Positions 1 through 64,000 of a DNA stretch of 64,000 nt are shown one piece after another. The position numbers and the translations under genes are program-made. Position 1 is the stretch's first letter; each line of letters opens with the position of its first letter. Location: the IMG/VR virus record IMGVR_UViG_3300042887_003609, positions 1-64,000 of that record. The stretch is one strand, 5' to 3'. A model generated the notes under the pieces. That model searched no databases. It was given only the letters and a program-made list of their open reading frames with translations, and was not told where the DNA came from. The stretch comes from a virus.

Positions 1-2
1 AT

Positions 3-1112
3 TTTGGTTTAGGTGGTGTTCATGGTGCTAAAGGTGGTATATATGAAGCAAAAGAAGGCATGATAATCATGAGTTCAGATGTTACTTCATTCTATCCTAA
101 CCTGGCAATCAGAAATAAATGGGCCCCAGCACATATACCAAATGCTGCATTTTGTGATCAGTATGAATGGTTCTTTGAAGAAAGAAAGAAAATCCCTAAA
201 AAAGATCCTAAAAACTATGTATATAAAATTATTCTAAACAGTACTTATGGTTTAAGTAATGATGAGAATAGTTTCTTGTATGATCCGGAACTTACAATGA
301 AAATTACAATTAACGGTCAGTTGTCACTGATGATGTTATATGAAATGTTAAGTGAAGGTATTCCTGGATCACTACCTATCATGCAAAATACAGATGGTTT
401 AGAAATGATGATTCCTGAACATATGAAAGATAAATATCTTGAAATATGTAAAGAATGGGAAATAATGACTAAACTAGAGTTAGAGCATGATCAGTATCAA
501 AAAATGATTATTGGTGATGTAAATAATTACATTGGTGTTAATACTTATAGAGAAATAAGTGCAGAAAAATATGAAGAACTAATAAAAAGTAAACCTGAAT
601 ATTTATATATTCATAAATCAAATAGATTTTTATATGCACCTACAAAGTGTAAGGGTAGATTTGAGTTTACAGATCTTGCCATGCACAAAAATAAATCCTT
701 TCTTGTTATTAGAAAGGCCCTTTATGATTTCTTTGTAAGAGGTGTTGATGTAAAAAAGTTTATAGAAAATCATACTAACACATTTGACTTTTGTGGTGGT
801 GTAAAAATAAAAGGTAGTTGGAAGTTCTATGAGACATGTCTTCTAGAAGGTAGTATACATAAAACTCCTTTACCTAAAATAATCAGATATTATATTTCTA
901 ATAAAGGTTGTAAGATTACTAAAGAAAACGTGGATGGTAGAATCATTCAAGTGGAAGCAGGTAAATGGTTACAAAAGACTTTAAATAAATATTCTGGTGA
1001 AACCCCGCAAGATTTAGATATCAATTATGATTACTATATTCAAGCAGCAGAAAGAGAAATAAAAAATATTGAACCTGAACTAATGAGTTACCGGCAGTAT
1101 ATACTTTTTTAA
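3..1112 (+). CDS. Family B DNA polymerase, C-terminal part (5' cut by window edge)
   Basis: Replicative DNA polymerase, palm, fingers and thumb part. The frame is open to the left edge, so the exonuclease domain and true start lie outside; an internal ATG at 60 is not the start because GLGGVHGA-type polymerase sequence precedes it. Motif A reads SSDVTSFYPNLAI, with its metal-binding Asp at bases 78-80. Motif B is KIILNSTYG, ending near base 252. Motif C is QNTDG (bases 384-398), where the usual DTD is NTD; the second Asp, the canonical metal ligand, is kept. Protein-primed and phage family B enzymes show this layout. The gene heads the plus-strand replication block, and its stop codon lies inside a hairpin. 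Confidence 0.9.
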   Translation, partial: FGLGGVHGAKGGIYEAKEGMIIMSSDVTSFYPNLAIRNKWAPAHIPNAAFCDQYEWFFEERKKIPKKDPKNYVYKIILNSTYGLSNDENSFLYDPELTMKITINGQLSLMMLYEMLSEGIPGSLPIMQNTDGLEMMIPEHMKDKYLEICKEWEIMTKLELEHDQYQKMIIGDVNNYIGVNTYREISAEKYEELIKSKPEYLYIHKSNRFLYAPTKCKGRFEFTDLAMHKNKSFLVIRKALYDFFVRGVDVKKFIENHTNTFDFCGGVKIKGSWKFYETCLLEGSIHKTPLPKIIRYYISNKGCKITKENVDGRIIQVEAGKWLQKTLNKYSGETPQDLDINYDYYIQAAEREIKNIEPELMSYRQYILF

Positions 1113-1124
1113 TATACTGTCGGT
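1090..1124 (+). terminator. Hairpin over the polymerase stop codon
   Basis: A 13-bp stem (1090-1102 with 1112-1124; one G-U pair) closes a 9-base T-rich loop, and the TAA stop (1110-1112) lies at its top. No clean U-tract follows, only ATACACTTTTT, so it may be a weak terminator or an RNA stability or attenuation element before the next gene at 1143. Confidence 0.5.
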
Positions 1125-1142
1125 ATACACTTTTTAAAAACT

Positions 1143-1433
1143 ATGGATGATCAAACATTAATTGCAAGTCTTAGAAATGACTTAAGCAAACTAGAAAAAC
1201 AAATTGCTATACAAAATACAGATATGGTTTCTATGCATACAAGTATAGAAAACCTAAAATCACTACATAGAAGTCATATTGTAGAAGAAGAAAACAAATA
1301 TTTTTTATTAAAAAATACTTTTATAGAATTATTAAATACTTATATAGTATTGAAGGCTAGAGCTTTAGATATAAGTGAAAAAAATTTAAAGCAAGAAAAC
1401 TATGAATGGTATGAAAAAAGTGGAATCATATAG
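1143..1433 (+). CDS. Small coiled-coil protein of unknown function
   Basis: A 96-residue, highly charged protein with no recognised family. Residues 1-50 show heptad-like spacing of Leu, Ile and Met (LRNDLSKLEKQIAIQNTDM), suggesting a coiled coil; a second helical stretch runs from about residue 55 to 85. There is no signal peptide, membrane segment or cysteine. It starts 30 bases after the polymerase stop, so it is probably co-transcribed through the intervening hairpin, and it is followed by a strong terminator at 1513-1546. Position suggests a replication accessory protein, but that is inference only. Confidence 0.6.
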   Translation: MDDQTLIASLRNDLSKLEKQIAIQNTDMVSMHTSIENLKSLHRSHIVEEENKYFLLKNTFIELLNTYIVLKARALDISEKNLKQENYEWYEKSGII

Positions 1434-1512
1434 AAATTTTATATATATTTGTATGTCTGATCTGTTATTCTGTATTCTGTTATTTGTTTAGTTTTCATTT
1501 TTTTAATTAGGG

Positions 1513-1546
1513 AAAAGGGGGTTAGGAAACTAATCCCCTTTTTTTA
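1513..1546 (+). terminator. Rho-independent terminator
   Basis: A 13-bp stem with one G-U pair (1513-1525 with 1530-1542), a GAAA tetraloop (1526-1529) and a run of T through 1545. It ends the polymerase and coiled-coil transcription unit. The next gene starts 11 bases later. Confidence 0.85.
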
Positions 1547-1556
1547 ATAGTACAGT

Positions 1557-2168
1557 ATGGTAAATAATAATATACCTTTTTTTAAAGCACTGGTAAAACG
1601 TTCATACTTTACAAAGTATGAACAAGATACTGAATATGATAATGTTTATGTATTTGCAATACAAAGCATTGGTGGAAAAATACTAACATTTCACGTAATG
1701 ACAGACTATGGTATGCTTAGATCTAGAGTGCCATTAAGTGAAATTTATTTGAAAGAACCTGTTAATGATATACCTTTTCATTTTAAACAACTATGGGATT
1801 GCTTTAGTGAAAACGTAAGTGTAATACACTATGATTTTTTAAGTGAAAATAGATGTCAAGTTATACTAAAAGATAAAACTGTAGTTTGGGCAAACTATCT
1901 TTTTACAGTGGATTGGCATAACAATCCATATAGTGATGAACCAAGTGACTATAAATGTGGACACATTTTAGTTAGTGAAGATGGTTATCTACTATGCATG
2001 CCCAATAATAGAATCTATTGGAAAGATTCTAACTGGATAACTAAAAAGTTTCCTGTTGATCCAAAACAAATAAAAGTTGACACAGATCTACCAAGTGTAG
2101 AAAACCAAAGTGATAGATGGGTATCAGAAGATACTGACAGCTATTACTATGACATAGTAAACGATTAA
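1557..2168 (+). CDS. Conserved-looking phage protein of unknown function
   Basis: A 203-residue soluble protein rich in aromatic residues and beta-prone segments; no catalytic motif, signal peptide or membrane span is visible. The N-terminal half (to about residue 90) and a central VWANYLFTVDW segment look like ordered beta structure, while the C-terminal 30 residues are acidic (SDRWVSEDTDSYYYD). The ATG lies just after a terminator, so the promoter must overlap the terminator region or transcription reads through. It converges with the PhoH gene, with a 4-base overlap of the two 3' ends. No function is proposed. Confidence 0.7.
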   Translation: MVNNNIPFFKALVKRSYFTKYEQDTEYDNVYVFAIQSIGGKILTFHVMTDYGMLRSRVPLSEIYLKEPVNDIPFHFKQLWDCFSENVSVIHYDFLSENRCQVILKDKTVVWANYLFTVDWHNNPYSDEPSDYKCGHILVSEDGYLLCMPNNRIYWKDSNWITKKFPVDPKQIKVDTDLPSVENQSDRWVSEDTDSYYYDIVND

Positions 2169-2845
2169 TCAGCATAGAGTTTGTACACATCCAAAATAGG
2201 TTGTACAATTTCATGTCTATGATTCTGATTTAAAGTAACAATTCTAAAACCAGGTACAGATTCTTCTACTCTTCTCAAAAAAGATAAACCTGAAACCTTT
2301 TTATTCTTAAGATCTATTTGTGCAATATCACCACACAGAACCATTTTAGAATCTCTACCTAGTCTTCCTAATAAACTTTCCATTTGAGAATGAGTTAAGT
2401 TCTGAACTTCATCAGCAATAATAAAAGAGTTTACAAACGTAATACCTCTTATATAACTCATTGGAAGAATTTGAATATTACCTTCTTCAAGTTCTTTATC
2501 AATCTTCTCTTTACCATAAAGACTATAAAAGTTTTGATAGATTGGTTGTAACCAAGGATCCATTTTTTCTTTAATATCTCCAGGAAGAAATCCAATATCT
2601 TCTTGTGTAACAGTAGGTCTAGTAATAATTACCTTATCTACTTCTCTAGAAAATAATTGATCTAAAGCTATTTGACAGGATAATAATGTCTTCCCACTAC
2701 CGGCCTGCCCTGTAAGAACAGTGATAGGGTTGTCAAGAATAATTGCTTTAGCTTGTTTTTGTTCTTCATTAAGTTGTAGCTTAAATGTAATAGGATTTTT
2801 TGGTTTTCTTTTGGTTTTAAAAACCTCTTCAGGATTAGTAGTCAT
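2165..2845 (-). CDS. PhoH-like P-loop ATPase
   Basis: A 226-residue protein with the full PhoH set: Walker A GQAGSGKT (46-53), TRPTVTQEDIGFLPGD (75-90), Walker B IIADEVQN (142-149), a GD-Q motif (CGDIAQIDL, 171-179) and the terminal NQNHRHEIV. PhoH proteins are ATPases or helicase-like enzymes often encoded by large phages; their role in infection is unsettled but linked to RNA or nucleic-acid metabolism. Length matches the compact phage form without a PIN domain. The gene lies 35 bases after the dCTP deaminase gene on the same strand and is probably co-transcribed. A TATCTTGTAAGTAGG stretch upstream resembles a weak promoter. Confidence 0.92.
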   Translation of the reverse strand: MTTNPEEVFKTKRKPKNPITFKLQLNEEQKQAKAIILDNPITVLTGQAGSGKTLLSCQIALDQLFSREVDKVIITRPTVTQEDIGFLPGDIKEKMDPWLQPIYQNFYSLYGKEKIDKELEEGNIQILPMSYIRGITFVNSFIIADEVQNLTHSQMESLLGRLGRDSKMVLCGDIAQIDLKNKKVSGLSFLRRVEESVPGFRIVTLNQNHRHEIVQPILDVYKLYAD

Positions 2846-2880
2846 TATAAGATATCTCCTACTTACAAGATACTAAATTT

Positions 2881-3414
2881 TTAGAAATTTTCATGCATCT
2901 TGCTTGCTACTACTCCTGATTGTTTATGATATTTACTTGTTGTTTTTTTATCATAAGATTCCATTATCTCTCCTTCTACGTACTCAAATTTAATTTGACA
3001 TATTTTCATATTAGGATATATCTTTAATGGTTTAATTACTCTCATTTCAAGAACAAGTGAACCTTCAAAGCCAGTATCAATAAAACCTGCACAAACATGT
3101 ATATCAAGCCCAAGTCTACCGAGACTAGACTTACCCATTACAGTTGCACAGATGTTTTCTTTTACACCTATTGTTTCATTACATGAATACAGATATAATT
3201 CATTAGGTTGTAAAATATAACCTTCTTCAGGAATATCAAATTCCTCTGTAAGATTATCACTCTTACAGTCTAGTATATCACCTATATACCTTTTACACTT
3301 TTTATTAAGTGTAAGGTCTACAGTGTTAGGATTTAAATACTTTGTGTTAAAAGGTTTAATTACAATCTTGCCTAGATTAACATTTAATACGATTTCTGAA
3401 TCTGATAATATCAT
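2881..3414 (-). CDS. dcd: dCTP deaminase
   Basis: A 177-residue member of the dUTPase/dCTP deaminase family, converting dCTP to dUTP (or dUMP if bifunctional) for dTTP supply. GKSSLGRLG (94-102) holds the active-site Ser and Arg, FIDTGFEGSLVLEM (111-124) holds the catalytic Glu (E123), and the C-terminal lid is KYHKQSG (161-167) followed by SKM. This matches dCTP deaminases better than plain dUTPases because of the VLEM glutamate. The start is supported by a -7 box TAACTTTG whose last base is only four bases before the ATG, implying a leaderless or nearly leaderless mRNA. Confidence 0.9.
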   Translation of the reverse strand: MILSDSEIVLNVNLGKIVIKPFNTKYLNPNTVDLTLNKKCKRYIGDILDCKSDNLTEEFDIPEEGYILQPNELYLYSCNETIGVKENICATVMGKSSLGRLGLDIHVCAGFIDTGFEGSLVLEMRVIKPLKIYPNMKICQIKFEYVEGEIMESYDKKTTSKYHKQSGVVASKMHENF

Positions 3415-3418
3415 GCAA

Positions 3419-3426
3419 CAAAGTTA
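3419..3426 (-). promoter_or_regulatory. Bacteroidota-type -7 promoter box (TAACTTTG) for the deaminase gene
   Basis: TAACTTTG on the minus strand matches the Bacteroidota consensus TAnnTTTG. The ATG follows after TTGC, so transcription should start at or beside the start codon. It is the mirror copy of the box at 3439-3446 on the other strand. Confidence 0.7.
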
Positions 3427-3438
3427 AATATTATTTTA

Positions 3439-3446
3439 TAACTTTG
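3439..3446 (+). promoter_or_regulatory. Bacteroidota-type -7 promoter box (TAACTTTG) for the glycosyltransferase operon
   Basis: TAACTTTG followed by AAAG and the ATG at 3451. With the inverted copy at 3419-3426 it forms a 28-base divergent promoter in which the two boxes are arms of an inverted repeat 12 bases apart. Confidence 0.7.
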
Positions 3447-3450
3447 AAAG

Positions 3451-4071
3451 ATGAAAGCTAAAGTTGCGTTATGCATTCCTACAATAAATAGAGCAGATTT
3501 GTTAAACAATGCACTAGAAAAATACATAAGTAATTGGGATAGAGTATATATACAGGATAATGGTAATCAGAATATAATGATTCATCCTAAAGTAAAAGTT
3601 TTAAAATCAGCTAGTAATCTTGGTGTATCCGGTTCTTGGAATAATTTAGCAATAACATGTTTTAATTTAGGATATACACATGTAGCTCTTTGTAATGATG
3701 ATGTAGAATGGTATAAAACACAAGCTGAAGTAGAAGAATATATTAATAATAACCCAACTGATTTTTATGTTGGAACTGGTACCTGGTGTAATTTTATTTT
3801 ACCTAAAGATACTCTTGTTAAAGTAGGACTTTTTGATGAGCAGTTTTTTCCGGCTTATTTTGAAGATAATGATTATTGCTATAGAATGAGATTACTAGAA
3901 TTAGAAAGGATAAATGATGAATTTTTTAATCCTGAATTATTTAGAAACAGTCAAACCATAGCAAGAGACAGTAGTCTTAATACAAACTTTGATAGAAACA
4001 AAGAATTATTCAAACAAAAATGGGGAGGATATCCTCAACACGAAACATACAAAACACCTTATGGAAAATAA
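3451..4071 (+). CDS. GT2-type glycosyltransferase
   Basis: A 206-residue GT-A fold glycosyltransferase of the small phage type. The N-terminus reads KVALCIPTINRADLL, the nucleotide-sugar and metal site is CNDDVE (NDD at 82-84, standing for DxD), and the acceptor-side acidic motif is FEDND (137-141). It lacks a membrane segment, so it is a cytosolic transferase. The sugar and acceptor cannot be told. It is first of three overlapping genes (glycosyl, methyl and glycosyl transferase) under the plus-strand TAACTTTG box, an arrangement suited to building or altering a glycan on host envelope or virion. Confidence 0.85.
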   Translation: MKAKVALCIPTINRADLLNNALEKYISNWDRVYIQDNGNQNIMIHPKVKVLKSASNLGVSGSWNNLAITCFNLGYTHVALCNDDVEWYKTQAEVEEYINNNPTDFYVGTGTWCNFILPKDTLVKVGLFDEQFFPAYFEDNDYCYRMRLLELERINDEFFNPELFRNSQTIARDSSLNTNFDRNKELFKQKWGGYPQHETYKTPYGK

Positions 4072-4606
4072 TTTTTATCCAATGAGAGGGTCAATAGATC
4101 TTGTTCAAGGTCTAGTTGATTTATGCAATGCTGTATCTTATAGTTTAAACAGACCAACATATGATTTAAGTATATGTGAAATTGGTAGTTATATTGGAGA
4201 GAGCACTGAAATATTTGCAAGTAGATTTAGATTAGTCTATGCTATAGATCCCTGGATGGATGATTATGATCCAAATGATGCAGCTTGTCATCATGCACCT
4301 TTTAGTGAAGTAGAAAAAGCATTTGATGCAAGAATGGGTTTCTATCCTAATGTTATGAAAATAAAAGGTAAGAGTGAGGATATAATTCCTCAGTTACAAG
4401 TAAAGTTTGATGTGATATATATTGACGGCATGCATACATATGAAGCCGTGAGACAAGATATTATAAACAGTTATTCTAAAACTACTCTTGCAATTGCTGG
4501 TCATGATTATAGTAATGATTGGCCCGGAGTAATGAAAGCTGTAGATGAATTATTAGGTAAACCTAATTTTGTTTTTAAAGATAGTTCCTGGTTAAAAATA
4601 TTATGA
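4061..4606 (+). CDS. Class I SAM-dependent methyltransferase
   Basis: A 181-residue Rossmann methyltransferase (Methyltransf_24-like). Motif I is EIGSYIGEST (40-49), the ribose-binding acid is in YAIDPW (60-65), the post-II acid is in VIYIDGMHTYEAV (118-130), and GHDYSN (147-152) lies near the active site. I chose the ATG at 4061: an upstream in-frame TTG at 3989 would overlap the preceding gene by 83 bases with unconvincing sequence, whereas 4061 gives an 11-base overlap. Family members often methylate sugars or small molecules; between two glycosyltransferases, sugar O-methylation is the likeliest role (inference). Confidence 0.85.
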   Translation: MENNFYPMRGSIDLVQGLVDLCNAVSYSLNRPTYDLSICEIGSYIGESTEIFASRFRLVYAIDPWMDDYDPNDAACHHAPFSEVEKAFDARMGFYPNVMKIKGKSEDIIPQLQVKFDVIYIDGMHTYEAVRQDIINSYSKTTLAIAGHDYSNDWPGVMKAVDELLGKPNFVFKDSSWLKIL

Positions 4607-6456
4607 AACTAAGTATAATAACACCTTTTTCAAGAAAAGCAGAGTATCTTAATACTATTAATGATCATTTAGGTAAGTTAAGTTTAATAACACCTATTGA
4701 ATGGTTTATTATCTATCAGCATGATCTTGAAAATGAAATAGAAGAATGGAATATAAAATCTTCTAAATATGAAAATTTAATTGTTAAAACTGTAAAAGGA
4801 AAAACAGATGTTTCTTACTATGGTAACAGTTACAGAAACCAAGGTATAGAACTTGTAGAAGATTCTTGGGACAACTGGGTTTACTTTATTGATGATGATA
4901 ATACAATTCATCCTAATTTTGGAGATATAACTCCATTATTTGAAGTACTAGAAGAAAATGTTTTATTTTTTGGACAGATAAATCCTGATCAAACAATAAG
5001 ATTGATACCTACAGAAATAAAAGTAGGTAATATAGACACCGCCATGTTTGTTACTAGAGCTAAAACTCTAAAAAAATACACATGGAAAGAAGAGCATTAC
5101 ACTGCAGACGGAATACTTGCTGAAGAATTATATGCAAATGAAAAATGCAAAATAATTTATACTCCATATAGTTTTTATAACTATCAGCACAGTATTAGAT
5201 TCAATGATAAAATCAGACCCGCTAAAAGAATTTTAGCATATATGGATTTTGATAGTCATACAGGATTTGCAACTGTAGCTCATAATGTAATAGAAAGATT
5301 AATTCCCTGGTTGGTTGAAAATAATATTCAAGTAGATGTACTTGCTTTAAATTATGCAGACAAACCACATAGAAGATTTCATGATAACATAATGATCTTT
5401 AATCCGGGATACTTTGCTGATAATTTAGAAGATTACTATTACAGAGATGCTGTCTTAAAATTATTAAGACACGTTGATTATGATTTATATTGGGTAATGA
5501 ACGATGTACCTGTTGTTGGACCAATGGCGGAGCACATTAAACAGTTGCAAGCAAAAAAACAAATGCTTAAAGGCGGAAACTTAGTAAGTATATTCTACAC
5601 TCCTATTGATAGCATTCCTTATACAAGATATTTTAAACACTTGGATCTTTTTGATGATATAGTTACTTACACGGAATATGCTAAAAATCAATGCATTGCA
5701 GCATATAATAAGGTAAATAAAAATAAAAACATTAACTTTGATATAATAGGTCATGGTACAGATACTGATACTTTTAGACCTTTAACAAATAAAACAGAAC
5801 TAAGAAAAAAATATGATTTACCTGAAGACGCATTTATATTCGGTAGTTTCAACACTAATAGTCCAAGAAAAGACTTTGGAACATTGCTTATTGCTTATGC
5901 TTATTTTAAGCAACGACACCCAGATGTAAAATCAGTTTTATATTTACATACTGATCCTGATGCAAAGGATGGTGTAAGGTTACATGTTGCAGCTGAAAGA
6001 TTAGGATTTGAATATAATAAAGATGTATTGTTTCCAAGAATGACAGCTAAAGGTATGAAAAAATACACTAAGTATGAACTTAATGAATTATATAATACTC
6101 TAGATTGTTTTGTAACAACTACTACAGCAGAAGGTTGGGGACTTACAGTTACAGAAGCAATGTGTGTACAGTTACCTATTATATGTGGCAATCATACTTC
6201 TCTAACTGAAATTACTAATAATGGTGAGTTAGTTTATATTGTAAATGAAGTATATGATCATATACAAATAAATGATGCTGAAAACATAAGAGCTGTTCTA
6301 GATCCTGAAGCTGTCTATAAACAAATGTATCAAGTATATTTAGATACACAGTCCGGTATAGTTAAAAAAGACTACACTGAAAAAATAAAAGAATTTAATT
6401 GGGATACTATAGCTGAACAATGGAAAAATAAATTCAGTAAGTATCTTAAACTTTAA
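4603..6456 (+). CDS. Two-domain glycosyltransferase (GT2-like + GT4-like fusion)
   Basis: A 617-residue cytosolic protein. Residues 1-190 are a GT-A domain starting KLSIITPFSRKAEYL with VYFIDDDNTIHP (DDD at 97-99). Residues 200-617 are a GT-B enzyme of GT4 type: an N-terminal Rossmann half (DFDSHTGFATVAHN), then GSFNTNSPRKDFGTLL for nucleotide-sugar phosphates, and the EX7E motif AEGWGLTVTE (E510 and E518). The ATG overlaps the preceding stop as ATGA, so the genes are translationally coupled. The fusion implies two successive sugar additions by one polypeptide. It ends convergently, overlapping the next minus-strand gene by 4 bases. Confidence 0.88.
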   Translation: MKLSIITPFSRKAEYLNTINDHLGKLSLITPIEWFIIYQHDLENEIEEWNIKSSKYENLIVKTVKGKTDVSYYGNSYRNQGIELVEDSWDNWVYFIDDDNTIHPNFGDITPLFEVLEENVLFFGQINPDQTIRLIPTEIKVGNIDTAMFVTRAKTLKKYTWKEEHYTADGILAEELYANEKCKIIYTPYSFYNYQHSIRFNDKIRPAKRILAYMDFDSHTGFATVAHNVIERLIPWLVENNIQVDVLALNYADKPHRRFHDNIMIFNPGYFADNLEDYYYRDAVLKLLRHVDYDLYWVMNDVPVVGPMAEHIKQLQAKKQMLKGGNLVSIFYTPIDSIPYTRYFKHLDLFDDIVTYTEYAKNQCIAAYNKVNKNKNINFDIIGHGTDTDTFRPLTNKTELRKKYDLPEDAFIFGSFNTNSPRKDFGTLLIAYAYFKQRHPDVKSVLYLHTDPDAKDGVRLHVAAERLGFEYNKDVLFPRMTAKGMKKYTKYELNELYNTLDCFVTTTTAEGWGLTVTEAMCVQLPIICGNHTSLTEITNNGELVYIVNEVYDHIQINDAENIRAVLDPEAVYKQMYQVYLDTQSGIVKKDYTEKIKEFNWDTIAEQWKNKFSKYLKL

Positions 6457-7136
6457 TATATTTTATACAGATTAAATATATCTGTATAAATAGAATTAGC
6501 TACTAAAGCATTACTCCATTTAGCAGTAACTTCTAGTGTATTATTAATAGTAGTATCAAAAGTAGTATTATTCAAATTTTTAAATCCTACATTTTCAGGA
6601 TTATTGTTTGAATTTTTATTATAAAAAAATCTACCTGCTGTTTTAATAACACCTACTCCAGGACCACCCAGTGCTCTTATTGTAAAATTAACATGTAATT
6701 CCCAATCTTTATTAGTAGTAGTTGGTAAAGTAATTAATCCTGTATCTGCTAATATTATTGAATCAGTTTTTATTTTTATTCTAATATTTTGATTATTAGA
6801 AGAACTTAAAGTACCTGAAAAAAAACATATAAAACTATCCCCTACTTTAAATGTATTTGCCGGAACTGTTAAAAAACCAACACCTCCATTTATTAAAGAA
6901 GTTTCAACTGTTGTATTTGTGATTGGAGTTGATGTACCAGTTTGAGCATACAAACCTGGGCTAGGTATAGTATTAGATATTAAATTATTTAATATCTGTA
7001 ATTGATCTTCAAGAGTTCTTAAATAATGAACTATATGTTTCCAATTGATTATTTCAATTGCTTTAATAGTAAATATTTGAATCTCCCTACGAAGTTCCCT
7101 TACTGTTTTTATTATATCAGAATAATTATAAGCCAT
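6453..7136 (-). CDS. Beta-rich protein with jelly-roll-like C-terminus, possibly a virion appendage
   Basis: A 227-residue protein. Residues 1-60 are helical (VRELRREIQ...LRTLEDQLQ), fitting a short coiled coil. From about residue 65 it is Gly, Thr and Asn rich beta structure, with strands such as VGFLTVPANTFKVGDSF and a closing KWSNALVANSIYTDIF. That pattern, a coiled coil then a lectin or TNF-like beta-sandwich, is what phage receptor-binding or decoration proteins look like, but no family is certain. It is the last gene of the lysis operon; its ATG overlaps the preceding stop (TAATG). Confidence 0.65.
   Translation of the reverse strand: MAYNYSDIIKTVRELRREIQIFTIKAIEIINWKHIVHYLRTLEDQLQILNNLISNTIPSPGLYAQTGTSTPITNTTVETSLINGGVGFLTVPANTFKVGDSFICFFSGTLSSSNNQNIRIKIKTDSIILADTGLITLPTTTNKDWELHVNFTIRALGGPGVGVIKTAGRFFYNKNSNNNPENVGFKNLNNTTFDTTINNTLEVTAKWSNALVANSIYTDIFNLYKIY
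6462..6490. other. Perfect 11-bp inverted repeat at a convergent gene junction
   Basis: Arms 6462-6472 and 6480-6490 (TTTATACAGAT and its complement) are separated by 7 bases. It lies just after the stop of the plus-strand glycosyltransferase and inside the last codons of the minus-strand gene. No T-run follows, so a role as a bidirectional terminator is only possible. Confidence 0.4.
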
Positions 7137-7273
7137 TAAAACTTTATTTCAAGAGTAGCCATACCTAAAAAGATTACAGCAACTGTTGTTTCATATTCTT
7201 CATCAGGATAAAAAAATTCCCATCCTAATGCAAATCTATTATGAGGCCAATGTAACTTTAGAATTACTGTCAT
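7136..7273 (-). CDS. 45-residue protein of unknown function
   Basis: A short gene joined to both neighbours: its ATG overlaps the upstream stop (ATGA) and its stop overlaps the downstream ATG (TAATG). The product starts MTVILKLHWPHNRFALGWEF, continues with an acidic FYPDEEYE turn and ends in a hydrophobic strand or helix (VAVIFLGMATLEIKF). The tight coupling, good codon use and a pattern I associate with recurrent small proteins of Bacteroidota phages make it a likely real gene. It may be membrane-associated. Confidence 0.65.
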   Translation of the reverse strand: MTVILKLHWPHNRFALGWEFFYPDEEYETTVAVIFLGMATLEIKF

Positions 7274-7413
7274 TTACCTTGACCTCTGTAGGTTTTTTTA
7301 TAATTTTTACTTTGCTTTAAACCACTTGATTTAGTTTTAGCATGTACACCGGGTCTGCTTACTTTTGCTTTTGGTTTAAAAGTAGCTGTTGCTGAGGTTT
7401 TAACTTTTGCCAT
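7270..7413 (-). CDS. 47-residue strongly basic protein
   Basis: A Lys-rich product (MAKVKTSATATFKPKAKVSR at the N-terminus, then a Pro-Gly-Val-His-Ala-Lys stretch near residue 22 and a C-terminus ending YRGQGK). It has no acidic residues, no hydrophobic core and no cysteines, so it is probably disordered and nucleic-acid or wall binding. It overlaps the following gene as ATGA and starts one base after the holin stop. Such small basic proteins recur beside lysis genes in related phages (recollection, not checked). Confidence 0.65.
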   Translation of the reverse strand: MAKVKTSATATFKPKAKVSRPGVHAKTKSSGLKQSKNYKKTYRGQGK

Positions 7414-7414
7414 T

Positions 7415-7834
7415 TTATCTTTCTCCTTTATGTTTATCTATAAGATCTAAAATTTTATTAAGCTGATCATTTTTAATGAAGCCTGACATTGATGCATTTT
7501 TAAGTGCACTTATTAATTCAAATATCATAAAAGGAACAATAATAGTTTCAGACAACCAACCTGTTCCTTTAAATCCTCTTTCAATCATTAATATAACTGT
7601 AAGAATAACTAACCAAGAAAATACATTCTTTAAAACTTTTATAGCTTTATAGGTTCTAAACCCTTCTTTTTTAATTCCGGCAATAACTCCAAAAAAACCA
7701 TCCATAAATATTACAGCAACAACTGCAAAATATTGTTCTATATTATCCATTGCAAGCTTACCAAAATAAGTGCAAACAAAAGTAATAGTAGTAGTAAGTG
7801 ATAATATAAGACCTAATGTACTCTTCATTTTCAT
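7415..7834 (-). CDS. Holin, phage holin family 4-like
   Basis: A 139-residue membrane protein with hydrophobic segments near 5-24, 35-53, 70-84 and 96-111, and a charged C-terminus ending DKHKGER. Segment two carries the family-typical acidic-glycine motif (VIFMDGFFGVIAGI, with Asp45) followed by a basic loop (KKEGFRTYKAIK), as in toxin-secretion/phage-lysis holins. It would form the membrane lesion that releases the amidase. The start codon overlaps the end of the amidase gene by 4 bases (ATGA), the usual coupling of lysis genes. Confidence 0.82.
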   Translation of the reverse strand: MKMKSTLGLILSLTTTITFVCTYFGKLAMDNIEQYFAVVAVIFMDGFFGVIAGIKKEGFRTYKAIKVLKNVFSWLVILTVILMIERGFKGTGWLSETIIVPFMIFELISALKNASMSGFIKNDQLNKILDLIDKHKGER

Positions 7835-8490
7835 AATGACTTTAACATTTCAATTAAACCAGGATGAGGATACACATCTGTTTTGTCAACTCTTACACTG
7901 TTGTGAGTGTAAACACCAGGTTCACCTTTAAGTGCTCTAGGTGTAACTTGCCAAATATCTTCATTATAATCTAAAGGAATATTATATCTATCATTCCATA
8001 ATAGCAATAATTCTTTAACTGATTTTATTTGAGCGTCAGTATAATTATGCCAATAAGTAAAATTTTTATATGGGGTATCAAGTTTAATTACTTGATCCTT
8101 TGGTACTTCTGAATTAACATATGTATAAAACTTACCATTTTTTTCAGTAAGCCAACCCCAATTACATATCTCTATACCTATAGAGATCTTATCTAAAGAT
8201 TGATAAGGCACTTTGTATTTAGTAAACACATCTTGTTTTAAACCTAAATGATAGGCCCAATGTTTGCTACTAAAACCTTGAACAATTTCACCATCTACAG
8301 AACCCTTTCCTGAAATTGCAACACAAGTAGCAATCTTATCAGCATTGGCATTCCAACCCTGGAATGTTCTTTGAGCACTTGAGTTACCTGCAGTGTGATG
8401 CAAATAAATTTGTTTTTTTGGATGCTCTTCTGCAATATATTGACTAGAAGAGAAATCTACTTTTGTGATTGGAGGTAGTGGGTATGCCAT
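7831..8490 (-). CDS. N-acetylmuramoyl-L-alanine amidase (endolysin)
   Basis: A 219-residue Amidase_2/PGRP-type enzyme that cuts the bond between MurNAc and L-Ala in peptidoglycan. Zinc ligands are visible: His in YLHHTAG (residues 30-35), H196 in THNSVR and D205 in KTDVYP; the catalytic-site Glu is E107 in IGIEICNWGW. There is no signal peptide and no separate wall-binding domain, so access to the wall must come from the holins. It is flanked by the thioredoxin-like gene (1-base overlap) and the holin. Confidence 0.92.
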   Translation of the reverse strand: MAYPLPPITKVDFSSSQYIAEEHPKKQIYLHHTAGNSSAQRTFQGWNANADKIATCVAISGKGSVDGEIVQGFSSKHWAYHLGLKQDVFTKYKVPYQSLDKISIGIEICNWGWLTEKNGKFYTYVNSEVPKDQVIKLDTPYKNFTYWHNYTDAQIKSVKELLLLWNDRYNIPLDYNEDIWQVTPRALKGEPGVYTHNSVRVDKTDVYPHPGLIEMLKSL

Positions 8491-8867
8491 TAGTTAAGAG
8501 CTTTTAATATTTCAGCAAATGGAGCCGTTATTTTCATTTGTAAACCCGCTTCCCATCTTTTAGTTTCTTTACCTTCTTTATAAACAATTATTGTAGGAAG
8601 TGATTTTATTTTTAAATGTTCTTTTAATTTAGGATTTTTTTCTAAATCAATATAAATGTATTTTATGTTTTTAGGCATCTGAGGCATTTTATACTCATTT
8701 TGCTTATTCCATTCAGTATTAACTTGAACTAATGCAACAGGAACATGAACTTCTTTTGTAAATGTCATTGCTGAATGAGGTAAAGGTTGAGGTTGTGTAG
8801 ATTTTACAGAAACAAATCCTAAAGTACTAACCAATAATACCCCTAATGTAAATAAAGTCGCTTTCAT
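8490..8867 (-). CDS. Exported thioredoxin-fold protein lacking the CxxC site
   Basis: A 125-residue protein with a clear N-terminal signal or anchor segment (hydrophobic 5-22, then Pro and Gln rich linker). Residues 44-125 follow thioredoxin order: strand LVQVNTEW, then KQNEY where WCxxC should stand, strand KYIYIDLEKNPKLKEHLKI, the cis-Pro loop SLPTIIVYKEGKE (P91) and a C-terminal helix. There is no cysteine in the whole protein, so it cannot do redox chemistry; a structural, binding or inhibitory role outside the cytosol is more likely. It sits in the lysis cassette directly before the amidase. Confidence 0.72.
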   Translation of the reverse strand: MKATLFTLGVLLVSTLGFVSVKSTQPQPLPHSAMTFTKEVHVPVALVQVNTEWNKQNEYKMPQMPKNIKYIYIDLEKNPKLKEHLKIKSLPTIIVYKEGKETKRWEAGLQMKITAPFAEILKALN

Positions 8868-8870
8868 TTT

Positions 8871-9161
8871 TTATTTTTTTAATTGTTGAATTTCTTCTTT
8901 AAGTCTAATAATTTCTTGTCTAGCAAGTTCATCTTTCATTTCATACTCTTGTCTAGATGGAGGATAGGTTTCTTTTGCTGCAGGATCTGCTGGATCAACC
9001 ATATACATACCTTTACCAATTCTTGGCATGTTTTTAGCTTCATCTATTTCTCCCATTAACCAATAATGATATCCAATAGCACTAGATAGTATTGCTGCAA
9101 TACCCGCTAAAGTTTTTAAAGAAACTTTAAAAGAAAGATTCTCATTTAATTCTTGACTCAT
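8871..9161 (-). CDS. Single-span membrane protein with C-terminal coiled coil
   Basis: 96 residues from the ATG at 9161, which lies one base after the preceding stop; an upstream TTG at 9188 is less likely. A transmembrane helix spans about 14-36 (LKTLAGIAAILSSAIGYHYW), followed by a polar linker and an 18-residue heptad-rich tail (EIIRLKEEIQQLKK). The topology (short cytosolic N-terminus, long outer tail) would suit an inner-membrane spanin-like or scaffolding role in lysis, but there is no lipobox partner in view. Unknown function otherwise. Confidence 0.7.
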   Translation of the reverse strand: MSQELNENLSFKVSLKTLAGIAAILSSAIGYHYWLMGEIDEAKNMPRIGKGMYMVDPADPAAKETYPPSRQEYEMKDELARQEIIRLKEEIQQLKK

Positions 9162-9162
9162 A

Positions 9163-9369
9163 CTAACTCTTCTTTGTAAATTTTTCAACTACTGTACCAA
9201 ACACTGTTGCAATAGTCATATATTCAACAGCAGAAATAACTTCATCTTTGTGTCCTTCATCGGCAATAAACAATAAAACTACCAAAGATAAGAACCCAAC
9301 TGTGCCAAGGACTCTCTTATGAGAGGTCCCCTCAGCATTTGAAAACATTGTTTTAAAAAATTCTAGCAT
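9163..9369 (-). CDS. Small two-TM membrane protein, holin candidate
   Basis: 68 residues with two hydrophobic segments (about 20-36 and 47-60), a basic HKR before the first and FTKKS at the end, as in small class II holins. The N-terminus (MLEFFKTMFSNAEGTSHKRV) resembles a holin-like family common in Bacteroidota phages. It is the first gene of the lysis operon, 48 bases downstream of a strong match to the phage promoter motif and a 5' leader hairpin. With the holin at 7415-7834 the cassette has two holin-like proteins. Confidence 0.7.
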   Translation of the reverse strand: MLEFFKTMFSNAEGTSHKRVLGTVGFLSLVVLLFIADEGHKDEVISAVEYMTIATVFGTVVEKFTKKS

Positions 9370-9393
9370 AAAAATAAGATTAACCCCTGGATA

Positions 9394-9418
9394 TACAAGG
9401 TTTATTAAGTACCTTGTA
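9394..9418 (-). promoter_or_regulatory. 5' leader inverted repeat of the lysis operon
   Basis: TACAAGGT and its perfect complement (9394-9401 and 9411-9418) flank a 9-base spacer, starting within the last bases of the promoter motif. It could be a 5' stem-loop of the lysis mRNA or an operator. Confidence 0.5.
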
Positions 9419-9430
9419 CACTATAATATA
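9417..9430 (-). promoter_or_regulatory. Phage-type promoter motif for the lysis operon
   Basis: TATATTATAGTGTA on the minus strand, with the next base making a 16-base identity to the site before the gene at 62197-63723. No gene-coding constraint explains the match; both sites lie in intergenic leaders. Confidence 0.65.
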
Positions 9431-9450
9431 CGAAATAAATACAATAAATT

Positions 9451-9615
9451 ATGATAAAATTCAAGTTTAGTTTTTTACCAAGCCAAGATATGTTACTTGG
9501 TGTAAATTTAGATCATGGAAGTTATAAACTTCATTCAGAAGACGAGCCCAGAACTTTTAATAGATTAAAAATTGGACTCATCTTCTGTAATTTTCAGTTT
9601 CTTTACTTAATGTAG
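9451..9615 (+). CDS. Possible 54-residue plus-strand protein
   Basis: An open frame starting ATG at 9451 in the longest gap of the window, with product MIKFKFSFLPSQDMLLGVNL... and a hydrophobic end IGLIFCNFQFLYLM. It reads like a real small beta-rich or membrane protein, but it lies antisense to surrounding genes, overlaps the 3' end of the giant gene by 13 bases, has no convincing own promoter, and covers a hairpin whose wobble pairs favour minus-strand RNA. Confidence 0.35.
   Translation: MIKFKFSFLPSQDMLLGVNLDHGSYKLHSEDEPRTFNRLKIGLIFCNFQFLYLM
9538..9585 (-). terminator. Long hairpin after the giant polyvalent-protein gene
   Basis: On minus-strand RNA, 12 bp (9574-9585 with 9538-9549) and a further 10 bp (9564-9573 with 9552-9561) form a near-continuous stem with a 2-base bulge and 2-base loop. 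Three pairs are G-U in minus RNA but A-C mismatches in plus RNA, so the minus strand is the folded one. It begins 18 bases after the stop codon at 9603-9605. No U-tract follows; a second 6-bp hairpin (GAAGTT/AACTTC) lies at 9518-9532. Confidence 0.55.
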
Positions 9616-12600
9616 AAGTTCTTTGTATTTGAGTATGCTTCCCAACGTTGTATTTGATATACTAGTGGAATGATATCAAATAATTCTTTCTTAAGTTTTG
9701 ACTCACCTTTATGTATACCCCTTGAATAGATTCTTTCATCAGCTTCTTGAAAGGGGTATGCTGTAGTTTTTTCAATTACATCTGAAATTTCACCAAGATA
9801 TCTAGTTATTGCAACTGGATTTTTTGCCATTTGATAAAGTTCAGGTGTACCCACAATTGGAACCCAAGTCAATAATTCTTTACCTGTTCTATTGAAATCA
9901 TATGCAAATACATTTATTAAACGTTTTACATCTTCATCATCTTCACCTTCTGAAAGTTTAGAAAGTATAGTAAACAATATAAAAGACATTGCCATCCATG
10001 AAGCTTCACCAAGGTTTCTCATCATGTTTTGTTTTTGGAAATCATCTAACATATCCCAACTTTCTTTAAATCCGGTAAACCTAGTTTCTTTAAGGTATCC
10101 TAAAAACTGCCATAAGCTTCTATATCTACCTTCCATATCGCCTAAGTTAGCATCAACGTACCTCTTTTTAAATCTAGCTTTGTAAGCAGGATAAACCCAT
10201 TTATGGAATTGAGCAACTAACTGACCTAAGAATACATCTTGAATTACCATTCTATCTTCCCAAGCATAGTTACCATGAATTTCTTTATTCATTTCCCATA
10301 TATAGTTTGTAACATCAAACTTATCTCTATCAGTAAATTCAAATCCATCTTGTAATTCTAATTTACCTGTATTAGGGTTAAACTTAAATGCATCATATAA
10401 TGCTTTTGTTTCTCCCGTTTTACTGTTAACAATTTGTTTTGACATTACATATGCTATACCTGTTTTACTTTGTAGCATATATTCACCAGCTTTCTGGCCG
10501 GCATATGGTATTTTACCTAATTTGGCAATACTTGGAAAGTAATCATAAGATAATCCTGAATCTTTATCACGGATCATTCTAAAATAACTTACTACTGCTT
10601 CATACTTAGACTCTGCTTTTTTCTCACTATAATAACCATCTTTAGTACTAAAAGCTTTTTTAGAATACCCCGCTAAAAATTTAATTGATTCATTTTGTGC
10701 ACGCACTGCAGCTCTTCTATCATAGAACTTACCACCAATTGTTTCTATACTATTGGATATCTTACCAAAAATAAAGTTGTGAACATTACCAAATACGTTA
10801 AGACCAACATATTGAAAACTCATCATAGCCATTAATTTTTCAGTAGCATACTGTAAACTAGATTTTTGATATTTACTAGTGCTATAAAACACCATATCTA
10901 GAAACTTATCTAATCTTCTACTAACTCTAGACTGTACATTTCCATCAGCATATCTTACAGAAGCACTTGGGTTAATACCTTTTAACTTCTTTACGTACTC
11001 ATTAGGATTATTAGCATATTTCTTTTCTTTAAGCAAAGCATCTATAGCCAACAAACTATCTTCAACTGCAGACATCTTTTCAAAATTTTCTGCCATTGAT
11101 CTAAACATAACAAATGATTCAAATAAATCAGTGTTAAGTTCTTCGGGTGTTAGTTTATTTTGCTCCAATACTAATAAAGAATCAAGTCTTGCTAACTCAG
11201 TTTTATATTCATTAAGAGATTGTTTAGTTTTAGCTTTAGACTGAAAGTCTTTTTTTAATTCTTCTATACTTTCTTTTAACTCTTGAATCTTCTTTTCATT
11301 CTTTAAAGTACCTACATAGTATACAGGAACTCTTTTTAATGCTGTATCACCGGTTTCATCAGTTTGAATTTCTCTGATAATAGTACTGTTAGCTCGCTGA
11401 GTTTTGAAATTAAAAAAGTTTCTTAAAGATTTTAAAGTTAAAGCACCTACACTATAAGGTTTATCTTTTAACTTCTGATCAAATCTTGCTTCAATTAAAG
11501 GTATAGAACCTTTCATTAATCTTCTATCTTGTTCAGATAATTTACTTAATGAACCCTCATCATGTTCTCTAATCCAGAAATCATACCAATTTCTTCTAGC
11601 TATACCAAGAGAAGAATTATCATTTATAATAGCTTCATATCTTGGATTTAACAAACTTTGACCATCAGTAGTATAATCTCTAATCTCTATGTACTCTCTT
11701 TTTGGAAAATAACCTACTTCAGTTTCATCTGTAACAATACCAGTAGGTTCTCCTTTAGATTTAAGCATTTTGTTATACTCAACTCTATTGTAATATTTAG
11801 CTCTGTACTTTGCAATTTCTAAAGTACTAACATCAGATCTCGGAACCCATTGACCATATCTAAATACTTCATGTTTTGCTCTTGCTTCTAAAAACTCTTG
11901 AGCATATCTATGATATTTACCTGGTTTTAATTCTTTATCTTCATAGACTTCAGCAGCCATAAATTGACTTAAAGCTTGTCTATTGTTATAAAGATTTATA
12001 TTAAACTGTAGTTCTTCATCAGTTAAGTTATCACCTTGAATATATTGTAATCTTTTACCTTCTTTATCTTGAATAGCATTAATTAACTTATTCTTTATTT
12101 CATAATATACTTTACCTATTTTTCTAACATAACTACCATCAGGATTAATCATAAAACTATAATCAGGTTTACCACCTTGAGCAGTAGCTAATGCATTTGC
12201 ATATTTTACAGCTTCTTCAAGCGCGGCATCTGTAGCTTCTTCTTTTTGAAGAACTGCCTGTTTATAAATTCTAGCTGCAGTAGCAAGTAATTGATTAGGT
12301 GATGTATCCATATCACCAAAATTAAAGTCTTCAATGCTAATGTCTTCATCTATATATTCATCATCTGTAGACACAATTGAATTTAAATCTTCAAGAGTAA
12401 GATTATAGTTGTTATTATTCTTAACTAAGTTTTTAACTACATCTTGTAAAGACTGTTTAAACAGAGGATTACCAACTTCATTTAAAAGATTAATAGTATC
12501 TCTTAACATTCTTTGCTGGTCAGGATTATTTTCTAAAGTATTAACAAAGTCCTTTAATCCATTATAGGTATTTAAGAATTTACCAAAGTTAATTATAACA

Positions 12601-15600
12601 CCCGGTGCTGTTGGCTTATTTAAATTATCTTCATCACTAGCCCATTCAGCAAATGCATTTATTTCATCAGTTACTTCTCTTAAGAATCTACCAAAAGTTT
12701 GAACAGGTCTAACTTTAACTTCTTCTTTAATAAGATTAATTAAAGTACCAATCTTATCAATAGTATTAATTTTTGGTTTAAATACTCCTGATCCACCACT
12801 TAATTTTTTCAATACTTCTATTCTACTTTCTAAAGCAGGAGAAACAAAATTAGTCATGAACTCAATAATTCTATTTACAGTATCTTCAGATTCTTCTTGA
12901 ACTTCTGCTTGTTCTGCATTTATAGAATCTTTAAACCCATTAACATTTCTTTTACTTAGAACTAATCTATTTACATAAACTTGATTATCAGAAACATTAT
13001 GTGTTCTTTCAGTTTCCCAAATAAGATCTTTAATTTCTGCTTTTAATTTATTACCTGGATCTTGTTTTAAATATTCTTTTCTAGCTAGTATATAATCTTT
13101 ACCTTCTATTTCTACATTGTTTTGTGTAAATACTTTATTACCATTCTTATCAAACTTCTCAGCATATCTTACACCATCTTTAATGAAGAAAAACTCACCA
13201 TCTAATTTTATATTAATTGTAGTAGGTGTTGTAGTTGGAATGCCAAGTACTTCAAGTATTTTGCTATAAGTGTTTACTTGAATACCGTGTTGTGCTTTAG
13301 TACTTAAAGATACACCATCCGGTAAATCACTATTAATTAACTTCTCATCCTCATTATCATTTGCCTTTCTTTTTTTAACAGGAAACTTTCTAAGATAAGA
13401 AGGATCATCTACAGGAGTTCCATCCGGAGTAATTATAACTGTAGGGTTCTTAGACACTTTTAAATCAATAACTTTAGCAATACCTTCAGGTGAAATAACT
13501 AATATGTCTATACTACCAGCAATTGGATATCTATCTTCTTCTAAATAGTATTCTCTATTAGGATCAGCAACAGTTACCTGAGCTAAAACAATTGAACCGT
13601 CAGCCTGTAAAGAAGAAATATACTCAGACATTTGATCAAAAAAGTTTTTAATAAGTAAATTATTCTTTACTTCCGCAGGAGCTATTTCTTCAAATGTTTT
13701 ACCGTTGATTATATCTTCTACAATTTTATCAAAATCTTTACCTACTAATCTACTTATTTCATTTTCACCTAACTCTTCATAAAGTTTACCTTTAATACCT
13801 GTAGTTACAGACTTATAAATATGTTGATTTTCATCAAGATAAACATGATTTTCTTCATTTAACTCAACACGGGGTTCTTGATTAAACAGTTTATCTACAA
13901 CAACTTTTTGTTCTGATGTAGCACTCTCTTTTATTTTTTCAACTTTTTGGGGATCTATGCTATATCTTATTCTATCTGAAAATGCATTAAAAGTAAATAC
14001 TAAATCTGTAGTATGAATAAGATTTAATACATCAGATATTTTCATGTTTGGTTTTAAATCTTTTACTGTTAAATTAATTTTATTTCCAGTAAGCATGTTG
14101 TAAAGTTTATTTAAAAAATCTACAACCCAAGATTTAAACTGATTTAACTTTTCATTCCAAGAATCTAATTTACTTGGATCAAAACCTCTTGCAAAAGTTC
14201 TTGATAATGATTGTGTTACCATTTCAATCATTTGATCTTTAATAGTAAAACCTCTTTTTTCATTATAAGTACTTTTAATCTCTTGCCATAATGCAGGATA
14301 AGTAACTGTAGCTTCTCTAAATAAATTAGTAAACAATTCACTGTTGTCTGCTAAAAGAGCGTCTACAAAAGGATGCATCATTTCTTCAGCCGCAGTATCT
14401 GCAGTGTATCTACCTTTAATTAAATATGATGTACCTTTATAATAAAATCCTTTTACTTCAGCATTATCTAAATCATAAACTTTACCTAGTTCACCTAACA
14501 ATACTTTAGCTTGTTTTACAGTAATTGCTTCAACTTTAATTTGAGGAAATACCAAACTTAAATGAGCTATTATATTAGAAGCTGCCTTAGTTGCTTTATT
14601 AAAATGAATTTTATCTACTTCTACATCTAAACTTTTTGAAAAGTTTACTATTCTACCTTTCCCTGTTGAATATTCAGAAACAAATTCTTGAGGAATATTA
14701 TTAAAACTCAAATAGTTTCTTAACTTCTTAGAATTTTCAAAAGCATAACTTGGAGAATAATATCTTTCACCGGGTCTGGATCCAGTAATATACATTTCAC
14801 CATTATGCTTATGTAATATATTTTGTAATCTTAGATTTCTATATATATGATCACCAACAGATTCTTTTTTTCTTACTGAGAATTTAGGTGTTGGAGTTGA
14901 GACATCTATAGTATTTTGTTGAGCAACAAACTTTTTAAATCCTTCTATGTCTTGTTTGTTTCCTAGTATGTGGATTTGTTCTGGTTCAAATACTACAGTG
15001 TTTTCATGTACACCTTCTGAACCTTCTTCTCCTTGTATGCCAAAATTTTTTACATTTAAGTTTTCATTTCTAAGTCTTGTAACAGTTCCTGATACTAATC
15101 CAATTTTAGGAGTTAGCAATGTTTCAATATTCACTATTGCAGGAATAACAAAATCTTTTTCTTCTGGTCTAATTTCTCTCTCTAAGTTTACTCCATAAGA
15201 TATAGCAGTAGAAAGGTCTGAAAAAAATATACCTTTAAATTCTTTATCTTTATCTTTATTAAAAGACCAATTGCTTTTGTTAGTAGTAAGAAAACCATTT
15301 TGTAAAATATTGTTATAAGCCTCTCTGCCTTTCATTACACCATGATAAACAATATCCTTTATTTTACTATCTGGAAAGATAGTATCTAAGTATGCAGAGT
15401 ATTGCTGAGGTGTACCTACAGAAGCTAACTCAGAATTCTCATTAAATATTTCTTCTACTCCTGGTTTAATTTTAGATTGTGTTTCAAAAGTATCTGTTTC
15501 TACAGGAGTAGAAGTATTTATATATTTATCAAACTCTTCTACTGCTTCAGGTGATGTTATATTATCAATATTAACTTTACCTTTTGTAACAATAAACATT

Positions 15601-16130
15601 GAATCTGTATCTTCTTGATACATAGGATCTAACGTTGTAATATTTAAAACACTATTGTCACCGATGTTATCTATTAAATACTTTGTTTCATATCCTCTTA
15701 ATTGTTTTGCATCATCAGTATCCTCTTGAAAACTAACATCAATAACTTTATTAGTTTCAGTTGGAATAACAAAAGCATTCACTTTTGAATTATCTGCATA
15801 TTTTAAAGCTTGATCATAATTTGCAAAATAAGTTGTACCTAAAGAATATGGCTCATCCTTAATTTTTTCAGGTCTAAAAGCTAATATAAAATTTTGGTCT
15901 TTATACTTTTCATTTAAAAAAGCAATAAAATTATTAAAATCAGAAATGTTTAATAACTCTGGAGTATTTAAAAATAACTCTTTAATATTTTTATTACTTG
16001 CTAAAGCTTTTATTACATTTACATCTGGTAGATTATATTCATTATTTAAAAATAATCTATAAGCATCATCCTCACCTAGTAAAGATGATGCTGTTTTCCA
16101 TTCTTTTGAATTATAATTAGGACAAACCAT
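9603..16130 (-). CDS. Giant polyvalent ejection protein: ART-like, degenerate zincin, PD-(D/E)XK nuclease
   Basis: 2,175 residues in one open frame. About 255-400 is an ADP-ribosyltransferase-like domain of polyvalent type: YHG near 260, KGIFFSDLSTAISYG, and the closing VFEPEQIHILG near 380-390. At 582-586 EEMMH, with E636 in IEMVTQS, matches a gluzincin layout whose first zinc His is replaced by Glu. About 760-1000 is a PD-(D/E)XK nuclease, with D875 in AGSIDIL and D889-L-K891. The rest is helical, with hydrophobic stretches near 1765-1795 and 2043-2061. Such proteins are packaged and injected. It lies 2 bases after the RNA polymerase gene and is surely co-transcribed. The start MVCPNYNSKEWKTA is the first ATG of the frame. 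Confidence 0.8.
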   Translation of the reverse strand: MVCPNYNSKEWKTASSLLGEDDAYRLFLNNEYNLPDVNVIKALASNKNIKELFLNTPELLNISDFNNFIAFLNEKYKDQNFILAFRPEKIKDEPYSLGTTYFANYDQALKYADNSKVNAFVIPTETNKVIDVSFQEDTDDAKQLRGYETKYLIDNIGDNSVLNITTLDPMYQEDTDSMFIVTKGKVNIDNITSPEAVEEFDKYINTSTPVETDTFETQSKIKPGVEEIFNENSELASVGTPQQYSAYLDTIFPDSKIKDIVYHGVMKGREAYNNILQNGFLTTNKSNWSFNKDKDKEFKGIFFSDLSTAISYGVNLEREIRPEEKDFVIPAIVNIETLLTPKIGLVSGTVTRLRNENLNVKNFGIQGEEGSEGVHENTVVFEPEQIHILGNKQDIEGFKKFVAQQNTIDVSTPTPKFSVRKKESVGDHIYRNLRLQNILHKHNGEMYITGSRPGERYYSPSYAFENSKKLRNYLSFNNIPQEFVSEYSTGKGRIVNFSKSLDVEVDKIHFNKATKAASNIIAHLSLVFPQIKVEAITVKQAKVLLGELGKVYDLDNAEVKGFYYKGTSYLIKGRYTADTAAEEMMHPFVDALLADNSELFTNLFREATVTYPALWQEIKSTYNEKRGFTIKDQMIEMVTQSLSRTFARGFDPSKLDSWNEKLNQFKSWVVDFLNKLYNMLTGNKINLTVKDLKPNMKISDVLNLIHTTDLVFTFNAFSDRIRYSIDPQKVEKIKESATSEQKVVVDKLFNQEPRVELNEENHVYLDENQHIYKSVTTGIKGKLYEELGENEISRLVGKDFDKIVEDIINGKTFEEIAPAEVKNNLLIKNFFDQMSEYISSLQADGSIVLAQVTVADPNREYYLEEDRYPIAGSIDILVISPEGIAKVIDLKVSKNPTVIITPDGTPVDDPSYLRKFPVKKRKANDNEDEKLINSDLPDGVSLSTKAQHGIQVNTYSKILEVLGIPTTTPTTINIKLDGEFFFIKDGVRYAEKFDKNGNKVFTQNNVEIEGKDYILARKEYLKQDPGNKLKAEIKDLIWETERTHNVSDNQVYVNRLVLSKRNVNGFKDSINAEQAEVQEESEDTVNRIIEFMTNFVSPALESRIEVLKKLSGGSGVFKPKINTIDKIGTLINLIKEEVKVRPVQTFGRFLREVTDEINAFAEWASDEDNLNKPTAPGVIINFGKFLNTYNGLKDFVNTLENNPDQQRMLRDTINLLNEVGNPLFKQSLQDVVKNLVKNNNNYNLTLEDLNSIVSTDDEYIDEDISIEDFNFGDMDTSPNQLLATAARIYKQAVLQKEEATDAALEEAVKYANALATAQGGKPDYSFMINPDGSYVRKIGKVYYEIKNKLINAIQDKEGKRLQYIQGDNLTDEELQFNINLYNNRQALSQFMAAEVYEDKELKPGKYHRYAQEFLEARAKHEVFRYGQWVPRSDVSTLEIAKYRAKYYNRVEYNKMLKSKGEPTGIVTDETEVGYFPKREYIEIRDYTTDGQSLLNPRYEAIINDNSSLGIARRNWYDFWIREHDEGSLSKLSEQDRRLMKGSIPLIEARFDQKLKDKPYSVGALTLKSLRNFFNFKTQRANSTIIREIQTDETGDTALKRVPVYYVGTLKNEKKIQELKESIEELKKDFQSKAKTKQSLNEYKTELARLDSLLVLEQNKLTPEELNTDLFESFVMFRSMAENFEKMSAVEDSLLAIDALLKEKKYANNPNEYVKKLKGINPSASVRYADGNVQSRVSRRLDKFLDMVFYSTSKYQKSSLQYATEKLMAMMSFQYVGLNVFGNVHNFIFGKISNSIETIGGKFYDRRAAVRAQNESIKFLAGYSKKAFSTKDGYYSEKKAESKYEAVVSYFRMIRDKDSGLSYDYFPSIAKLGKIPYAGQKAGEYMLQSKTGIAYVMSKQIVNSKTGETKALYDAFKFNPNTGKLELQDGFEFTDRDKFDVTNYIWEMNKEIHGNYAWEDRMVIQDVFLGQLVAQFHKWVYPAYKARFKKRYVDANLGDMEGRYRSLWQFLGYLKETRFTGFKESWDMLDDFQKQNMMRNLGEASWMAMSFILFTILSKLSEGEDDEDVKRLINVFAYDFNRTGKELLTWVPIVGTPELYQMAKNPVAITRYLGEISDVIEKTTAYPFQEADERIYSRGIHKGESKLKKELFDIIPLVYQIQRWEAYSNTKNFYIK

Positions 16131-16132
16131 TT

Positions 16133-19100
16133 TTATTTTTTCTTTTTACCTTTACAATTATTTTTAAAATCTTCAAGATCAGGGTCTTCATCTAAAATAT
16201 CATCCATACTAAATCCACCCATAAAACCTAATGCATTTACTGAATTATCTGCAGTTTCAGTTTCAGCTGGATTATTTTGTATAGATTTAATATTATCTTC
16301 TTTAGCTTCAGAATTAACAACAGAATCCTGCTCTTCAAATTTAACACTTTTACCAGACTTTATAAGCTTACTTAATACTTGCTCTGGGAATAATCCATTA
16401 AACTCAACTAAAACAAATCCATCAGCATCAAAGTATTTACCTGGAGTAAGCATATCTTGTCTTATGTTAAACTCAGTTTTTAATCTTTGTATAGCATTAG
16501 TAGCATTAATTTCATCGTTATTTACTACGGGTTGCTCTTCTTGTTTAAGATCTAATACTTCTATTGTTTCTTTAATATCTTCTTTAAGATTTTTAAGATC
16601 TAATCTAATAGACTCATTAGTAGGTATTGCACCTTCAAATATAAATCCTAATGGAGTAGCAGCTTTAACACCAATTTGTTTTGTTTTTCTATAAACAGCA
16701 CCACTACCAAAAGCCATTCCAAAGCCTTTACCAATATAATTAGTTAAATCTTTAGGAGCACCTTTATCAATAAGAGAAGTTTTTACACTTACTAATTCAT
16801 AATAAATATCTCTTTTTTCTTTTCCTAATTCAACTTTTTGTTTTATAACAAAAGGAAAACCAATTACTGTCTTTTTATCAAAAGATTTTAAAGGAAATCC
16901 GGATCTCTCAAGAAAATTTAAGTTATCTTTAAATTTTTCTTTATTAAATTCAGTAATTTCTTCTTGGTACTGTATTCCTTCATCAGAAGTTTTTATTCTT
17001 TCATATTTAACAGCTGTTCCAGCAAACATATCAACTGTAATATATTCACGATCACCTTTAGTTTTTTGTGAATCTACTACTCTAATTACACCTTCACCAG
17101 TTGCTCCAGGATAATATGCTGGGACAGTACCTATATCTTTCCATTTTTTTTCATCTATTTGACTAATACTTCTAACATAGAAACTATTATTAATATGTTT
17201 AGAATAGTTAGTGATAAAGTCTTTAATCAGATTTACAGGAGAAGCACCAAATATAATTCCAAATACTTTTTCTAAACTATCTAAATCTGTAAGATTATTT
17301 TGTTTAGACAATAAATCTAAAGCTTTATTTACAGATTTTAAATAAGGATCTAAAATCTCAGGAGGCATTACAGATAAGAAAGAACCTGATTTAAATTGTA
17401 ATCCGTCTTTTACCATAAGATATGATAACAAACCAAGAGCTTCATCTCTTGTATTAGGATCATTATATAAATCAATAATACTTAATTGTAATCTTTCAAT
17501 CTCTGGTTTAGTTAAACTAGCCCAAGTATTAGTCTCAACATAGTTAATATTTGTTCTATTAGCAAGATTTCTACGTGTTACTACTTCTTTATTCTGTATA
17601 ACATTTGTGATTACAGGAACATTATTTAAGAAATTTAAGAAAGTATTATCAGGAGATTTTTCTCTTAATGAATTAATAATAGCATTAATATTTTTAAAAC
17701 CTTCTTCTTGTTCAGCTTCTAACTGTCTATATATCAATGCATTATTAAGATATTTAGAATAAGAAGAAGATGCTCCTTTATTTGCTTCATTAGTAACAAA
17801 TGCTTTTAAAGTTAAATAAGAAAGTAAATCTTTATTTAAGTTCTCATTAAATTTATCTTCAAAACGTCTATTAACTTTAAAGTTTAACTTAACAGATTCA
17901 AAAAGTTTTTTGAAAAGAGGGGTTCTTCTGATAAACAAGAAACCAGAAAGTTTATCTATTTCTTGTACAATCTTAATATACTCTTTAACTTCAAATGCTT
18001 TAGTTTTAATAGCTTCTCTTAATCCTATAAAAGGTATACTTGATTCATCATAAGTTTCATCACTCATTGCAAAATCTTTTCCTTTAAGAGTTAGACCAAG
18101 ATCGGCTATGTCTTCAGCTAAACCATCAAGATCTTCAAAAGATTTACCTAAGCCCTGAGATATACGTACTATGTTAGCAAGTTTGGTAGCATATGTAGCC
18201 TGTTTAGAAAGCTCACTCCAAGTAAATAACAATTTATAGTTAACCTCTTTATTATCTTTTTCAGTTATACCTTTGTTTAAATCATCACTAGTAAGAATTA
18301 AGTTTTCAATATTTTCAGGTTTTAATGCTTTAAGTTTTTCTTCAAGTATTACGACTGCCGCTTTTTCTTCTTGTTGTGTTTTAAAAGCAGAATTATTATT
18401 TTTAAGAGCAGTATAATAATCTCTAATCACATTAGATGAAGTTATTTTAAGAGCTTTGTTAAAAGGAACTCCTAATGCAACCATGTAAGAAAGAATACCA
18501 ACAGCATCAGGATTTAAGTTAAACTTACTAGCTATAATAAGTTTAGCATTATCTGTCATTGCTGTTACTACAGCAGAAAGTAAATATGCTTTTCTTATAT
18601 CTCCAGCTTTATTAGTTCCAAAATCTCTGTATATGTTTGAAATTACTTTCTCTTTTTTAGTTTTAGAATCTATAACTTTATCATTAATTTGTAAATTAAA
18701 TACTTTATCGTTATCATTTTTAATAGATACTTTATGAGTATTTAAAAAATGGAAAGCTGTATTCATTACAACTGCAGGTCCGATACCTTCGGCACCTTCC
18801 ATAATATTACCAAAACCAGTAACCTTTCCAGTTAAACTATTAACATCAAAATTCTTATCATCTAATAATTCTAAAAATTCAGGATAGTCTTTAAATTCTT
18901 TTTCAAAAGATTCAATTACATCTTCAAAAGGTTGAGTATTTGCAGGATCAAATGAAATTGGGTTACTACCTTCTATTTTAGTGTCAACTGTAACTGCATT
19001 ATTAGATACAAAAGTTCTTCTTGCATTTACAATATTATTATGAAGAATTTCAGGTACAATTTGTTTTTTTATATTAGATGAATTTTCACCGGCTACTTTA

Positions 19101-22100
19101 ACATATGCTTCAGCCGTAGATGGAAGATTTAATTCAATAAGAGTTTGTTTAAGAACTTCTTCTTTATCTATTAAATTATCAACATCATACATTTCATATA
19201 TTTCTTCTTCACTATAACCCATCTCAAACAAGCTTTCAAATTCATCATCAATTTGCTTCTCAAATTTCTTTTCTACTTCAGCAAATTTTAATCTAAACTC
19301 TCTAGTTTTAAATTGAGATTTTAAAAACTCTTCAAATCTATCAGATTTTCCAGTAGCAGTACCAAACTCTATAAACTCAGTTTTACCTTTTATTTTCTTT
19401 TTGTAAAATTCTTTGAACATAGAATACAATTTATCTACGTCAAAGTCATGTCCTGTTACTTCAACCATTTCAGCTGGAGCTACAATGCTAGAAGAATAGA
19501 ACACAGGTAAGAAATCTACTATTTTATAATTTTGAGAAGAGTGTTTATCTTGAGAAGGAATACGTGTTGCAAAGAAATCTGTAACTACATCTGGAGCAAA
19601 ACCATTTGCGCTAATGTAATCCATTATATCTTTAGATAATGGAGGAACCATTACCTCAGCATAAGTACCTGTAATGTTACCTTTAGTATCGTATACTTTT
19701 TGATTATGTCTTAATCGATCAAAGTATACATCACCTACTTGAACATTACGTTCTTCAGCATCAGTAACTGTCTTTTTATTTTCTAACTTATTAGTAAACT
19801 TAGACATTTCTGATTGAGGTACTACTCTTGTTTCAATACTACCATTTGGATAAATCTTAACAACTTCTCTAAGTACATCAAATCCTAAATCAGAAACAAG
19901 TGTTAAAGAATCACCTTTTACTTTTTGATTAGTAACAGATCTAAAATATGAAAAGAAGAACTCAATAAATTTACCTTCTGTAATAATATTATTTAAATTA
20001 TATTTAGGTTGTCCTGTTTCTTCATCAACAGAAAACATACTTATCAACTGTGAAGATCCACCTGATGCTTCAAGTGTTTCTTTAGCATAATTAATAAACT
20101 CTTCAAGCTTAGGAGTTATTCTGTTTTCATTTATAGAATTACCAAGTTCATGTTGTACATCTCCAAAATCAAATAACTTATTTATAGTTTTATTATAAGA
20201 TAATTCAACTTTTCTTGCAGAAGACAATTGATAAATATTTCTTAAATCCTTAATTGGTATATCTTTACCTAAATAATTAACTTCTACATCTTCATTTAAT
20301 TCAGATTCTACAATAACTTTAATCTGACTAGGATCTGTAATTTTCTTTTTACCACCTGGGTTTTCTGTTTGTAATCCCCAGTAACTATTGTCTAATTGAG
20401 TAAAATAGTTATTATCAGCTGTATTTATAGTTTCAGTTAAGTTATCACCATTTTCACCAAATACATTTGACTTCTTCATTTTAATTGAAGATGCTGGAGC
20501 AGCAAAAGCAAAAGTTTCGGGAGTTTCTCTTTCAAATCTTTCAAGTCTTTCTCTAAGATTATGCAAAAATTCTCTACCTGGTTTAGCTTGCCAACCATCT
20601 TTTGTTTTATTAGAAGTTAATTCTTTAGTTAATAAAGCAACAGATGTTTTAATGTAGTTTTGTTTATCATCATAGTATACAAGTTTTAAAGAATTAAACT
20701 TTGCATCATAATCAAACATACCTGCTACATTTTTGCTACCAAAATATTTACTTGAAGTAATAGGTACACCAGCTTCTATATCATCTAAGAAAGCAGCCAC
20801 TTGTTTATTCAAACGTCCAAGACCCCATAATGTATAACGTAATCCTTTAACTGTGGTATAAGTTTGACCATCAGCTCTTTCAATTTCTTTTTTGCTAGCG
20901 TTAGTAGATCTTACAGTAGGTTCATTAAATACAAGAATGTGTGACTTATCTGATTTATGGTTTATACCATATTCAGGTGCAGTAAATGTACTAGCAATAT
21001 TAATAAATGCAGCATTCATACCTTTAGCACGTTTGAAAGCATCAATAGCATCTTTAATACCTACAGTCTCATCTCCAATAGTTAAATTATTATAGAATAA
21101 AGTATTGTAATAGTCATTTAAAAATACTTGAGCTAAGTTAAATCTAACATTACCTTCTCTTAAATTTATATTGTCATCAACCTTAGTAATTTTATCACTT
21201 AAAAGTTCGTTATCATAAATCTTTTTATTTGCTTTAATTACACCTAAACTTTCTAAAACATTTAAGAAATCATCAACCTGACTTTCAAAATAATCTGCAA
21301 TTTGACCAGTTAAATTTAAAGCAAAGTTTTTATCTTTAAATATTTCAGAAGTAGTAGTTTCATTTAATAAAGTATCATATAAAGTACTTCCATTCATCAT
21401 AAGAAGTTCTTTCATAGATGGACTAAAATCAATACCTCTTTTCTTACCAGTATGATAACCTTCAATTACTTCACCACCATTCTTAATATAAGCATCTTTA
21501 CCAATTTCTTCAATCTGTCTAATCTCTTCTCTAGTTTTTTCAATTCTTTTAAGTTGTCTTAAAATTTCTTGAGCAATACTATTAGTAAAATCTTTATTAA
21601 ACACATAACCTCTAGAAGCTTTATTATCTTGTGTTATAGTTTTTATAACGGGTAATTCTATAAACTCAGCAGTACTAGATGCTTCAAGAATACGTGTAAG
21701 AACAGGTGCTCTAAACGCACTTCCCATTATGCCATCTTCTTTTTGATAGTTCTGATAATAAGTACCATTAATAGCATTATCAATCATGAAAAGCATAAGA
21801 TCTCTAGGTGAGAATTTTTTATAGGCTTTAGCTTGAGATAATTTATTTGACTCTAATTTTTTATTTTGATTACCTTTATCATCTAAAGTTGATTCTTTTA
21901 ATTCACCAATACGTTTAGTAATAAACTGGGGACTTAATGCTAAATTCTTAAACTCTAGGTTATTAAATAAAGGATTATATCTTAAATCATCCGGAAGATC
22001 TTCAGCTTTAACATCTTTGTTTTTAAGAACAAGATCTTTAATTTTTGTTAATATTCTTCTATTAAATGTAGGTATTTGATAATTCCAAATCTTATCTCCA

Positions 22101-25100
22101 TTCTCCCTACTAAATGTAGTAGTTGAAACAGTTTCATCAAACTTAGTACTACCTTTAGCTATTTTGTACAAACGAGATATATTATCAATATCTGTTTTTA
22201 AAGGTGCTCCTGAATTAAATTCAGTAGTAGCATCAGATTGATCATTATCTTCTAACTCTTCATCTTCTTCTGTAACAGTGTTACTTAATTCTACTTTAAT
22301 AAATGGATTCTTTCCTGCATTTAAAGAACTCTTAATCCAGTTTATATCTTCATCTGTAATAACAGATTCTAATATATCTTCAGATGAAGTATAAAGAACT
22401 TTTAAATAATTTTGAGTATCAGATGTATACGAAGACTTGTTTAACTCAAAAGAAGCTATAAATCCTTTACTATTTTCTAAAGCTGATAAAACAATGTAGT
22501 CAGGTTTTAAAGTAATACCTAAAGTATCATAAATATTTTTAGATATAACGTTTGCTTGATTAGTTAAATCAATAATATCAGCGTCACTTAAAATTTCTTT
22601 ATCATCAAAATTTAATACTTCATTTTCGGAAATATAAAACTTTAAAGTATCTAATGCAATATTAGATTTAGAAATTAAAGATTCTCTTTCATCAGGCTTA
22701 TTAACAAACTTAGTGTAGAAAATAGAATTAAAAGCATTAGACCAAATACTAAACTGTAACTGAGCAGCTCCTTTTTGATTTGAGTTAAATATTTTAATTG
22801 CATTATTTCTACCTTTAAGCATTGTAACATATGGAGTACTTTGTAAGTATCCCATAGATTTATAGAACAATACCGCAATGTTTGCTTTACTTGGGTTACT
22901 TAAAGAAACAGTTTCATCTGAATCATTTAATATAATACCAGCTTCGTTAAACAATCTATTTACTGCAGCATTAATATGAGGATTATTAGAACTTAAATTT
23001 CTAAGTCTACTGTAAAAATCATATTCATTTACAGAACCTGCAGTTAAACTAAGAATACTATCATATACAGCTTTTGCATCAATAGCTTGTAATAAAGGTT
23101 CTCCTTCTACAAGTTCCGTATTACCAAATTCATCTGATGCTCTTAATGTAGTTGTAGCTAAGAAAGATTTAATGTATGTAGGAAGATTACCAAAACCACC
23201 AATTTCTTCAGCTGTTTTATCAAAGTCTTCAGCTCCTCTTAAACCAAACTCAAGTTCTTTAATTGAATCAGCTAAATTCTCATCTGTAATTTCTTTTACT
23301 TTTCTAATTGTAGATAAGTGTTGTCTTACAGATTCCTTTAACTCAGCAGTATTATTTTCTAATACACTTTCATAAACTAAAAACTTTTCTGCTTCAATAG
23401 ATCCTTCATCAAGATTTACATAAGCTGAAGTTTCACTATCAGAATCATATAAGTTTGTATAGTCTTCAAGAGTTTTATCTAATAATTTTAAAAGACTTAA
23501 ATTATCAGGATTATTATTTTCAAATCTATCTAATACAGTAGATGCAATAGATGATGTAAGATTAATTACATCAGCACTTGCCATGTATTTTACTACTTTT
23601 ACAATTTGCCCAGAAGCATCCATTTGAAAATCAGTTTGATTTTTAAGGATAATTGCTTTTAAAGCAGGTTCAGTAATACCATATTCTAAAGCTTGCTGAG
23701 TAAATACGTTCTTTTGTACAGGAGCAGATTTAAACTGTGCGCTATTAATTCTGTTAAATAAAGTATCTACAGAGTTTTTAGTATATCTGTTAAATACAGA
23801 TTTAATAAGATTAGCTAGTTTATAAAAGAATCCTTTAACTCCAGAATAGTTATTAGTAGTCTGCTGTTGAGTATCATTTAATTTTTTATACTCTTGGAAT
23901 CTATCAGCAAGATGCTCTTCAAACAATCTCTTTTCTAATTGAGATCTTGACATCTTGTTGTAGAATTCCGGATTTGTAGCTACCATATCAGCAATAGCTG
24001 AACTAAGTTGTCTACCTTCTTTCTTTAATTTAGCATATACTTCTTTCTTAGCTTGATCTAAATAATAATTTATTTCATTATCAGTTAAGAATAATCTAAA
24101 TACAGAGTGAAATGCTTCGTGATATTTAAAAGGTGCATCTTTAGATGTTCTGATTACACCACGTATTCCTTCAATACCTAAATCAATATTTTCAAGATGT
24201 GCATAGAACTGTCCCACTGTTACATTACCTGATAACATTTTGTTATTAAGGTTTAATGTATCATCTACAGTTATAATACCTCCTGGAAGATTTGCATTTA
24301 ACCAAGAAATGAATTGATCAAGATCATCTACATCATCCTTAGACCAACTTTGTGAGTCTTTATTAGCAGCATTATTAAGTAGATACTGAAAATATACTTG
24401 TCTAAGATTTACAAGTTTTTTATATTCAGGGTCTTGATCTAGAATTTTAGTTCTTTCACTCTTAGTTTTACCTTTTAATTCTTCAGCTTTTAACTGTTGA
24501 ATTTTTAAAATTCTTTCATCAATTGTTTCACGTAAAGAAACTACTTTAGCAATTTCAATAGTTGCTGGATTATCTGGTATATCTGATGTTAAAGAAGTTT
24601 GACCACCATCTTTTTTAACTTCTTTTTTACTACTATTATCTCTTAGACTAGTATTTGTTTTACCATCACCTTGAACATTTATTCCTGGTGCTTGAATATC
24701 TGATGCTGAAGAAAAACTAATATTAATAGCCCCTGGTTTAATAACTTCTGGTGCTACTGATGTTACCATTGTAGATAAAATATTTTTAACATTATCTACA
24801 TTTACCTCTTTAGGGAACCCTTTTCTAATAGTATCTTTTAGTTTATTTACATCAGCTTTAGTGATTGATTTTTGTCGAACACTTTGTTTATAAAATTTAC
24901 CACTAGCATTTAAATTTAAACCTGGAATTCTTAATGTTAAATTATTATTAGGATTTAAATTAATAGCTAAAGCTTTTTCTAATACTTTAGTTAAAAGATC
25001 ATCTAATGATTTTACTTCATCATAAATAACAATTTTAAAGTCTTTACCATTAGCACCTTTCATAAAACTTTCAACATAACTAAACTGAAAATTTCCTTGA

Positions 25101-28100
25101 TTAGTTATTTCCAATTTAAAATCAATACCTCCATCTGCAGTTTTATTTAAAGCAAAAAATAATTCATCTTTTATTCTATTATTTATAGACAGGTTAGCAT
25201 CTGCTTTATTTATTTCTGCTGGTTTACCATCTTCATCATAAATAACATTTTCTTTTCTAAGTCTATTAGCTTCTTTAATTATATCATTAAATAAGTCTGT
25301 AGTATCTTTAGCAGTTGCCTTACCTGGTCTAAGTTCTATAAACTTATATGTACCATTTGGTATTTTAACTACTAATACATATCTACCTAATGTTTTTGTA
25401 GCATCTTCATAATAAGAAAGACCTTTGTCTTTAACTTGTGTATTAATAGCTTTTCTTATTTCTTCAGCTTCTTGAGGTGTTACATTTTTAGTAATAATTT
25501 TTTCAACTTTAGTTTTAGTTTCTGGATTCTCAAATCTGTCAATTAAATAAATACCATTTTTATTATTTACATATTTGTATTTAAGATCACTAAAATTAGT
25601 AACATTACCACCTGTTAAATACTTATAAGAACCTACGCCTACTTTTGCATAAATATCAGATACAGAATCATACGGTATAACTGTTTCAGGTTTATTTTTA
25701 GATCTAGTTATTAACTCATTTATAAATGCAGAATAAGCGCTAAAAGATTTTTGAAAACCGTCAACAGTTTTTAAACTTTCTATATTAGTAAAAAATATAG
25801 ATTTGTATAGATCACTTGTCATTTGATTAACAGTGATTTCTTTACCTTCTTCATTATAAAATTTAAATGAATTTGGGTTTCTTAAATATCCTACAGTTAC
25901 ACCATTAATCTGTACACCAATTTCATATTCTTCAGACTGATATGCTATTCTATTATTTTTAACACCTTCCTGATTAGTTACAAAATAATTTAATACTGGG
26001 TTAGTAACTTTATTTTTTCTTACAACAAATTTTATTTTAGAAAGTAATTCATCTTTTGGAGTTGTTATTAATAAAGACTCAAACTCAGATTTTAATTCAG
26101 GGTTTTTAGTCCATACTGAATTATAAACCGTAAAAACTTCATTAGGAGAAGCTTTGGGTAAAAGTTCTAAACTAGATGGAGATTCTCCTTTTAAATAAAA
26201 ACCATCTAATGTTTTTACTTTAAAGTAATTACCCACGGGTCTTCCTTTTTCTAGTTTAATTAATAAGAAAGTACCGTCTTTTTCAATGTTAGCTAACTGA
26301 TAAGTTACAGGTTTATTGTCAGTATCTCTTTTTTCAAGAATATCATTTATCTTAAACTTCTTATCTTGTGTAAATACATCTTTTCCTTTTTTAGGTTCAG
26401 TTACTAATAAAGTTTGTTTGTCTCTTAAATCAGTTAATAAAGTACTAATATCTTTTTCTACTATAGGTCTTATCTGTGTAGTATCTTTATCTATAACCAT
26501 TATAGCATTACCTTCTTTATTAAGGAAAGTATAACCTACTGAAGCACCTGCTTTATTTTTTAATTCTACAAATCTTAATTTATTTATAAGATTCAATAAA
26601 CCAGGATTATTAATAATAAGCTTAAGATCATCTTCAGAAAGTTGAGCATCTACAAAAGATACAGTTTCCGGTAATGGAACACCCACGGTTGTTTCTGAAG
26701 TTTCAGTTTCTACAGGTTTATATATATTAACTACGTCTTGTAATTCTAAACCATAGTCAGAAACTAATTTTGCAACTCTAGGATCTTGACCAAAATATTC
26801 AGAAGTTACATACTTTAAAATAAGATCAGGTTTATTCTTTATTATAAGACTATCAGTAGAAGATATAGGCATTACAACATATGACCCAGACTTAGTTGAT
26901 GATAAAAGATTTTTAAATGCATTCATAAAAGCATTTAATCTTTGAATTTGCTCATTACCATCTACATACTGTTGTATTGTAGCACCACCTTTTTGCTCAT
27001 CACTTAATTGAGCAAAACTATTTTCAGCAAACTCTTTAACCTTTACATCTAATTCATCATAAGAGACATTCTTAAATGTAATTGGTTTTTTAGATTGAGA
27101 TTTTTTAGTTGGAGGCTCTTGATTTTTTTTTCTTGCTTCTTCTTCTTTTGCAGCTTGCTCTTTAGTTAAATTATCAAAATCTAAAATTAATCTTTCTACT
27201 TCTTTAAATCTTGGATCTGATTTACTAAAAGTTCTTTGTGTTTTTTGATCAACAAATTTAACATCTGGATCAGTTAACAAAAAAGTTTTAAATGCTTCAT
27301 AACCTTTTGGAATATCTGTAGGTATAGTTGCTTTATCTATAATGAAATTATTATCATCAAGATAGTTTATAAGTTCATTTGTTTTAGCATCTGAAAGAAA
27401 CTCTTTAAAGCTTTCTTTCATAAAGTCAGCTCTTTTTTCTTCAAATGCTTTTCTTGCTTTTATTCTTCTATTTACTTCATTGTAAAATCCTACTGGATCA
27501 GTAAGACTATTTACTGCTTCTGTAAATCTACCTAAATCTTTATTAAGAGCTAAGTAATCTATAAAGTAAGTATATGCTTTTTCAAGATCTGCTTTAATAA
27601 AAGTTTTATTATTATTTTCAGCAAGTTGATTCATGTACTTTACAAAAGCATCTTTAATCCATCTTGCTTTTTCTAATTCAGTTTTATCTTCAATAGACTC
27701 TATCTTCTCAAAATGTTTTTTAAACTGTTCTAAAGCTTTTAGTTTTTTAGATTTATTTTCAGTTTGTTTTTTAAGAGCTGGATCAGTTACATCTTTTGAA
27801 GTTTCAATTTCTTGAGATAAGATATCTATTTCAGTCTGAAGATCTGTAACACTTAATAAAGGTAATACATCACTAAAGGCTATATCACCAAGATTACTAA
27901 TCTCTGTAATATTATTACTTAAATCTTGTAAACGTTTAGAAACTAAATCTATATTATGTAAACTAAAAGTAGCAATCTTTCTAGCATCTTCAAATCCTTG
28001 ATAACCAATTCTTTCTGTTTGAAATTGTTTAAAAGATTCAGGATCTTTTATAGATTCTAAAGTATATTTATTTGGATTAAAAGGATTTTTATATTCAGAA

Positions 28101-30184
28101 AATTGTTCATACTGAGATTTAATTTGATTAGCTCTTGATATGGCAACATCAAGAACTTTCTTAGCTTCCTCTTCAGTTACATCATCAGATAATTCAAATG
28201 CTTCTTTTAACTCAGCACCATTCATCTGTTTCATGTCTTCTAATTTCTGTTGTAAGAAATTAAACTTACCAGTTTCCAGTGCAGTATAAATACTATTAAA
28301 TCTAGCAGCATCTTTAATATCATGGAATGCTTTTTCATCAAATGATTTTAAAGCATCTACCATATCAGCACCTGCTCTTATTTGAACTAATAAGTTTTCA
28401 AAGTCAGGAGTTAATATCTTATTACCTTTTTGAATTGCTTCATTTAATTCATCAGCAATTGCATTAAATCTTTTTGTTTCTTCATCAAAAAGTTGTTTGT
28501 ATTTAGCAGGATCTTTTTTCTCATAGTACTTTTGGATGGTAGCTACTTTAGCACCTGACATTGCAGCACCTGATATTCCTGCTAAACCACCCATTAAAAA
28601 TCCAGAAAGAAATGTTTCAACACCTTGTCCAGATGCTTGAGCTTTAAGATTTTCAAAAGCATCAGTTAAATAAAGATTAACTCCACCAGCTTCAGGTGTT
28701 CTGTAAAGTCTTTCAAAATAATCAGTAGAAGCACCTCCAATAATTTCTTGAGATGTTTCTTGTATACCTTCAGCTAAGTTAGCAGCAAAATATCTTCTAG
28801 TAAAATCTAAATATTCTTTTGGTTTAGTAAAACCTTTAAGAGCAAGTTTAGTATTTTCAGCTAACCCTGCAGTTATTTTAGCTTCACCAGTAACTGGATC
28901 AATAATTAATTTTCTACCGGTTTTAGAACTTTGAGTTACTAATTTATCAGTAGATTTAACAAGAGCAGTCTTACCACCTTTAAATAAGTTATCAAATGTA
29001 ATACCATTTGTAAGATAGATAAGTGGTGCATTTATCATGCCTGTAGTAAAACCGGCATCTTCTGCTAATTGATAAATTTTATTAAGATCTTCTTCTTCAG
29101 GATAATAACCTTTTTCGTTAATAAATTCTTGAACTCTTTTATCAATAAATTCATTTTTAATCATACCACCTTCAAGAGATGATTCAGAAGTAGTATATGA
29201 TATCTGTTTAACATCCTTTACAAAATCACCAACTCCTCTGGCTACTTGAGCTAGGTCTGTAATTTGACTATTACCTTTGATTAGATTAGATATATTTGTA
29301 ACAGTGTTAGGAGCCAAATTTTTAACACCTTGAGATAACATAGATACTCCACCGTCAACTATATTTGCAACTTTAGCAGTTCTAACTGTATTATAAACTT
29401 CTCTAGCTGTATTAGCACTAGCTAATTTTCTTAAATCTGCAATACGTTTTGCTAACTGTGCAGTCTTAGCAGTAGAAGCAGCAATAGCTCCAGGTAAAGC
29501 AATACCTTCAGATAAAGCAGTGATACCAGCTAATGCTGCTTCAGTTGCAATATAATCAGCAGTAATGCCTGCAATGATACCTGATTGTAAAACTAAATTA
29601 CTTGTAAAGCCTGTAACACCACCTTTAGTGCTACCATACTTTGCCATAATTTCTTCAAACTCATTTGCTCCTTGTTCATCTGTAAAACTAAAATCACCTG
29701 AAAACATATCACCAAGTGATCTATAGCCAGACTTTACAAATGATGCACCTAAGTGTGGAATGTGTGAAGCACCTCTCCATAAATCTTGATACCAAGATCT
29801 ATTTGCGTTATATACTTCTTCATTATTTGCAATTGGATTAAACCCTAATTTATAAAAATTATCAGAGTCATTATAGTATCTATCAAAGTTTGTTTGTTTA
29901 TAACCTGATGCAAAACTATAAGGTTTAGCAGCTTGAAAAGCCATTTGTTCTGGAGTAGCTCCATTCTCTTGAGTCTTCTTAAAAAACTCAAAAGGATTAT
30001 TATTATTATATTCTACATCCACTACACCAGATGGTGTTGGAATTGCAGGAATACTAGTATCAAAATTAACCGGTACTAAATTATCTATTGGGTTAGGTGT
30101 TTGAAAATTAAACTCAGGGTTCATTCCTACACCTTCACCAAATGCAGGCGGAATGTTTAAATTACCGTTCTCAAAATCTTGCAT
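16133..30184 (-). CDS. Giant virion RNA polymerase fused to HEAFH zincin and membrane segments
   Basis: 4,683 residues, one of the longest phage frames I can recall. The polymerase core is marked by RIPSQDKHSSQ and VDFLP (about 3535-3555) and VTGHDFDVDKL, with D-F-D-V-D at 3580-3584, the catalytic metal loop of crAss-like/DPBB single-chain RNA polymerases. At 2022-2026 HEAFH, with EEHLAD at 2089-2094, gives a complete gluzincin zinc site, perhaps a maturation protease. Hydrophobic Ala/Gly-rich segments at about 188-240 and 515-545 suggest membrane insertion or passage on ejection. By analogy with the Cellulophaga phage phi14:2 enzyme, it should enter the cell with DNA and transcribe early genes. 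No frameshift is seen. Confidence 0.85.
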   Translation of the reverse strand: MQDFENGNLNIPPAFGEGVGMNPEFNFQTPNPIDNLVPVNFDTSIPAIPTPSGVVDVEYNNNNPFEFFKKTQENGATPEQMAFQAAKPYSFASGYKQTNFDRYYNDSDNFYKLGFNPIANNEEVYNANRSWYQDLWRGASHIPHLGASFVKSGYRSLGDMFSGDFSFTDEQGANEFEEIMAKYGSTKGGVTGFTSNLVLQSGIIAGITADYIATEAALAGITALSEGIALPGAIAASTAKTAQLAKRIADLRKLASANTAREVYNTVRTAKVANIVDGGVSMLSQGVKNLAPNTVTNISNLIKGNSQITDLAQVARGVGDFVKDVKQISYTTSESSLEGGMIKNEFIDKRVQEFINEKGYYPEEEDLNKIYQLAEDAGFTTGMINAPLIYLTNGITFDNLFKGGKTALVKSTDKLVTQSSKTGRKLIIDPVTGEAKITAGLAENTKLALKGFTKPKEYLDFTRRYFAANLAEGIQETSQEIIGGASTDYFERLYRTPEAGGVNLYLTDAFENLKAQASGQGVETFLSGFLMGGLAGISGAAMSGAKVATIQKYYEKKDPAKYKQLFDEETKRFNAIADELNEAIQKGNKILTPDFENLLVQIRAGADMVDALKSFDEKAFHDIKDAARFNSIYTALETGKFNFLQQKLEDMKQMNGAELKEAFELSDDVTEEEAKKVLDVAISRANQIKSQYEQFSEYKNPFNPNKYTLESIKDPESFKQFQTERIGYQGFEDARKIATFSLHNIDLVSKRLQDLSNNITEISNLGDIAFSDVLPLLSVTDLQTEIDILSQEIETSKDVTDPALKKQTENKSKKLKALEQFKKHFEKIESIEDKTELEKARWIKDAFVKYMNQLAENNNKTFIKADLEKAYTYFIDYLALNKDLGRFTEAVNSLTDPVGFYNEVNRRIKARKAFEEKRADFMKESFKEFLSDAKTNELINYLDDNNFIIDKATIPTDIPKGYEAFKTFLLTDPDVKFVDQKTQRTFSKSDPRFKEVERLILDFDNLTKEQAAKEEEARKKNQEPPTKKSQSKKPITFKNVSYDELDVKVKEFAENSFAQLSDEQKGGATIQQYVDGNEQIQRLNAFMNAFKNLLSSTKSGSYVVMPISSTDSLIIKNKPDLILKYVTSEYFGQDPRVAKLVSDYGLELQDVVNIYKPVETETSETTVGVPLPETVSFVDAQLSEDDLKLIINNPGLLNLINKLRFVELKNKAGASVGYTFLNKEGNAIMVIDKDTTQIRPIVEKDISTLLTDLRDKQTLLVTEPKKGKDVFTQDKKFKINDILEKRDTDNKPVTYQLANIEKDGTFLLIKLEKGRPVGNYFKVKTLDGFYLKGESPSSLELLPKASPNEVFTVYNSVWTKNPELKSEFESLLITTPKDELLSKIKFVVRKNKVTNPVLNYFVTNQEGVKNNRIAYQSEEYEIGVQINGVTVGYLRNPNSFKFYNEEGKEITVNQMTSDLYKSIFFTNIESLKTVDGFQKSFSAYSAFINELITRSKNKPETVIPYDSVSDIYAKVGVGSYKYLTGGNVTNFSDLKYKYVNNKNGIYLIDRFENPETKTKVEKIITKNVTPQEAEEIRKAINTQVKDKGLSYYEDATKTLGRYVLVVKIPNGTYKFIELRPGKATAKDTTDLFNDIIKEANRLRKENVIYDEDGKPAEINKADANLSINNRIKDELFFALNKTADGGIDFKLEITNQGNFQFSYVESFMKGANGKDFKIVIYDEVKSLDDLLTKVLEKALAINLNPNNNLTLRIPGLNLNASGKFYKQSVRQKSITKADVNKLKDTIRKGFPKEVNVDNVKNILSTMVTSVAPEVIKPGAINISFSSASDIQAPGINVQGDGKTNTSLRDNSSKKEVKKDGGQTSLTSDIPDNPATIEIAKVVSLRETIDERILKIQQLKAEELKGKTKSERTKILDQDPEYKKLVNLRQVYFQYLLNNAANKDSQSWSKDDVDDLDQFISWLNANLPGGIITVDDTLNLNNKMLSGNVTVGQFYAHLENIDLGIEGIRGVIRTSKDAPFKYHEAFHSVFRLFLTDNEINYYLDQAKKEVYAKLKKEGRQLSSAIADMVATNPEFYNKMSRSQLEKRLFEEHLADRFQEYKKLNDTQQQTTNNYSGVKGFFYKLANLIKSVFNRYTKNSVDTLFNRINSAQFKSAPVQKNVFTQQALEYGITEPALKAIILKNQTDFQMDASGQIVKVVKYMASADVINLTSSIASTVLDRFENNNPDNLSLLKLLDKTLEDYTNLYDSDSETSAYVNLDEGSIEAEKFLVYESVLENNTAELKESVRQHLSTIRKVKEITDENLADSIKELEFGLRGAEDFDKTAEEIGGFGNLPTYIKSFLATTTLRASDEFGNTELVEGEPLLQAIDAKAVYDSILSLTAGSVNEYDFYSRLRNLSSNNPHINAAVNRLFNEAGIILNDSDETVSLSNPSKANIAVLFYKSMGYLQSTPYVTMLKGRNNAIKIFNSNQKGAAQLQFSIWSNAFNSIFYTKFVNKPDERESLISKSNIALDTLKFYISENEVLNFDDKEILSDADIIDLTNQANVISKNIYDTLGITLKPDYIVLSALENSKGFIASFELNKSSYTSDTQNYLKVLYTSSEDILESVITDEDINWIKSSLNAGKNPFIKVELSNTVTEEDEELEDNDQSDATTEFNSGAPLKTDIDNISRLYKIAKGSTKFDETVSTTTFSRENGDKIWNYQIPTFNRRILTKIKDLVLKNKDVKAEDLPDDLRYNPLFNNLEFKNLALSPQFITKRIGELKESTLDDKGNQNKKLESNKLSQAKAYKKFSPRDLMLFMIDNAINGTYYQNYQKEDGIMGSAFRAPVLTRILEASSTAEFIELPVIKTITQDNKASRGYVFNKDFTNSIAQEILRQLKRIEKTREEIRQIEEIGKDAYIKNGGEVIEGYHTGKKRGIDFSPSMKELLMMNGSTLYDTLLNETTTSEIFKDKNFALNLTGQIADYFESQVDDFLNVLESLGVIKANKKIYDNELLSDKITKVDDNINLREGNVRFNLAQVFLNDYYNTLFYNNLTIGDETVGIKDAIDAFKRAKGMNAAFINIASTFTAPEYGINHKSDKSHILVFNEPTVRSTNASKKEIERADGQTYTTVKGLRYTLWGLGRLNKQVAAFLDDIEAGVPITSSKYFGSKNVAGMFDYDAKFNSLKLVYYDDKQNYIKTSVALLTKELTSNKTKDGWQAKPGREFLHNLRERLERFERETPETFAFAAPASSIKMKKSNVFGENGDNLTETINTADNNYFTQLDNSYWGLQTENPGGKKKITDPSQIKVIVESELNEDVEVNYLGKDIPIKDLRNIYQLSSARKVELSYNKTINKLFDFGDVQHELGNSINENRITPKLEEFINYAKETLEASGGSSQLISMFSVDEETGQPKYNLNNIITEGKFIEFFFSYFRSVTNQKVKGDSLTLVSDLGFDVLREVVKIYPNGSIETRVVPQSEMSKFTNKLENKKTVTDAEERNVQVGDVYFDRLRHNQKVYDTKGNITGTYAEVMVPPLSKDIMDYISANGFAPDVVTDFFATRIPSQDKHSSQNYKIVDFLPVFYSSSIVAPAEMVEVTGHDFDVDKLYSMFKEFYKKKIKGKTEFIEFGTATGKSDRFEEFLKSQFKTREFRLKFAEVEKKFEKQIDDEFESLFEMGYSEEEIYEMYDVDNLIDKEEVLKQTLIELNLPSTAEAYVKVAGENSSNIKKQIVPEILHNNIVNARRTFVSNNAVTVDTKIEGSNPISFDPANTQPFEDVIESFEKEFKDYPEFLELLDDKNFDVNSLTGKVTGFGNIMEGAEGIGPAVVMNTAFHFLNTHKVSIKNDNDKVFNLQINDKVIDSKTKKEKVISNIYRDFGTNKAGDIRKAYLLSAVVTAMTDNAKLIIASKFNLNPDAVGILSYMVALGVPFNKALKITSSNVIRDYYTALKNNNSAFKTQQEEKAAVVILEEKLKALKPENIENLILTSDDLNKGITEKDNKEVNYKLLFTWSELSKQATYATKLANIVRISQGLGKSFEDLDGLAEDIADLGLTLKGKDFAMSDETYDESSIPFIGLREAIKTKAFEVKEYIKIVQEIDKLSGFLFIRRTPLFKKLFESVKLNFKVNRRFEDKFNENLNKDLLSYLTLKAFVTNEANKGASSSYSKYLNNALIYRQLEAEQEEGFKNINAIINSLREKSPDNTFLNFLNNVPVITNVIQNKEVVTRRNLANRTNINYVETNTWASLTKPEIERLQLSIIDLYNDPNTRDEALGLLSYLMVKDGLQFKSGSFLSVMPPEILDPYLKSVNKALDLLSKQNNLTDLDSLEKVFGIIFGASPVNLIKDFITNYSKHINNSFYVRSISQIDEKKWKDIGTVPAYYPGATGEGVIRVVDSQKTKGDREYITVDMFAGTAVKYERIKTSDEGIQYQEEITEFNKEKFKDNLNFLERSGFPLKSFDKKTVIGFPFVIKQKVELGKEKRDIYYELVSVKTSLIDKGAPKDLTNYIGKGFGMAFGSGAVYRKTKQIGVKAATPLGFIFEGAIPTNESIRLDLKNLKEDIKETIEVLDLKQEEQPVVNNDEINATNAIQRLKTEFNIRQDMLTPGKYFDADGFVLVEFNGLFPEQVLSKLIKSGKSVKFEEQDSVVNSEAKEDNIKSIQNNPAETETADNSVNALGFMGGFSMDDILDEDPDLEDFKNNCKGKKKK

Positions 30185-30193
30185 AGTTCAAAA

Positions 30194-32869
30194 TTAGTTA
30201 TAATTATCTAGTCCAAAAAGCATTGAGTTAAACGTAGCTAAATCAATAGGGTTTTGTGGTATGTATTGTAAAGTTCTAGTTTTAGTATCTATTATAGTTC
30301 CAGATGGAACTACCATCCCATCATCTTGCATTTTAAATGTAATGTCTGCTTGAATCTTTGGATTATAATATTGATACTGACCTGTGCTTTTTAAAATTAC
30401 TTCTCTATTATTTACAGAAGTATTTTGATTTAAGTAAGTATTACTTATAGTCTGTTTTGGAATTACTACTGTAATACCTTGAGAAATAACTTTATTATAT
30501 TCTTCCTCTTCTATAGCTTTAGAATCTAATAAAGCTTTTAATGTTTTATCATCTGCTGAAGGTCTTATATGAAGTGTTCCATATTTTTTTGATCCTAAAC
30601 CTAATGGTGAATATGAATATGCTACAGGATTTTTATTAACTCTCATATTAACTCTTAAGTTATTAACATATCCTTGCATTACGTCAGATGCTTTTATATC
30701 TTCAAAATCATCTTCTGATTCACTTCTTACAGTTTCAGGAGAACCTAATGCAACTTTAGAACCTGCTAAACTAGAAGTAATATCATATAATGCAAGAGTT
30801 TGCTTTGACTTATTTCTTTTTGGATCTGCAACACCACTAATTACATAATCAGTAGTTATACCACCTCCACCGCCAAGACCTATACCTCCGGCAGGAACAT
30901 AAGATTTATTTTGAATAGCATAGTTTATATACTTTTCATCAAAGTCTTCTTTTTGATCATCATATAAACTTTCAAAATATTGTTTAGCTGTTGTTTTAGA
31001 ACCAAACATTCGTTTAAATCCTTCTATTTCTGCAGATGCAAAACCAGATAACATTCTTTGTTCTAATCCTTTAGTACCATACTTTGATACATATTCATTA
31101 TAAGCAGCAGTTTTGTTTCTTAATCTTCCATTTTTATCAAACATAGAAGATAATAAAACTTTATCAAATTCATCAGTAGCTTTATCTGCTAATAGATTAT
31201 TAACTACAGCCTTATTATTTTTTGCAATTGTTACATCAGTAGCATCCATCATTTGTCTTGCATCGTTTGCATTTTTTAATGGTGTGCTAATAGCTGAATT
31301 TAATTCAGGATATCTTGTAAACAAATCAGAAATTTTACCGTGAATTGCTCTAAGTTTATTAGTAGATAAAACACCTGATTGTAAATCAGCAAGCTTTACA
31401 TTTTCAGACTGTAACATTTTATTTACAGCACTTTTAATATTTGGATCATTTATATTTAAAGCACCTGTTACTATAGAATTAACGGCACCAGAATAATTTT
31501 TCCAGGATTGATTATAAACCTCTCTATCTTCTTTAAGAACATTAATATCCTGACCAGCTTGAGTAGTAGTGGCTTGTGGAATAAATTCATCATAGTCACC
31601 TCCTTCTAATTCTTTTTTATATTTTTCAAGTTTAAGATCATAATTAAAGTCAAGCTCTTTTTCCATTTGAGTATAAGACCAATCTACTTTCTTTTTCCAA
31701 TTGTACATTTCAAACTCATCTGGTTTTTGTGATATCTGATAATCTTTATATGCTTGAATATTTGAAGCTTGTACAAGATTATCAGATATAAAACTTGATG
31801 CCTGAGATTGAATAGCTGCATTTTCTAAAATAGATAAATCATTATTATTATATGCATCTCTAATTACTCTAATTCTTTCATTTGTACTTTCAAGATTTTC
31901 AGAATAAACATTTTTTTGTTTTGTTAACTGCTGGTATTCTAATTGTTCTTTAGTAGAAAGCTTTCCACCATTTGATAATCTTGCATTATAAATATCAATT
32001 TTAGATTCTACATCATCTAAACTTTTTTGAATAAGTAATGTTTTTGCTGCATCATTATTTAATAAATCATTTGCAATAGTTGGAAAATATTCTGCTTTTG
32101 CTTGATTAATATCTCCATTATATTTTGTATTTGCTAATGGTAAAACATCATTCATTACATTAACATATGCTTGAGTTTGAGCATATTTTTTTACACGAGG
32201 ATCAACTCCAAGAGTTGAAGATAATTGTTGTAATATTACATTAAAAGCTTTTGGTCCATTTTTAGTAGTTACCATATAACCACCAGACTTTTCATCAATT
32301 GATATGTTAGTAAACTTTTCACCCAATATTTTTTCAGCTTCAGTAAATATATTTACATATGGAACATATTCCGGTGCAGAAACCTTTCTTGCATTTTCAT
32401 CATCACTACTTTGAAATTCTTTTAATTTGTAGTTAATAGCTTGCATTGATACATCTGAGTATTTTCCTTTACAATCATCAGATAAACAATTTTTATAACT
32501 TTCTCCTTCACTTAAAGCCTGTTTAGCTTTTTTAGTGTACATCATGTCATATACAATATTGTTATCCTCATAAAAAGGTTTAAAAACATTGCTAGCCAAT
32601 TGTACATTTTGTGGAAGAGATAAATCAAGTGATGATATTTTTTTAATATTATCTTCTGCAGCTTTTAAAAATTCTGCTCTTCTTTGTTGATTAACAGGTC
32701 TAGTCAAATCTGAATTAAGAATTGAACTATACACATCATTTACCTGACTAAATCCTGCGTTATATTGACTCTGCTTATATTGCAAAGCATTCATCAAAAA
32801 GTCATAGTCAGGTTTAAATGGCTGGATATCCGGAAAGGTATCTGTTATATTAGGAATATAGGTTGCCAT
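30194..32869 (-). CDS. Putative virion cargo protein
   Basis: 891 residues, mostly predicted helical and polar, with long Lys/Glu/Gln-rich stretches (residues 270-420), a glycine run near 660 (GLGGGGGITT) and a beta-rich C-terminus. No enzyme motif is visible. It lies between the structural genes and the giant RNA polymerase, the place occupied by ejected cargo proteins in crAss-like phages; that is the basis for the call. It is the first gene behind a phage-type promoter at 32873-32886 and ends 9 bases before the polymerase start, so it heads the cargo operon. Confidence 0.6.
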   Translation of the reverse strand: MATYIPNITDTFPDIQPFKPDYDFLMNALQYKQSQYNAGFSQVNDVYSSILNSDLTRPVNQQRRAEFLKAAEDNIKKISSLDLSLPQNVQLASNVFKPFYEDNNIVYDMMYTKKAKQALSEGESYKNCLSDDCKGKYSDVSMQAINYKLKEFQSSDDENARKVSAPEYVPYVNIFTEAEKILGEKFTNISIDEKSGGYMVTTKNGPKAFNVILQQLSSTLGVDPRVKKYAQTQAYVNVMNDVLPLANTKYNGDINQAKAEYFPTIANDLLNNDAAKTLLIQKSLDDVESKIDIYNARLSNGGKLSTKEQLEYQQLTKQKNVYSENLESTNERIRVIRDAYNNNDLSILENAAIQSQASSFISDNLVQASNIQAYKDYQISQKPDEFEMYNWKKKVDWSYTQMEKELDFNYDLKLEKYKKELEGGDYDEFIPQATTTQAGQDINVLKEDREVYNQSWKNYSGAVNSIVTGALNINDPNIKSAVNKMLQSENVKLADLQSGVLSTNKLRAIHGKISDLFTRYPELNSAISTPLKNANDARQMMDATDVTIAKNNKAVVNNLLADKATDEFDKVLLSSMFDKNGRLRNKTAAYNEYVSKYGTKGLEQRMLSGFASAEIEGFKRMFGSKTTAKQYFESLYDDQKEDFDEKYINYAIQNKSYVPAGGIGLGGGGGITTDYVISGVADPKRNKSKQTLALYDITSSLAGSKVALGSPETVRSESEDDFEDIKASDVMQGYVNNLRVNMRVNKNPVAYSYSPLGLGSKKYGTLHIRPSADDKTLKALLDSKAIEEEEYNKVISQGITVVIPKQTISNTYLNQNTSVNNREVILKSTGQYQYYNPKIQADITFKMQDDGMVVPSGTIIDTKTRTLQYIPQNPIDLATFNSMLFGLDNYN

Positions 32870-32872
32870 GAT

Positions 32873-32886
32873 TACAATACAATATA
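32873..32886 (-). promoter_or_regulatory. Phage-type promoter motif for the cargo/RNA polymerase operon
   Basis: TATATTGTATTGTA on the minus strand, ending four bases before the ATG at 32869. It matches the lysis-operon motif at 12 of 14 positions and would drive the 891, 4,683 and 2,175-residue genes with an extremely short leader. Confidence 0.55.
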
Positions 32887-32921
32887 CTAAAAATTATTAA
32901 GGTTTAATAAATTCTAAAAGT

Positions 32922-35600
32922 TTACCTTCTATTTCTAAGATTCATAAAGTCTCTTAAAAAATCATTTCTTGAATCAGATTTATTACTTGAACCAGATCCA
33001 TTAAATCTTTTAATTAATTCTTTATCTATATCTTCTTTAGAAAGATTAGGAAAGTTTTCAGCATAGAATTTTCTTAAACTTTCTATACTTGGTTGTGATT
33101 GTTGTGATGAGCCAGATAAACTTCTTTGATTAGGAACAAATGAAAGTCCTCCACCAATAGCAGGATTTATGGCAAATTCAGGATACAAAGTATTTAATAC
33201 TTGAGTCATTGCATTATTTGTAATTGCATTAGTAGCTTGCTGATTAATTTCAGCATTTGCAGTGCGTTTAGCATTATCATACTGTTGATTAGCAATAACT
33301 GTTTTATCATAGTAATTTGATTTAGCTAAAGCATTCTTCATATTGAAATCATTAATCAATGCTTTATTAGACTGTTCAAATTGATTAGCTACACCTACAT
33401 TAAGATTGTTATATCTACCAAGTATATCAGCTGCACCTTTTAAACCAGATCCTTGAATCTGAGAAGCTCTAGAACTTAATGCTTGAGGGCCTGCAAACTG
33501 TCCTAAGTTTTGAGTAACTAAATTTGCCATTTCAGCATTTGCAGCTAACTCTCTACTTGGATCATAGAATGTAGGATCCATTAACATTGGTTGAGGCATA
33601 GCAACATCATAAGGCATGTATTTATTTATACCTAATCTGTTACCTAATGCTAATCCTAAATTCATTAAATCTTGAGGATAAACTCCAGCAGATGGTCTTG
33701 CTACATTAGCAGCAACCAATGGATCTTGAGTATATGAACCAACTTCATCTTGTTTTGTTGGGGCAACATCTACTTTCTTTTTAGGTACATTAAATAATAC
33801 TCTTGTTTCAAAAAACTTACCAGCTTTTTCATCTAATGCATTAGGAACACCACTTGTTTTTGTAGGATCAAAACCAATTTTATTTAAAAAACCTTTAGCT
33901 TCTTGAGGTGAATAACCTGCATTTATAAATCTATTAAACATTTCAGAATTATACATTCTCATAGCTTTTCCTACTTGAGATGGATCTGACCAATTAATAG
34001 GTCCATACCATGACCAGTTCTGACTTGCTTGTTCAGGATTAAATCTACCAAAAGTACCTTGCTTTGTTGTAGTCTGTAATTTTTCAAAACCTTCTTGAGG
34101 TACATTAAGACTTGGATCTAAAGTATTTAAAATCTTTACTAACTCTGGATCATATGTACTATATTCAAATGTTTGACCATTTTGTGCTTTACCCATAGAT
34201 ACTTGAGCATCTTGTGGAGTCATTACATCTGGCATAAACATAGAAGGATCCATTCCTACTTTCTGCATATAAGGCATAGAGATAGATGGTGGTCCTTGTG
34301 GAAATCCTTTACGTGCTTCTTGTACTAAAGCAAGTTTACCCAACTGTGAAAGATTGTTATCATACATTCTTTTAGCAGTTGATCTAGCAATAATATCTGC
34401 AGTAGGATCATTTAATGTTTTTTGAATATCCGGATTATTAAGATTAAACTTCTTTGATATTTTAGCAGGAGTATAACCACCTTTCTTATAAGACATACCA
34501 AAAGATTCTAATATTGCGGGATCTTTAATCTTCATGTCTTTTGTATCAGAGAATATAAAATCACCACCACCGGCTTGAAGTGGAGTACCACCTTCACTGT
34601 GACGTTTACCACCAATCTTATACATATTAAGAATACCATTATCAGATGGCTTAACAATTGTTTCACCAGCTTCAGCTTCAATGTTAGCTATCTCTCTTGG
34701 TACTTCTTCTGCATACTGTCTTACAGAACTTTCATCTTCACCTCCTAACATATTACTATATTTAGATCTTCTTACATTAGAATTGTAAGGATACATTTCA
34801 TCTACAGCTTGTGTATTTTGAGTACCTCCATAAGCTTCTTTGGGTAACCCTGTGATTTTAATTTTTCTTTTCATTTGTCCACCGTATTGTGCAATTTTAC
34901 CAAACTGTCCGTAAACAGCTTCATCAGGTCTAAAGTTAAGACCTGTACCATAATTTAATGTATAATCTCCTCTATTACCAGAATAACCTTCAGGTATAGA
35001 AGCATATAAAGAGTCAGATAAAAATCTATTTCTAAATTGATCTTCAGCTCTATTCTGTTCTCTTTTCTTACCCATGTTTGCAAATATTCCAGTTTGTATT
35101 AAAGGAACCATCCCTGCAATTTGAGTTAGCTTAGATAAATCACCTAAAGATTTATCAGAATTACTTACCGGAGCATAGCCTGGTGCATATGCGGCATCTT
35201 CTGTAAATACAGTTCCTTCAGGAGAAGCTGTATATTGTTCTGCTACATTAGCATAATAGTTACTTGATGTAAGAGGTCCATAAGGCTCATTGAACATATC
35301 TACATCATCTACTAAAGGAGTTACAGAAGGTGCAACTCTAGACATGCTAAAGTTAGGAGCACCAAAAACACTAGCTGAATCAAATGGCTTTGTCATTACA
35401 GGATTTTCTGTAGAGAATGGTACCATTCCCTGTGTACTACTAGGTGTAGTATTTGTACTTCCTTTTGTTACATCTCCATAAAAACCAAACATATTTTGAT
35501 TTGCTTTCCATATATCTTGTTGCTGAGGAGTTAACACAATAGGAGGTTTTCCTGCAAATTGCGCTTTAGGTAAAGATTTAATTCTGACTTTCTTTTTCAT
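32922..35600 (-). CDS. Putative virion structural protein, Gly/Gln-rich
   Basis: 892 residues from the ATG at 35600, four bases after the upstream stop; a TTG at 35612 is also in frame. The first 200 residues are Pro/Ser/Tyr-rich and probably flexible. A central patch (GGKRHSEGGTPLQAGGGDFIF, about 325-345) is of a kind seen in several Bacteroidota-phage virion proteins, followed by helical KKGGYTPAKISKKFNLNNPD. The C-terminal third is Asn/Gln-rich helical (NAEINQQATNAITNNAM). There is no enzyme motif. Position between muzzle-like and cargo-like genes suggests a packaged or tail-associated protein. Confidence 0.6.
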   Translation of the reverse strand: MKKKVRIKSLPKAQFAGKPPIVLTPQQQDIWKANQNMFGFYGDVTKGSTNTTPSSTQGMVPFSTENPVMTKPFDSASVFGAPNFSMSRVAPSVTPLVDDVDMFNEPYGPLTSSNYYANVAEQYTASPEGTVFTEDAAYAPGYAPVSNSDKSLGDLSKLTQIAGMVPLIQTGIFANMGKKREQNRAEDQFRNRFLSDSLYASIPEGYSGNRGDYTLNYGTGLNFRPDEAVYGQFGKIAQYGGQMKRKIKITGLPKEAYGGTQNTQAVDEMYPYNSNVRRSKYSNMLGGEDESSVRQYAEEVPREIANIEAEAGETIVKPSDNGILNMYKIGGKRHSEGGTPLQAGGGDFIFSDTKDMKIKDPAILESFGMSYKKGGYTPAKISKKFNLNNPDIQKTLNDPTADIIARSTAKRMYDNNLSQLGKLALVQEARKGFPQGPPSISMPYMQKVGMDPSMFMPDVMTPQDAQVSMGKAQNGQTFEYSTYDPELVKILNTLDPSLNVPQEGFEKLQTTTKQGTFGRFNPEQASQNWSWYGPINWSDPSQVGKAMRMYNSEMFNRFINAGYSPQEAKGFLNKIGFDPTKTSGVPNALDEKAGKFFETRVLFNVPKKKVDVAPTKQDEVGSYTQDPLVAANVARPSAGVYPQDLMNLGLALGNRLGINKYMPYDVAMPQPMLMDPTFYDPSRELAANAEMANLVTQNLGQFAGPQALSSRASQIQGSGLKGAADILGRYNNLNVGVANQFEQSNKALINDFNMKNALAKSNYYDKTVIANQQYDNAKRTANAEINQQATNAITNNAMTQVLNTLYPEFAINPAIGGGLSFVPNQRSLSGSSQQSQPSIESLRKFYAENFPNLSKEDIDKELIKRFNGSGSSNKSDSRNDFLRDFMNLRNRR

Positions 35601-35604
35601 GTTT

Positions 35605-37287
35605 TTAATCAATATATTCTACACCATATCCCATGTCCATTAGACGTTGGATTTCTGATTCATCTAATTCCATAGTATCTCCCATACCTATTTGACCACC
35701 TTCTTGCTTTGCAAAGTTTCTTGCAAAGTTAGCTTTTTTTCTCATTTCAGGAGAATACTTACCTTTAGGAGCATTCAATATAGTTTTAGCTGCTTCTTGT
35801 ACACCCATACCCATTCTAGTTGCTTGAGCTTTAAATGTACCTTTCTTAGCAGGATCAATATAAATACCACCTTTTTTCATTTGAAACTGACTCTCTTGAA
35901 TAGCTTTCATAATTTGCTCAAGAGCTTTTTGCTGTTCTTCAGGAGGCATGCTTTGAAGTTGTTTCATAATTTCACCAGGATCAGTTTGTGTCATTTGAGC
36001 ATACATCTGGATAGCTTGCATAATTTGTTCTTGCTGTTGACCACCATCCTGATACATACCACCTTTCATCATTTGATACATGCTTTCCATATCTCCACCA
36101 TAAGCCATATTGCTCATGATTTTATTTTGTACATAATCTGGTAAAGCTTGGAATCCAGGATTTTGTGGCTCGCCACCTTCAGCCCAAGTTCCAAAACGTT
36201 TATGCCAGTATAATGGACTAAATGGATCTGTAGCTTTAGCAGAATCTTTTCCTCCCATTCTACTCCAGAATTTATCTTTACGTTTTTCTGAACCATGTTG
36301 AGAGAAATCTTTCATACCTTTATATCCACCGTGTACTACTTTATACTTATCACCTTTCTTAGCAAGCACCATCCATTTTTTACCTGGACGGGTTGATTGT
36401 CTTTTAACACCAACTTTAGTGAAACCTTTATTCTTATAACGCTGAGGAATACCACCTTTGGCCATTTGTTCCATCTCACCCATGTTATAATCTTCCTCTT
36501 CTTCTACTTCAATATCTCTTCCATTATCTTCTGAGTACATTAGGTAATCACTAATAGAATCAATATAATCATCAGCCATTGTAATTTTACTAGATACCCA
36601 AGGTTCAAGATCACTATCTCCACCAATAAACTGACGAAGCTTTTCAGCTTTTTCCATAATAGACATAAGTTGACCTAAAGCCATTTCACCATCAGGTTCT
36701 CCGCCATCATCCATTCTTTTAACCATACCTCCACATTCATAACATGGTTGACCACCTCTTGCATAACCATAACTATCCATCATAGATTGATTACCTGCAG
36801 CTTTAAATCTTTTTTCTGCTAACCATTGAGGCATCTTACCACCTTCAGCCATAAGCATAGGTAACATTTGCATGGCAAAACTTGCCATACCTTGATTACT
36901 TGAACCTGAAGATTGCTGATTAGGATTCATTGGAATCATAGTAGGAACCATAGAGTTTGCATAATCTAAAACATTCTGACCATACTCCTGAATATTAGCA
37001 TCAGGATTCATCTCCATTCCATTTTGAGCTTTACGGTATCCACCACCTCTACTCTTATAGGTCTTAACTAACCATGCTGAACCATAAGCAGAAGGCCATC
37101 TATCAAATTTTTGTTTTGCTTCTGATTTTACTCTAGAGTATAGCTGTGGATTAGTTGGTACATTACCACCTTTTTTCATTTGTCTAGCTTCAGGATATGC
37201 CTGGAAGAATGCTTCTTCCGAAGGAAACATATTGTAGAACTCTTCTTCAGTTTCTACACCAGCTATTTTTAAGAATTTATCTTTCAT
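35605..37287 (-). CDS. Multi-domain virion-type protein with giant-virus-like modules
   Basis: 560 residues made of short modules joined by Gly-Gly linkers. 47-83 (YSRVKSEAKQKF...WPSAYGSAWLVKTYK) resembles DUF5872. About 205-255 contains LEPWVSSKITMADDYIDSI, a motif of phage virion proteins. About 290-370 (KYKVVHGGYKGMKDFSQHG, then FWSRMGGKDSAKATDPFSP) resembles DUF5754. 420-470 is Gln/Met-rich, and 480-535 (KKGTFKAQATRMGMGVQEAA) is another recurrent module. A CYEC pair lies near 180. Family names come from memory. The gene lies 2 bases after the 932-residue gene. Role unknown; probably packaged. Confidence 0.65.
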   Translation of the reverse strand: MKDKFLKIAGVETEEEFYNMFPSEEAFFQAYPEARQMKKGGNVPTNPQLYSRVKSEAKQKFDRWPSAYGSAWLVKTYKSRGGGYRKAQNGMEMNPDANIQEYGQNVLDYANSMVPTMIPMNPNQQSSGSSNQGMASFAMQMLPMLMAEGGKMPQWLAEKRFKAAGNQSMMDSYGYARGGQPCYECGGMVKRMDDGGEPDGEMALGQLMSIMEKAEKLRQFIGGDSDLEPWVSSKITMADDYIDSISDYLMYSEDNGRDIEVEEEEDYNMGEMEQMAKGGIPQRYKNKGFTKVGVKRQSTRPGKKWMVLAKKGDKYKVVHGGYKGMKDFSQHGSEKRKDKFWSRMGGKDSAKATDPFSPLYWHKRFGTWAEGGEPQNPGFQALPDYVQNKIMSNMAYGGDMESMYQMMKGGMYQDGGQQQEQIMQAIQMYAQMTQTDPGEIMKQLQSMPPEEQQKALEQIMKAIQESQFQMKKGGIYIDPAKKGTFKAQATRMGMGVQEAAKTILNAPKGKYSPEMRKKANFARNFAKQEGGQIGMGDTMELDESEIQRLMDMGYGVEYID

Positions 37288-37288
37288 A

Positions 37289-40087
37289 TTATTTATATTT
37301 TTTTAACCAGTTAGTTTGTCCACCATCTTTCTTTTTATAAACAGGAATACCTTGTTTATTTTTTTCATAGTAGAATCTATCATAAACTTCATAAGGTTTT
37401 TTAAACCCATAAACTAAATCAGTAATTAAAGGTCCAAAGTCATATACATCATATAATGATATGTACTTACCTTTTTCATCCTCGCCTTTATCCAAAGTAA
37501 AATTTTGCAAAGGATCTTGTTGACTAAATGCTACACCAGAGGCTTCTAAATTTTTTCTACCTTTAATATAAGGATCTAATGAGGGTATTAATACTTTTGT
37601 TTCACCAGGCTTTAATTCTTTTTGTGCTTTTACGTAAGCATTAATAAGCTTTTGAGGATCATACATATTCTCAAATCTTACATATTCTGTATCATTGTCT
37701 TCTGAATTAGCAGGTTTATAACTAGCAGGCTTAATATATTTGAAGTCATCTTTAAAACCTAATCCTTTTCTCCATGCTTCTTCAGAAGGAGATAAGTTAC
37801 CCTTTTTATCTTTTAAAGGTTCAACAGAAGGATTATTTAATTTTATTATTGCATCTAATACATCAGGATATTCAATAGGTCTATACTTATCAAATACTTC
37901 ATCTTTAAAATAGTTTAAACCTGTACCCAAAACTTTAGTTGTAAATCTTAATCCTGGATGATATTTTATAAAATTTTTAGCAAGCCATTTACCACCATCA
38001 AACAAAGTATTAGCAAAAGTTTTAACGCCAGGACTTGTAGCTGCTATTTTAATTTCTTGCATCCTATCTGGATTCTGCTCAGTTGATGTTTCACCACCTT
38101 CTTGATATTGATTTAACCATCCACCATATTTTTTACCTGGAGTATATTCAGATATAGGTGATCTATTGTAGTGAATTAAATATTCTCCGTTATCAAACTT
38201 TTTAGGATCTATCCCCATTCTTTCTGCCATAATGTTTTTTAAATTAGCAGATGAGTCATTTACATACTCTCCCATTTGTCTTCCAGAATTAATCATTTCT
38301 TGATCTATAGGAAAATATCCAGCTAAATTAAATTTAGATGGATCTTGAATAACAAATGTTTTCCTACCCCCATAATAATAATCCGGTCTATTTGTTGGTA
38401 GCCCCGCTTGTGCTAGTCTACTTGCATAAATAGATTCAGGTATTTTTGAAGCAAAATTATCATCAGTTTCTGTTGTTTTAATGTTTTTATTATTTCTATC
38501 ATATTTAGATCTATACTTATTAGACAGATCTAAATTGTGAAGTTTTGCCCACTCTCTTATTTCAGGATTGTTTAACATTTCAACCCTGGTTTGTTCTGCG
38601 CGATTCCAAATTTGATCAGGTCTATTTGCAGTATAATCATCAACCATCTCAATATTGTATCCTTGAGTTGCTAGTGCTTCATCAAATCTTTGATTAAGAT
38701 TGGACATTCCACTTTCAACTTGTTGTTTTTTATCATAACCTACACTTTGATCATAGTCTACAAGGGAACTTTTATCTCCCTTTAAAATATAAGCGTATGT
38801 TTCTGGAGAGTTTAAGAAATAGTTTCCAGGATTTTGATTTAAATTGGTTGTCCATATTCTATTTGGACCGTATCCATCATCAATGGTGTTTCCTTTATTA
38901 AGTGGTAAATTCCCAAAAGATCTTCCGACCATCTGTGGAAGAATGTAATCTTGTTCTAAAGATGTTTGAAAATTAGAAGCTGGTAAATTAATTCTATCGC
39001 CAGAAGTTAGTCTATTATCAATAGGATAATAAGAAGCAGCTACATTAACTAATTCTTCTAGCGTAGGATTTAATAAATTTACAGGAATATTAGGTTGAAA
39101 GGTAGTTTCTCCTTTAGTAGAACCCTTTGCTATTTCAGGATATATAGTAAGTGAGGGATTGTAAACTAAATTACCTTCCGTATCATACATATATCTATTA
39201 CTATCGCTTATCTTTTTTCTTTTAACTCTAATGTCAACAGGAGCTATTCTTGTAGGATTTTGTTCAGTTGATGTTTCTCCACCCTTTTGATAATTATCTA
39301 ACCAACCCCCGTACTTCTTTTTTTCTACCTCATCTTGTACAGTATCTGCTGCATTTATTATTTGTTGCCAAGGTAAATACTTATAAACAGCTTTCATTGC
39401 ATCTGGATCAGCCAAATACTTTAGTTTACCTAATTTACCTAATGCTGGTACAGCACCAAACATATCCATTCCTTGCTCAAAACTTGGTAAGGTTGATCCT
39501 GATTTTTTCCATTTTTGATATGCTCTTCTAGCATCATCATGTGATGTATATCCAGTAGGATCAAAAAATTCTACTATGTTTTCTGCAGTAGAGTCAGGCA
39601 TTGCATCATCCCATTCTTGAGTAGTATACCATTGTCCACCTTGTTGCTTACGCTTATGATTATAATCTATACGCTTACCAGAAGTCTTTTCTCTTTTAAA
39701 CTTTGCTTTTTCAGCAGAAGACATTTCAGATGTAGTTTTAGGAGTAGTTTCATTTACTCTCTTCTTTGGTCTACATGCAGGATATGGTCTACCATCTTTG
39801 TCCTTACCAGATCTGCCACAAGGTTTACCAGTTTTAATATCTGTCCACTCTTCAGCAAACCATTGTGTTAAACCACCTTTACCCATCTGTGGTATTTCTG
39901 TAACATAATCACCGGGAAATGTATAATCCATTCCTGGCATCATAAGTTCTTGATTACCAAGGTTATCAATACCTAATACAGGATAGTTAACACCCTGCAT
40001 GGTTATATTATTAGAAGGTATAATAGTAACTTCACCGGGATATTCCCACTGACCAAATGGAGTTACTATAGGTTTCTTTTTACCCAT
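37289..40087 (-). CDS. Modular virion-type protein with repeated GGWL linkers
   Basis: 932 residues. A Cys-containing module at about 85-125 (EWTDIKTGKPCGRSGKDKDG followed by RPYPACRP) resembles a short domain of phage and giant-virus proteins. About 175-255 holds FFDPTGYTSHDDARRAYQKW and MFGAVPALGKLGKLKYL, similar to pre-toxin or lipase-like regions in related phages. The linker KKYGGWL..YQ.GGETSTEQN occurs near 255-280 and again near 650-675, and a shortened GGQTNWLKKYK ends the protein. The ATG overlaps the preceding stop (TAATG). No activity can be assigned; packaging in the virion is inferred from context. Confidence 0.6.
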   Translation of the reverse strand: MGKKKPIVTPFGQWEYPGEVTIIPSNNITMQGVNYPVLGIDNLGNQELMMPGMDYTFPGDYVTEIPQMGKGGLTQWFAEEWTDIKTGKPCGRSGKDKDGRPYPACRPKKRVNETTPKTTSEMSSAEKAKFKREKTSGKRIDYNHKRKQQGGQWYTTQEWDDAMPDSTAENIVEFFDPTGYTSHDDARRAYQKWKKSGSTLPSFEQGMDMFGAVPALGKLGKLKYLADPDAMKAVYKYLPWQQIINAADTVQDEVEKKKYGGWLDNYQKGGETSTEQNPTRIAPVDIRVKRKKISDSNRYMYDTEGNLVYNPSLTIYPEIAKGSTKGETTFQPNIPVNLLNPTLEELVNVAASYYPIDNRLTSGDRINLPASNFQTSLEQDYILPQMVGRSFGNLPLNKGNTIDDGYGPNRIWTTNLNQNPGNYFLNSPETYAYILKGDKSSLVDYDQSVGYDKKQQVESGMSNLNQRFDEALATQGYNIEMVDDYTANRPDQIWNRAEQTRVEMLNNPEIREWAKLHNLDLSNKYRSKYDRNNKNIKTTETDDNFASKIPESIYASRLAQAGLPTNRPDYYYGGRKTFVIQDPSKFNLAGYFPIDQEMINSGRQMGEYVNDSSANLKNIMAERMGIDPKKFDNGEYLIHYNRSPISEYTPGKKYGGWLNQYQEGGETSTEQNPDRMQEIKIAATSPGVKTFANTLFDGGKWLAKNFIKYHPGLRFTTKVLGTGLNYFKDEVFDKYRPIEYPDVLDAIIKLNNPSVEPLKDKKGNLSPSEEAWRKGLGFKDDFKYIKPASYKPANSEDNDTEYVRFENMYDPQKLINAYVKAQKELKPGETKVLIPSLDPYIKGRKNLEASGVAFSQQDPLQNFTLDKGEDEKGKYISLYDVYDFGPLITDLVYGFKKPYEVYDRFYYEKNKQGIPVYKKKDGGQTNWLKKYK

Positions 40088-43000
40088 TATCTAAATGACT
40101 TTAACAACTTATTATTTGCTACTTTAAATAGTAATTTAGAAGACCCTGAAAATAGTTTTCTAAGAAGAACTCTATTTACATAATGCCTAAATTTCTTTCT
40201 TTCAGTAGCCCCCTTATTATAATTTACATAACTTGAGTTAATATTCCTAATGTAACCATTGGATTCTACTAACCACATAGGTATAGGATTATTTCTATCA
40301 GCAGTAATATCCCAGAATTGATTGAATCTATATTTCTGTTCTACTTTAGAATATAGAATATCAATGTTAGTAGCATTAACTTGTGGATAATTAAGTATCT
40401 GATATGGTGATGTTGGGGTTAAATTAAGTTTTAAAGTACCAGACATTTGTTCTGTATTATAAATAACAGCTTCGTCAAAGTTTTGGGTAAGCTGATGATA
40501 CTTATTATTACAAGTTTCATCATATGTATAACACTCTAAAGCATACTCTACAGATCTAGTAGTTGTAACTTCCTGTCCTTGATTTTGTACATATTCAATT
40601 TCAAAAGGATATGGAACTCCATAGTAGTTACAGAATAAATCACATCTATCATTATGTTTCCAGATTTGATTATTTAAAATAGTTAGAAACTTAGACTTAC
40701 TTCCTAAAGTTAAATTAGGATGCCAGTCATGGAATGATATCCAGGCTTTAGCTTTTAAATCATATGATACAGTCCAAGAGGCATTTTCAAAATAGGTAGG
40801 ATTACCAAGTAAAACTGTTCCGCCATTTACTAAGTTTATAAACTTTCCGTCCTTATCATAAATTAGTTTATTCTTAAACTGGGGTTTAAGTTTGAAATCT
40901 CTTTTTAAAACATATACAATTTCATTATCATTGTCATAAACACTTTGACAACCTACTCCAACAATTGTATTATCTAGTAGATCAAAGTCTTGAAAATCAT
41001 TTAGAATTTGGTATTGTAAAAACTCATTAAACCACCACTTCATTCCGGTTTTGGATATGTCATTAAGACCAACTCCAAAACTAAATACTTTACCCTGGTT
41101 AGCTGAAATATAGAATACTCCACCTGGTGTATTTAAAACTGATAATCTACTTTGACAAGAACCATATTCTATTTCACTATCTACAGAAATAATATTTTGT
41201 AGAGGTTGACCGGTAAATAAACCACCGTCTCCTATAGTAAGTTTAGTTCCTGAGTTTAAATCTATTTGCTCAGTTCCTTGCATTAATATAGGACTTTGAC
41301 TTTCAAGCATTATTATAGCTCCTGTTCTACCAACAGGTTTCATAGCAATAACTCTACTTGAGAAATCATAATAGTTATTAGCAAGGAATTGTTTCCAGTT
41401 ATCTTTAAGTAATTCTTTTTGTTGTGGTAAAGAATATATTACCCTTTTTGGATAATAAATGTAACATTCTTCTGCTATACTTGGATCATAAGATCTTGCT
41501 TGCAAATTACCCCAAGATATAAAAGATGAATAATGCTTAACTAAACTTAATGAATAATCATATTTGTAGTAGTTTATATCCCGTATAACGTTAGGATCGA
41601 ATAAAGACTCATAATCAGTATAAGTATAAAAATCATAATGTCTTTTACCCCTGTCTTCTTCATAATCTCTTAAAGCTAAATTAATTTCTGATTCAACATA
41701 AAAATCTCTTATTCCAGAATTAAACAAATACATGTAAGCATTCTTAAGTATAAGTAATCCTGAAACTTTTTGTCTATCTAAATGAGAAAAATCATTTGGT
41801 AAAGTACTAGCAGAAAAACCTCCTAGTACACCTGATATAAAGTTAGTAGAATCAAACTTAGTAGTATTCATCCAATATCTAGGATAAGGAAGCATATTAT
41901 AAAGTCTATAATCATACTCAGTCCCATCAGGAAGATTTTCCATCCATTTTGAGAAATAAAAGAACGTATTCTTTTCAGTATATCTATTAATGTAAACATC
42001 CCCTCCAAAAATTACATCCGTTCTATCTTTTTGATTATATCCTCTATTCCAGAGTTGAATACATCCAACCGGTATTTGTTTGATTTGTTCAAGTTGTCCA
42101 TATTGATTATCAATTGCAACTTTTAAAGCTGCATACTTTGTTACAGAAGTAGATGTCTGTGAGTAATCCCAAGGTCTAGCATAAACATCTCTTTCACTAG
42201 CATCTACGGGTCTTACTCTACCATTCTCATTTTTTGCAATATTCTTTACTGTAAATAAAGTATTATCTCTTGTATCTCTATTAAGAGTAGTGTTGGTAGA
42301 AACTACAACTGTTTTTGCTCTTAAAATATTATTAATCGTATAGTCTTCAGTATAGTCTTGACTAGCTGATTGTAAATAAACAGACTTATCTAAACTACGT
42401 CTTCTTTGACCAATAGGACTATACTCAAAATTAGAATAAAAACCATGTGATACATACTGTAATGCATACTGTTGATATTTAGAAAAAGACTTGATTCCTT
42501 CCATAATATTATCAGTAGCTTGTACATAGAAGTATGTAAATAAAACACTCTTATAGGTTAATGTTAAAGCTAAACCTCCAACTAAAGCCAAAATTCCAGC
42601 ATCAGTAAAACCTGTTGAAGCACTTAGTGAACTTGATAAAGCAGTATATTTTGCTAGTAATTCTAGTTGAGCTAATGGACCACCATCTGCAGCATCTGCT
42701 GCTGTTCTTCCAATAGCTACTCCAGCAACTGAAGAAAGAAAGAAAAGTACATCTGTAGCTAATTTATTCTTAGAATGATTATCTATTTCTTTAAATCTTC
42801 CGGTTACTGCTCCAGTTAATGTACCATACACTTTTAATTCACTAGCAGATAAGAAAGGATTACGAAAATTAGTTTCAGGTGAATGGAATGAAAATATATC
42901 ATCTTTAACACCATCAAAAAGTATTACATCATCATTACCTGTAGAACTATCAAATAAATCATTATCTCTATAAGCACCACCACGGGTTTGAGTATAAGTC

Positions 43001-44832
43001 TTATTATTGTTTACTAGTTCTTTATCTCTTCCTAAGAATGGATCATAACCTGTATAGTTATAAGGATAGTTTACATACAATCCGGTTTTATTAGAAACAT
43101 CATTTGGAATATCATATTCTCTCATGTTGTTTATAATACCTTTTGCTAATATAGATCTATGACCTTCTCTTGAACCTCTTAAGATTTCATAACCTACTAT
43201 ATTAGTAATTGGGTTACCTTGGTTATCAACTGGAAACTCAATATTTTCAAATTCAACACCCAAGATTACAATTGTATTATCTGCAGGATCATAGTTTCTA
43301 ACTGTAGCTAAAGGACTTCTATTATCTCCATAGATTGCATCTTCTGGAAATTTATGATGTCTGATTGCTTTACCACAAAGTTCACCCCATACATCTGCTT
43401 TATTATCAGGATATCTTTCTGTAGATTCCCAATAACCCATATCACCAGATAAAACAACAGTACCTCCATCTTGTAATACAGAACTTGCATAAGATGTAAT
43501 AGAAGCTGTTGATTCTACTTTCCATCTTTGTAAAGATATATCATTACCGGCATCCGGTCCATTAACTAAAAATGTATCAGATGTTTTAGAAGATCTTCCA
43601 GGAATATGATAAGAAGCTGATTTCTCTCCTGTATTATATATCCATCTTATAAAGAATGAATATACTTCATCTCTCATAAAAGATGTTTTATTTCCACTCT
43701 TATAATAATACTCAGAAGAATATTTTACAGCTACCCACTTAGCTTTTATTTTATTAGCTTTTACTTGGTAATTAAAATCAAGACTTGTAGTTGGACCAAC
43801 TCTTACTAAATAGTTGTTCACTTTAAACATAGCGTCTGATTTTTCATACACTGGAGTTCTTAAAGGAATTAATTCAATAGGAACTGAAGGTAATGCATTA
43901 TCAATAAGATCTAAAGATACTTTATTAATATTAGTGCTATATACACCTATACTCTTTGCTACAGTCTGTTGATTAATAAAACTTATAATAACTAACTCAA
44001 ATTCATCATAGTCAGAATCTAAATTATCAAAATAAATATCTAAAGAACCTGAAAGATTTTCATGTGTCCACAATGGTTGCACATTAGATATAGTAATATA
44101 ATCAGTTACCTTAATACTATTAACTGTATATGCAATAGTTGCTTGATAAGATCCATTAGGTAATGAACCTAAACCCAATCCTTTTTCTACAGTTATACAA
44201 GGTACACTTGTTAATGTAGCCAATCTTAATGCGTCACAATCAATATCATTAGTAGGGATTGTAACATCACAATCAGGGTTATTATTATTACTATCAGCTG
44301 GAGCTGGTACTTGTGTATATGGTACACCCGGCCATTTACCAAAAACATTTAAGTTAGGCCAACTATCAGGATTACCAATATTTAAAGTTCTAGATGGATT
44401 TAAACCATCATCCCAATACAATTGCATTGAGCAATCAGCATTACCTTTTGATACACCAATGATAGGTTTAACTTTAGAAAAGTTTAACTTACATGTACTA
44501 AGTGAATCATTTACTATAGTATAGTAACTACATGTATCTTCTATAAACAATCCTATCTCAGAAGGTAATCCATCTTGAATAGTATGATTGTTTGTACTAT
44601 ATATAGCCCATCTACCTGCACTAATATATACCGAACCAATTATTTGATATGGTGCTTGAGTACAAAGTATATTACCTTGTTCATTACCAATAACACCTAT
44701 ATCACCAGAATCAGAATTATTAACAACATTTCTAGCATGTGTCCATTGTCCTTCTGAGATATAAATATCATTAATATCTTTATATAGACCTTTGTTAAAA
44801 ACTTCGGTATGTACTGTACTAGTGTTTTGCAT
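40087..44832 (-). CDS. Muzzle-like tail protein
   Basis: 1,581 residues, beta-rich and nearly free of low complexity. It opens VHTEVFNKGLYKDINDIYIS, a start typical of the large tail protein that follows the ring proteins in crAss-like phages (muzzle of phi-crAss001). Repeated Gly-turn strands in the first 1,000 residues fit beta-propeller folds. Residues about 690-800 are Ala/Leu-rich and hydrophobic (VLFFLSSVAGVAIG, ILALVGGLALTLTY), perhaps a segment that meets the membrane during ejection. The ATG overlaps the upstream stop. The assignment rests on gene order, length and the N-terminal pattern. Confidence 0.65.
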   Translation of the reverse strand: MQNTSTVHTEVFNKGLYKDINDIYISEGQWTHARNVVNNSDSGDIGVIGNEQGNILCTQAPYQIIGSVYISAGRWAIYSTNNHTIQDGLPSEIGLFIEDTCSYYTIVNDSLSTCKLNFSKVKPIIGVSKGNADCSMQLYWDDGLNPSRTLNIGNPDSWPNLNVFGKWPGVPYTQVPAPADSNNNNPDCDVTIPTNDIDCDALRLATLTSVPCITVEKGLGLGSLPNGSYQATIAYTVNSIKVTDYITISNVQPLWTHENLSGSLDIYFDNLDSDYDEFELVIISFINQQTVAKSIGVYSTNINKVSLDLIDNALPSVPIELIPLRTPVYEKSDAMFKVNNYLVRVGPTTSLDFNYQVKANKIKAKWVAVKYSSEYYYKSGNKTSFMRDEVYSFFIRWIYNTGEKSASYHIPGRSSKTSDTFLVNGPDAGNDISLQRWKVESTASITSYASSVLQDGGTVVLSGDMGYWESTERYPDNKADVWGELCGKAIRHHKFPEDAIYGDNRSPLATVRNYDPADNTIVILGVEFENIEFPVDNQGNPITNIVGYEILRGSREGHRSILAKGIINNMREYDIPNDVSNKTGLYVNYPYNYTGYDPFLGRDKELVNNNKTYTQTRGGAYRDNDLFDSSTGNDDVILFDGVKDDIFSFHSPETNFRNPFLSASELKVYGTLTGAVTGRFKEIDNHSKNKLATDVLFFLSSVAGVAIGRTAADAADGGPLAQLELLAKYTALSSSLSASTGFTDAGILALVGGLALTLTYKSVLFTYFYVQATDNIMEGIKSFSKYQQYALQYVSHGFYSNFEYSPIGQRRRSLDKSVYLQSASQDYTEDYTINNILRAKTVVVSTNTTLNRDTRDNTLFTVKNIAKNENGRVRPVDASERDVYARPWDYSQTSTSVTKYAALKVAIDNQYGQLEQIKQIPVGCIQLWNRGYNQKDRTDVIFGGDVYINRYTEKNTFFYFSKWMENLPDGTEYDYRLYNMLPYPRYWMNTTKFDSTNFISGVLGGFSASTLPNDFSHLDRQKVSGLLILKNAYMYLFNSGIRDFYVESEINLALRDYEEDRGKRHYDFYTYTDYESLFDPNVIRDINYYKYDYSLSLVKHYSSFISWGNLQARSYDPSIAEECYIYYPKRVIYSLPQQKELLKDNWKQFLANNYYDFSSRVIAMKPVGRTGAIIMLESQSPILMQGTEQIDLNSGTKLTIGDGGLFTGQPLQNIISVDSEIEYGSCQSRLSVLNTPGGVFYISANQGKVFSFGVGLNDISKTGMKWWFNEFLQYQILNDFQDFDLLDNTIVGVGCQSVYDNDNEIVYVLKRDFKLKPQFKNKLIYDKDGKFINLVNGGTVLLGNPTYFENASWTVSYDLKAKAWISFHDWHPNLTLGSKSKFLTILNNQIWKHNDRCDLFCNYYGVPYPFEIEYVQNQGQEVTTTRSVEYALECYTYDETCNNKYHQLTQNFDEAVIYNTEQMSGTLKLNLTPTSPYQILNYPQVNATNIDILYSKVEQKYRFNQFWDITADRNNPIPMWLVESNGYIRNINSSYVNYNKGATERKKFRHYVNRVLLRKLFSGSSKLLFKVANNKLLKSFR

Positions 44833-45689
44833 TACAATCTAAAACTATTGGGATTATAACTTTTGAACATGTCATAGTATAAGTAGTTCATAGCTTTTCT
44901 ATTCATGTTCATCATTTTTTTCATTTCATTAAAGTCAGGAGTATTAACCAAAGACAATGCATTATTTCTAGCTCCTCTTAGTCTCTGTTCAATTAAATTT
45001 AATTTTTGAATTACTTCCTCACCATTCATGTATAAGTTCTCAAGAATCCTTTGTTTCAATGCATACTCATAGTATTCATTAATAACTGGATTATCAATAA
45101 CTAATAAGTTACCTTCTTCATCTTCTAAAGTACCTTGGTAGTTTACATATATTTTACCACTGTCTATATTTAAAAAGATATAACCATCTTTTAGTCTACC
45201 TTGAAAAGGAGATCTCCAAGTATAATCAGGGCAGTCACAAGATATTGTTTTAGAACTTCCAGACATTGCAATAGGAGCATTAACTTCATAAGTTCTTGTC
45301 TCATATTTTAATTTCTGAATAACTTGAATGTACTGTCCACAATCATTTATACATACAGAATTACATGGAGTATTATCAGGTATGTTTTCAAGTATTACAT
45401 CTTCTGTGTGTGTTCCTGACATAGCAGGTTCTTCTACTGTATATTGACCACATAACAAGACATAGTTTAAAACATAAAAATCATCCGGTAGTCTTACTTT
45501 CTTATTTGAAATATCAAGAACTGTTTCCTTAGTCATGTTTATTCTTAAACCCAAATCATAGTTGACCCTTTGTACAACTTTGATTAATTGCTGTGGTTCA
45601 ATCATATTCTCTAATGAATACATAGAGAAGTCAATACTGACATCCTCTAGTAACTCATCAAAAGTTTTGTATTTTAATTCTGTAAGCAT
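44832..45689 (-). CDS. Putative tail ring/connector protein
   Basis: 285 residues. The N-terminal half (FDELLEDVSIDFSMYSLENM, then VVQRVNYDLGLRINMTKETV and VRLPDDFYVLNYVLL) has the helix-then-strand pattern of the ring protein just before the muzzle in crAss-like phages, related in fold to P22 gp4-type connector proteins. A central Cys-rich insert (NSVCINDCGQYI, TISCDCPDYTW) may bind metal. The C-terminal 80 residues are helical with many Met and Asn. Both start and stop overlap neighbours by one base (TAATG), so it is made in step with the muzzle protein. Confidence 0.65.
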   Translation of the reverse strand: MLTELKYKTFDELLEDVSIDFSMYSLENMIEPQQLIKVVQRVNYDLGLRINMTKETVLDISNKKVRLPDDFYVLNYVLLCGQYTVEEPAMSGTHTEDVILENIPDNTPCNSVCINDCGQYIQVIQKLKYETRTYEVNAPIAMSGSSKTISCDCPDYTWRSPFQGRLKDGYIFLNIDSGKIYVNYQGTLEDEEGNLLVIDNPVINEYYEYALKQRILENLYMNGEEVIQKLNLIEQRLRGARNNALSLVNTPDFNEMKKMMNMNRKAMNYLYYDMFKSYNPNSFRL

Positions 45690-46360
45690 TAGCGGTTAAC
45701 ATTAATATTATCATCAGACATATCAGTAGGTATTTGCAACCTCTGCATTAAATCACCAATAGCCATTTTTTCTATTTCAGCAAATAGAAACTCTGGTATA
45801 TTTATTTGTTGGTTTTGTCTTTTAACACAACTTACTTTATTATCTCCAATAGTACTTACATCATATGTAAAAACACCTTCTATCTTTACGGCATCCCAAT
45901 CTATATTTGGAAAGTAAAGATATCCGTTTAAGAACCAAAAGTATTTGTTGTTATTATATTTAAAGCTTTTACTTTTACTCATTGATGTATATATACCAGG
46001 AGTTGTACCAAACATCTCAACAGATCCATCTATTGATGCAACTGTACGGATAAGTGGGCCCCAATAACCTTCCATAAAAGTAGGAAGCTTTTCTTTAGTT
46101 CTTTTTATTAAACACCCTGATTTAATACCAGCACAACAGGCTTCAATTTTATCTATATCAATAAGCTCTACACATGGAAGAGTTTGCCAAATAGAATTAA
46201 ATTTCATCAGCTTATTTGCTGAATCTTGTCTACGCATTAATACTTGTGCATATTTTAATACTACACTATATACGTATCTATCAGTAAGAAAAGCATCTTG
46301 CCTTACTCCTTTAACCTGGTTCTTTACACGGGATACTACCGTTTTAATTATTGTTGACAT
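45689..46360 (-). CDS. Putative tail ring/adaptor protein
   Basis: 223 residues. A helical N-terminus (VKGVRQDAFLTDRYVYSVVLKYAQVLMRR) precedes a cysteine-bearing centre (IEACCAGIKSGCLIKRTKEKLP) and a beta region with YWGPLIRTVASIDGS and YFWFLNGYLYFPN. This arrangement, conserved in my memory among crAss-like phages, marks one of the ring proteins below the portal. It sits 2 bases after the 198-residue gene and overlaps the next ring gene by one base. The role is structural; no enzyme motifs. Confidence 0.62.
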   Translation of the reverse strand: MSTIIKTVVSRVKNQVKGVRQDAFLTDRYVYSVVLKYAQVLMRRQDSANKLMKFNSIWQTLPCVELIDIDKIEACCAGIKSGCLIKRTKEKLPTFMEGYWGPLIRTVASIDGSVEMFGTTPGIYTSMSKSKSFKYNNNKYFWFLNGYLYFPNIDWDAVKIEGVFTYDVSTIGDNKVSCVKRQNQQINIPEFLFAEIEKMAIGDLMQRLQIPTDMSDDNINVNR

Positions 46361-46362
46361 GA

Positions 46363-46959
46363 CTAATCAAAATTAAATTCGTCATAAGTCACTAAAGAAG
46401 CCTGATCTATTACCTTTGGAGTGTATAAAGATAGATACTTTGGGTTCTTAGAAAATATTTTAGATACCTTTTGAAACTTCTGTATCTTTATATATTTCTC
46501 CCATTCTTCCGGGTATCTTTTTGCTAGTGTTCTTTTAAATTGTCTCACTGCAGAAAATCCCCAAAGTTCTCTATTGGTAAACTTATATTTATTTGCGTAG
46601 TTAGTATAAAAGATCTTAGCAAGTTTAGAATCAGATTCTAAATTGTTATGAGTCACTTTTACATCTAACTCCTTAGACAAAATATAATTGACGTTATGTT
46701 TGGTATTTGGTTTATCACATGTACCTATAAACATATAACCTAAGTTTTCAGGTAATGCAATACCATCCCTTTCATCAAGTACAGTTTGCCAAAGTTTACC
46801 GTTAAACATCTTTACAATTTTTTTAAAAGTATCAATGTCTAACTCTTCATATTCCGGGTGCTCTTTTTTAAATTCTTCAAAAGTTAAAGAGTTTAATAGA
46901 TTTAAATGTTTCTTTCTAAATCTAGGAGCGTGTATATCAGGTGCCTTGAATGACTTCAT
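46363..46959 (-). CDS. Conserved phage protein of unknown function, head of tail-ring operon
   Basis: 198 residues, basic, mixed alpha/beta. Recognisable parts are SLTFEEFKKEHPEYEELDIDTF, ENLGYMFIGTCDKP and FTNRELWGFSAVRQFKRTLAKR. Proteins of this shape occur just upstream of ring-protein genes in crAss-like phages, but no activity is known to me. It is the first gene of the structural operon: a phage-type promoter motif (46968-46982) ends 8 bases before the ATG. Confidence 0.6.
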   Translation of the reverse strand: MKSFKAPDIHAPRFRKKHLNLLNSLTFEEFKKEHPEYEELDIDTFKKIVKMFNGKLWQTVLDERDGIALPENLGYMFIGTCDKPNTKHNVNYILSKELDVKVTHNNLESDSKLAKIFYTNYANKYKFTNRELWGFSAVRQFKRTLAKRYPEEWEKYIKIQKFQKVSKIFSKNPKYLSLYTPKVIDQASLVTYDEFNFD

Positions 46960-46967
46960 TGCTTGAC

Positions 46968-46982
46968 TACATTAATAAGATA
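46968..46982 (-). promoter_or_regulatory. Phage-type promoter motif for the tail-ring operon
   Basis: TATCTTATTAATGTA on the minus strand, the 15-base spacing variant of the motif, with one base changed in the first box. Confidence 0.5.
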
Positions 46983-46998
46983 CAAAAAATTAGGGACA

Positions 46999-48186
46999 TT
47001 AAATAGCATTATAAATAAACTCTGCAATCTTACCTTCATCATAAGAATGTATATCAATTATAGCTGCCCGTTTGTTACCTACAAATTTATTATGATAATG
47101 ATAATAATCTGTTTTAGATAGACTTGGTAGTATCTTTAAAGTAAAACCGGTACTCTCATCTTCAGTAATATATTCTATAGTTTTCTTTTTATGATAGTGA
47201 CCTGTATATAGAGTTCTATATTTAGTAATACCCCATGCTGCTGAATTTTCAGTTGCATAAATTATAAGTGAATTTTTAGTGTTTGTATCACCATGTTCAA
47301 AAGCAAAGAAATTATCACCACATGTAAATACTTTTCTTTCATCATATTCTACATGCCAGTGAATATTTTCTTCTCTTATTGCTTTAGATAAGGCATGTGC
47401 TAAATGATAAGAAGATAATCTATCATGATTACCCGGAATATACACAACATGTAATTCATTAGCATATTCTGACATGTATCTAATAGAATTAAATAAAGCA
47501 TCAAATGCTTGCTTATACATATCATAAGCCATTGGATATTGACCAATTGGCGTACCGGATGTAGTAGTTCCTAAAAAGGTATCTACATTTAGAATATCTC
47601 CACCTATAACATAGTATAACTTATCTATATTATAGATCTTATCTGTTTTAGTTATAAGATTAACTACAGCTTCTGTATACTCTTCTGTTATATTATCATT
47701 TTCTATTTTACCAAAATGTATATCTTGTATAGATAAAACAGCACAAATATCTTCTAGATTATTTTTTTCTTTTTTTAATCTAGTTAAAGGTTTATAACTA
47801 GGATTATAATTTTTTAATAAATCTTCTAATAAAGTTTCTTCAGTTTTCTTAATTTGAGTTACTAAAGCAGAAACCAACCATTTGTCATTCTGTTGTTTAT
47901 TCCAGTATTGAGATAGTTTCCAGACTTCTGTATCAATGTTTAATAACTTAATGATTTCTTCAGGTGTCTTAGGATTTTTACTTGTTATACATTCTATCCT
48001 ACTCTCTCCTTTTTCTAAGTTAACTGATTGAGTGTAAGTAACTTGATTAGATGATTTACTAACTAATTCTTTTTTTAATTTAAGGTAAGTTTCTAAATCT
48101 AGATTTAATGATTTAGCACAATAGGCATTAGATTTTTTCCATTTTAATGATGCCTCCACCCTTTTCAATAGTTTAGTATTGTTCAT
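46999..48186 (-). CDS. Calcineurin-like metallophosphoesterase
   Basis: 395 residues. All five metal-binding blocks are present: DIH (155-157), GGDILN (195-200), GNHD (252-255), EHGD (297-300) and GHYH (329-332). The first 45 residues look like a helix-turn-helix (LLKRVEASLKWKKSNAYCAK). The insert GTTTSGTPIG (206-215) is typical of phage members. Possible roles are a DNA 3'-5' nuclease (SbcD/Mre11-like), RNA or nucleotide phosphatase. It has its own phage-type promoter motif (48205-48219) and lies alone between fibre B and the ring operon. Confidence 0.85.
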   Translation of the reverse strand: MNNTKLLKRVEASLKWKKSNAYCAKSLNLDLETYLKLKKELVSKSSNQVTYTQSVNLEKGESRIECITSKNPKTPEEIIKLLNIDTEVWKLSQYWNKQQNDKWLVSALVTQIKKTEETLLEDLLKNYNPSYKPLTRLKKEKNNLEDICAVLSIQDIHFGKIENDNITEEYTEAVVNLITKTDKIYNIDKLYYVIGGDILNVDTFLGTTTSGTPIGQYPMAYDMYKQAFDALFNSIRYMSEYANELHVVYIPGNHDRLSSYHLAHALSKAIREENIHWHVEYDERKVFTCGDNFFAFEHGDTNTKNSLIIYATENSAAWGITKYRTLYTGHYHKKKTIEYITEDESTGFTLKILPSLSKTDYYHYHNKFVGNKRAAIIDIHSYDEGKIAEFIYNAI

Positions 48187-48204
48187 TTTATGGGGTTATG
48201 GTTA

Positions 48205-48219
48205 TACAATAATAATATA
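48205..48219 (-). promoter_or_regulatory. Phage-type promoter motif for the metallophosphoesterase gene
   Basis: TATATTATTATTGTA on the minus strand, the 15-base spacing variant, 18 bases before the ATG at 48186. Confidence 0.5.
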
Positions 48220-48244
48220 TTTTCTTTAATATCTCTATAAAATA

Positions 48245-48274
48245 ATAAACCCTGGATTTTAACCCAGGGTTTAT
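48245..48274 (-). terminator. Terminator of the 1,259-residue fibre gene
   Basis: An 11-bp perfect stem (ATAAACCCTGG with its complement, arms 48245-48255 and 48264-48274) and an 8-base loop, followed on the minus strand by T-rich sequence. Its core AAACCCTG/CAGGGTTT recurs in the terminator at 55671-55701. Confidence 0.75.
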
Positions 48275-48367
48275 CTAACCTCTAAAACCAACAAAAGAGA
48301 TTAACGAATGTATACATATATAATATAGTATTAACCTCTAATATTAGCAAGATAAATTTTATTTATT

Positions 48368-51300
48368 TTACCAAGAGTTTTCCGTTAATTCTACTTTAGC
48401 TACAACCTGCATAGTAAGAGTTCCTCCTCCCACATACGTAGGTGCTGTGAACACCATCGAAAGTTCTTGTGAAGCCCCCGCTGTATATGTCATCAATGCC
48501 GTACCCGTAATAGAGCCGTCACCTTGAGTACCACTTGTTCCTATTGCAGTAATTGATGAAGTTCCACCAACTCTCTTGAATCCAAAAGTATTTGTTTCAA
48601 CCATGTAATCACCTACGGTTACTCCCGTTGCAGTACCACTAATTGCAGTTACTACGGCAACCCATTTAACGGTAACATTCCATGCACGATTGCTGCCTTC
48701 GGGAATAATTAAGTTTGTAGTACCCGTTCCATCAAGAGATAGTGTTAGTGTAGTACCCGTAGTTACGGAAGCACTTCTTCTTCTTGATACTAATTGAGAT
48801 GCTTGAGAGTCACCTCTATTTAAAATTAAACTACCATTTGCATGAGCAATTTGACCATATAAGTATGTATCACTTTGTAATCCGAAAGTTATAGAATAAA
48901 CATTGCGTGTTGTACTATTTGTACCGAATGAATGACTATTGTTTGCTTGAGCGCTTGCCCCATTTCCAATAGCAATTGCATAATTAGCCGCACACCCAAT
49001 ACTATTTTGAAAACCTAAAGTAAAATTTCTAATTCCACTGCTTGAGATTGTATTGTTATGCCCATAGGCTGCACTGTTTTCAGAAGATACTGTATTTTCC
49101 AATCCAAATGATGCACTCTCATTTCCACTAACTAAACTTCCCATAAAAGACGCGCTGTTGCGTGCATTTGCCCTACTATTACACCCTGCAGAAAATGAAC
49201 CATTCCCATTAGCCGTATTTAATGTTCCTCCAGCAATAGAAGCATAACCACCAATTGCAGTGTTTAAATATCCACCTCCAACAAATGAATAAACACCACT
49301 TGATGTGTTATAAACTCCCCCAACAATAGCACTTCTACATCCAGTCGCACTATTATTTGCACCGCCACCAACAAATGCTGTATGACAAGTCGCACAATTA
49401 TCTTGACCTCCTGATACCGTACTTTGTAAACCAATAGCCTTATTGTTTCTACCTCCACCAATTGTACTAAATACTTGTGTAGCACAGTTATTATTACCTC
49501 CACCAACAGTTGCCGCTAAATCACACGCTATATTTTCATAACCGCCTCCAACAAATGAAGAAGTACCCGTAGCCAAGTTGTTGCAACCTCCACCTATGAA
49601 TGCTGATATACAAGCGCAATTGGAAAATCCTCCCGCTATGGATGAATATGCACCTAATGCTCTGTTTCGTTCGCCTCCTCCAATAGAAGAATAAATACCA
49701 CAAGTTGCATTACTACGACCACCTCCTATAATAGTATTATCACCAATACTACTATTATTATTCCCTCCACCAATAAATGATGAACCACCCGACACAACAT
49801 TGCCTTTGCCTGAACCTAAAGCAGAATATGCACCACTTACAGAATTTGAATCTCCACCGAGAACAGCGGAATATACACCAGTAGCACCATTTCTAAATCC
49901 ACCAACAACAGATGCTAACCATCCTGCACCATTTTCCTGACCTCCACCTACAAACGCTCTTCCAAGCCCTGATGCAACATTACACACCCCACCTACTACT
50001 ACAGAACAATCGGTTGTTGCACAATTTCCACGTCCTCCACCAACAAAAGACGCATATCCTGTTGCTTGGTTACCACATCCACCAACTACACTTGAATAAA
50101 CATTAGTAGCGCAGTTGTTTTGCCCTCCACCTACTAAAGTAAAATTACAAGTTGCTTGATTTTGTTGACCACCTACAATAGCACTTGTTCTTCCCGAAGA
50201 TAAATTAGTTTGTCCTGCACCAACAAATGAGTAATTACCACTTGAAGTATTTCCATTACCCGCTACAATACCTGAATATTGACCACTTGCAGAATTTGAT
50301 GTTCCTCCAACTACAACAGACTTTAAAACACTTGCGTTGTTTAGGTTTCCTCCAACTACAACTGAACCATTACCACTTGCAGTATTAGATGCACCACCAA
50401 CCACAATTGAAATATATCCACTTGCACTATTTTGTCTACCCCCAGATATTGTGGAATAAGATGCAGTTGTACTATTTGACAAGCCTCCTAATATAGATGA
50501 AAAATATCCACTTGCAGTGTTTGAACTTCCTCCAACTACAATTGCTCTACTATTGCTTGCATTATTTAAACATCCACTACCAACAAATGAACAAGCACCC
50601 GTAGCCAAGTTGTTAGAGCCACCACCAATGAATGCCGATGTACAAGCGCAGTTAGAGAATCCACCCGCTACAACGGAATATGAGCCTAATGCACGGTTAA
50701 GTTCTCCACCTAAAATTGAAGAACAAGTACAACTTGCCGTATTGGATGCTCCACCTCCAATGAAAGAACGAGTTGCACTTGCCGTGTTTGAACTACCACT
50801 ACCTATAAATGAATTACACCCACTTGCATTATTACCTCTACCGCCACCAACAAATGCATATAAATTACTTGCCGAGTTAATTCTTCCTCCTGCTACTGTG
50901 GCAGCATTTCCACTCGTTGAATTAGCACTTCCACCACCAATAACTCCATATAATGAACTATTTGAATTACTATTACCTCCACTTATAGTTGATACTGAAC
51001 CACTTGCACAGTTACTTGAACCACCACCTATAAATGAACCAGCACCACTTGCAACATTGTTATTGCCACCACCTATAAAAGACCCATAAGTAGTTGCTCT
51101 ATTTCCACAACCACCTACAACAGATGAATAAGTTGAAGTGGCACAATTAGATTGACCACCGCCAACAATTCCAAAGTTGCCTTGAGAAATATTATATTCT
51201 CCTCCACCAAGATATGAAGCAAATCCTGTAGCACAGTTTATATGCCCCGCACCAATTCCTGAATACCACTCGGTTGCCTTCATGTTTTCACCACCTGAAA

Positions 51301-52147
51301 TGGTTGAATAACAACCTGAAGCAGTGTTTCTTTGTCCACCACTTACGGTAGCAAGAAATCCCGCTTTATTACAATATCCACCAGAAACCGTTGAAAGTAA
51401 ATCTAATGCCGAATTACAAGCACCATTTCCAACAAAACTTGCCGTTCCAAGAGCGCAGTTATTTAAACCACCACCTATTGAAGCATAAAGACCTATAGAT
51501 TTATTTGCAGAACCTCCTAAAATTGAAGAGTAGCATCCCGATGAAATGTTATTTATACCCGCTCCTACAAATGCTCCATCACCACTTGCACAGTTATTCT
51601 GACCACCAAGTACAGCAGAATAATTACCTAATGCCGTATTACCTACATCTGATCTTTGTGTAGAAAGTAAACCAAGACCTTCTTCATATACACCTCCACC
51701 ACCAACAGTAGTCCATTCAGTTCCATCCCAACTGTTTATAATAAACTCATCAGTGTTATAAATCATTAAACCAATTGCAGGAGATACAATAGCATCTCTT
51801 TGAGCAACGGTCATCTTTGGAAATAATACTCCTTTAGTTGTAGATGAAATTTCTAATATAGCAGATGCATCATTAGCTGAAGAATCTCCAACTTTTAATG
51901 GACCTGAAATTGCTGTTTTGTCAATAGCTAAAAATAATTGTGCTAAATTTCCATCAGGATCCTCTAATGCTCTTAGAGTTGTAGACATAGGACCAGAACC
52001 TGCTAACTGCAGATAGTCCCCGTAAATTGTTGAATTAATTGCATCAACTAAAGCATTCAAATGTCCAAACTTAACAGCACCTAATTGGTCACCTTGTTTA
52101 AGATATGGATCTGGACTTTGAGGAATAAACCTTTGTAATTTTGCCAT
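48368..52147 (-). CDS. Tail fibre B: trimeric beta-roll adhesin with cysteine-rich repeats
   Basis: 1,259 residues. Residues 1-150 are a virion-attachment part (MAKLQRFIPQSPDPYLKQGD; a tail-fibre-like stretch LFPKMTVAQRDAI). About 155-1080 is a long array of ~15-residue units of the form xSxIGGGxNNxASGxY, the left-handed beta-roll pattern of YadA-type adhesin heads, here full of cysteines (NNCA, SNCA). 1080-1259 is a non-repetitive beta domain (QASQLVSRRRSASVTTGTTL onward), the probable tip. It should bind the host surface. The sequence is visibly richer in G+C than neighbours. A 16-bp inverted repeat and promoter-like motif precede the ATG. Confidence 0.85.
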   Translation of the reverse strand: MAKLQRFIPQSPDPYLKQGDQLGAVKFGHLNALVDAINSTIYGDYLQLAGSGPMSTTLRALEDPDGNLAQLFLAIDKTAISGPLKVGDSSANDASAILEISSTTKGVLFPKMTVAQRDAIVSPAIGLMIYNTDEFIINSWDGTEWTTVGGGGVYEEGLGLLSTQRSDVGNTALGNYSAVLGGQNNCASGDGAFVGAGINNISSGCYSSILGGSANKSIGLYASIGGGLNNCALGTASFVGNGACNSALDLLSTVSGGYCNKAGFLATVSGGQRNTASGCYSTISGGENMKATEWYSGIGAGHINCATGFASYLGGGEYNISQGNFGIVGGGQSNCATSTYSSVVGGCGNRATTYGSFIGGGNNNVASGAGSFIGGGSSNCASGSVSTISGGNSNSNSSLYGVIGGGSANSTSGNAATVAGGRINSASNLYAFVGGGRGNNASGCNSFIGSGSSNTASATRSFIGGGASNTASCTCSSILGGELNRALGSYSVVAGGFSNCACTSAFIGGGSNNLATGACSFVGSGCLNNASNSRAIVVGGSSNTASGYFSSILGGLSNSTTASYSTISGGRQNSASGYISIVVGGASNTASGNGSVVVGGNLNNASVLKSVVVGGTSNSASGQYSGIVAGNGNTSSGNYSFVGAGQTNLSSGRTSAIVGGQQNQATCNFTLVGGGQNNCATNVYSSVVGGCGNQATGYASFVGGGRGNCATTDCSVVVGGVCNVASGLGRAFVGGGQENGAGWLASVVGGFRNGATGVYSAVLGGDSNSVSGAYSALGSGKGNVVSGGSSFIGGGNNNSSIGDNTIIGGGRSNATCGIYSSIGGGERNRALGAYSSIAGGFSNCACISAFIGGGCNNLATGTSSFVGGGYENIACDLAATVGGGNNNCATQVFSTIGGGRNNKAIGLQSTVSGGQDNCATCHTAFVGGGANNSATGCRSAIVGGVYNTSSGVYSFVGGGYLNTAIGGYASIAGGTLNTANGNGSFSAGCNSRANARNSASFMGSLVSGNESASFGLENTVSSENSAAYGHNNTISSSGIRNFTLGFQNSIGCAANYAIAIGNGASAQANNSHSFGTNSTTRNVYSITFGLQSDTYLYGQIAHANGSLILNRGDSQASQLVSRRRSASVTTGTTLTLSLDGTGTTNLIIPEGSNRAWNVTVKWVAVVTAISGTATGVTVGDYMVETNTFGFKRVGGTSSITAIGTSGTQGDGSITGTALMTYTAGASQELSMVFTAPTYVGGGTLTMQVVAKVELTENSW
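48880..51690 (-). repeat. Degenerate ~45-base tandem repeats encoding the fibre B beta-roll
   Basis: About 60 imperfect units of 14-16 codons (typically 15) with conserved GG(G)xxN and ASG. The boundaries are approximate. Some units form larger duplications: the stretch near 49563-49680 recurs, diverged, at about 50590-50710. Confidence 0.8.
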
Positions 52148-52208
52148 GATATTATAATTTTTGAAGTAGTACTACCTATATATAATATACTCCAAAAATT
52201 ATAATATC
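52148..52208. promoter_or_regulatory. Perfect 16-bp inverted repeat enclosing the fibre B promoter
   Basis: Arms 52148-52163 (GATATTATAATTTTTG) and 52193-52208 are exact complements around a 29-base loop. The loop holds a TATATTATA promoter-like stretch (minus strand, within 52173-52189) and a 10-bp palindrome GTAGTACTAC (52166-52175). The repeat abuts the start codon at 52147. It could be an operator, a switch structure or a terminator for the upstream DUF2061 operon. Confidence 0.6.
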
Positions 52209-52215
52209 GCAAAGA

Positions 52216-52416
52216 TTATTTCAGTCTGATGTATTTATACCATACTCGTTCATGTATATAGTATAATACCATTTTGGTAATTAGTTCTACCCCACCAATT
52301 TTTAATCCGGTAGACATGTTACCTGTAATAATATACCCTAAGAGAATAGTATCAATTGTGCCTACTATTCTCCAGGTAATTGTTTTTAATATATGTCTTA
52401 GTTTGTCACTACTCAT
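52216..52416 (-). CDS. DUF2061 membrane protein
   Basis: 66 residues. TWRIVGTIDTILLGYIITGN, then GGVELITKMVLYYIHERVW, is the full DUF2061 signature with two hydrophobic helices. In bacteria this family is found beside or fused to sulfate-assimilation genes, especially APS kinase (recollection), so its presence here supports the sulfation reading of the operon. Its biochemical role is not known. The start overlaps the end of the nucleotidyltransferase gene (ATGA). Last gene of the operon, 69 bases before fibre B. Confidence 0.88.
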   Translation of the reverse strand: MSSDKLRHILKTITWRIVGTIDTILLGYIITGNMSTGLKIGGVELITKMVLYYIHERVWYKYIRLK

Positions 52417-52760
52417 AAACCCATTTCTTTACGAATTTTTGTAGCAGATATTTCCTTAATATGATCAGGTACTTCTATTTGTTCTACCTTGTATCCTACA
52501 TCTCTTCCATAGTACACACCTTCAATATCCGGAATAATCATTACTTTAACCTTATCTTCAGATATATAAGATTTAAGACTATCTTCAATCATTGCTTTAA
52601 CTTGTTCTGCAGTGAATGGATTTTTTTCATCAGTAGGTACATCTCTAATTGCAATTAGAACCGGAAGTTTTTTTTCTTCTAATAGAGTATCTACAAGATA
52701 CTTATGACCCCCATGAAAGATTTGGTATCTACCAATCATTAAACTATATTTATTCTTCAT
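52413..52760 (-). CDS. Cytidylyltransferase-fold nucleotidyltransferase
   Basis: 115 residues, a minimal HxGH-class nucleotidyltransferase: LMIGRYQIFHGGHKYLV with HGGH at 16-19, YYGRDVGYKV (83-92), and the C-terminal ISATKIR (104-110) that binds nucleotide phosphates. Length is about two thirds of a typical NMN adenylyltransferase. Proteins of this type are often next to or fused to APS kinases in phages and marine bacteria (recollection). Substrate unknown; ATP sulfurylase is not supported, since that enzyme is far larger with a different HxxH context. It overlaps both neighbours. Confidence 0.8.
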   Translation of the reverse strand: MKNKYSLMIGRYQIFHGGHKYLVDTLLEEKKLPVLIAIRDVPTDEKNPFTAEQVKAMIEDSLKSYISEDKVKVMIIPDIEGVYYGRDVGYKVEQIEVPDHIKEISATKIRKEMGL

Positions 52761-53511
52761 AATGCTTTTTATAAACCTTTGTACAAATATCTATAAATTC
52801 TTCTTGAGTAAAAACATTTTTCATGATATTTATTTTTTTATGCACCCATTGTAAATTACCAATACTGTAACCTTGATCTGAATTGATTCTGTCAAGAGAA
52901 GCGTTACCAACACCAAATTTATTTTTAGTAACATTGCTAAATACTAAATCCATTCCAGACAAGGCGCATTTTTTATTTTGATTTAAATAAAGCTCTTCTA
53001 AATACTCAATATCAATATCAAAAATAATGTTTCTACTTAAAGCTCCTCTTTTTATTGCTGTAAAAAAAGTTAAAGCTATATGTTCAGTACCTTTCCAATT
53101 TTTGTGAAAATTTCGTTTAGCGTGATGAATACAACCACAAGAAGTAGTATCACCTATTCTTAATGCTTTAGTACTAACTACTTTATCACTTCCACAATCA
53201 CATTTACAATACCAAGCTTTTCTACCATTTCTAGATAACGTTTGAGAAATAACTGTTAGTTTTCCAAATTTTTGATTTATTAAATTTACATTATTCACAA
53301 CTAAACATCCACAACTTGCATATTTACTATTTAATAAATAATTTCTACTTACATACTTTTCATTTCCACAATCACATTTACATTTAATAAGAGTAATATT
53401 ACTAACTTTTCCAGTTTTAGATGTTTGTTTACTACTTTTAAAATCATCTAAAACTAAAAGATTCCCAAATTTCTTACCAACAATTGACTTATCAAATGGA
53501 CGGTTTTTCAT
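52750..53511 (-). CDS. Free-standing HNH homing endonuclease with two zinc-finger modules
   Basis: 253 residues. Two related modules, each KFGxLxV ... CKCDCG ... CGC (about 12-69 and 81-127), probably bind DNA via zinc. The C-terminal HNH-like nuclease shows KKCALSGMDL (180-189), NASLDRINSDQGYSIGNLQW (203-222) and H224 with KKIN. Such genes are selfish mobile elements that copy themselves into uninfected alleles. It overlaps the APS kinase end by 20 bases and the nucleotidyltransferase start by 11, so it sits inside the sulfation operon without breaking it. Confidence 0.85.
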   Translation of the reverse strand: MKNRPFDKSIVGKKFGNLLVLDDFKSSKQTSKTGKVSNITLIKCKCDCGNEKYVSRNYLLNSKYASCGCLVVNNVNLINQKFGKLTVISQTLSRNGRKAWYCKCDCGSDKVVSTKALRIGDTTSCGCIHHAKRNFHKNWKGTEHIALTFFTAIKRGALSRNIIFDIDIEYLEELYLNQNKKCALSGMDLVFSNVTKNKFGVGNASLDRINSDQGYSIGNLQWVHKKINIMKNVFTQEEFIDICTKVYKKHYEE

Positions 53512-53962
53512 TTGTGTTTTTTATTAAATTAATTACTTTATATACAGATGCTAATTCTGGTTCTTCTGATGTGTTAATTACTAAATCAGCATCTTCCGGT
53601 ACATCAAAATCTAAAACATGAAAGTTTTCTCTACCTCTAAGATCTGTAGCATGATAATGTAGATAAACCCATTTTACATTTTCATTTAGTTTAGATAAAT
53701 ATTCTCTAGCTTCTTTATATGGATATACTAAAGTAACTATAACCAAATCTAATTCAAAAGATAAATAGTGAGCAATATCAGAAGCTGTTTTTAGATTACT
53801 AAGTCTTCCTTCCTTTGTATAACTTTTATTGTTAAACATTTGTCTTAGTATATCACCATCTATATGATCAAAGAGTAAACCCCGGTCATTTAAATCAGCT
53901 TTTAATAAATGAGCTATTGTTGACTTACCAGAATGGGGTTGTCCAAATAATACTAATATCAT
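53492..53962 (-). CDS. cysC: APS kinase-like P-loop kinase
   Basis: 156 residues, shorter than usual APS kinases (about 200). Walker A is GQPHSGKS (7-14), the substrate loop is HIDGDILRQ (33-41), then EGRLSNLKTASDIAHYL (51-67) and VTLVYPYKEAREYL (76-89), all in APS-kinase order. The C-terminus keeps FHVLDFDVPEDADLVINT. The family phosphorylates adenylylsulfate to PAPS, the sulfate donor for the sulfotransferase encoded directly upstream, with which it overlaps by 4 bases (ATGA). ATP sulfurylase is not in view and would come from the host. Confidence 0.82.
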   Translation of the reverse strand: MILVLFGQPHSGKSTIAHLLKADLNDRGLLFDHIDGDILRQMFNNKSYTKEGRLSNLKTASDIAHYLSFELDLVIVTLVYPYKEAREYLSKLNENVKWVYLHYHATDLRGRENFHVLDFDVPEDADLVINTSEEPELASVYKVINLIKNTNEKPSI

Positions 53963-54777
53963 TTTGTATATCTAAAATATTGATTGTACCATTGGAAGTT
54001 ATCCCAAATCCAGTTAGTAACATCTTTACCCAAAATAGTTTTAGCTTGAGAAGGTACAGGTTCTAATCTTGTTCTAATAACATGATCACCATATATACCA
54101 TATACACTATCATCTTCTTGAGTAATCTGAGGAATATTATCAAAGTCATGCTTATACTGAGGTACACCTAAGTACTCATATATCTTACGCATTTCTTCAT
54201 CTGGATATAAACATAAATCTTCAAACTTTACAAAGTGGATATGCTTATCAATACCCTGTCTGATAATTTCATTTAACCTTTCAACGGCCATTCCTACAGG
54301 TTGAGATGCTAACCAAGCATCAACTCTTTTAGGAGTTGTAGTACCTCTCATTTCAGCATGACTAACAATAGGATCAGTTTTATCTTGATTCTTTCTAAAG
54401 TTCTTTTCCATAGAAGCAATGATATCTCTCATATCTCTAACCATACAAATAATTTTTGGTTGTGGATAAAAGCTATTTAAAAAATCATAGTGTATACCCC
54501 AGCCACGTGATTTATCTATAACATATTTTTTATCTGTAATAGAATTAAAGAATCCTTCTACACCTTCTTTACAAAAACCTAAGAAAGCATCTTTCATTAG
54601 TTGATGATCCTGAGCTTTAAACTCAGGAGAATCTGTATAGTTTGCTCTTGCTGCAAATACTAATTCTAAAACACCACTAGTAGGTGTTACATAAAAATCT
54701 GGGTTTTGACCAAGTATATTTTGTAATAATGTACTTCCACTTCTTGGTAAAGATGAGTTAAAAAATATTTTTTCCAT
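53959..54777 (-). CDS. PAPS-dependent sulfotransferase
   Basis: 272 residues. The 5'-phosphosulfate loop is SSLPRSGSTLLQNIL (8-22), and the 3'-phosphate region is CMVRDMRDIIASMEKNFR (about 110-127); FVKFEDLCLYPDEEM is the conserved mid-domain strand. It is a cytosolic sulfotransferase-fold enzyme that moves sulfate from PAPS to a hydroxyl or amine, most likely on a glycan or other surface molecule. It starts one base after the GT9-like gene ends and overlaps the APS kinase start, so donor synthesis and transfer are co-expressed. Confidence 0.87.
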   Translation of the reverse strand: MEKIFFNSSLPRSGSTLLQNILGQNPDFYVTPTSGVLELVFAARANYTDSPEFKAQDHQLMKDAFLGFCKEGVEGFFNSITDKKYVIDKSRGWGIHYDFLNSFYPQPKIICMVRDMRDIIASMEKNFRKNQDKTDPIVSHAEMRGTTTPKRVDAWLASQPVGMAVERLNEIIRQGIDKHIHFVKFEDLCLYPDEEMRKIYEYLGVPQYKHDFDNIPQITQEDDSVYGIYGDHVIRTRLEPVPSQAKTILGKDVTNWIWDNFQWYNQYFRYTK

Positions 54778-54778
54778 A

Positions 54779-55654
54779 TTAGATTACTTCTAATGCTTTA
54801 ATAATGTCTTGTGAATTAAAAATCTCTTTTTCACTATGATAAGGAAACTCTAATGGATCTCCAATGATATTGAATTTTCCTAAGTATGCATTTCTCAGTT
54901 CAGGTTTCTTTGTAAAAAGATTAGCTTCAATGTTAGTGTGAGTGTCATATCCAAATACACCTTTTTTATTAGCTACCCAACAAACTACTGATGGTAATAA
55001 TAGTGCAGCAGCAGCATGTTGTGCAAATGAATCAATTAATAATCTCTTATCACTCATCATTAATAATACACAAAGTGATCTAAAATTATCAGATACTGTA
55101 ATTGCATTTTTTAATTCCGGTTGATCTTCTCTACGGATATGTACAACATTATGTGTACCTTTAAAATGATCTACTACATCTTGTGCTACTGCATACGGCA
55201 GATCTCTAGCCCAAGAGTATTTTACTTCCTGGTTAGGAGCACCACCATTTGTTTGTAAAGTAAGAATAGGTTTATCAGATCTGTATTTAGCTGAGAAAAA
55301 TTCAAGTTCTCTTGCTGTTAGATATAATTTTGGATATTCACCATTATACTGATATCCAAACATTTTGCACCAGGTTTTTAATAAATGCTCTGTACCTTGT
55401 ATATGAGCTACCTCTAAATAAGGATTATGTGCATGTATAATACAATCTTTATCTTCTATAAACTCTTCATAAAAATAAGATTGTTGTCCAAATCCATATG
55501 ATCTATCTACATTTGGATTGTTTAAAAAAACATCTGGATACCCAGATACTACAATTAATTTTGCTTCCGGGTGATGATTTTTAATACATTCACATACTGC
55601 AGTGGCCATTATACACTTTCCAAGACCACCATCAATTTGAAATACTATATTCAT
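54779..55654 (-). CDS. GT9/heptosyltransferase-like glycosyltransferase
   Basis: 291 residues with two Rossmann halves. The N-terminal MNIVFQIDGGLGKCIMATAV resembles the heptosyltransferase opening (G-x-G near 9-12). The second half carries PILTLQTNGGAPNQEVKYSW, NVVHIRRED and LIDSFAQHAAAALLLPSVVCW, matching the nucleotide-sugar binding part of GT9 enzymes. It is the first gene of the sulfation operon, under a TATATTTG box five bases upstream of the ATG. It probably adds a sugar to a surface glycan that the sulfotransferase then decorates (inference). Confidence 0.78.
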   Translation of the reverse strand: MNIVFQIDGGLGKCIMATAVCECIKNHHPEAKLIVVSGYPDVFLNNPNVDRSYGFGQQSYFYEEFIEDKDCIIHAHNPYLEVAHIQGTEHLLKTWCKMFGYQYNGEYPKLYLTARELEFFSAKYRSDKPILTLQTNGGAPNQEVKYSWARDLPYAVAQDVVDHFKGTHNVVHIRREDQPELKNAITVSDNFRSLCVLLMMSDKRLLIDSFAQHAAAALLLPSVVCWVANKKGVFGYDTHTNIEANLFTKKPELRNAYLGKFNIIGDPLEFPYHSEKEIFNSQDIIKALEVI

Positions 55655-55659
55655 AAAAG

Positions 55660-55667
55660 CAAATATA
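55660..55667 (-). promoter_or_regulatory. Bacteroidota-type -7 box (TATATTTG) for the sulfation operon
   Basis: TATATTTG on the minus strand, then CTTTT and the ATG at 55654; it matches TAnnTTTG and directly follows the T-tract of the terminator at 55671-55701. A near-leaderless transcript is implied. Confidence 0.65.
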
Positions 55668-55670
55668 ATA

Positions 55671-55701
55671 AAAAAACCCTGAGAAATTAATCCCAGGGTT
55701 T
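55671..55701 (-). terminator. Terminator of the 106-residue gene
   Basis: AAACCCTG (55674-55681) pairs with CAGGGTTT (55694-55701), and a 7-base T-run follows on the minus strand. Same core as the terminator at 48245-48274. Confidence 0.75.
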
Positions 55702-55722
55702 AATTATTAATTTACTAACTAA

Positions 55723-56043
55723 TTAAGCGTTAGAAGATTCCAATGTAACGATAGTTACTGTACCTTCTCCAGTTACAGCTTCAACAGCTACTTTAACCTT
55801 TTCGTGCATATCAGTAGCTAAGGTAGTACCCCAGAATTGCTCTGCTGTAACTTCTAAGCTTACACGTGAAGGAAGTTCCTGAATGTTCAAAGGTGATTTT
55901 CCAGCTAAATAATCAGCTTCACTTTTGAAATAAGATACGTTAGTCCATGAATCATTTAAAAGATAAATGCTCAAGAATCCAAAACACTCGCTAACCACAA
56001 ACCCTTCCTGGGTTGTTAGTTCTTTTGATATTTTTACTGCCAT
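55723..56043 (-). CDS. Small protein of unknown function between fibre A and the sulfation operon
   Basis: 106 residues, mixed alpha/beta (MAVKISKELTTQEGFVVSEC, then LSIYLLNDSWTNVSYFKSEADYL and VKVAVEAVTGEGTVTIV). No signal peptide, metal site or family is recognised. It is a single-gene unit: a phage-type promoter motif (56069-56083) lies 26 bases upstream, and a terminator follows. Expression in step with the fibres suggests a virion part or assembly helper, which is inference. Confidence 0.65.
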   Translation of the reverse strand: MAVKISKELTTQEGFVVSECFGFLSIYLLNDSWTNVSYFKSEADYLAGKSPLNIQELPSRVSLEVTAEQFWGTTLATDMHEKVKVAVEAVTGEGTVTIVTLESSNA

Positions 56044-56068
56044 GATAAAAAATTTTAATAATTTTACT

Positions 56069-56083
56069 TACACTATTAATATA
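56069..56083 (-). promoter_or_regulatory. Phage-type promoter motif for the 106-residue gene
   Basis: TATATTAATAGTGTA on the minus strand, the 15-base spacing variant, preceded by TATTTG. Confidence 0.55.
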
Positions 56084-56107
56084 ACAAATAATTCTTAATT
56101 AAAAAAA

Positions 56108-59100
56108 TTATGTAACAATTTTTAAAGTACCACCATCTGACCAAACTTCACCACTTGATAATCCAGCACTTGAAGTTGGAATATTAGTGATTACAAGTTT
56201 ATTTACGTGGAATGCACACTCTACGTTTGCATTTATTCCACAACCAACCACACTTGAGAAGTTAGCCGCAGCGGTATTACCTACACCACCGAGAACTACA
56301 GAATATAATGCAGATGCCGTGTTAACACAACCACCCACAACTACACCATAAGCACCTTGAGCAGTGTTGCACGCTCCACCACCGACAAATCCACTACAAC
56401 CATTAACGGTATTGCTAAATCCACCAAGTAATGAACCATAAGGGAATGAAACCACGTTTCCGCAACCTCCACCTAAAGTTCCACAATCAGCCGTTACTTG
56501 ATTTAAAATACCACCACCCAAGAACGCTCTTGTACCGTCTATGGTGTTTTGTCTACCTCCTCCCATGAAGGATTGGTTTTTATTACCACCAATGATGTTT
56601 AGGAATCCACTACCAATTGAACTTTCTTGTGCAAATCCATTGATGCCGTTACATCCTCCACCGACAATAATATTTCCCGCACCACATACGTAGTTTTGGT
56701 ATCCACCAACTATTAACGCTCCTTGACCTACCAAGCAGTTGTTTCTACCACCACCTATAAATGATTCAACTCCCACAGCACAGTTAGAGAATCCACCCGC
56801 TACGGCTGAATAATTTCCTAATGCACGGTTGAGTTCTCCCCCACCTACTATTGAAGCACAAGCACACGCAATATTTCTAACCCCACCAATAATAGATGAA
56901 CTATAACCACTTGCTGTATTTCTACTACCACCCCCAACAGTTGCATCATTACGTGTAGCACAATTTGAATAACCACCGCTTACGGTAGTAGAATAATTGC
57001 TCGCAACATTTCCATATCCTCCACCTACGAATGCACGGAGAATACCGCTTGCTATATTTGAATTACCCCCACCAACAAAATTATCTCCTCCACTTACCGT
57101 ATTGTTTCCGCCTCCACCAATAAATCCTCTATATCCACTTACGGTATTACAACTTCCACCTACTAATGAAGAACAATTGCCACTTACTACGTTTCTACAC
57201 CCACCACCAACAAAAGACCAACCACCCGTAGCACAGTTATTTTGTCCCGCAGTTACGGCACTATAAGAACCCGCTGCAATATTATTTTCTCCACCACCTA
57301 TAAATGATGTAGTTGCAATTGCTCTATTTAAATAACCACCACCAATAAAAGAATTTATTGCTGTTATACTGTTTCCATTACCCGAACCTATAAATGAGTA
57401 TGCTCCGCTTGCACTAATAGAATTTATAAATCCTGCTCCTATTCCCGACCTATAAACAGGTGATGAAATGGTATTTGCAAATCCAGTTCCAATAAAATTA
57501 TTTCCTCCACTAACAGAGTTTGCATATCCAGTAACAATAGCAGAACCAATACCACTTACATTGTTCCCGTCGCCACCTAAAACAGAAGATGAATTAGCAC
57601 TTGAAGTGTTTCCAACACCCCCACCAACAAATGACCCATATCCCGTTGCCTTATTTCCACACCCTCCTACGACAGAAGAATAGATAGAAGTAGCACAGTT
57701 AAACGCTCCTCCTACTACGGAGGAGTTATCACCAATAGCACAATTGCAAGTACCCGCTCCAACTAATGCCGCTATAGCACAAGAACGATTTAATCGACCA
57801 CCAACAACTACCGAACATTCTGACTCTGCTCTATTCAATGAGCCGCCTAAAACTGATGAAAAATTTGCAGTAGCACAATTTGAAGTGCCACCCACTACAT
57901 TACTTGAATTACCAGTTGATTGGTTGCCATTCCCAAAAGCAACTGAACTAAAACCACTTGCAATAACAGTTGTACCAAAGGCAACAGAACCATTATTTGT
58001 AGAACTATTACCAGTTCCACCTACCATAGAATCTTGACCCGAAGAAATATTACCGCATCCACCAATAACGACGGCTCTATTACCACAAGCAATATTTCCT
58101 GTTCCCGCTCCTATAAAATTTCCAAAAAAGTTTGCAATATTATTGCTTCCACCACCAATAAAAGAACAAACTCCTTGACTACAAATTAAATTATTTAATC
58201 CTCCTGCTATGTTTGAAAAACAATTACAAGCACAGTTATTAACACCACCACCAACAAAACTACCATACCCTAATGCCTTGTTTCCACACCCTCCTACGAC
58301 AGAAGAATACACATTAGTAGCACAGTTAAACGCTCCACCTACTACTGATGACCATGAATTTGCGGCTTGGTTTCCAAAACCTCCACCTACAGTTGCTCCA
58401 ACGCCGAATGCTCCATTACCACATCCACCACCTATTACGGCATAACAAGTTGAATCACTTGTGTAGTTTCCACTACCACTACCCATAAATGAATATGCAC
58501 CCGCATTAACATTGTTTTGTCCTCCAACAACCGCTGAATAATATCTTGCTCCAATTCGGTTTCCTTCTCCACCTACTATGACTCCATATTGAGAAATATC
58601 TCTTACACAGTTATTAAATCCACCTCCAATAACCGCTCTGTAACCAAAACTACAATTTGAACATCCTCCGCCCATAAATGCTTGAGTTCCACTTGCTACG
58701 TTACTTGAACCTCCTCCTACTACGGATGCAGACCCACTTGCAGAATTTAAAATTCCACCCGCAACTACCGCATAATCTGTAGCACAGTTTTGTTGACCTC
58801 CCGCAACGGTAGAAGAAATACCCGAAGCAAGGTTAAGAACACCACCACCTACGGTAGACCTTAAAGGACCTGATGCAGTATTACTACACCCACCACCAAT
58901 TGTTGATTCACATCCACTTGCAATGTTTAATGTTCCTCCACCAACTGCTGAATAGTTACCTCCTGCACGATTACATAGACCTCCTAAAATAGACGAATAT
59001 TGATTACATGATAAGTTGTATCTACCTGCTCCAATCATAGAAAAATAATTGGATGCAGTGTTAAATTGTCCACCACCAATGGTCGTATACCTACCTATAC

Positions 59101-60898
59101 AAGTTACGTTCCTGTATCCACCACTAATTGTTCCACCGTATTGATCATTACAATTTTGATAACCTCCTGCTATAGTAGCATAAAATCCTGAATTTGTATT
59201 ACCTATTCCACCACCTATTACTAAACCATTTGCTCCAGAACCTATTAAATTATTTAAACCACCTCCAATAAAACTTTGACAAGCACAAACTCTATTAAAG
59301 TTACCACCTGCAACTGTTGAATAACTTCCAACGGCAGAGTTGCCTGTTCCACCTGATACGGTAGAAATAAAACCTGAAGAAATATTACCAATTCCACCAC
59401 CTACAACAGAAGCATATCCTGATGTTAAGTTTCCACAACCACCTACTACACTTGAATAGACACTTGTAGCACAGTTACCAAAACCACCACCTATTAATGC
59501 CCATGAAGCCGTATTACATACACGGTTAGATTGACCACCTCCTAAAATTGAGTAAGCACCACTATTTGTATTGCTTGCTCCCGATATAATTCCACTTGCA
59601 AGACCAATAACGCAGTTAGTTGCTCCCGCCCCTATAAATCCATAAGAACCACTTGCCGTATTAAACTTTCCACTAACTACACTATCTCCTATTCCACAAG
59701 CCCTATTTGTACATCCACCTCCAACAAATGTATGTGATGCAACGGAACAGTTAGATTGACCACCTACTACGGATGACCAAGAGTTTGTTGCTTGGTTAGA
59801 TTGACCACCACCTATAGTTGAAGTAGTTCCACTTGCAGTATTACTACAACCACCACCTACTGTTGAAAGACATCCACTTGCATTATTTAGAATCCCTCCT
59901 GCAATAGTTGAAGTATTACCACTTGCAGTGTTTGAGTCACCTCCTCCAATAAATGAATTACTTGCGGTTAAAGCAATTGTATTACATCTTCCTCCTACAA
60001 TACTTTGATAGTTTCCACTTATGGTTTGATTTCTACCACCTCCAATAAATCCTACATTACCCAACGCTCTGTTACAAAATCCGTGCGTAATAACATTACA
60101 ACCTCCACCGCTTATACAGTTCTGTTGTCCGCTTACTATAGATGATAAATATCCGCAATTTATATTTCCAATACCCGAAAGAATACCTGAATATGTAGTG
60201 GTTGATAGGTTATTTACACCTCCACCAATAAAACTCGCATAACCGCTTGCTGTATTGCCACAACCACCAACGATTGCAGAATAAACTCCCGTTGCACAGT
60301 TGTTTTGTCCACCAAGTGAAGCGGAGTAATTACCCAATGCCGTGTTACCAACAGCACATCTTAAAGATGAACATGCCCCTGTACCAAGAACAATTACTTC
60401 TTGTGCAAGACTAGATGCAGATCTTGATTTAATCAAACCTGTAGCTGGATCACGTACAAGTACATCATCTACTGATGTATCTACAACCGGAGTACTAAAA
60501 ATATTTAAATTATTTACATAACTTGTACAAGCTGTATTAGCAGTGATATCACTACCCATGATAAATGTATCATCTAAACCATTTGTACTATTATTTCTTC
60601 CGCCTAAAATAGCAGAATAATCACCTGACGCAACTTGAGATGCAAGTGTTCTTGACATTTGTAAATCAACTGCATATTGTCCTCTGGCATCTCCGCCTAC
60701 TGCTGTAGCATCAGGACAAGCTGCAATAATTGCACCTGTTCCTAATGTTAAAAGAACCAGATTCATATCTGTGTACGTAGTAGAACTAACCGCTAAAAAT
60801 GCTGATGGTTGAATAGTATCACATGTACCATCAACAAAATTAACTAGACCTCCGCCACCACTACCACCTAATGAGAAAAACTTGCCGAATGTTGCCAT
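56108..60898 (-). CDS. Tail fibre A: trimeric beta-roll adhesin with cysteine-rich repeats
   Basis: 1,596 residues. The N-terminus (MATFGKFFSLGGSGGGG) and residues to about 180 form the attachment part. About 180-1555 is a run of ~90 beta-roll units of ~15 residues (YSSVVGGCGN, SFIGGGxNN, NCATxxYS). The end (HVNKLVITNIPTSSAGLSSG) is a short beta segment typical of Bacteroidota-phage and prophage fibres. Cysteine is very frequent for an intracellularly assembled protein. It is last in the 63723-56108 operon and paralogous to fibre B; the two share identical DNA patches. The likely role is receptor binding, as one of two alternative or stacked fibres. Confidence 0.85.
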   Translation of the reverse strand: MATFGKFFSLGGSGGGGLVNFVDGTCDTIQPSAFLAVSSTTYTDMNLVLLTLGTGAIIAACPDATAVGGDARGQYAVDLQMSRTLASQVASGDYSAILGGRNNSTNGLDDTFIMGSDITANTACTSYVNNLNIFSTPVVDTSVDDVLVRDPATGLIKSRSASSLAQEVIVLGTGACSSLRCAVGNTALGNYSASLGGQNNCATGVYSAIVGGCGNTASGYASFIGGGVNNLSTTTYSGILSGIGNINCGYLSSIVSGQQNCISGGGCNVITHGFCNRALGNVGFIGGGRNQTISGNYQSIVGGRCNTIALTASNSFIGGGDSNTASGNTSTIAGGILNNASGCLSTVGGGCSNTASGTTSTIGGGQSNQATNSWSSVVGGQSNCSVASHTFVGGGCTNRACGIGDSVVSGKFNTASGSYGFIGAGATNCVIGLASGIISGASNTNSGAYSILGGGQSNRVCNTASWALIGGGFGNCATSVYSSVVGGCGNLTSGYASVVGGGIGNISSGFISTVSGGTGNSAVGSYSTVAGGNFNRVCACQSFIGGGLNNLIGSGANGLVIGGGIGNTNSGFYATIAGGYQNCNDQYGGTISGGYRNVTCIGRYTTIGGGQFNTASNYFSMIGAGRYNLSCNQYSSILGGLCNRAGGNYSAVGGGTLNIASGCESTIGGGCSNTASGPLRSTVGGGVLNLASGISSTVAGGQQNCATDYAVVAGGILNSASGSASVVGGGSSNVASGTQAFMGGGCSNCSFGYRAVIGGGFNNCVRDISQYGVIVGGEGNRIGARYYSAVVGGQNNVNAGAYSFMGSGSGNYTSDSTCYAVIGGGCGNGAFGVGATVGGGFGNQAANSWSSVVGGAFNCATNVYSSVVGGCGNKALGYGSFVGGGVNNCACNCFSNIAGGLNNLICSQGVCSFIGGGSNNIANFFGNFIGAGTGNIACGNRAVVIGGCGNISSGQDSMVGGTGNSSTNNGSVAFGTTVIASGFSSVAFGNGNQSTGNSSNVVGGTSNCATANFSSVLGGSLNRAESECSVVVGGRLNRSCAIAALVGAGTCNCAIGDNSSVVGGAFNCATSIYSSVVGGCGNKATGYGSFVGGGVGNTSSANSSSVLGGDGNNVSGIGSAIVTGYANSVSGGNNFIGTGFANTISSPVYRSGIGAGFINSISASGAYSFIGSGNGNSITAINSFIGGGYLNRAIATTSFIGGGENNIAAGSYSAVTAGQNNCATGGWSFVGGGCRNVVSGNCSSLVGGSCNTVSGYRGFIGGGGNNTVSGGDNFVGGGNSNIASGILRAFVGGGYGNVASNYSTTVSGGYSNCATRNDATVGGGSRNTASGYSSSIIGGVRNIACACASIVGGGELNRALGNYSAVAGGFSNCAVGVESFIGGGRNNCLVGQGALIVGGYQNYVCGAGNIIVGGGCNGINGFAQESSIGSGFLNIIGGNKNQSFMGGGRQNTIDGTRAFLGGGILNQVTADCGTLGGGCGNVVSFPYGSLLGGFSNTVNGCSGFVGGGACNTAQGAYGVVVGGCVNTASALYSVVLGGVGNTAAANFSSVVGCGINANVECAFHVNKLVITNIPTSSAGLSSGEVWSDGGTLKIVT
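56230..60360 (-). repeat. Degenerate ~45-base tandem repeats encoding the fibre A beta-roll
   Basis: Roughly 90 imperfect units of 14-17 codons; boundaries approximate. Unit NCAT-x-x-YSSVVGGCGN occurs at several places. The clearest recent copy is 57648-57718 against 58275-58345, differing at about 6 of 71 positions by eye. Confidence 0.8.
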
Positions 60899-60900
60899 AA

Positions 60901-61209
60901 TTATTTACTTACTATATATGTTAAAGTACCAGTTCCTGAAACCGCAATTTGCTCTGCTTTATTTACATCTAATGTTACACCAGTTTTATCTGGTAAAGTT
61001 ATAGATGCCGTGTTATTCACACTAAAATAAACATCTCCACCTGTTGTGTTAATTAAAGTAACACAGATTGATTTTTCAGCATTAAGTGGAATCAATGCTC
61101 CTGTTAAAGTTACATTTCTAGAGATATCTGAACCTCTACGTAAAAACTCTTGCAATCTTTGAAAAAGACTTTGCAAGAAAATATCTGTTGATGATCTACC
61201 GGTAGGCAT
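60901..61209 (-). CDS. Small beta-rich virion appendage protein
   Basis: 102 residues: a short helical start (DIFLQSLFQRLQEFLRR) followed by beta strands rich in Thr and Val (VTLTGALIPLNAEKSICVTL, then VYFSVNNTASITLPDK). No known family. It starts 12 bases after the preceding stop and ends 2 bases before fibre A, so it may be a fibre adaptor or cap. Confidence 0.6.
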   Translation of the reverse strand: MPTGRSSTDIFLQSLFQRLQEFLRRGSDISRNVTLTGALIPLNAEKSICVTLINTTGGDVYFSVNNTASITLPDKTGVTLDVNKAEQIAVSGTGTLTYIVSK

Positions 61210-61221
61210 AATTATATTTTA

Positions 61222-61665
61222 TTAAATTGTTGGAAGACATGGGGGACCTAATGTAGGAACTAAACCGGATTCAGGATTACTATAAGGTCCAAAACCGTTA
61301 CTTAAACAAAAAGGACCTTCTGAATCACCATTAGGTATTGTAATTGTAATTGGGTTATCCGGATCTCCACATAAATTATATGTAAGAGTTTGATTCACTC
61401 CTGATGGATTATTAAAAGAATATTCTTGACAATCGTCAAAAGGTGCATTAGTTACTAAATCAAATGTACTAAACACACCATCTCCACAATCTGAATATAC
61501 TCTTACATCATATTCAGTACCTGTCATAGTTGCAGGAATTAAAAATGGTGGAGGACCTGGAAGTGTTGTTGCAATCCAAGTACTATCAACCGATCTTTTA
61601 TACTCTACAAGATATTGTGTAGGAGCAGGAGTTGGTTCTGTAAAATTTATATATAGGTTTCCCAT
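61222..61665 (-). CDS. FN3-domain appendage protein
   Basis: 147 residues. Residues 3-70 have fibronectin type III order (LYINFTEPTPAPTQYLVEYK, WIATTLPG, TGTEYDVRVYSDCG). The remainder (CQEYSFNNPSGVNQTLTYNL onward) is a second small beta unit with paired cysteines and a Pro-rich end. It lies 2 bases after the 175-residue FN3 gene. FN3 domains in phages often mediate weak carbohydrate contacts on tail or baseplate proteins. Confidence 0.68.
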   Translation of the reverse strand: MGNLYINFTEPTPAPTQYLVEYKRSVDSTWIATTLPGPPPFLIPATMTGTEYDVRVYSDCGDGVFSTFDLVTNAPFDDCQEYSFNNPSGVNQTLTYNLCGDPDNPITITIPNGDSEGPFCLSNGFGPYSNPESGLVPTLGPPCLPTI

Positions 61666-61667
61666 AA

Positions 61668-62195
61668 TTAGCTAGTTAAAGTTTTAAAATTTAAAGTTAT
61701 AGATGTGCAGCAATCAGCTTCAGCATCTGTTCCAGTTATCATTCTTATATAATACTCAGTATTTGGTATAAGATTTATTAATGACCATTGAGTTGCTGCT
61801 GTAACAGTAACTATTGTACTTGTTCCAAATGTTGGACTTGTTGAGTATTCAATCTTAACAGAAGTAATTTCTGCGGGAGCCCCAGGTATAGTCCAAAATA
61901 CGGTAGCGGCAGTACTAGTAATACCTTGTACTTCAAAGTCATAAATTGCTTGGCATTCTGCAGTTATATCAAAACAAGTTGGATTTGTTAAATAAGAAAC
62001 AATTTTCTTAATTACAATATCCATTCTATCATTGTTATTGATAGGAATATCAACAATATTATTACCGTTATAACTGACACACTCTGTGTAGACGAGTTCT
62101 TCACAAGGTTCAGTATTATTACAAACTGTAGTAACCGGTGAAGTTAACGTGGTGTCAGTGCACCCGCATGGGTTATTATTACAATTACAACTCAT
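61668..62195 (-). CDS. Cys-rich plus FN3-domain appendage protein
   Basis: 175 residues. The first 45 are unusually cysteine-dense (SCNCNNNPCGC, VCNNTEPCEELVYTEC). Residues 38-70 (SYNGNNIVDIPINNNDRMDIVIKKI) match the assembly module near residues 25-55 of the next gene upstream (VIWHGADIPCIGLCKSDTV). Residues 80-175 form an FN3 domain (STAATVFWTIPGAPAEI, LIPNTEYYIRMI). It is probably an appendage built on the same anchor as its neighbour. Confidence 0.68.
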   Translation of the reverse strand: MSCNCNNNPCGCTDTTLTSPVTTVCNNTEPCEELVYTECVSYNGNNIVDIPINNNDRMDIVIKKIVSYLTNPTCFDITAECQAIYDFEVQGITSTAATVFWTIPGAPAEITSVKIEYSTSPTFGTSTIVTVTAATQWSLINLIPNTEYYIRMITGTDAEADCCTSITLNFKTLTS

Positions 62196-62196
62196 T

Positions 62197-63723
62197 TTAA
62201 TTAATATTATATGCTATTAAATTAGTTACTGGTAAACAGGTTGTATTAACTACAACTACTGACTCAGATGTACACACTCTTACTACAGTTTCAACACCAG
62301 TTGATGGATTAACACTTATTATAGAAATTTCTACAGTATAAGTTCCAACATTAGAAACCGGGAATGAACCTGTTACAGGATTTGAAAGTGTACTAGCTAC
62401 AGCTGTTGTAGTAGAACCTACAATAGACAAACCAGCATCATACAATCTTACTCTATATTTAGTAGTAGCAGAAGCTATGTATAGGTTATTAAAGCTATAA
62501 CCAACAGTTCCAGAACTAGAAATATTATTCCAACTTGAAGTTAAAGACATAACAGGACAAGCTACAGTGTTAATTACATTAAATCTTACAGTATTTTGGC
62601 ACTGTAAACCGGTCATCATATTAGTAAAGCAATAAGCTACTTCAACTGAAAAGTCAGTAGCAAAGTCTAAACCAGAAGTACTTAAATCAATATCCTGAAA
62701 ACCACCTGCTACAATTACAGCAATATTGTTAAATGAAGTAGTAAAACTAGCTCCGTTACCATCTGTAATAGTAATAGTTGATCCTGGTAAAGGACATTGT
62801 GTAAAATCTGCAGGTAATACGGATCCTGTATTTGCTCTTACTGTAAGAGTATCTGTTTCAAACACACCATAAAATCCAAGTACAATATCAGCACAAGTAC
62901 TAGCACAACAGTCAGCTAATAAATTAACTTTATTACGCATATCACATACAGTAATCCATAAGTTCTTAATACTCTGTGCTAAGTTACTTACAGTTACATT
63001 CCATTCAGGATATGCGGTTGCCATTGTACCAGCAGTAGATAAAGCAGGTTCATTAGTTAAATCACAATAAGGTTGTAACCCAACAGCTAATTCTGCAGGA
63101 CTACCAGTTTGTGTTTCAAGATCACAAAGCTCTTGTTCTATTATAGCAACTATATTTACTAAAGTATCAGCACCATCTCCTAAACAAACATAAGTTGAAT
63201 TAATAGGAGCATATGTAGAACTTAAAGTAGATAAAGTATTATTGATAGTTGTAATTTGAGTACTGTGTGTTCCTACTGCAGATTCAAGTGTACTAATATC
63301 TGTTAATGCAGCACACAATGTAACACCAATTAATTCAGCATATTCTACTACACCTAATGTAGCTCCACCAGCTTCTGCTTGTAAACAAGATGCTACATCA
63401 GCAGTTAAGTTAATAGGACCAGGAATTACAATATCCTCTACAACGGTGTATAGATTACAAAGTCTATCAGTTAAATACTGAATAAGATCATTGTAGTCAG
63501 TCCATGTAACTGAACCACTACCTAAACATTCTGTATTTACGGTAATCTCACTGGCTCTTCCATCAATGTTACAAACTAATTCTCCAAGTTTAAGAATTAC
63601 ATCTGTAACTGTATCAGATTTACATAAACCAATACATGGTATATCCGCTCCATGCCATATGACGCAATTACTTGAAAGTACTGAACAAGTGCTGCTTTTT
63701 GTGTTTGATCCTACTGGTAGCAT
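62197..63723 (-). CDS. Long virion appendage/baseplate-like protein
   Basis: 508 residues from the ATG at 63723; an in-frame GTG at 63744 lies inside the leader inverted repeat and is less likely. An anchor-like N-terminus (CVIWHGADIPCIGLCKSD) is followed by mixed helices and Ser/Thr/Cys-rich strands, a helix-coil STLESAVGTHSTQITTINNT, and C-terminal Ig/FN3-like beta domains (SLTSSWNNISSSGTVGYSF onward). Such proteins are common appendage or baseplate-like components of Bacteroidota phages. It is first in the operon that ends with fibre A, behind the best match to the phage promoter motif. Confidence 0.68.
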   Translation of the reverse strand: MLPVGSNTKSSTCSVLSSNCVIWHGADIPCIGLCKSDTVTDVILKLGELVCNIDGRASEITVNTECLGSGSVTWTDYNDLIQYLTDRLCNLYTVVEDIVIPGPINLTADVASCLQAEAGGATLGVVEYAELIGVTLCAALTDISTLESAVGTHSTQITTINNTLSTLSSTYAPINSTYVCLGDGADTLVNIVAIIEQELCDLETQTGSPAELAVGLQPYCDLTNEPALSTAGTMATAYPEWNVTVSNLAQSIKNLWITVCDMRNKVNLLADCCASTCADIVLGFYGVFETDTLTVRANTGSVLPADFTQCPLPGSTITITDGNGASFTTSFNNIAVIVAGGFQDIDLSTSGLDFATDFSVEVAYCFTNMMTGLQCQNTVRFNVINTVACPVMSLTSSWNNISSSGTVGYSFNNLYIASATTKYRVRLYDAGLSIVGSTTTAVASTLSNPVTGSFPVSNVGTYTVEISIISVNPSTGVETVVRVCTSESVVVVNTTCLPVTNLIAYNIN

Positions 63724-63737
63724 ATTTATAGAAATAT

Positions 63738-63761
63738 AGTGCACAGAGCTAACTGTACACT
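63738..63761 (-). promoter_or_regulatory. 5' leader inverted repeat of the appendage operon
   Basis: AGTGCACAG and CTGTACACT (63738-63746 and 63753-63761) pair with one mismatch around a 6-base spacer, overlapping the end of the promoter motif, as in the lysis operon leader. Confidence 0.5.
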
Positions 63762-63769
63762 ATAATATA
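63756..63769 (-). promoter_or_regulatory. Phage-type promoter motif for the appendage/fibre A operon
   Basis: TATATTATAGTGTA on the minus strand; with flanks, 16 bases identical to the lysis-operon site (63754-63769 against 9415-9430). Confidence 0.65.
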
Positions 63770-63794
63770 ATAAAAATAATTCTGTTATGAAAGC

Positions 63795-64000
63795 TTATTT
63801 GTATTTCCAATAAATTCTATTGAAAATCTTTTCAATGAAAAGATTAAAGGATATTGAATAAGATATCCAACAAATAAAAAAATCAGGACCTAATCCTACA
63901 ATTGTAGTGTAACAAACTACACCAAAAAACATAAGTAAAAGATACATGGTTTTTAACATATGCCATGCATCTGTTAATCCAACAAATATAGTAGTGCTAT
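63795..64000 (-). CDS. Membrane protein, C-terminal 67+ residues (cut by window edge)
   Basis: The minus-strand frame is open from the right edge to a TAA at 63795-63797. The visible part (TIFVGLTDAWHMLKTMYLLL at its start) has two hydrophobic helices, MYLLLMFFGVVCYTTIVGLG and DFFICWISYSISFNLFI, then a basic tail RIYWKYK. This is an inner-membrane protein of unknown function; resembling small membrane proteins near appendage genes of other Bacteroidota phages. It ends 26 bases before the next promoter motif. Confidence 0.65.
   Translation of the reverse strand, partial: STTIFVGLTDAWHMLKTMYLLLMFFGVVCYTTIVGLGPDFFICWISYSISFNLFIEKIFNRIYWKYK

Follow-up and report, generated by a model that had tools for sequence, protein, structure and literature searches.

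A putative late promoter class, apparently derived from the host promoter, in uncultured crAss-like phages

The locus and its promoter sites

The DNA analyzed here, referred to as the window, is a stretch of 64,000 nucleotides corresponding to bases 1–64,000 of a 74,484-base viral record (31% GC); the record is a fragment, and its end falls in the head genes. The window carries virion genes in one long block on the minus strand. Inside this block, and on the same strand, lie the genes of a 2175-aa RNA polymerase-associated subunit (9603–16130), which matches crAss001 gp49 and phi14:2 gp65, and of a 4683-aa crAss-type RNA polymerase (16133–30184) with the catalytic sequence TGHDFDVDKLY, which was matched by hhalign to phi14:2 gp66 and crAss001 gp50 (probability 99.9, E-value 1.4e-35). 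Because both products match the polymerase proteins of crAss001 and phi14:2, and a giant DxDxD-containing RNA polymerase with its associated subunit inside the virion-gene block marks a Crassvirales-type phage, the protein sequences identify the source of the window as a crAss-like phage. The catalytic polymerase is about twice as long as its homologs (2180 aa in phi14:2, 2412 aa in crAss001), and the extra N-terminal part of ~2300 aa had no PDB match by sequence.

No close named family was found: in the phage collection, no record exceeds 28% identity to the major capsid protein across its length, while proteins 82–94% identical to it are encoded in many uncultured contigs. The lineage of this phage is deep and uncultured. 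The closest named capsid match (28%) is PP438436.1 (Leptolyngbya phage Lbo-JY46), whose polymerase subunit matches as well; it was deposited with a cyanobacterial host, which is unexpected in a crAss-like relative. A peptide-pattern search with the 2175-aa protein and an 891-aa protein recovered no relatives. The relatives considered below are metagenomic contigs, part of them fragments; G000 stands for the present record, G001–G019 for long relatives, and L-numbers for related loci.

The sequence-only reading had proposed a promoter family, TATATTA(N)TANTGTA, with six members of 14 or 15 bases, each just upstream of an operon start. A check of the sequence found all six at the stated coordinates on the minus strand; each lies in a non-coding gap, and the minus-strand gene behind it starts 3–81 nt further on. 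The 14-base form is represented by TATATTATAGTGTA at 9417–9430, before the operon beginning with 9163–9369 (score 27.8, rank 1), by TATATTGTATTGTA at 32873–32886, 3 nt before the ATG of gene 30194–32869 (score 18.0), and by a second copy of TATATTATAGTGTA at 63756–63769, before gene 62197–63723 (score 23.2), where an inverted repeat follows. The 15-base form is represented by TATCTTATTAATGTA at 46968–46982 before gene 46363–46959 (score 23.5), TATATTATTATTGTA at 48205–48219 before gene 46999–48186, and TATATTAATAGTGTA at 56069–56083 before gene 55723–56043 (score 17.7). Gene 30194–32869 sits immediately upstream of the RNA polymerase genes. Departures from the consensus occur at 32873 (G for A at position 7) and at 46968 (C for A at position 4); the TATATTG variant is kept in the ortholog in G016, and the C variant in G016, G017, G018, and G019. 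Orthologs of the 63756 promoter are present in G001, G007, G010, G015, G016, G018, and G019, and at the position of the 48205 promoter relatives carry a host-type TAnnTTTG box.

Several members had been missed. A third copy of TATATTATAGTGTA lies beyond the window at 72298–72311, and TATATTATATATGTA at 48313–48327 (minus strand, score 10.0) lies immediately ahead of a conserved RNA hairpin and a terminator, and is orthologous to a promoter found 124 nt before gene 46999–48186 in L013, L173, L175, L176, and L180. Degenerate members lie at 65251, 66674, and 68887, and perhaps at 52169, where the weak match TATATTATATATAGGTAGTAC (52169–52189, minus strand) precedes gene 48368–52147. The host promoter class coexists with the motif in the late block; for example, the host-type box TATATTTG (55652–55670, minus strand) is located after a terminator and before gene 54779–55654.

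Distribution of the motif in the record and its relatives

Exact matches to the consensus, in either spacing, occur five times in the record (9417, 63756, 72298, 48205, and 56069). All five are intergenic and on the minus strand, with none on the plus strand or within genes; the expectation is 0.045 per shuffled record, and the maximum in 200 shuffles was one. Counts in the window with one mismatch allowed were weaker, at 4 versus 1.06 and 4 versus 1.08 expected. Since this excess is modest, the case is carried by the position of the sites and by comparison with relatives. A weight matrix trained solely on other phages ranked six real sites of the record, all of them intergenic and on the minus strand, at the top. 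At a matrix score of 12 or higher, there were seven intergenic minus-strand matches, none that were intergenic on the plus strand, and one coding match on each strand, in a record of which ~2% is non-coding. Equal frequency of the motif in genes or on the plus strand, which would have spoken against the sequence-only reading, was thus not observed: seven of the nine matrix matches are intergenic and on the minus strand. A sigma70 scan of the window gave no excess over shuffles.

Among ca. 160 related loci, the exact motif recurs, nearly always in the sense orientation, in gaps preceding an ATG, and usually after TTTG. In whole records of relatives it tracks the late genes, with a backwards-read control staying low. 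Quantification in nine genomes (the present record and eight long relatives, with genes called by a simple script and upstream gaps extracted) indicated that the motif, with at most one mismatch, precedes 37 of 143 genes in the late block and 4 of 198 other genes; the mirror pattern precedes none of the late-block genes, and the antisense pattern one. In an unbiased count of k-mers, the top word of the late gaps was GTATATT, found in the sense orientation in 26 gaps and in antisense in 1, with 2.5 expected; in the other gaps, TATATTT and ATATTTG, words of the host box, ranked high. Among 104 non-redundant late regions, the motif was found in 25 sense and 0 antisense cases and the host box in 22 and 4, respectively, with both together in 4 regions. 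The corresponding numbers in 168 other regions were 5 and 6 for the motif, and 26 and 14 for the host box. L093 keeps the exact 14-mer in the spacer that follows its capsid gene, with the bases around it changed.

The claim of a promoter class that differs from the host box and is tied to phage operon starts thus holds beyond the present record: the motif is conserved throughout the phage clade and restricted to the late module. It was not found in phi14:2 and crAss001, which share the genome layout, with late genes in one strand block and polymerase genes near, but carry plain TAnnTTTG boxes before their late genes. In 11 cultured or named records, several Crassvirales families among them, counts with one mismatch did not exceed those of a reversed-pattern control, and the idea that the motif is common to all Crassvirales was rejected. 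Judged from its sequence distribution, the motif is specific to one clade of uncultured crAss-like phages of Bacteroidota and is a promoter of their late genes.

The suggestion that spacing sets timing was not supported by comparison with relatives, because orthologous promoters of one gene differ in spacing. The promoter of gene 62197–63723 has the 14-base form in G000, G001, G007, G010, G016, G018, and G019, and the 15-base form in G015; the spacing is also 15 before the same-looking gene start in L015, L024, and L034. The promoter of gene 46363–46959 is of the 15-base form in most genomes, and of the 14-base form (TAAATTATAATGTA) in G007. Both forms are present in the late block, and ordinary one-base freedom between the −7 box and the start would explain them.

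Promoter anatomy and adjacent repeats

The primary promoter of Bacteroidota, recognized by sigma-ABfr, consists of a −33 TTTG and a −7 TAHHTTTG, with ~20 nt between TTG and the box. In Flavobacterium johnsoniae, the −7 element comprises T−12, A−11, T−8, T−7, T−6, and G−5, of which T−6 and G−5 are near invariant, and transcription starts 4–5 nt further on (PMC6847099). In F. johnsoniae coordinates, the TATATT of the motif spans −12 to −7, so that T−12, A−11, T−8, and T−7 are kept in nearly all sites. The T−6 and G−5 columns, in contrast, are occupied by A (85–95%) and by T (76–100%) or another base in place of the host bases. The motif further differs from the host promoter in the TTTTG directly upstream, in the TGTA at the predicted start, and in its use before late phage genes only.

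An alignment of 58 non-redundant sites revealed, in columns outside the search pattern, a G at −1 and T-rich positions from −5 to −2 relative to the motif. In 15 of the 58 sites a TTG begins precisely 23 nt ahead of the first T, with no other offset accounting for more than four; of 13 host-type boxes in phi14:2 and crAss001, six place TTG at this distance too. Of the six sites in the window, five have T at −23 and none a complete TTG, so the evidence for this element rests on the relatives. Because the kept −7 bases and the TTG offset align with the host promoter, the motif appears to be a host promoter frame in which T−6 and G−5 were rewritten, and to which an upstream TTTTG and a start-site TGTA were added. 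With the published distance from box to start, the G of the 15-base form would fall on +1, and transcription most likely starts at or beside the G of TGTA. The distance from the motif to the ATG varies between 3 and 127 nt, and a role as a translation-start signal was rejected on this ground.

Inverted repeats occur near some sites. At the 9417 site, a 9-bp hairpin begins at the GTA of TGTA; a general 5′ hairpin at the start was rejected, however, since such hairpins, though striking at a few sites, show no overall enrichment (14 of 30 versus 10.8 expected). The inverted repeat at 63735–63764 takes in the TATAGTG of the 63756 promoter itself, is partly kept in the orthologs in G016, G018, and G019 (TATAGTGTACAC...GTGTGCACTATA in G016), and is possibly an operator or a 5′ hairpin. 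A perfect 16-base inverted repeat, GATATTATAATTTTTG and CAAAAATTATAATATC (52148–52163 and 52193–52208), surrounds the promoter-like TATATTATATATAGG before gene 48368–52147 and is a possible operator.

A separate RNA stem-loop is located at 48275–48304 (minus strand), past the stop of the upstream gene, before a terminator (48244–48275), and upstream of gene 46999–48186. Its core TTGGTTT (usually TTTGTTGGTTTT) is invariant in 24 of 24 aligned sequences; the stem varies in sequence but pairing is kept in most (mean 6.8 bp versus 4.2 with shuffled flank). A late-type promoter immediately precedes it in this phage and in L013, L173, and L176, and the stem-loop may alternatively be an independent small RNA. 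Rfam gave no match in the window, this element included.

The enzyme and factor that may read the motif

In phi14:2, the virion polymerase transcribes the early genes and is resistant to rifampicin, and in cultured crAss-like phages the host polymerase is credited with late transcription (PMC10136315, PMC8375218). The four of six host −7 bases that the motif keeps, and in relatives a TTG at the −33 distance of the host, point to a host RNA polymerase whose specificity has been changed, which is also the simplest account. We consider it somewhat better than an even bet (probability of roughly 55%) that the motif is a late promoter derived from the host frame and read by host RNA polymerase that a phage factor has retargeted. 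In the scheme that we infer, including its start site, reader, factor, and timing, the ancestral promoter would have been a host TTG, ~20 nt, and TAHHTTTG. T−12, A−11, T−8, and T−7 would have stayed, T−6 and G−5 would have been exchanged (giving TATATTAT), TTTTG would have been added just upstream, and TGTA laid over the start site. A phage-encoded factor produced before the late genes would alter the −7 specificity of the host enzyme, and structural and polymerase genes would thereby be switched on late.

The sequence-only reading had also named a phage RNA polymerase as a possible reader. The phage's own crAss-type enzyme (the 4683-aa and 2175-aa proteins), newly made, could serve the late genes by reading an AT-rich box near −10 and a start-site base, as jumbo-phage virion polymerases do. 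It is encoded within the same late block, the crAss001 transcriptome paper proposed that newly made subunits might serve late genes (PMC8375218), and the early promoters of AR9 and phiKZ resemble the motif in that an AT-rich box containing TATATTAT is combined with a G at the start site. Yet the box-to-G distance is 6 nt in AR9 (AAATATATATTAT-(6N)-G; PMC5312081) and only 3–4 nt here, those promoters serve early genes while the motif is confined to the late block, and the polymerase family is different. Moreover, phi14:2 and crAss001 have homologous polymerases but host boxes at their late genes, the phi14:2 enzyme serves early genes while genes of the early strand here lack the motif, and a sigma-less enzyme gives no reason to expect TTG at the −33 distance of the host. 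We regard this alternative as a tentative one, with odds well below even. A dedicated late system in a wider sense, read either by a newly made crAss-type polymerase or by a holoenzyme in which a new, non-sigma phage factor replaces T−6/G−5 recognition, falls somewhat short of an even chance.

The primary sigma of the clade's hosts might also simply accept TATATTA-N3/4-TGTA, which would make a phage factor superfluous. The retained −7 bases and −33 frame would agree with a plain host promoter, as would the presence of host-type and motif promoters side by side in the late block. Given the near invariance of T−6 and G−5 in F. johnsoniae, however, plain host polymerase should read the motif poorly. 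Nor should a promoter of general use in the host be limited to one module, so a motif found late only, in genomes whose TAHHTTTG boxes occur in both blocks, counts against this view, which we consider unlikely. Instead of a promoter, a regulatory site in DNA or RNA, such as a repressor operator, processing site, or 5′ mRNA stability element, could account for the sites that overlap inverted repeats or precede a hairpin from GTA (9417 and 63756), but hairpins are not generally enriched, the ATG distance is variable, some sites follow terminators, and the sites, placed where operons begin, line up with the host promoter frame; such a role seems very improbable. Chance AT-rich matches, which the modest one-mismatch counts in the window might suggest, are contradicted by the exact counts, the strand and position bias, the mirror controls, and the conservation in relatives, and we give them practically no weight.

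For the retargeted host enzyme, the phage factor foreseen by the sequence-only reading stays plausible, though our searches yielded a candidate rather than an identified factor. None of the sigma domains PF04542, PF04545, and PF08281 scored over cut-off in ten records (G000, eight relatives, and phi14:2), one of which, G000, is a fragment, in a search that would miss a divergent factor; a phage sigma detectable by Pfam was accordingly rejected, with one sub-threshold region-4-like stretch in G016. Six of the eight relatives (G001, G007, G010, G014, G018, and G019) encode a clade-specific protein of 120–131 aa at the border of the late block (12608–12976 in G018), which was not seen in G015 and G016 or in phi14:2 and crAss001. 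It is predicted to fold as a winged helix (pLDDT 77), with Fur/MarR-like matches at E-values of 4e-3 or worse and no significant PDB match (best E-value 4.4e-3). Based on the model, this protein is a candidate factor only; it is itself encoded in the late block and may be a repressor. A conserved early protein of 121–158 aa was rejected as the factor; its predicted fold is beta-rich and had no PDB match.

In its logic, the proposed system resembles T4 late transcription, with a host core enzyme, an altered −10 element, and late genes only. The T4 late promoter is TATAAATA, is used with the factors gp55, gp33, and gp45, and lacks a −35 contact; its sequence is unlike the motif, and no gp55-like sigma was detected here. 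phiEco32-like phages likewise combine the host core enzyme with a phage specificity factor for their own promoters, but encode a sigma factor, while no sigma domain was detected here.

A literature search found no late promoter motif described for crAss-like phages. What is provisionally new here is a phage late promoter derived from a host promoter; the novelty is provisional because the key phi14:2 paper (10.1038/s41586-020-2921-5) could contain relevant data. At the promoter level, the switch of crAss-like phages from virion-polymerase early to late transcription had no description in the literature searched. It can now be approached through a defined class of sequences whose likely ancestor is the host box of phi14:2 and crAss001, through a candidate factor, and through the exact changed positions (−6, −5, the upstream TTTTG, and the start TGTA), and therefore becomes testable by Flavobacterium reporters without phage culture. 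If the crAss-type polymerase reads the motif, this would be its first known promoter.
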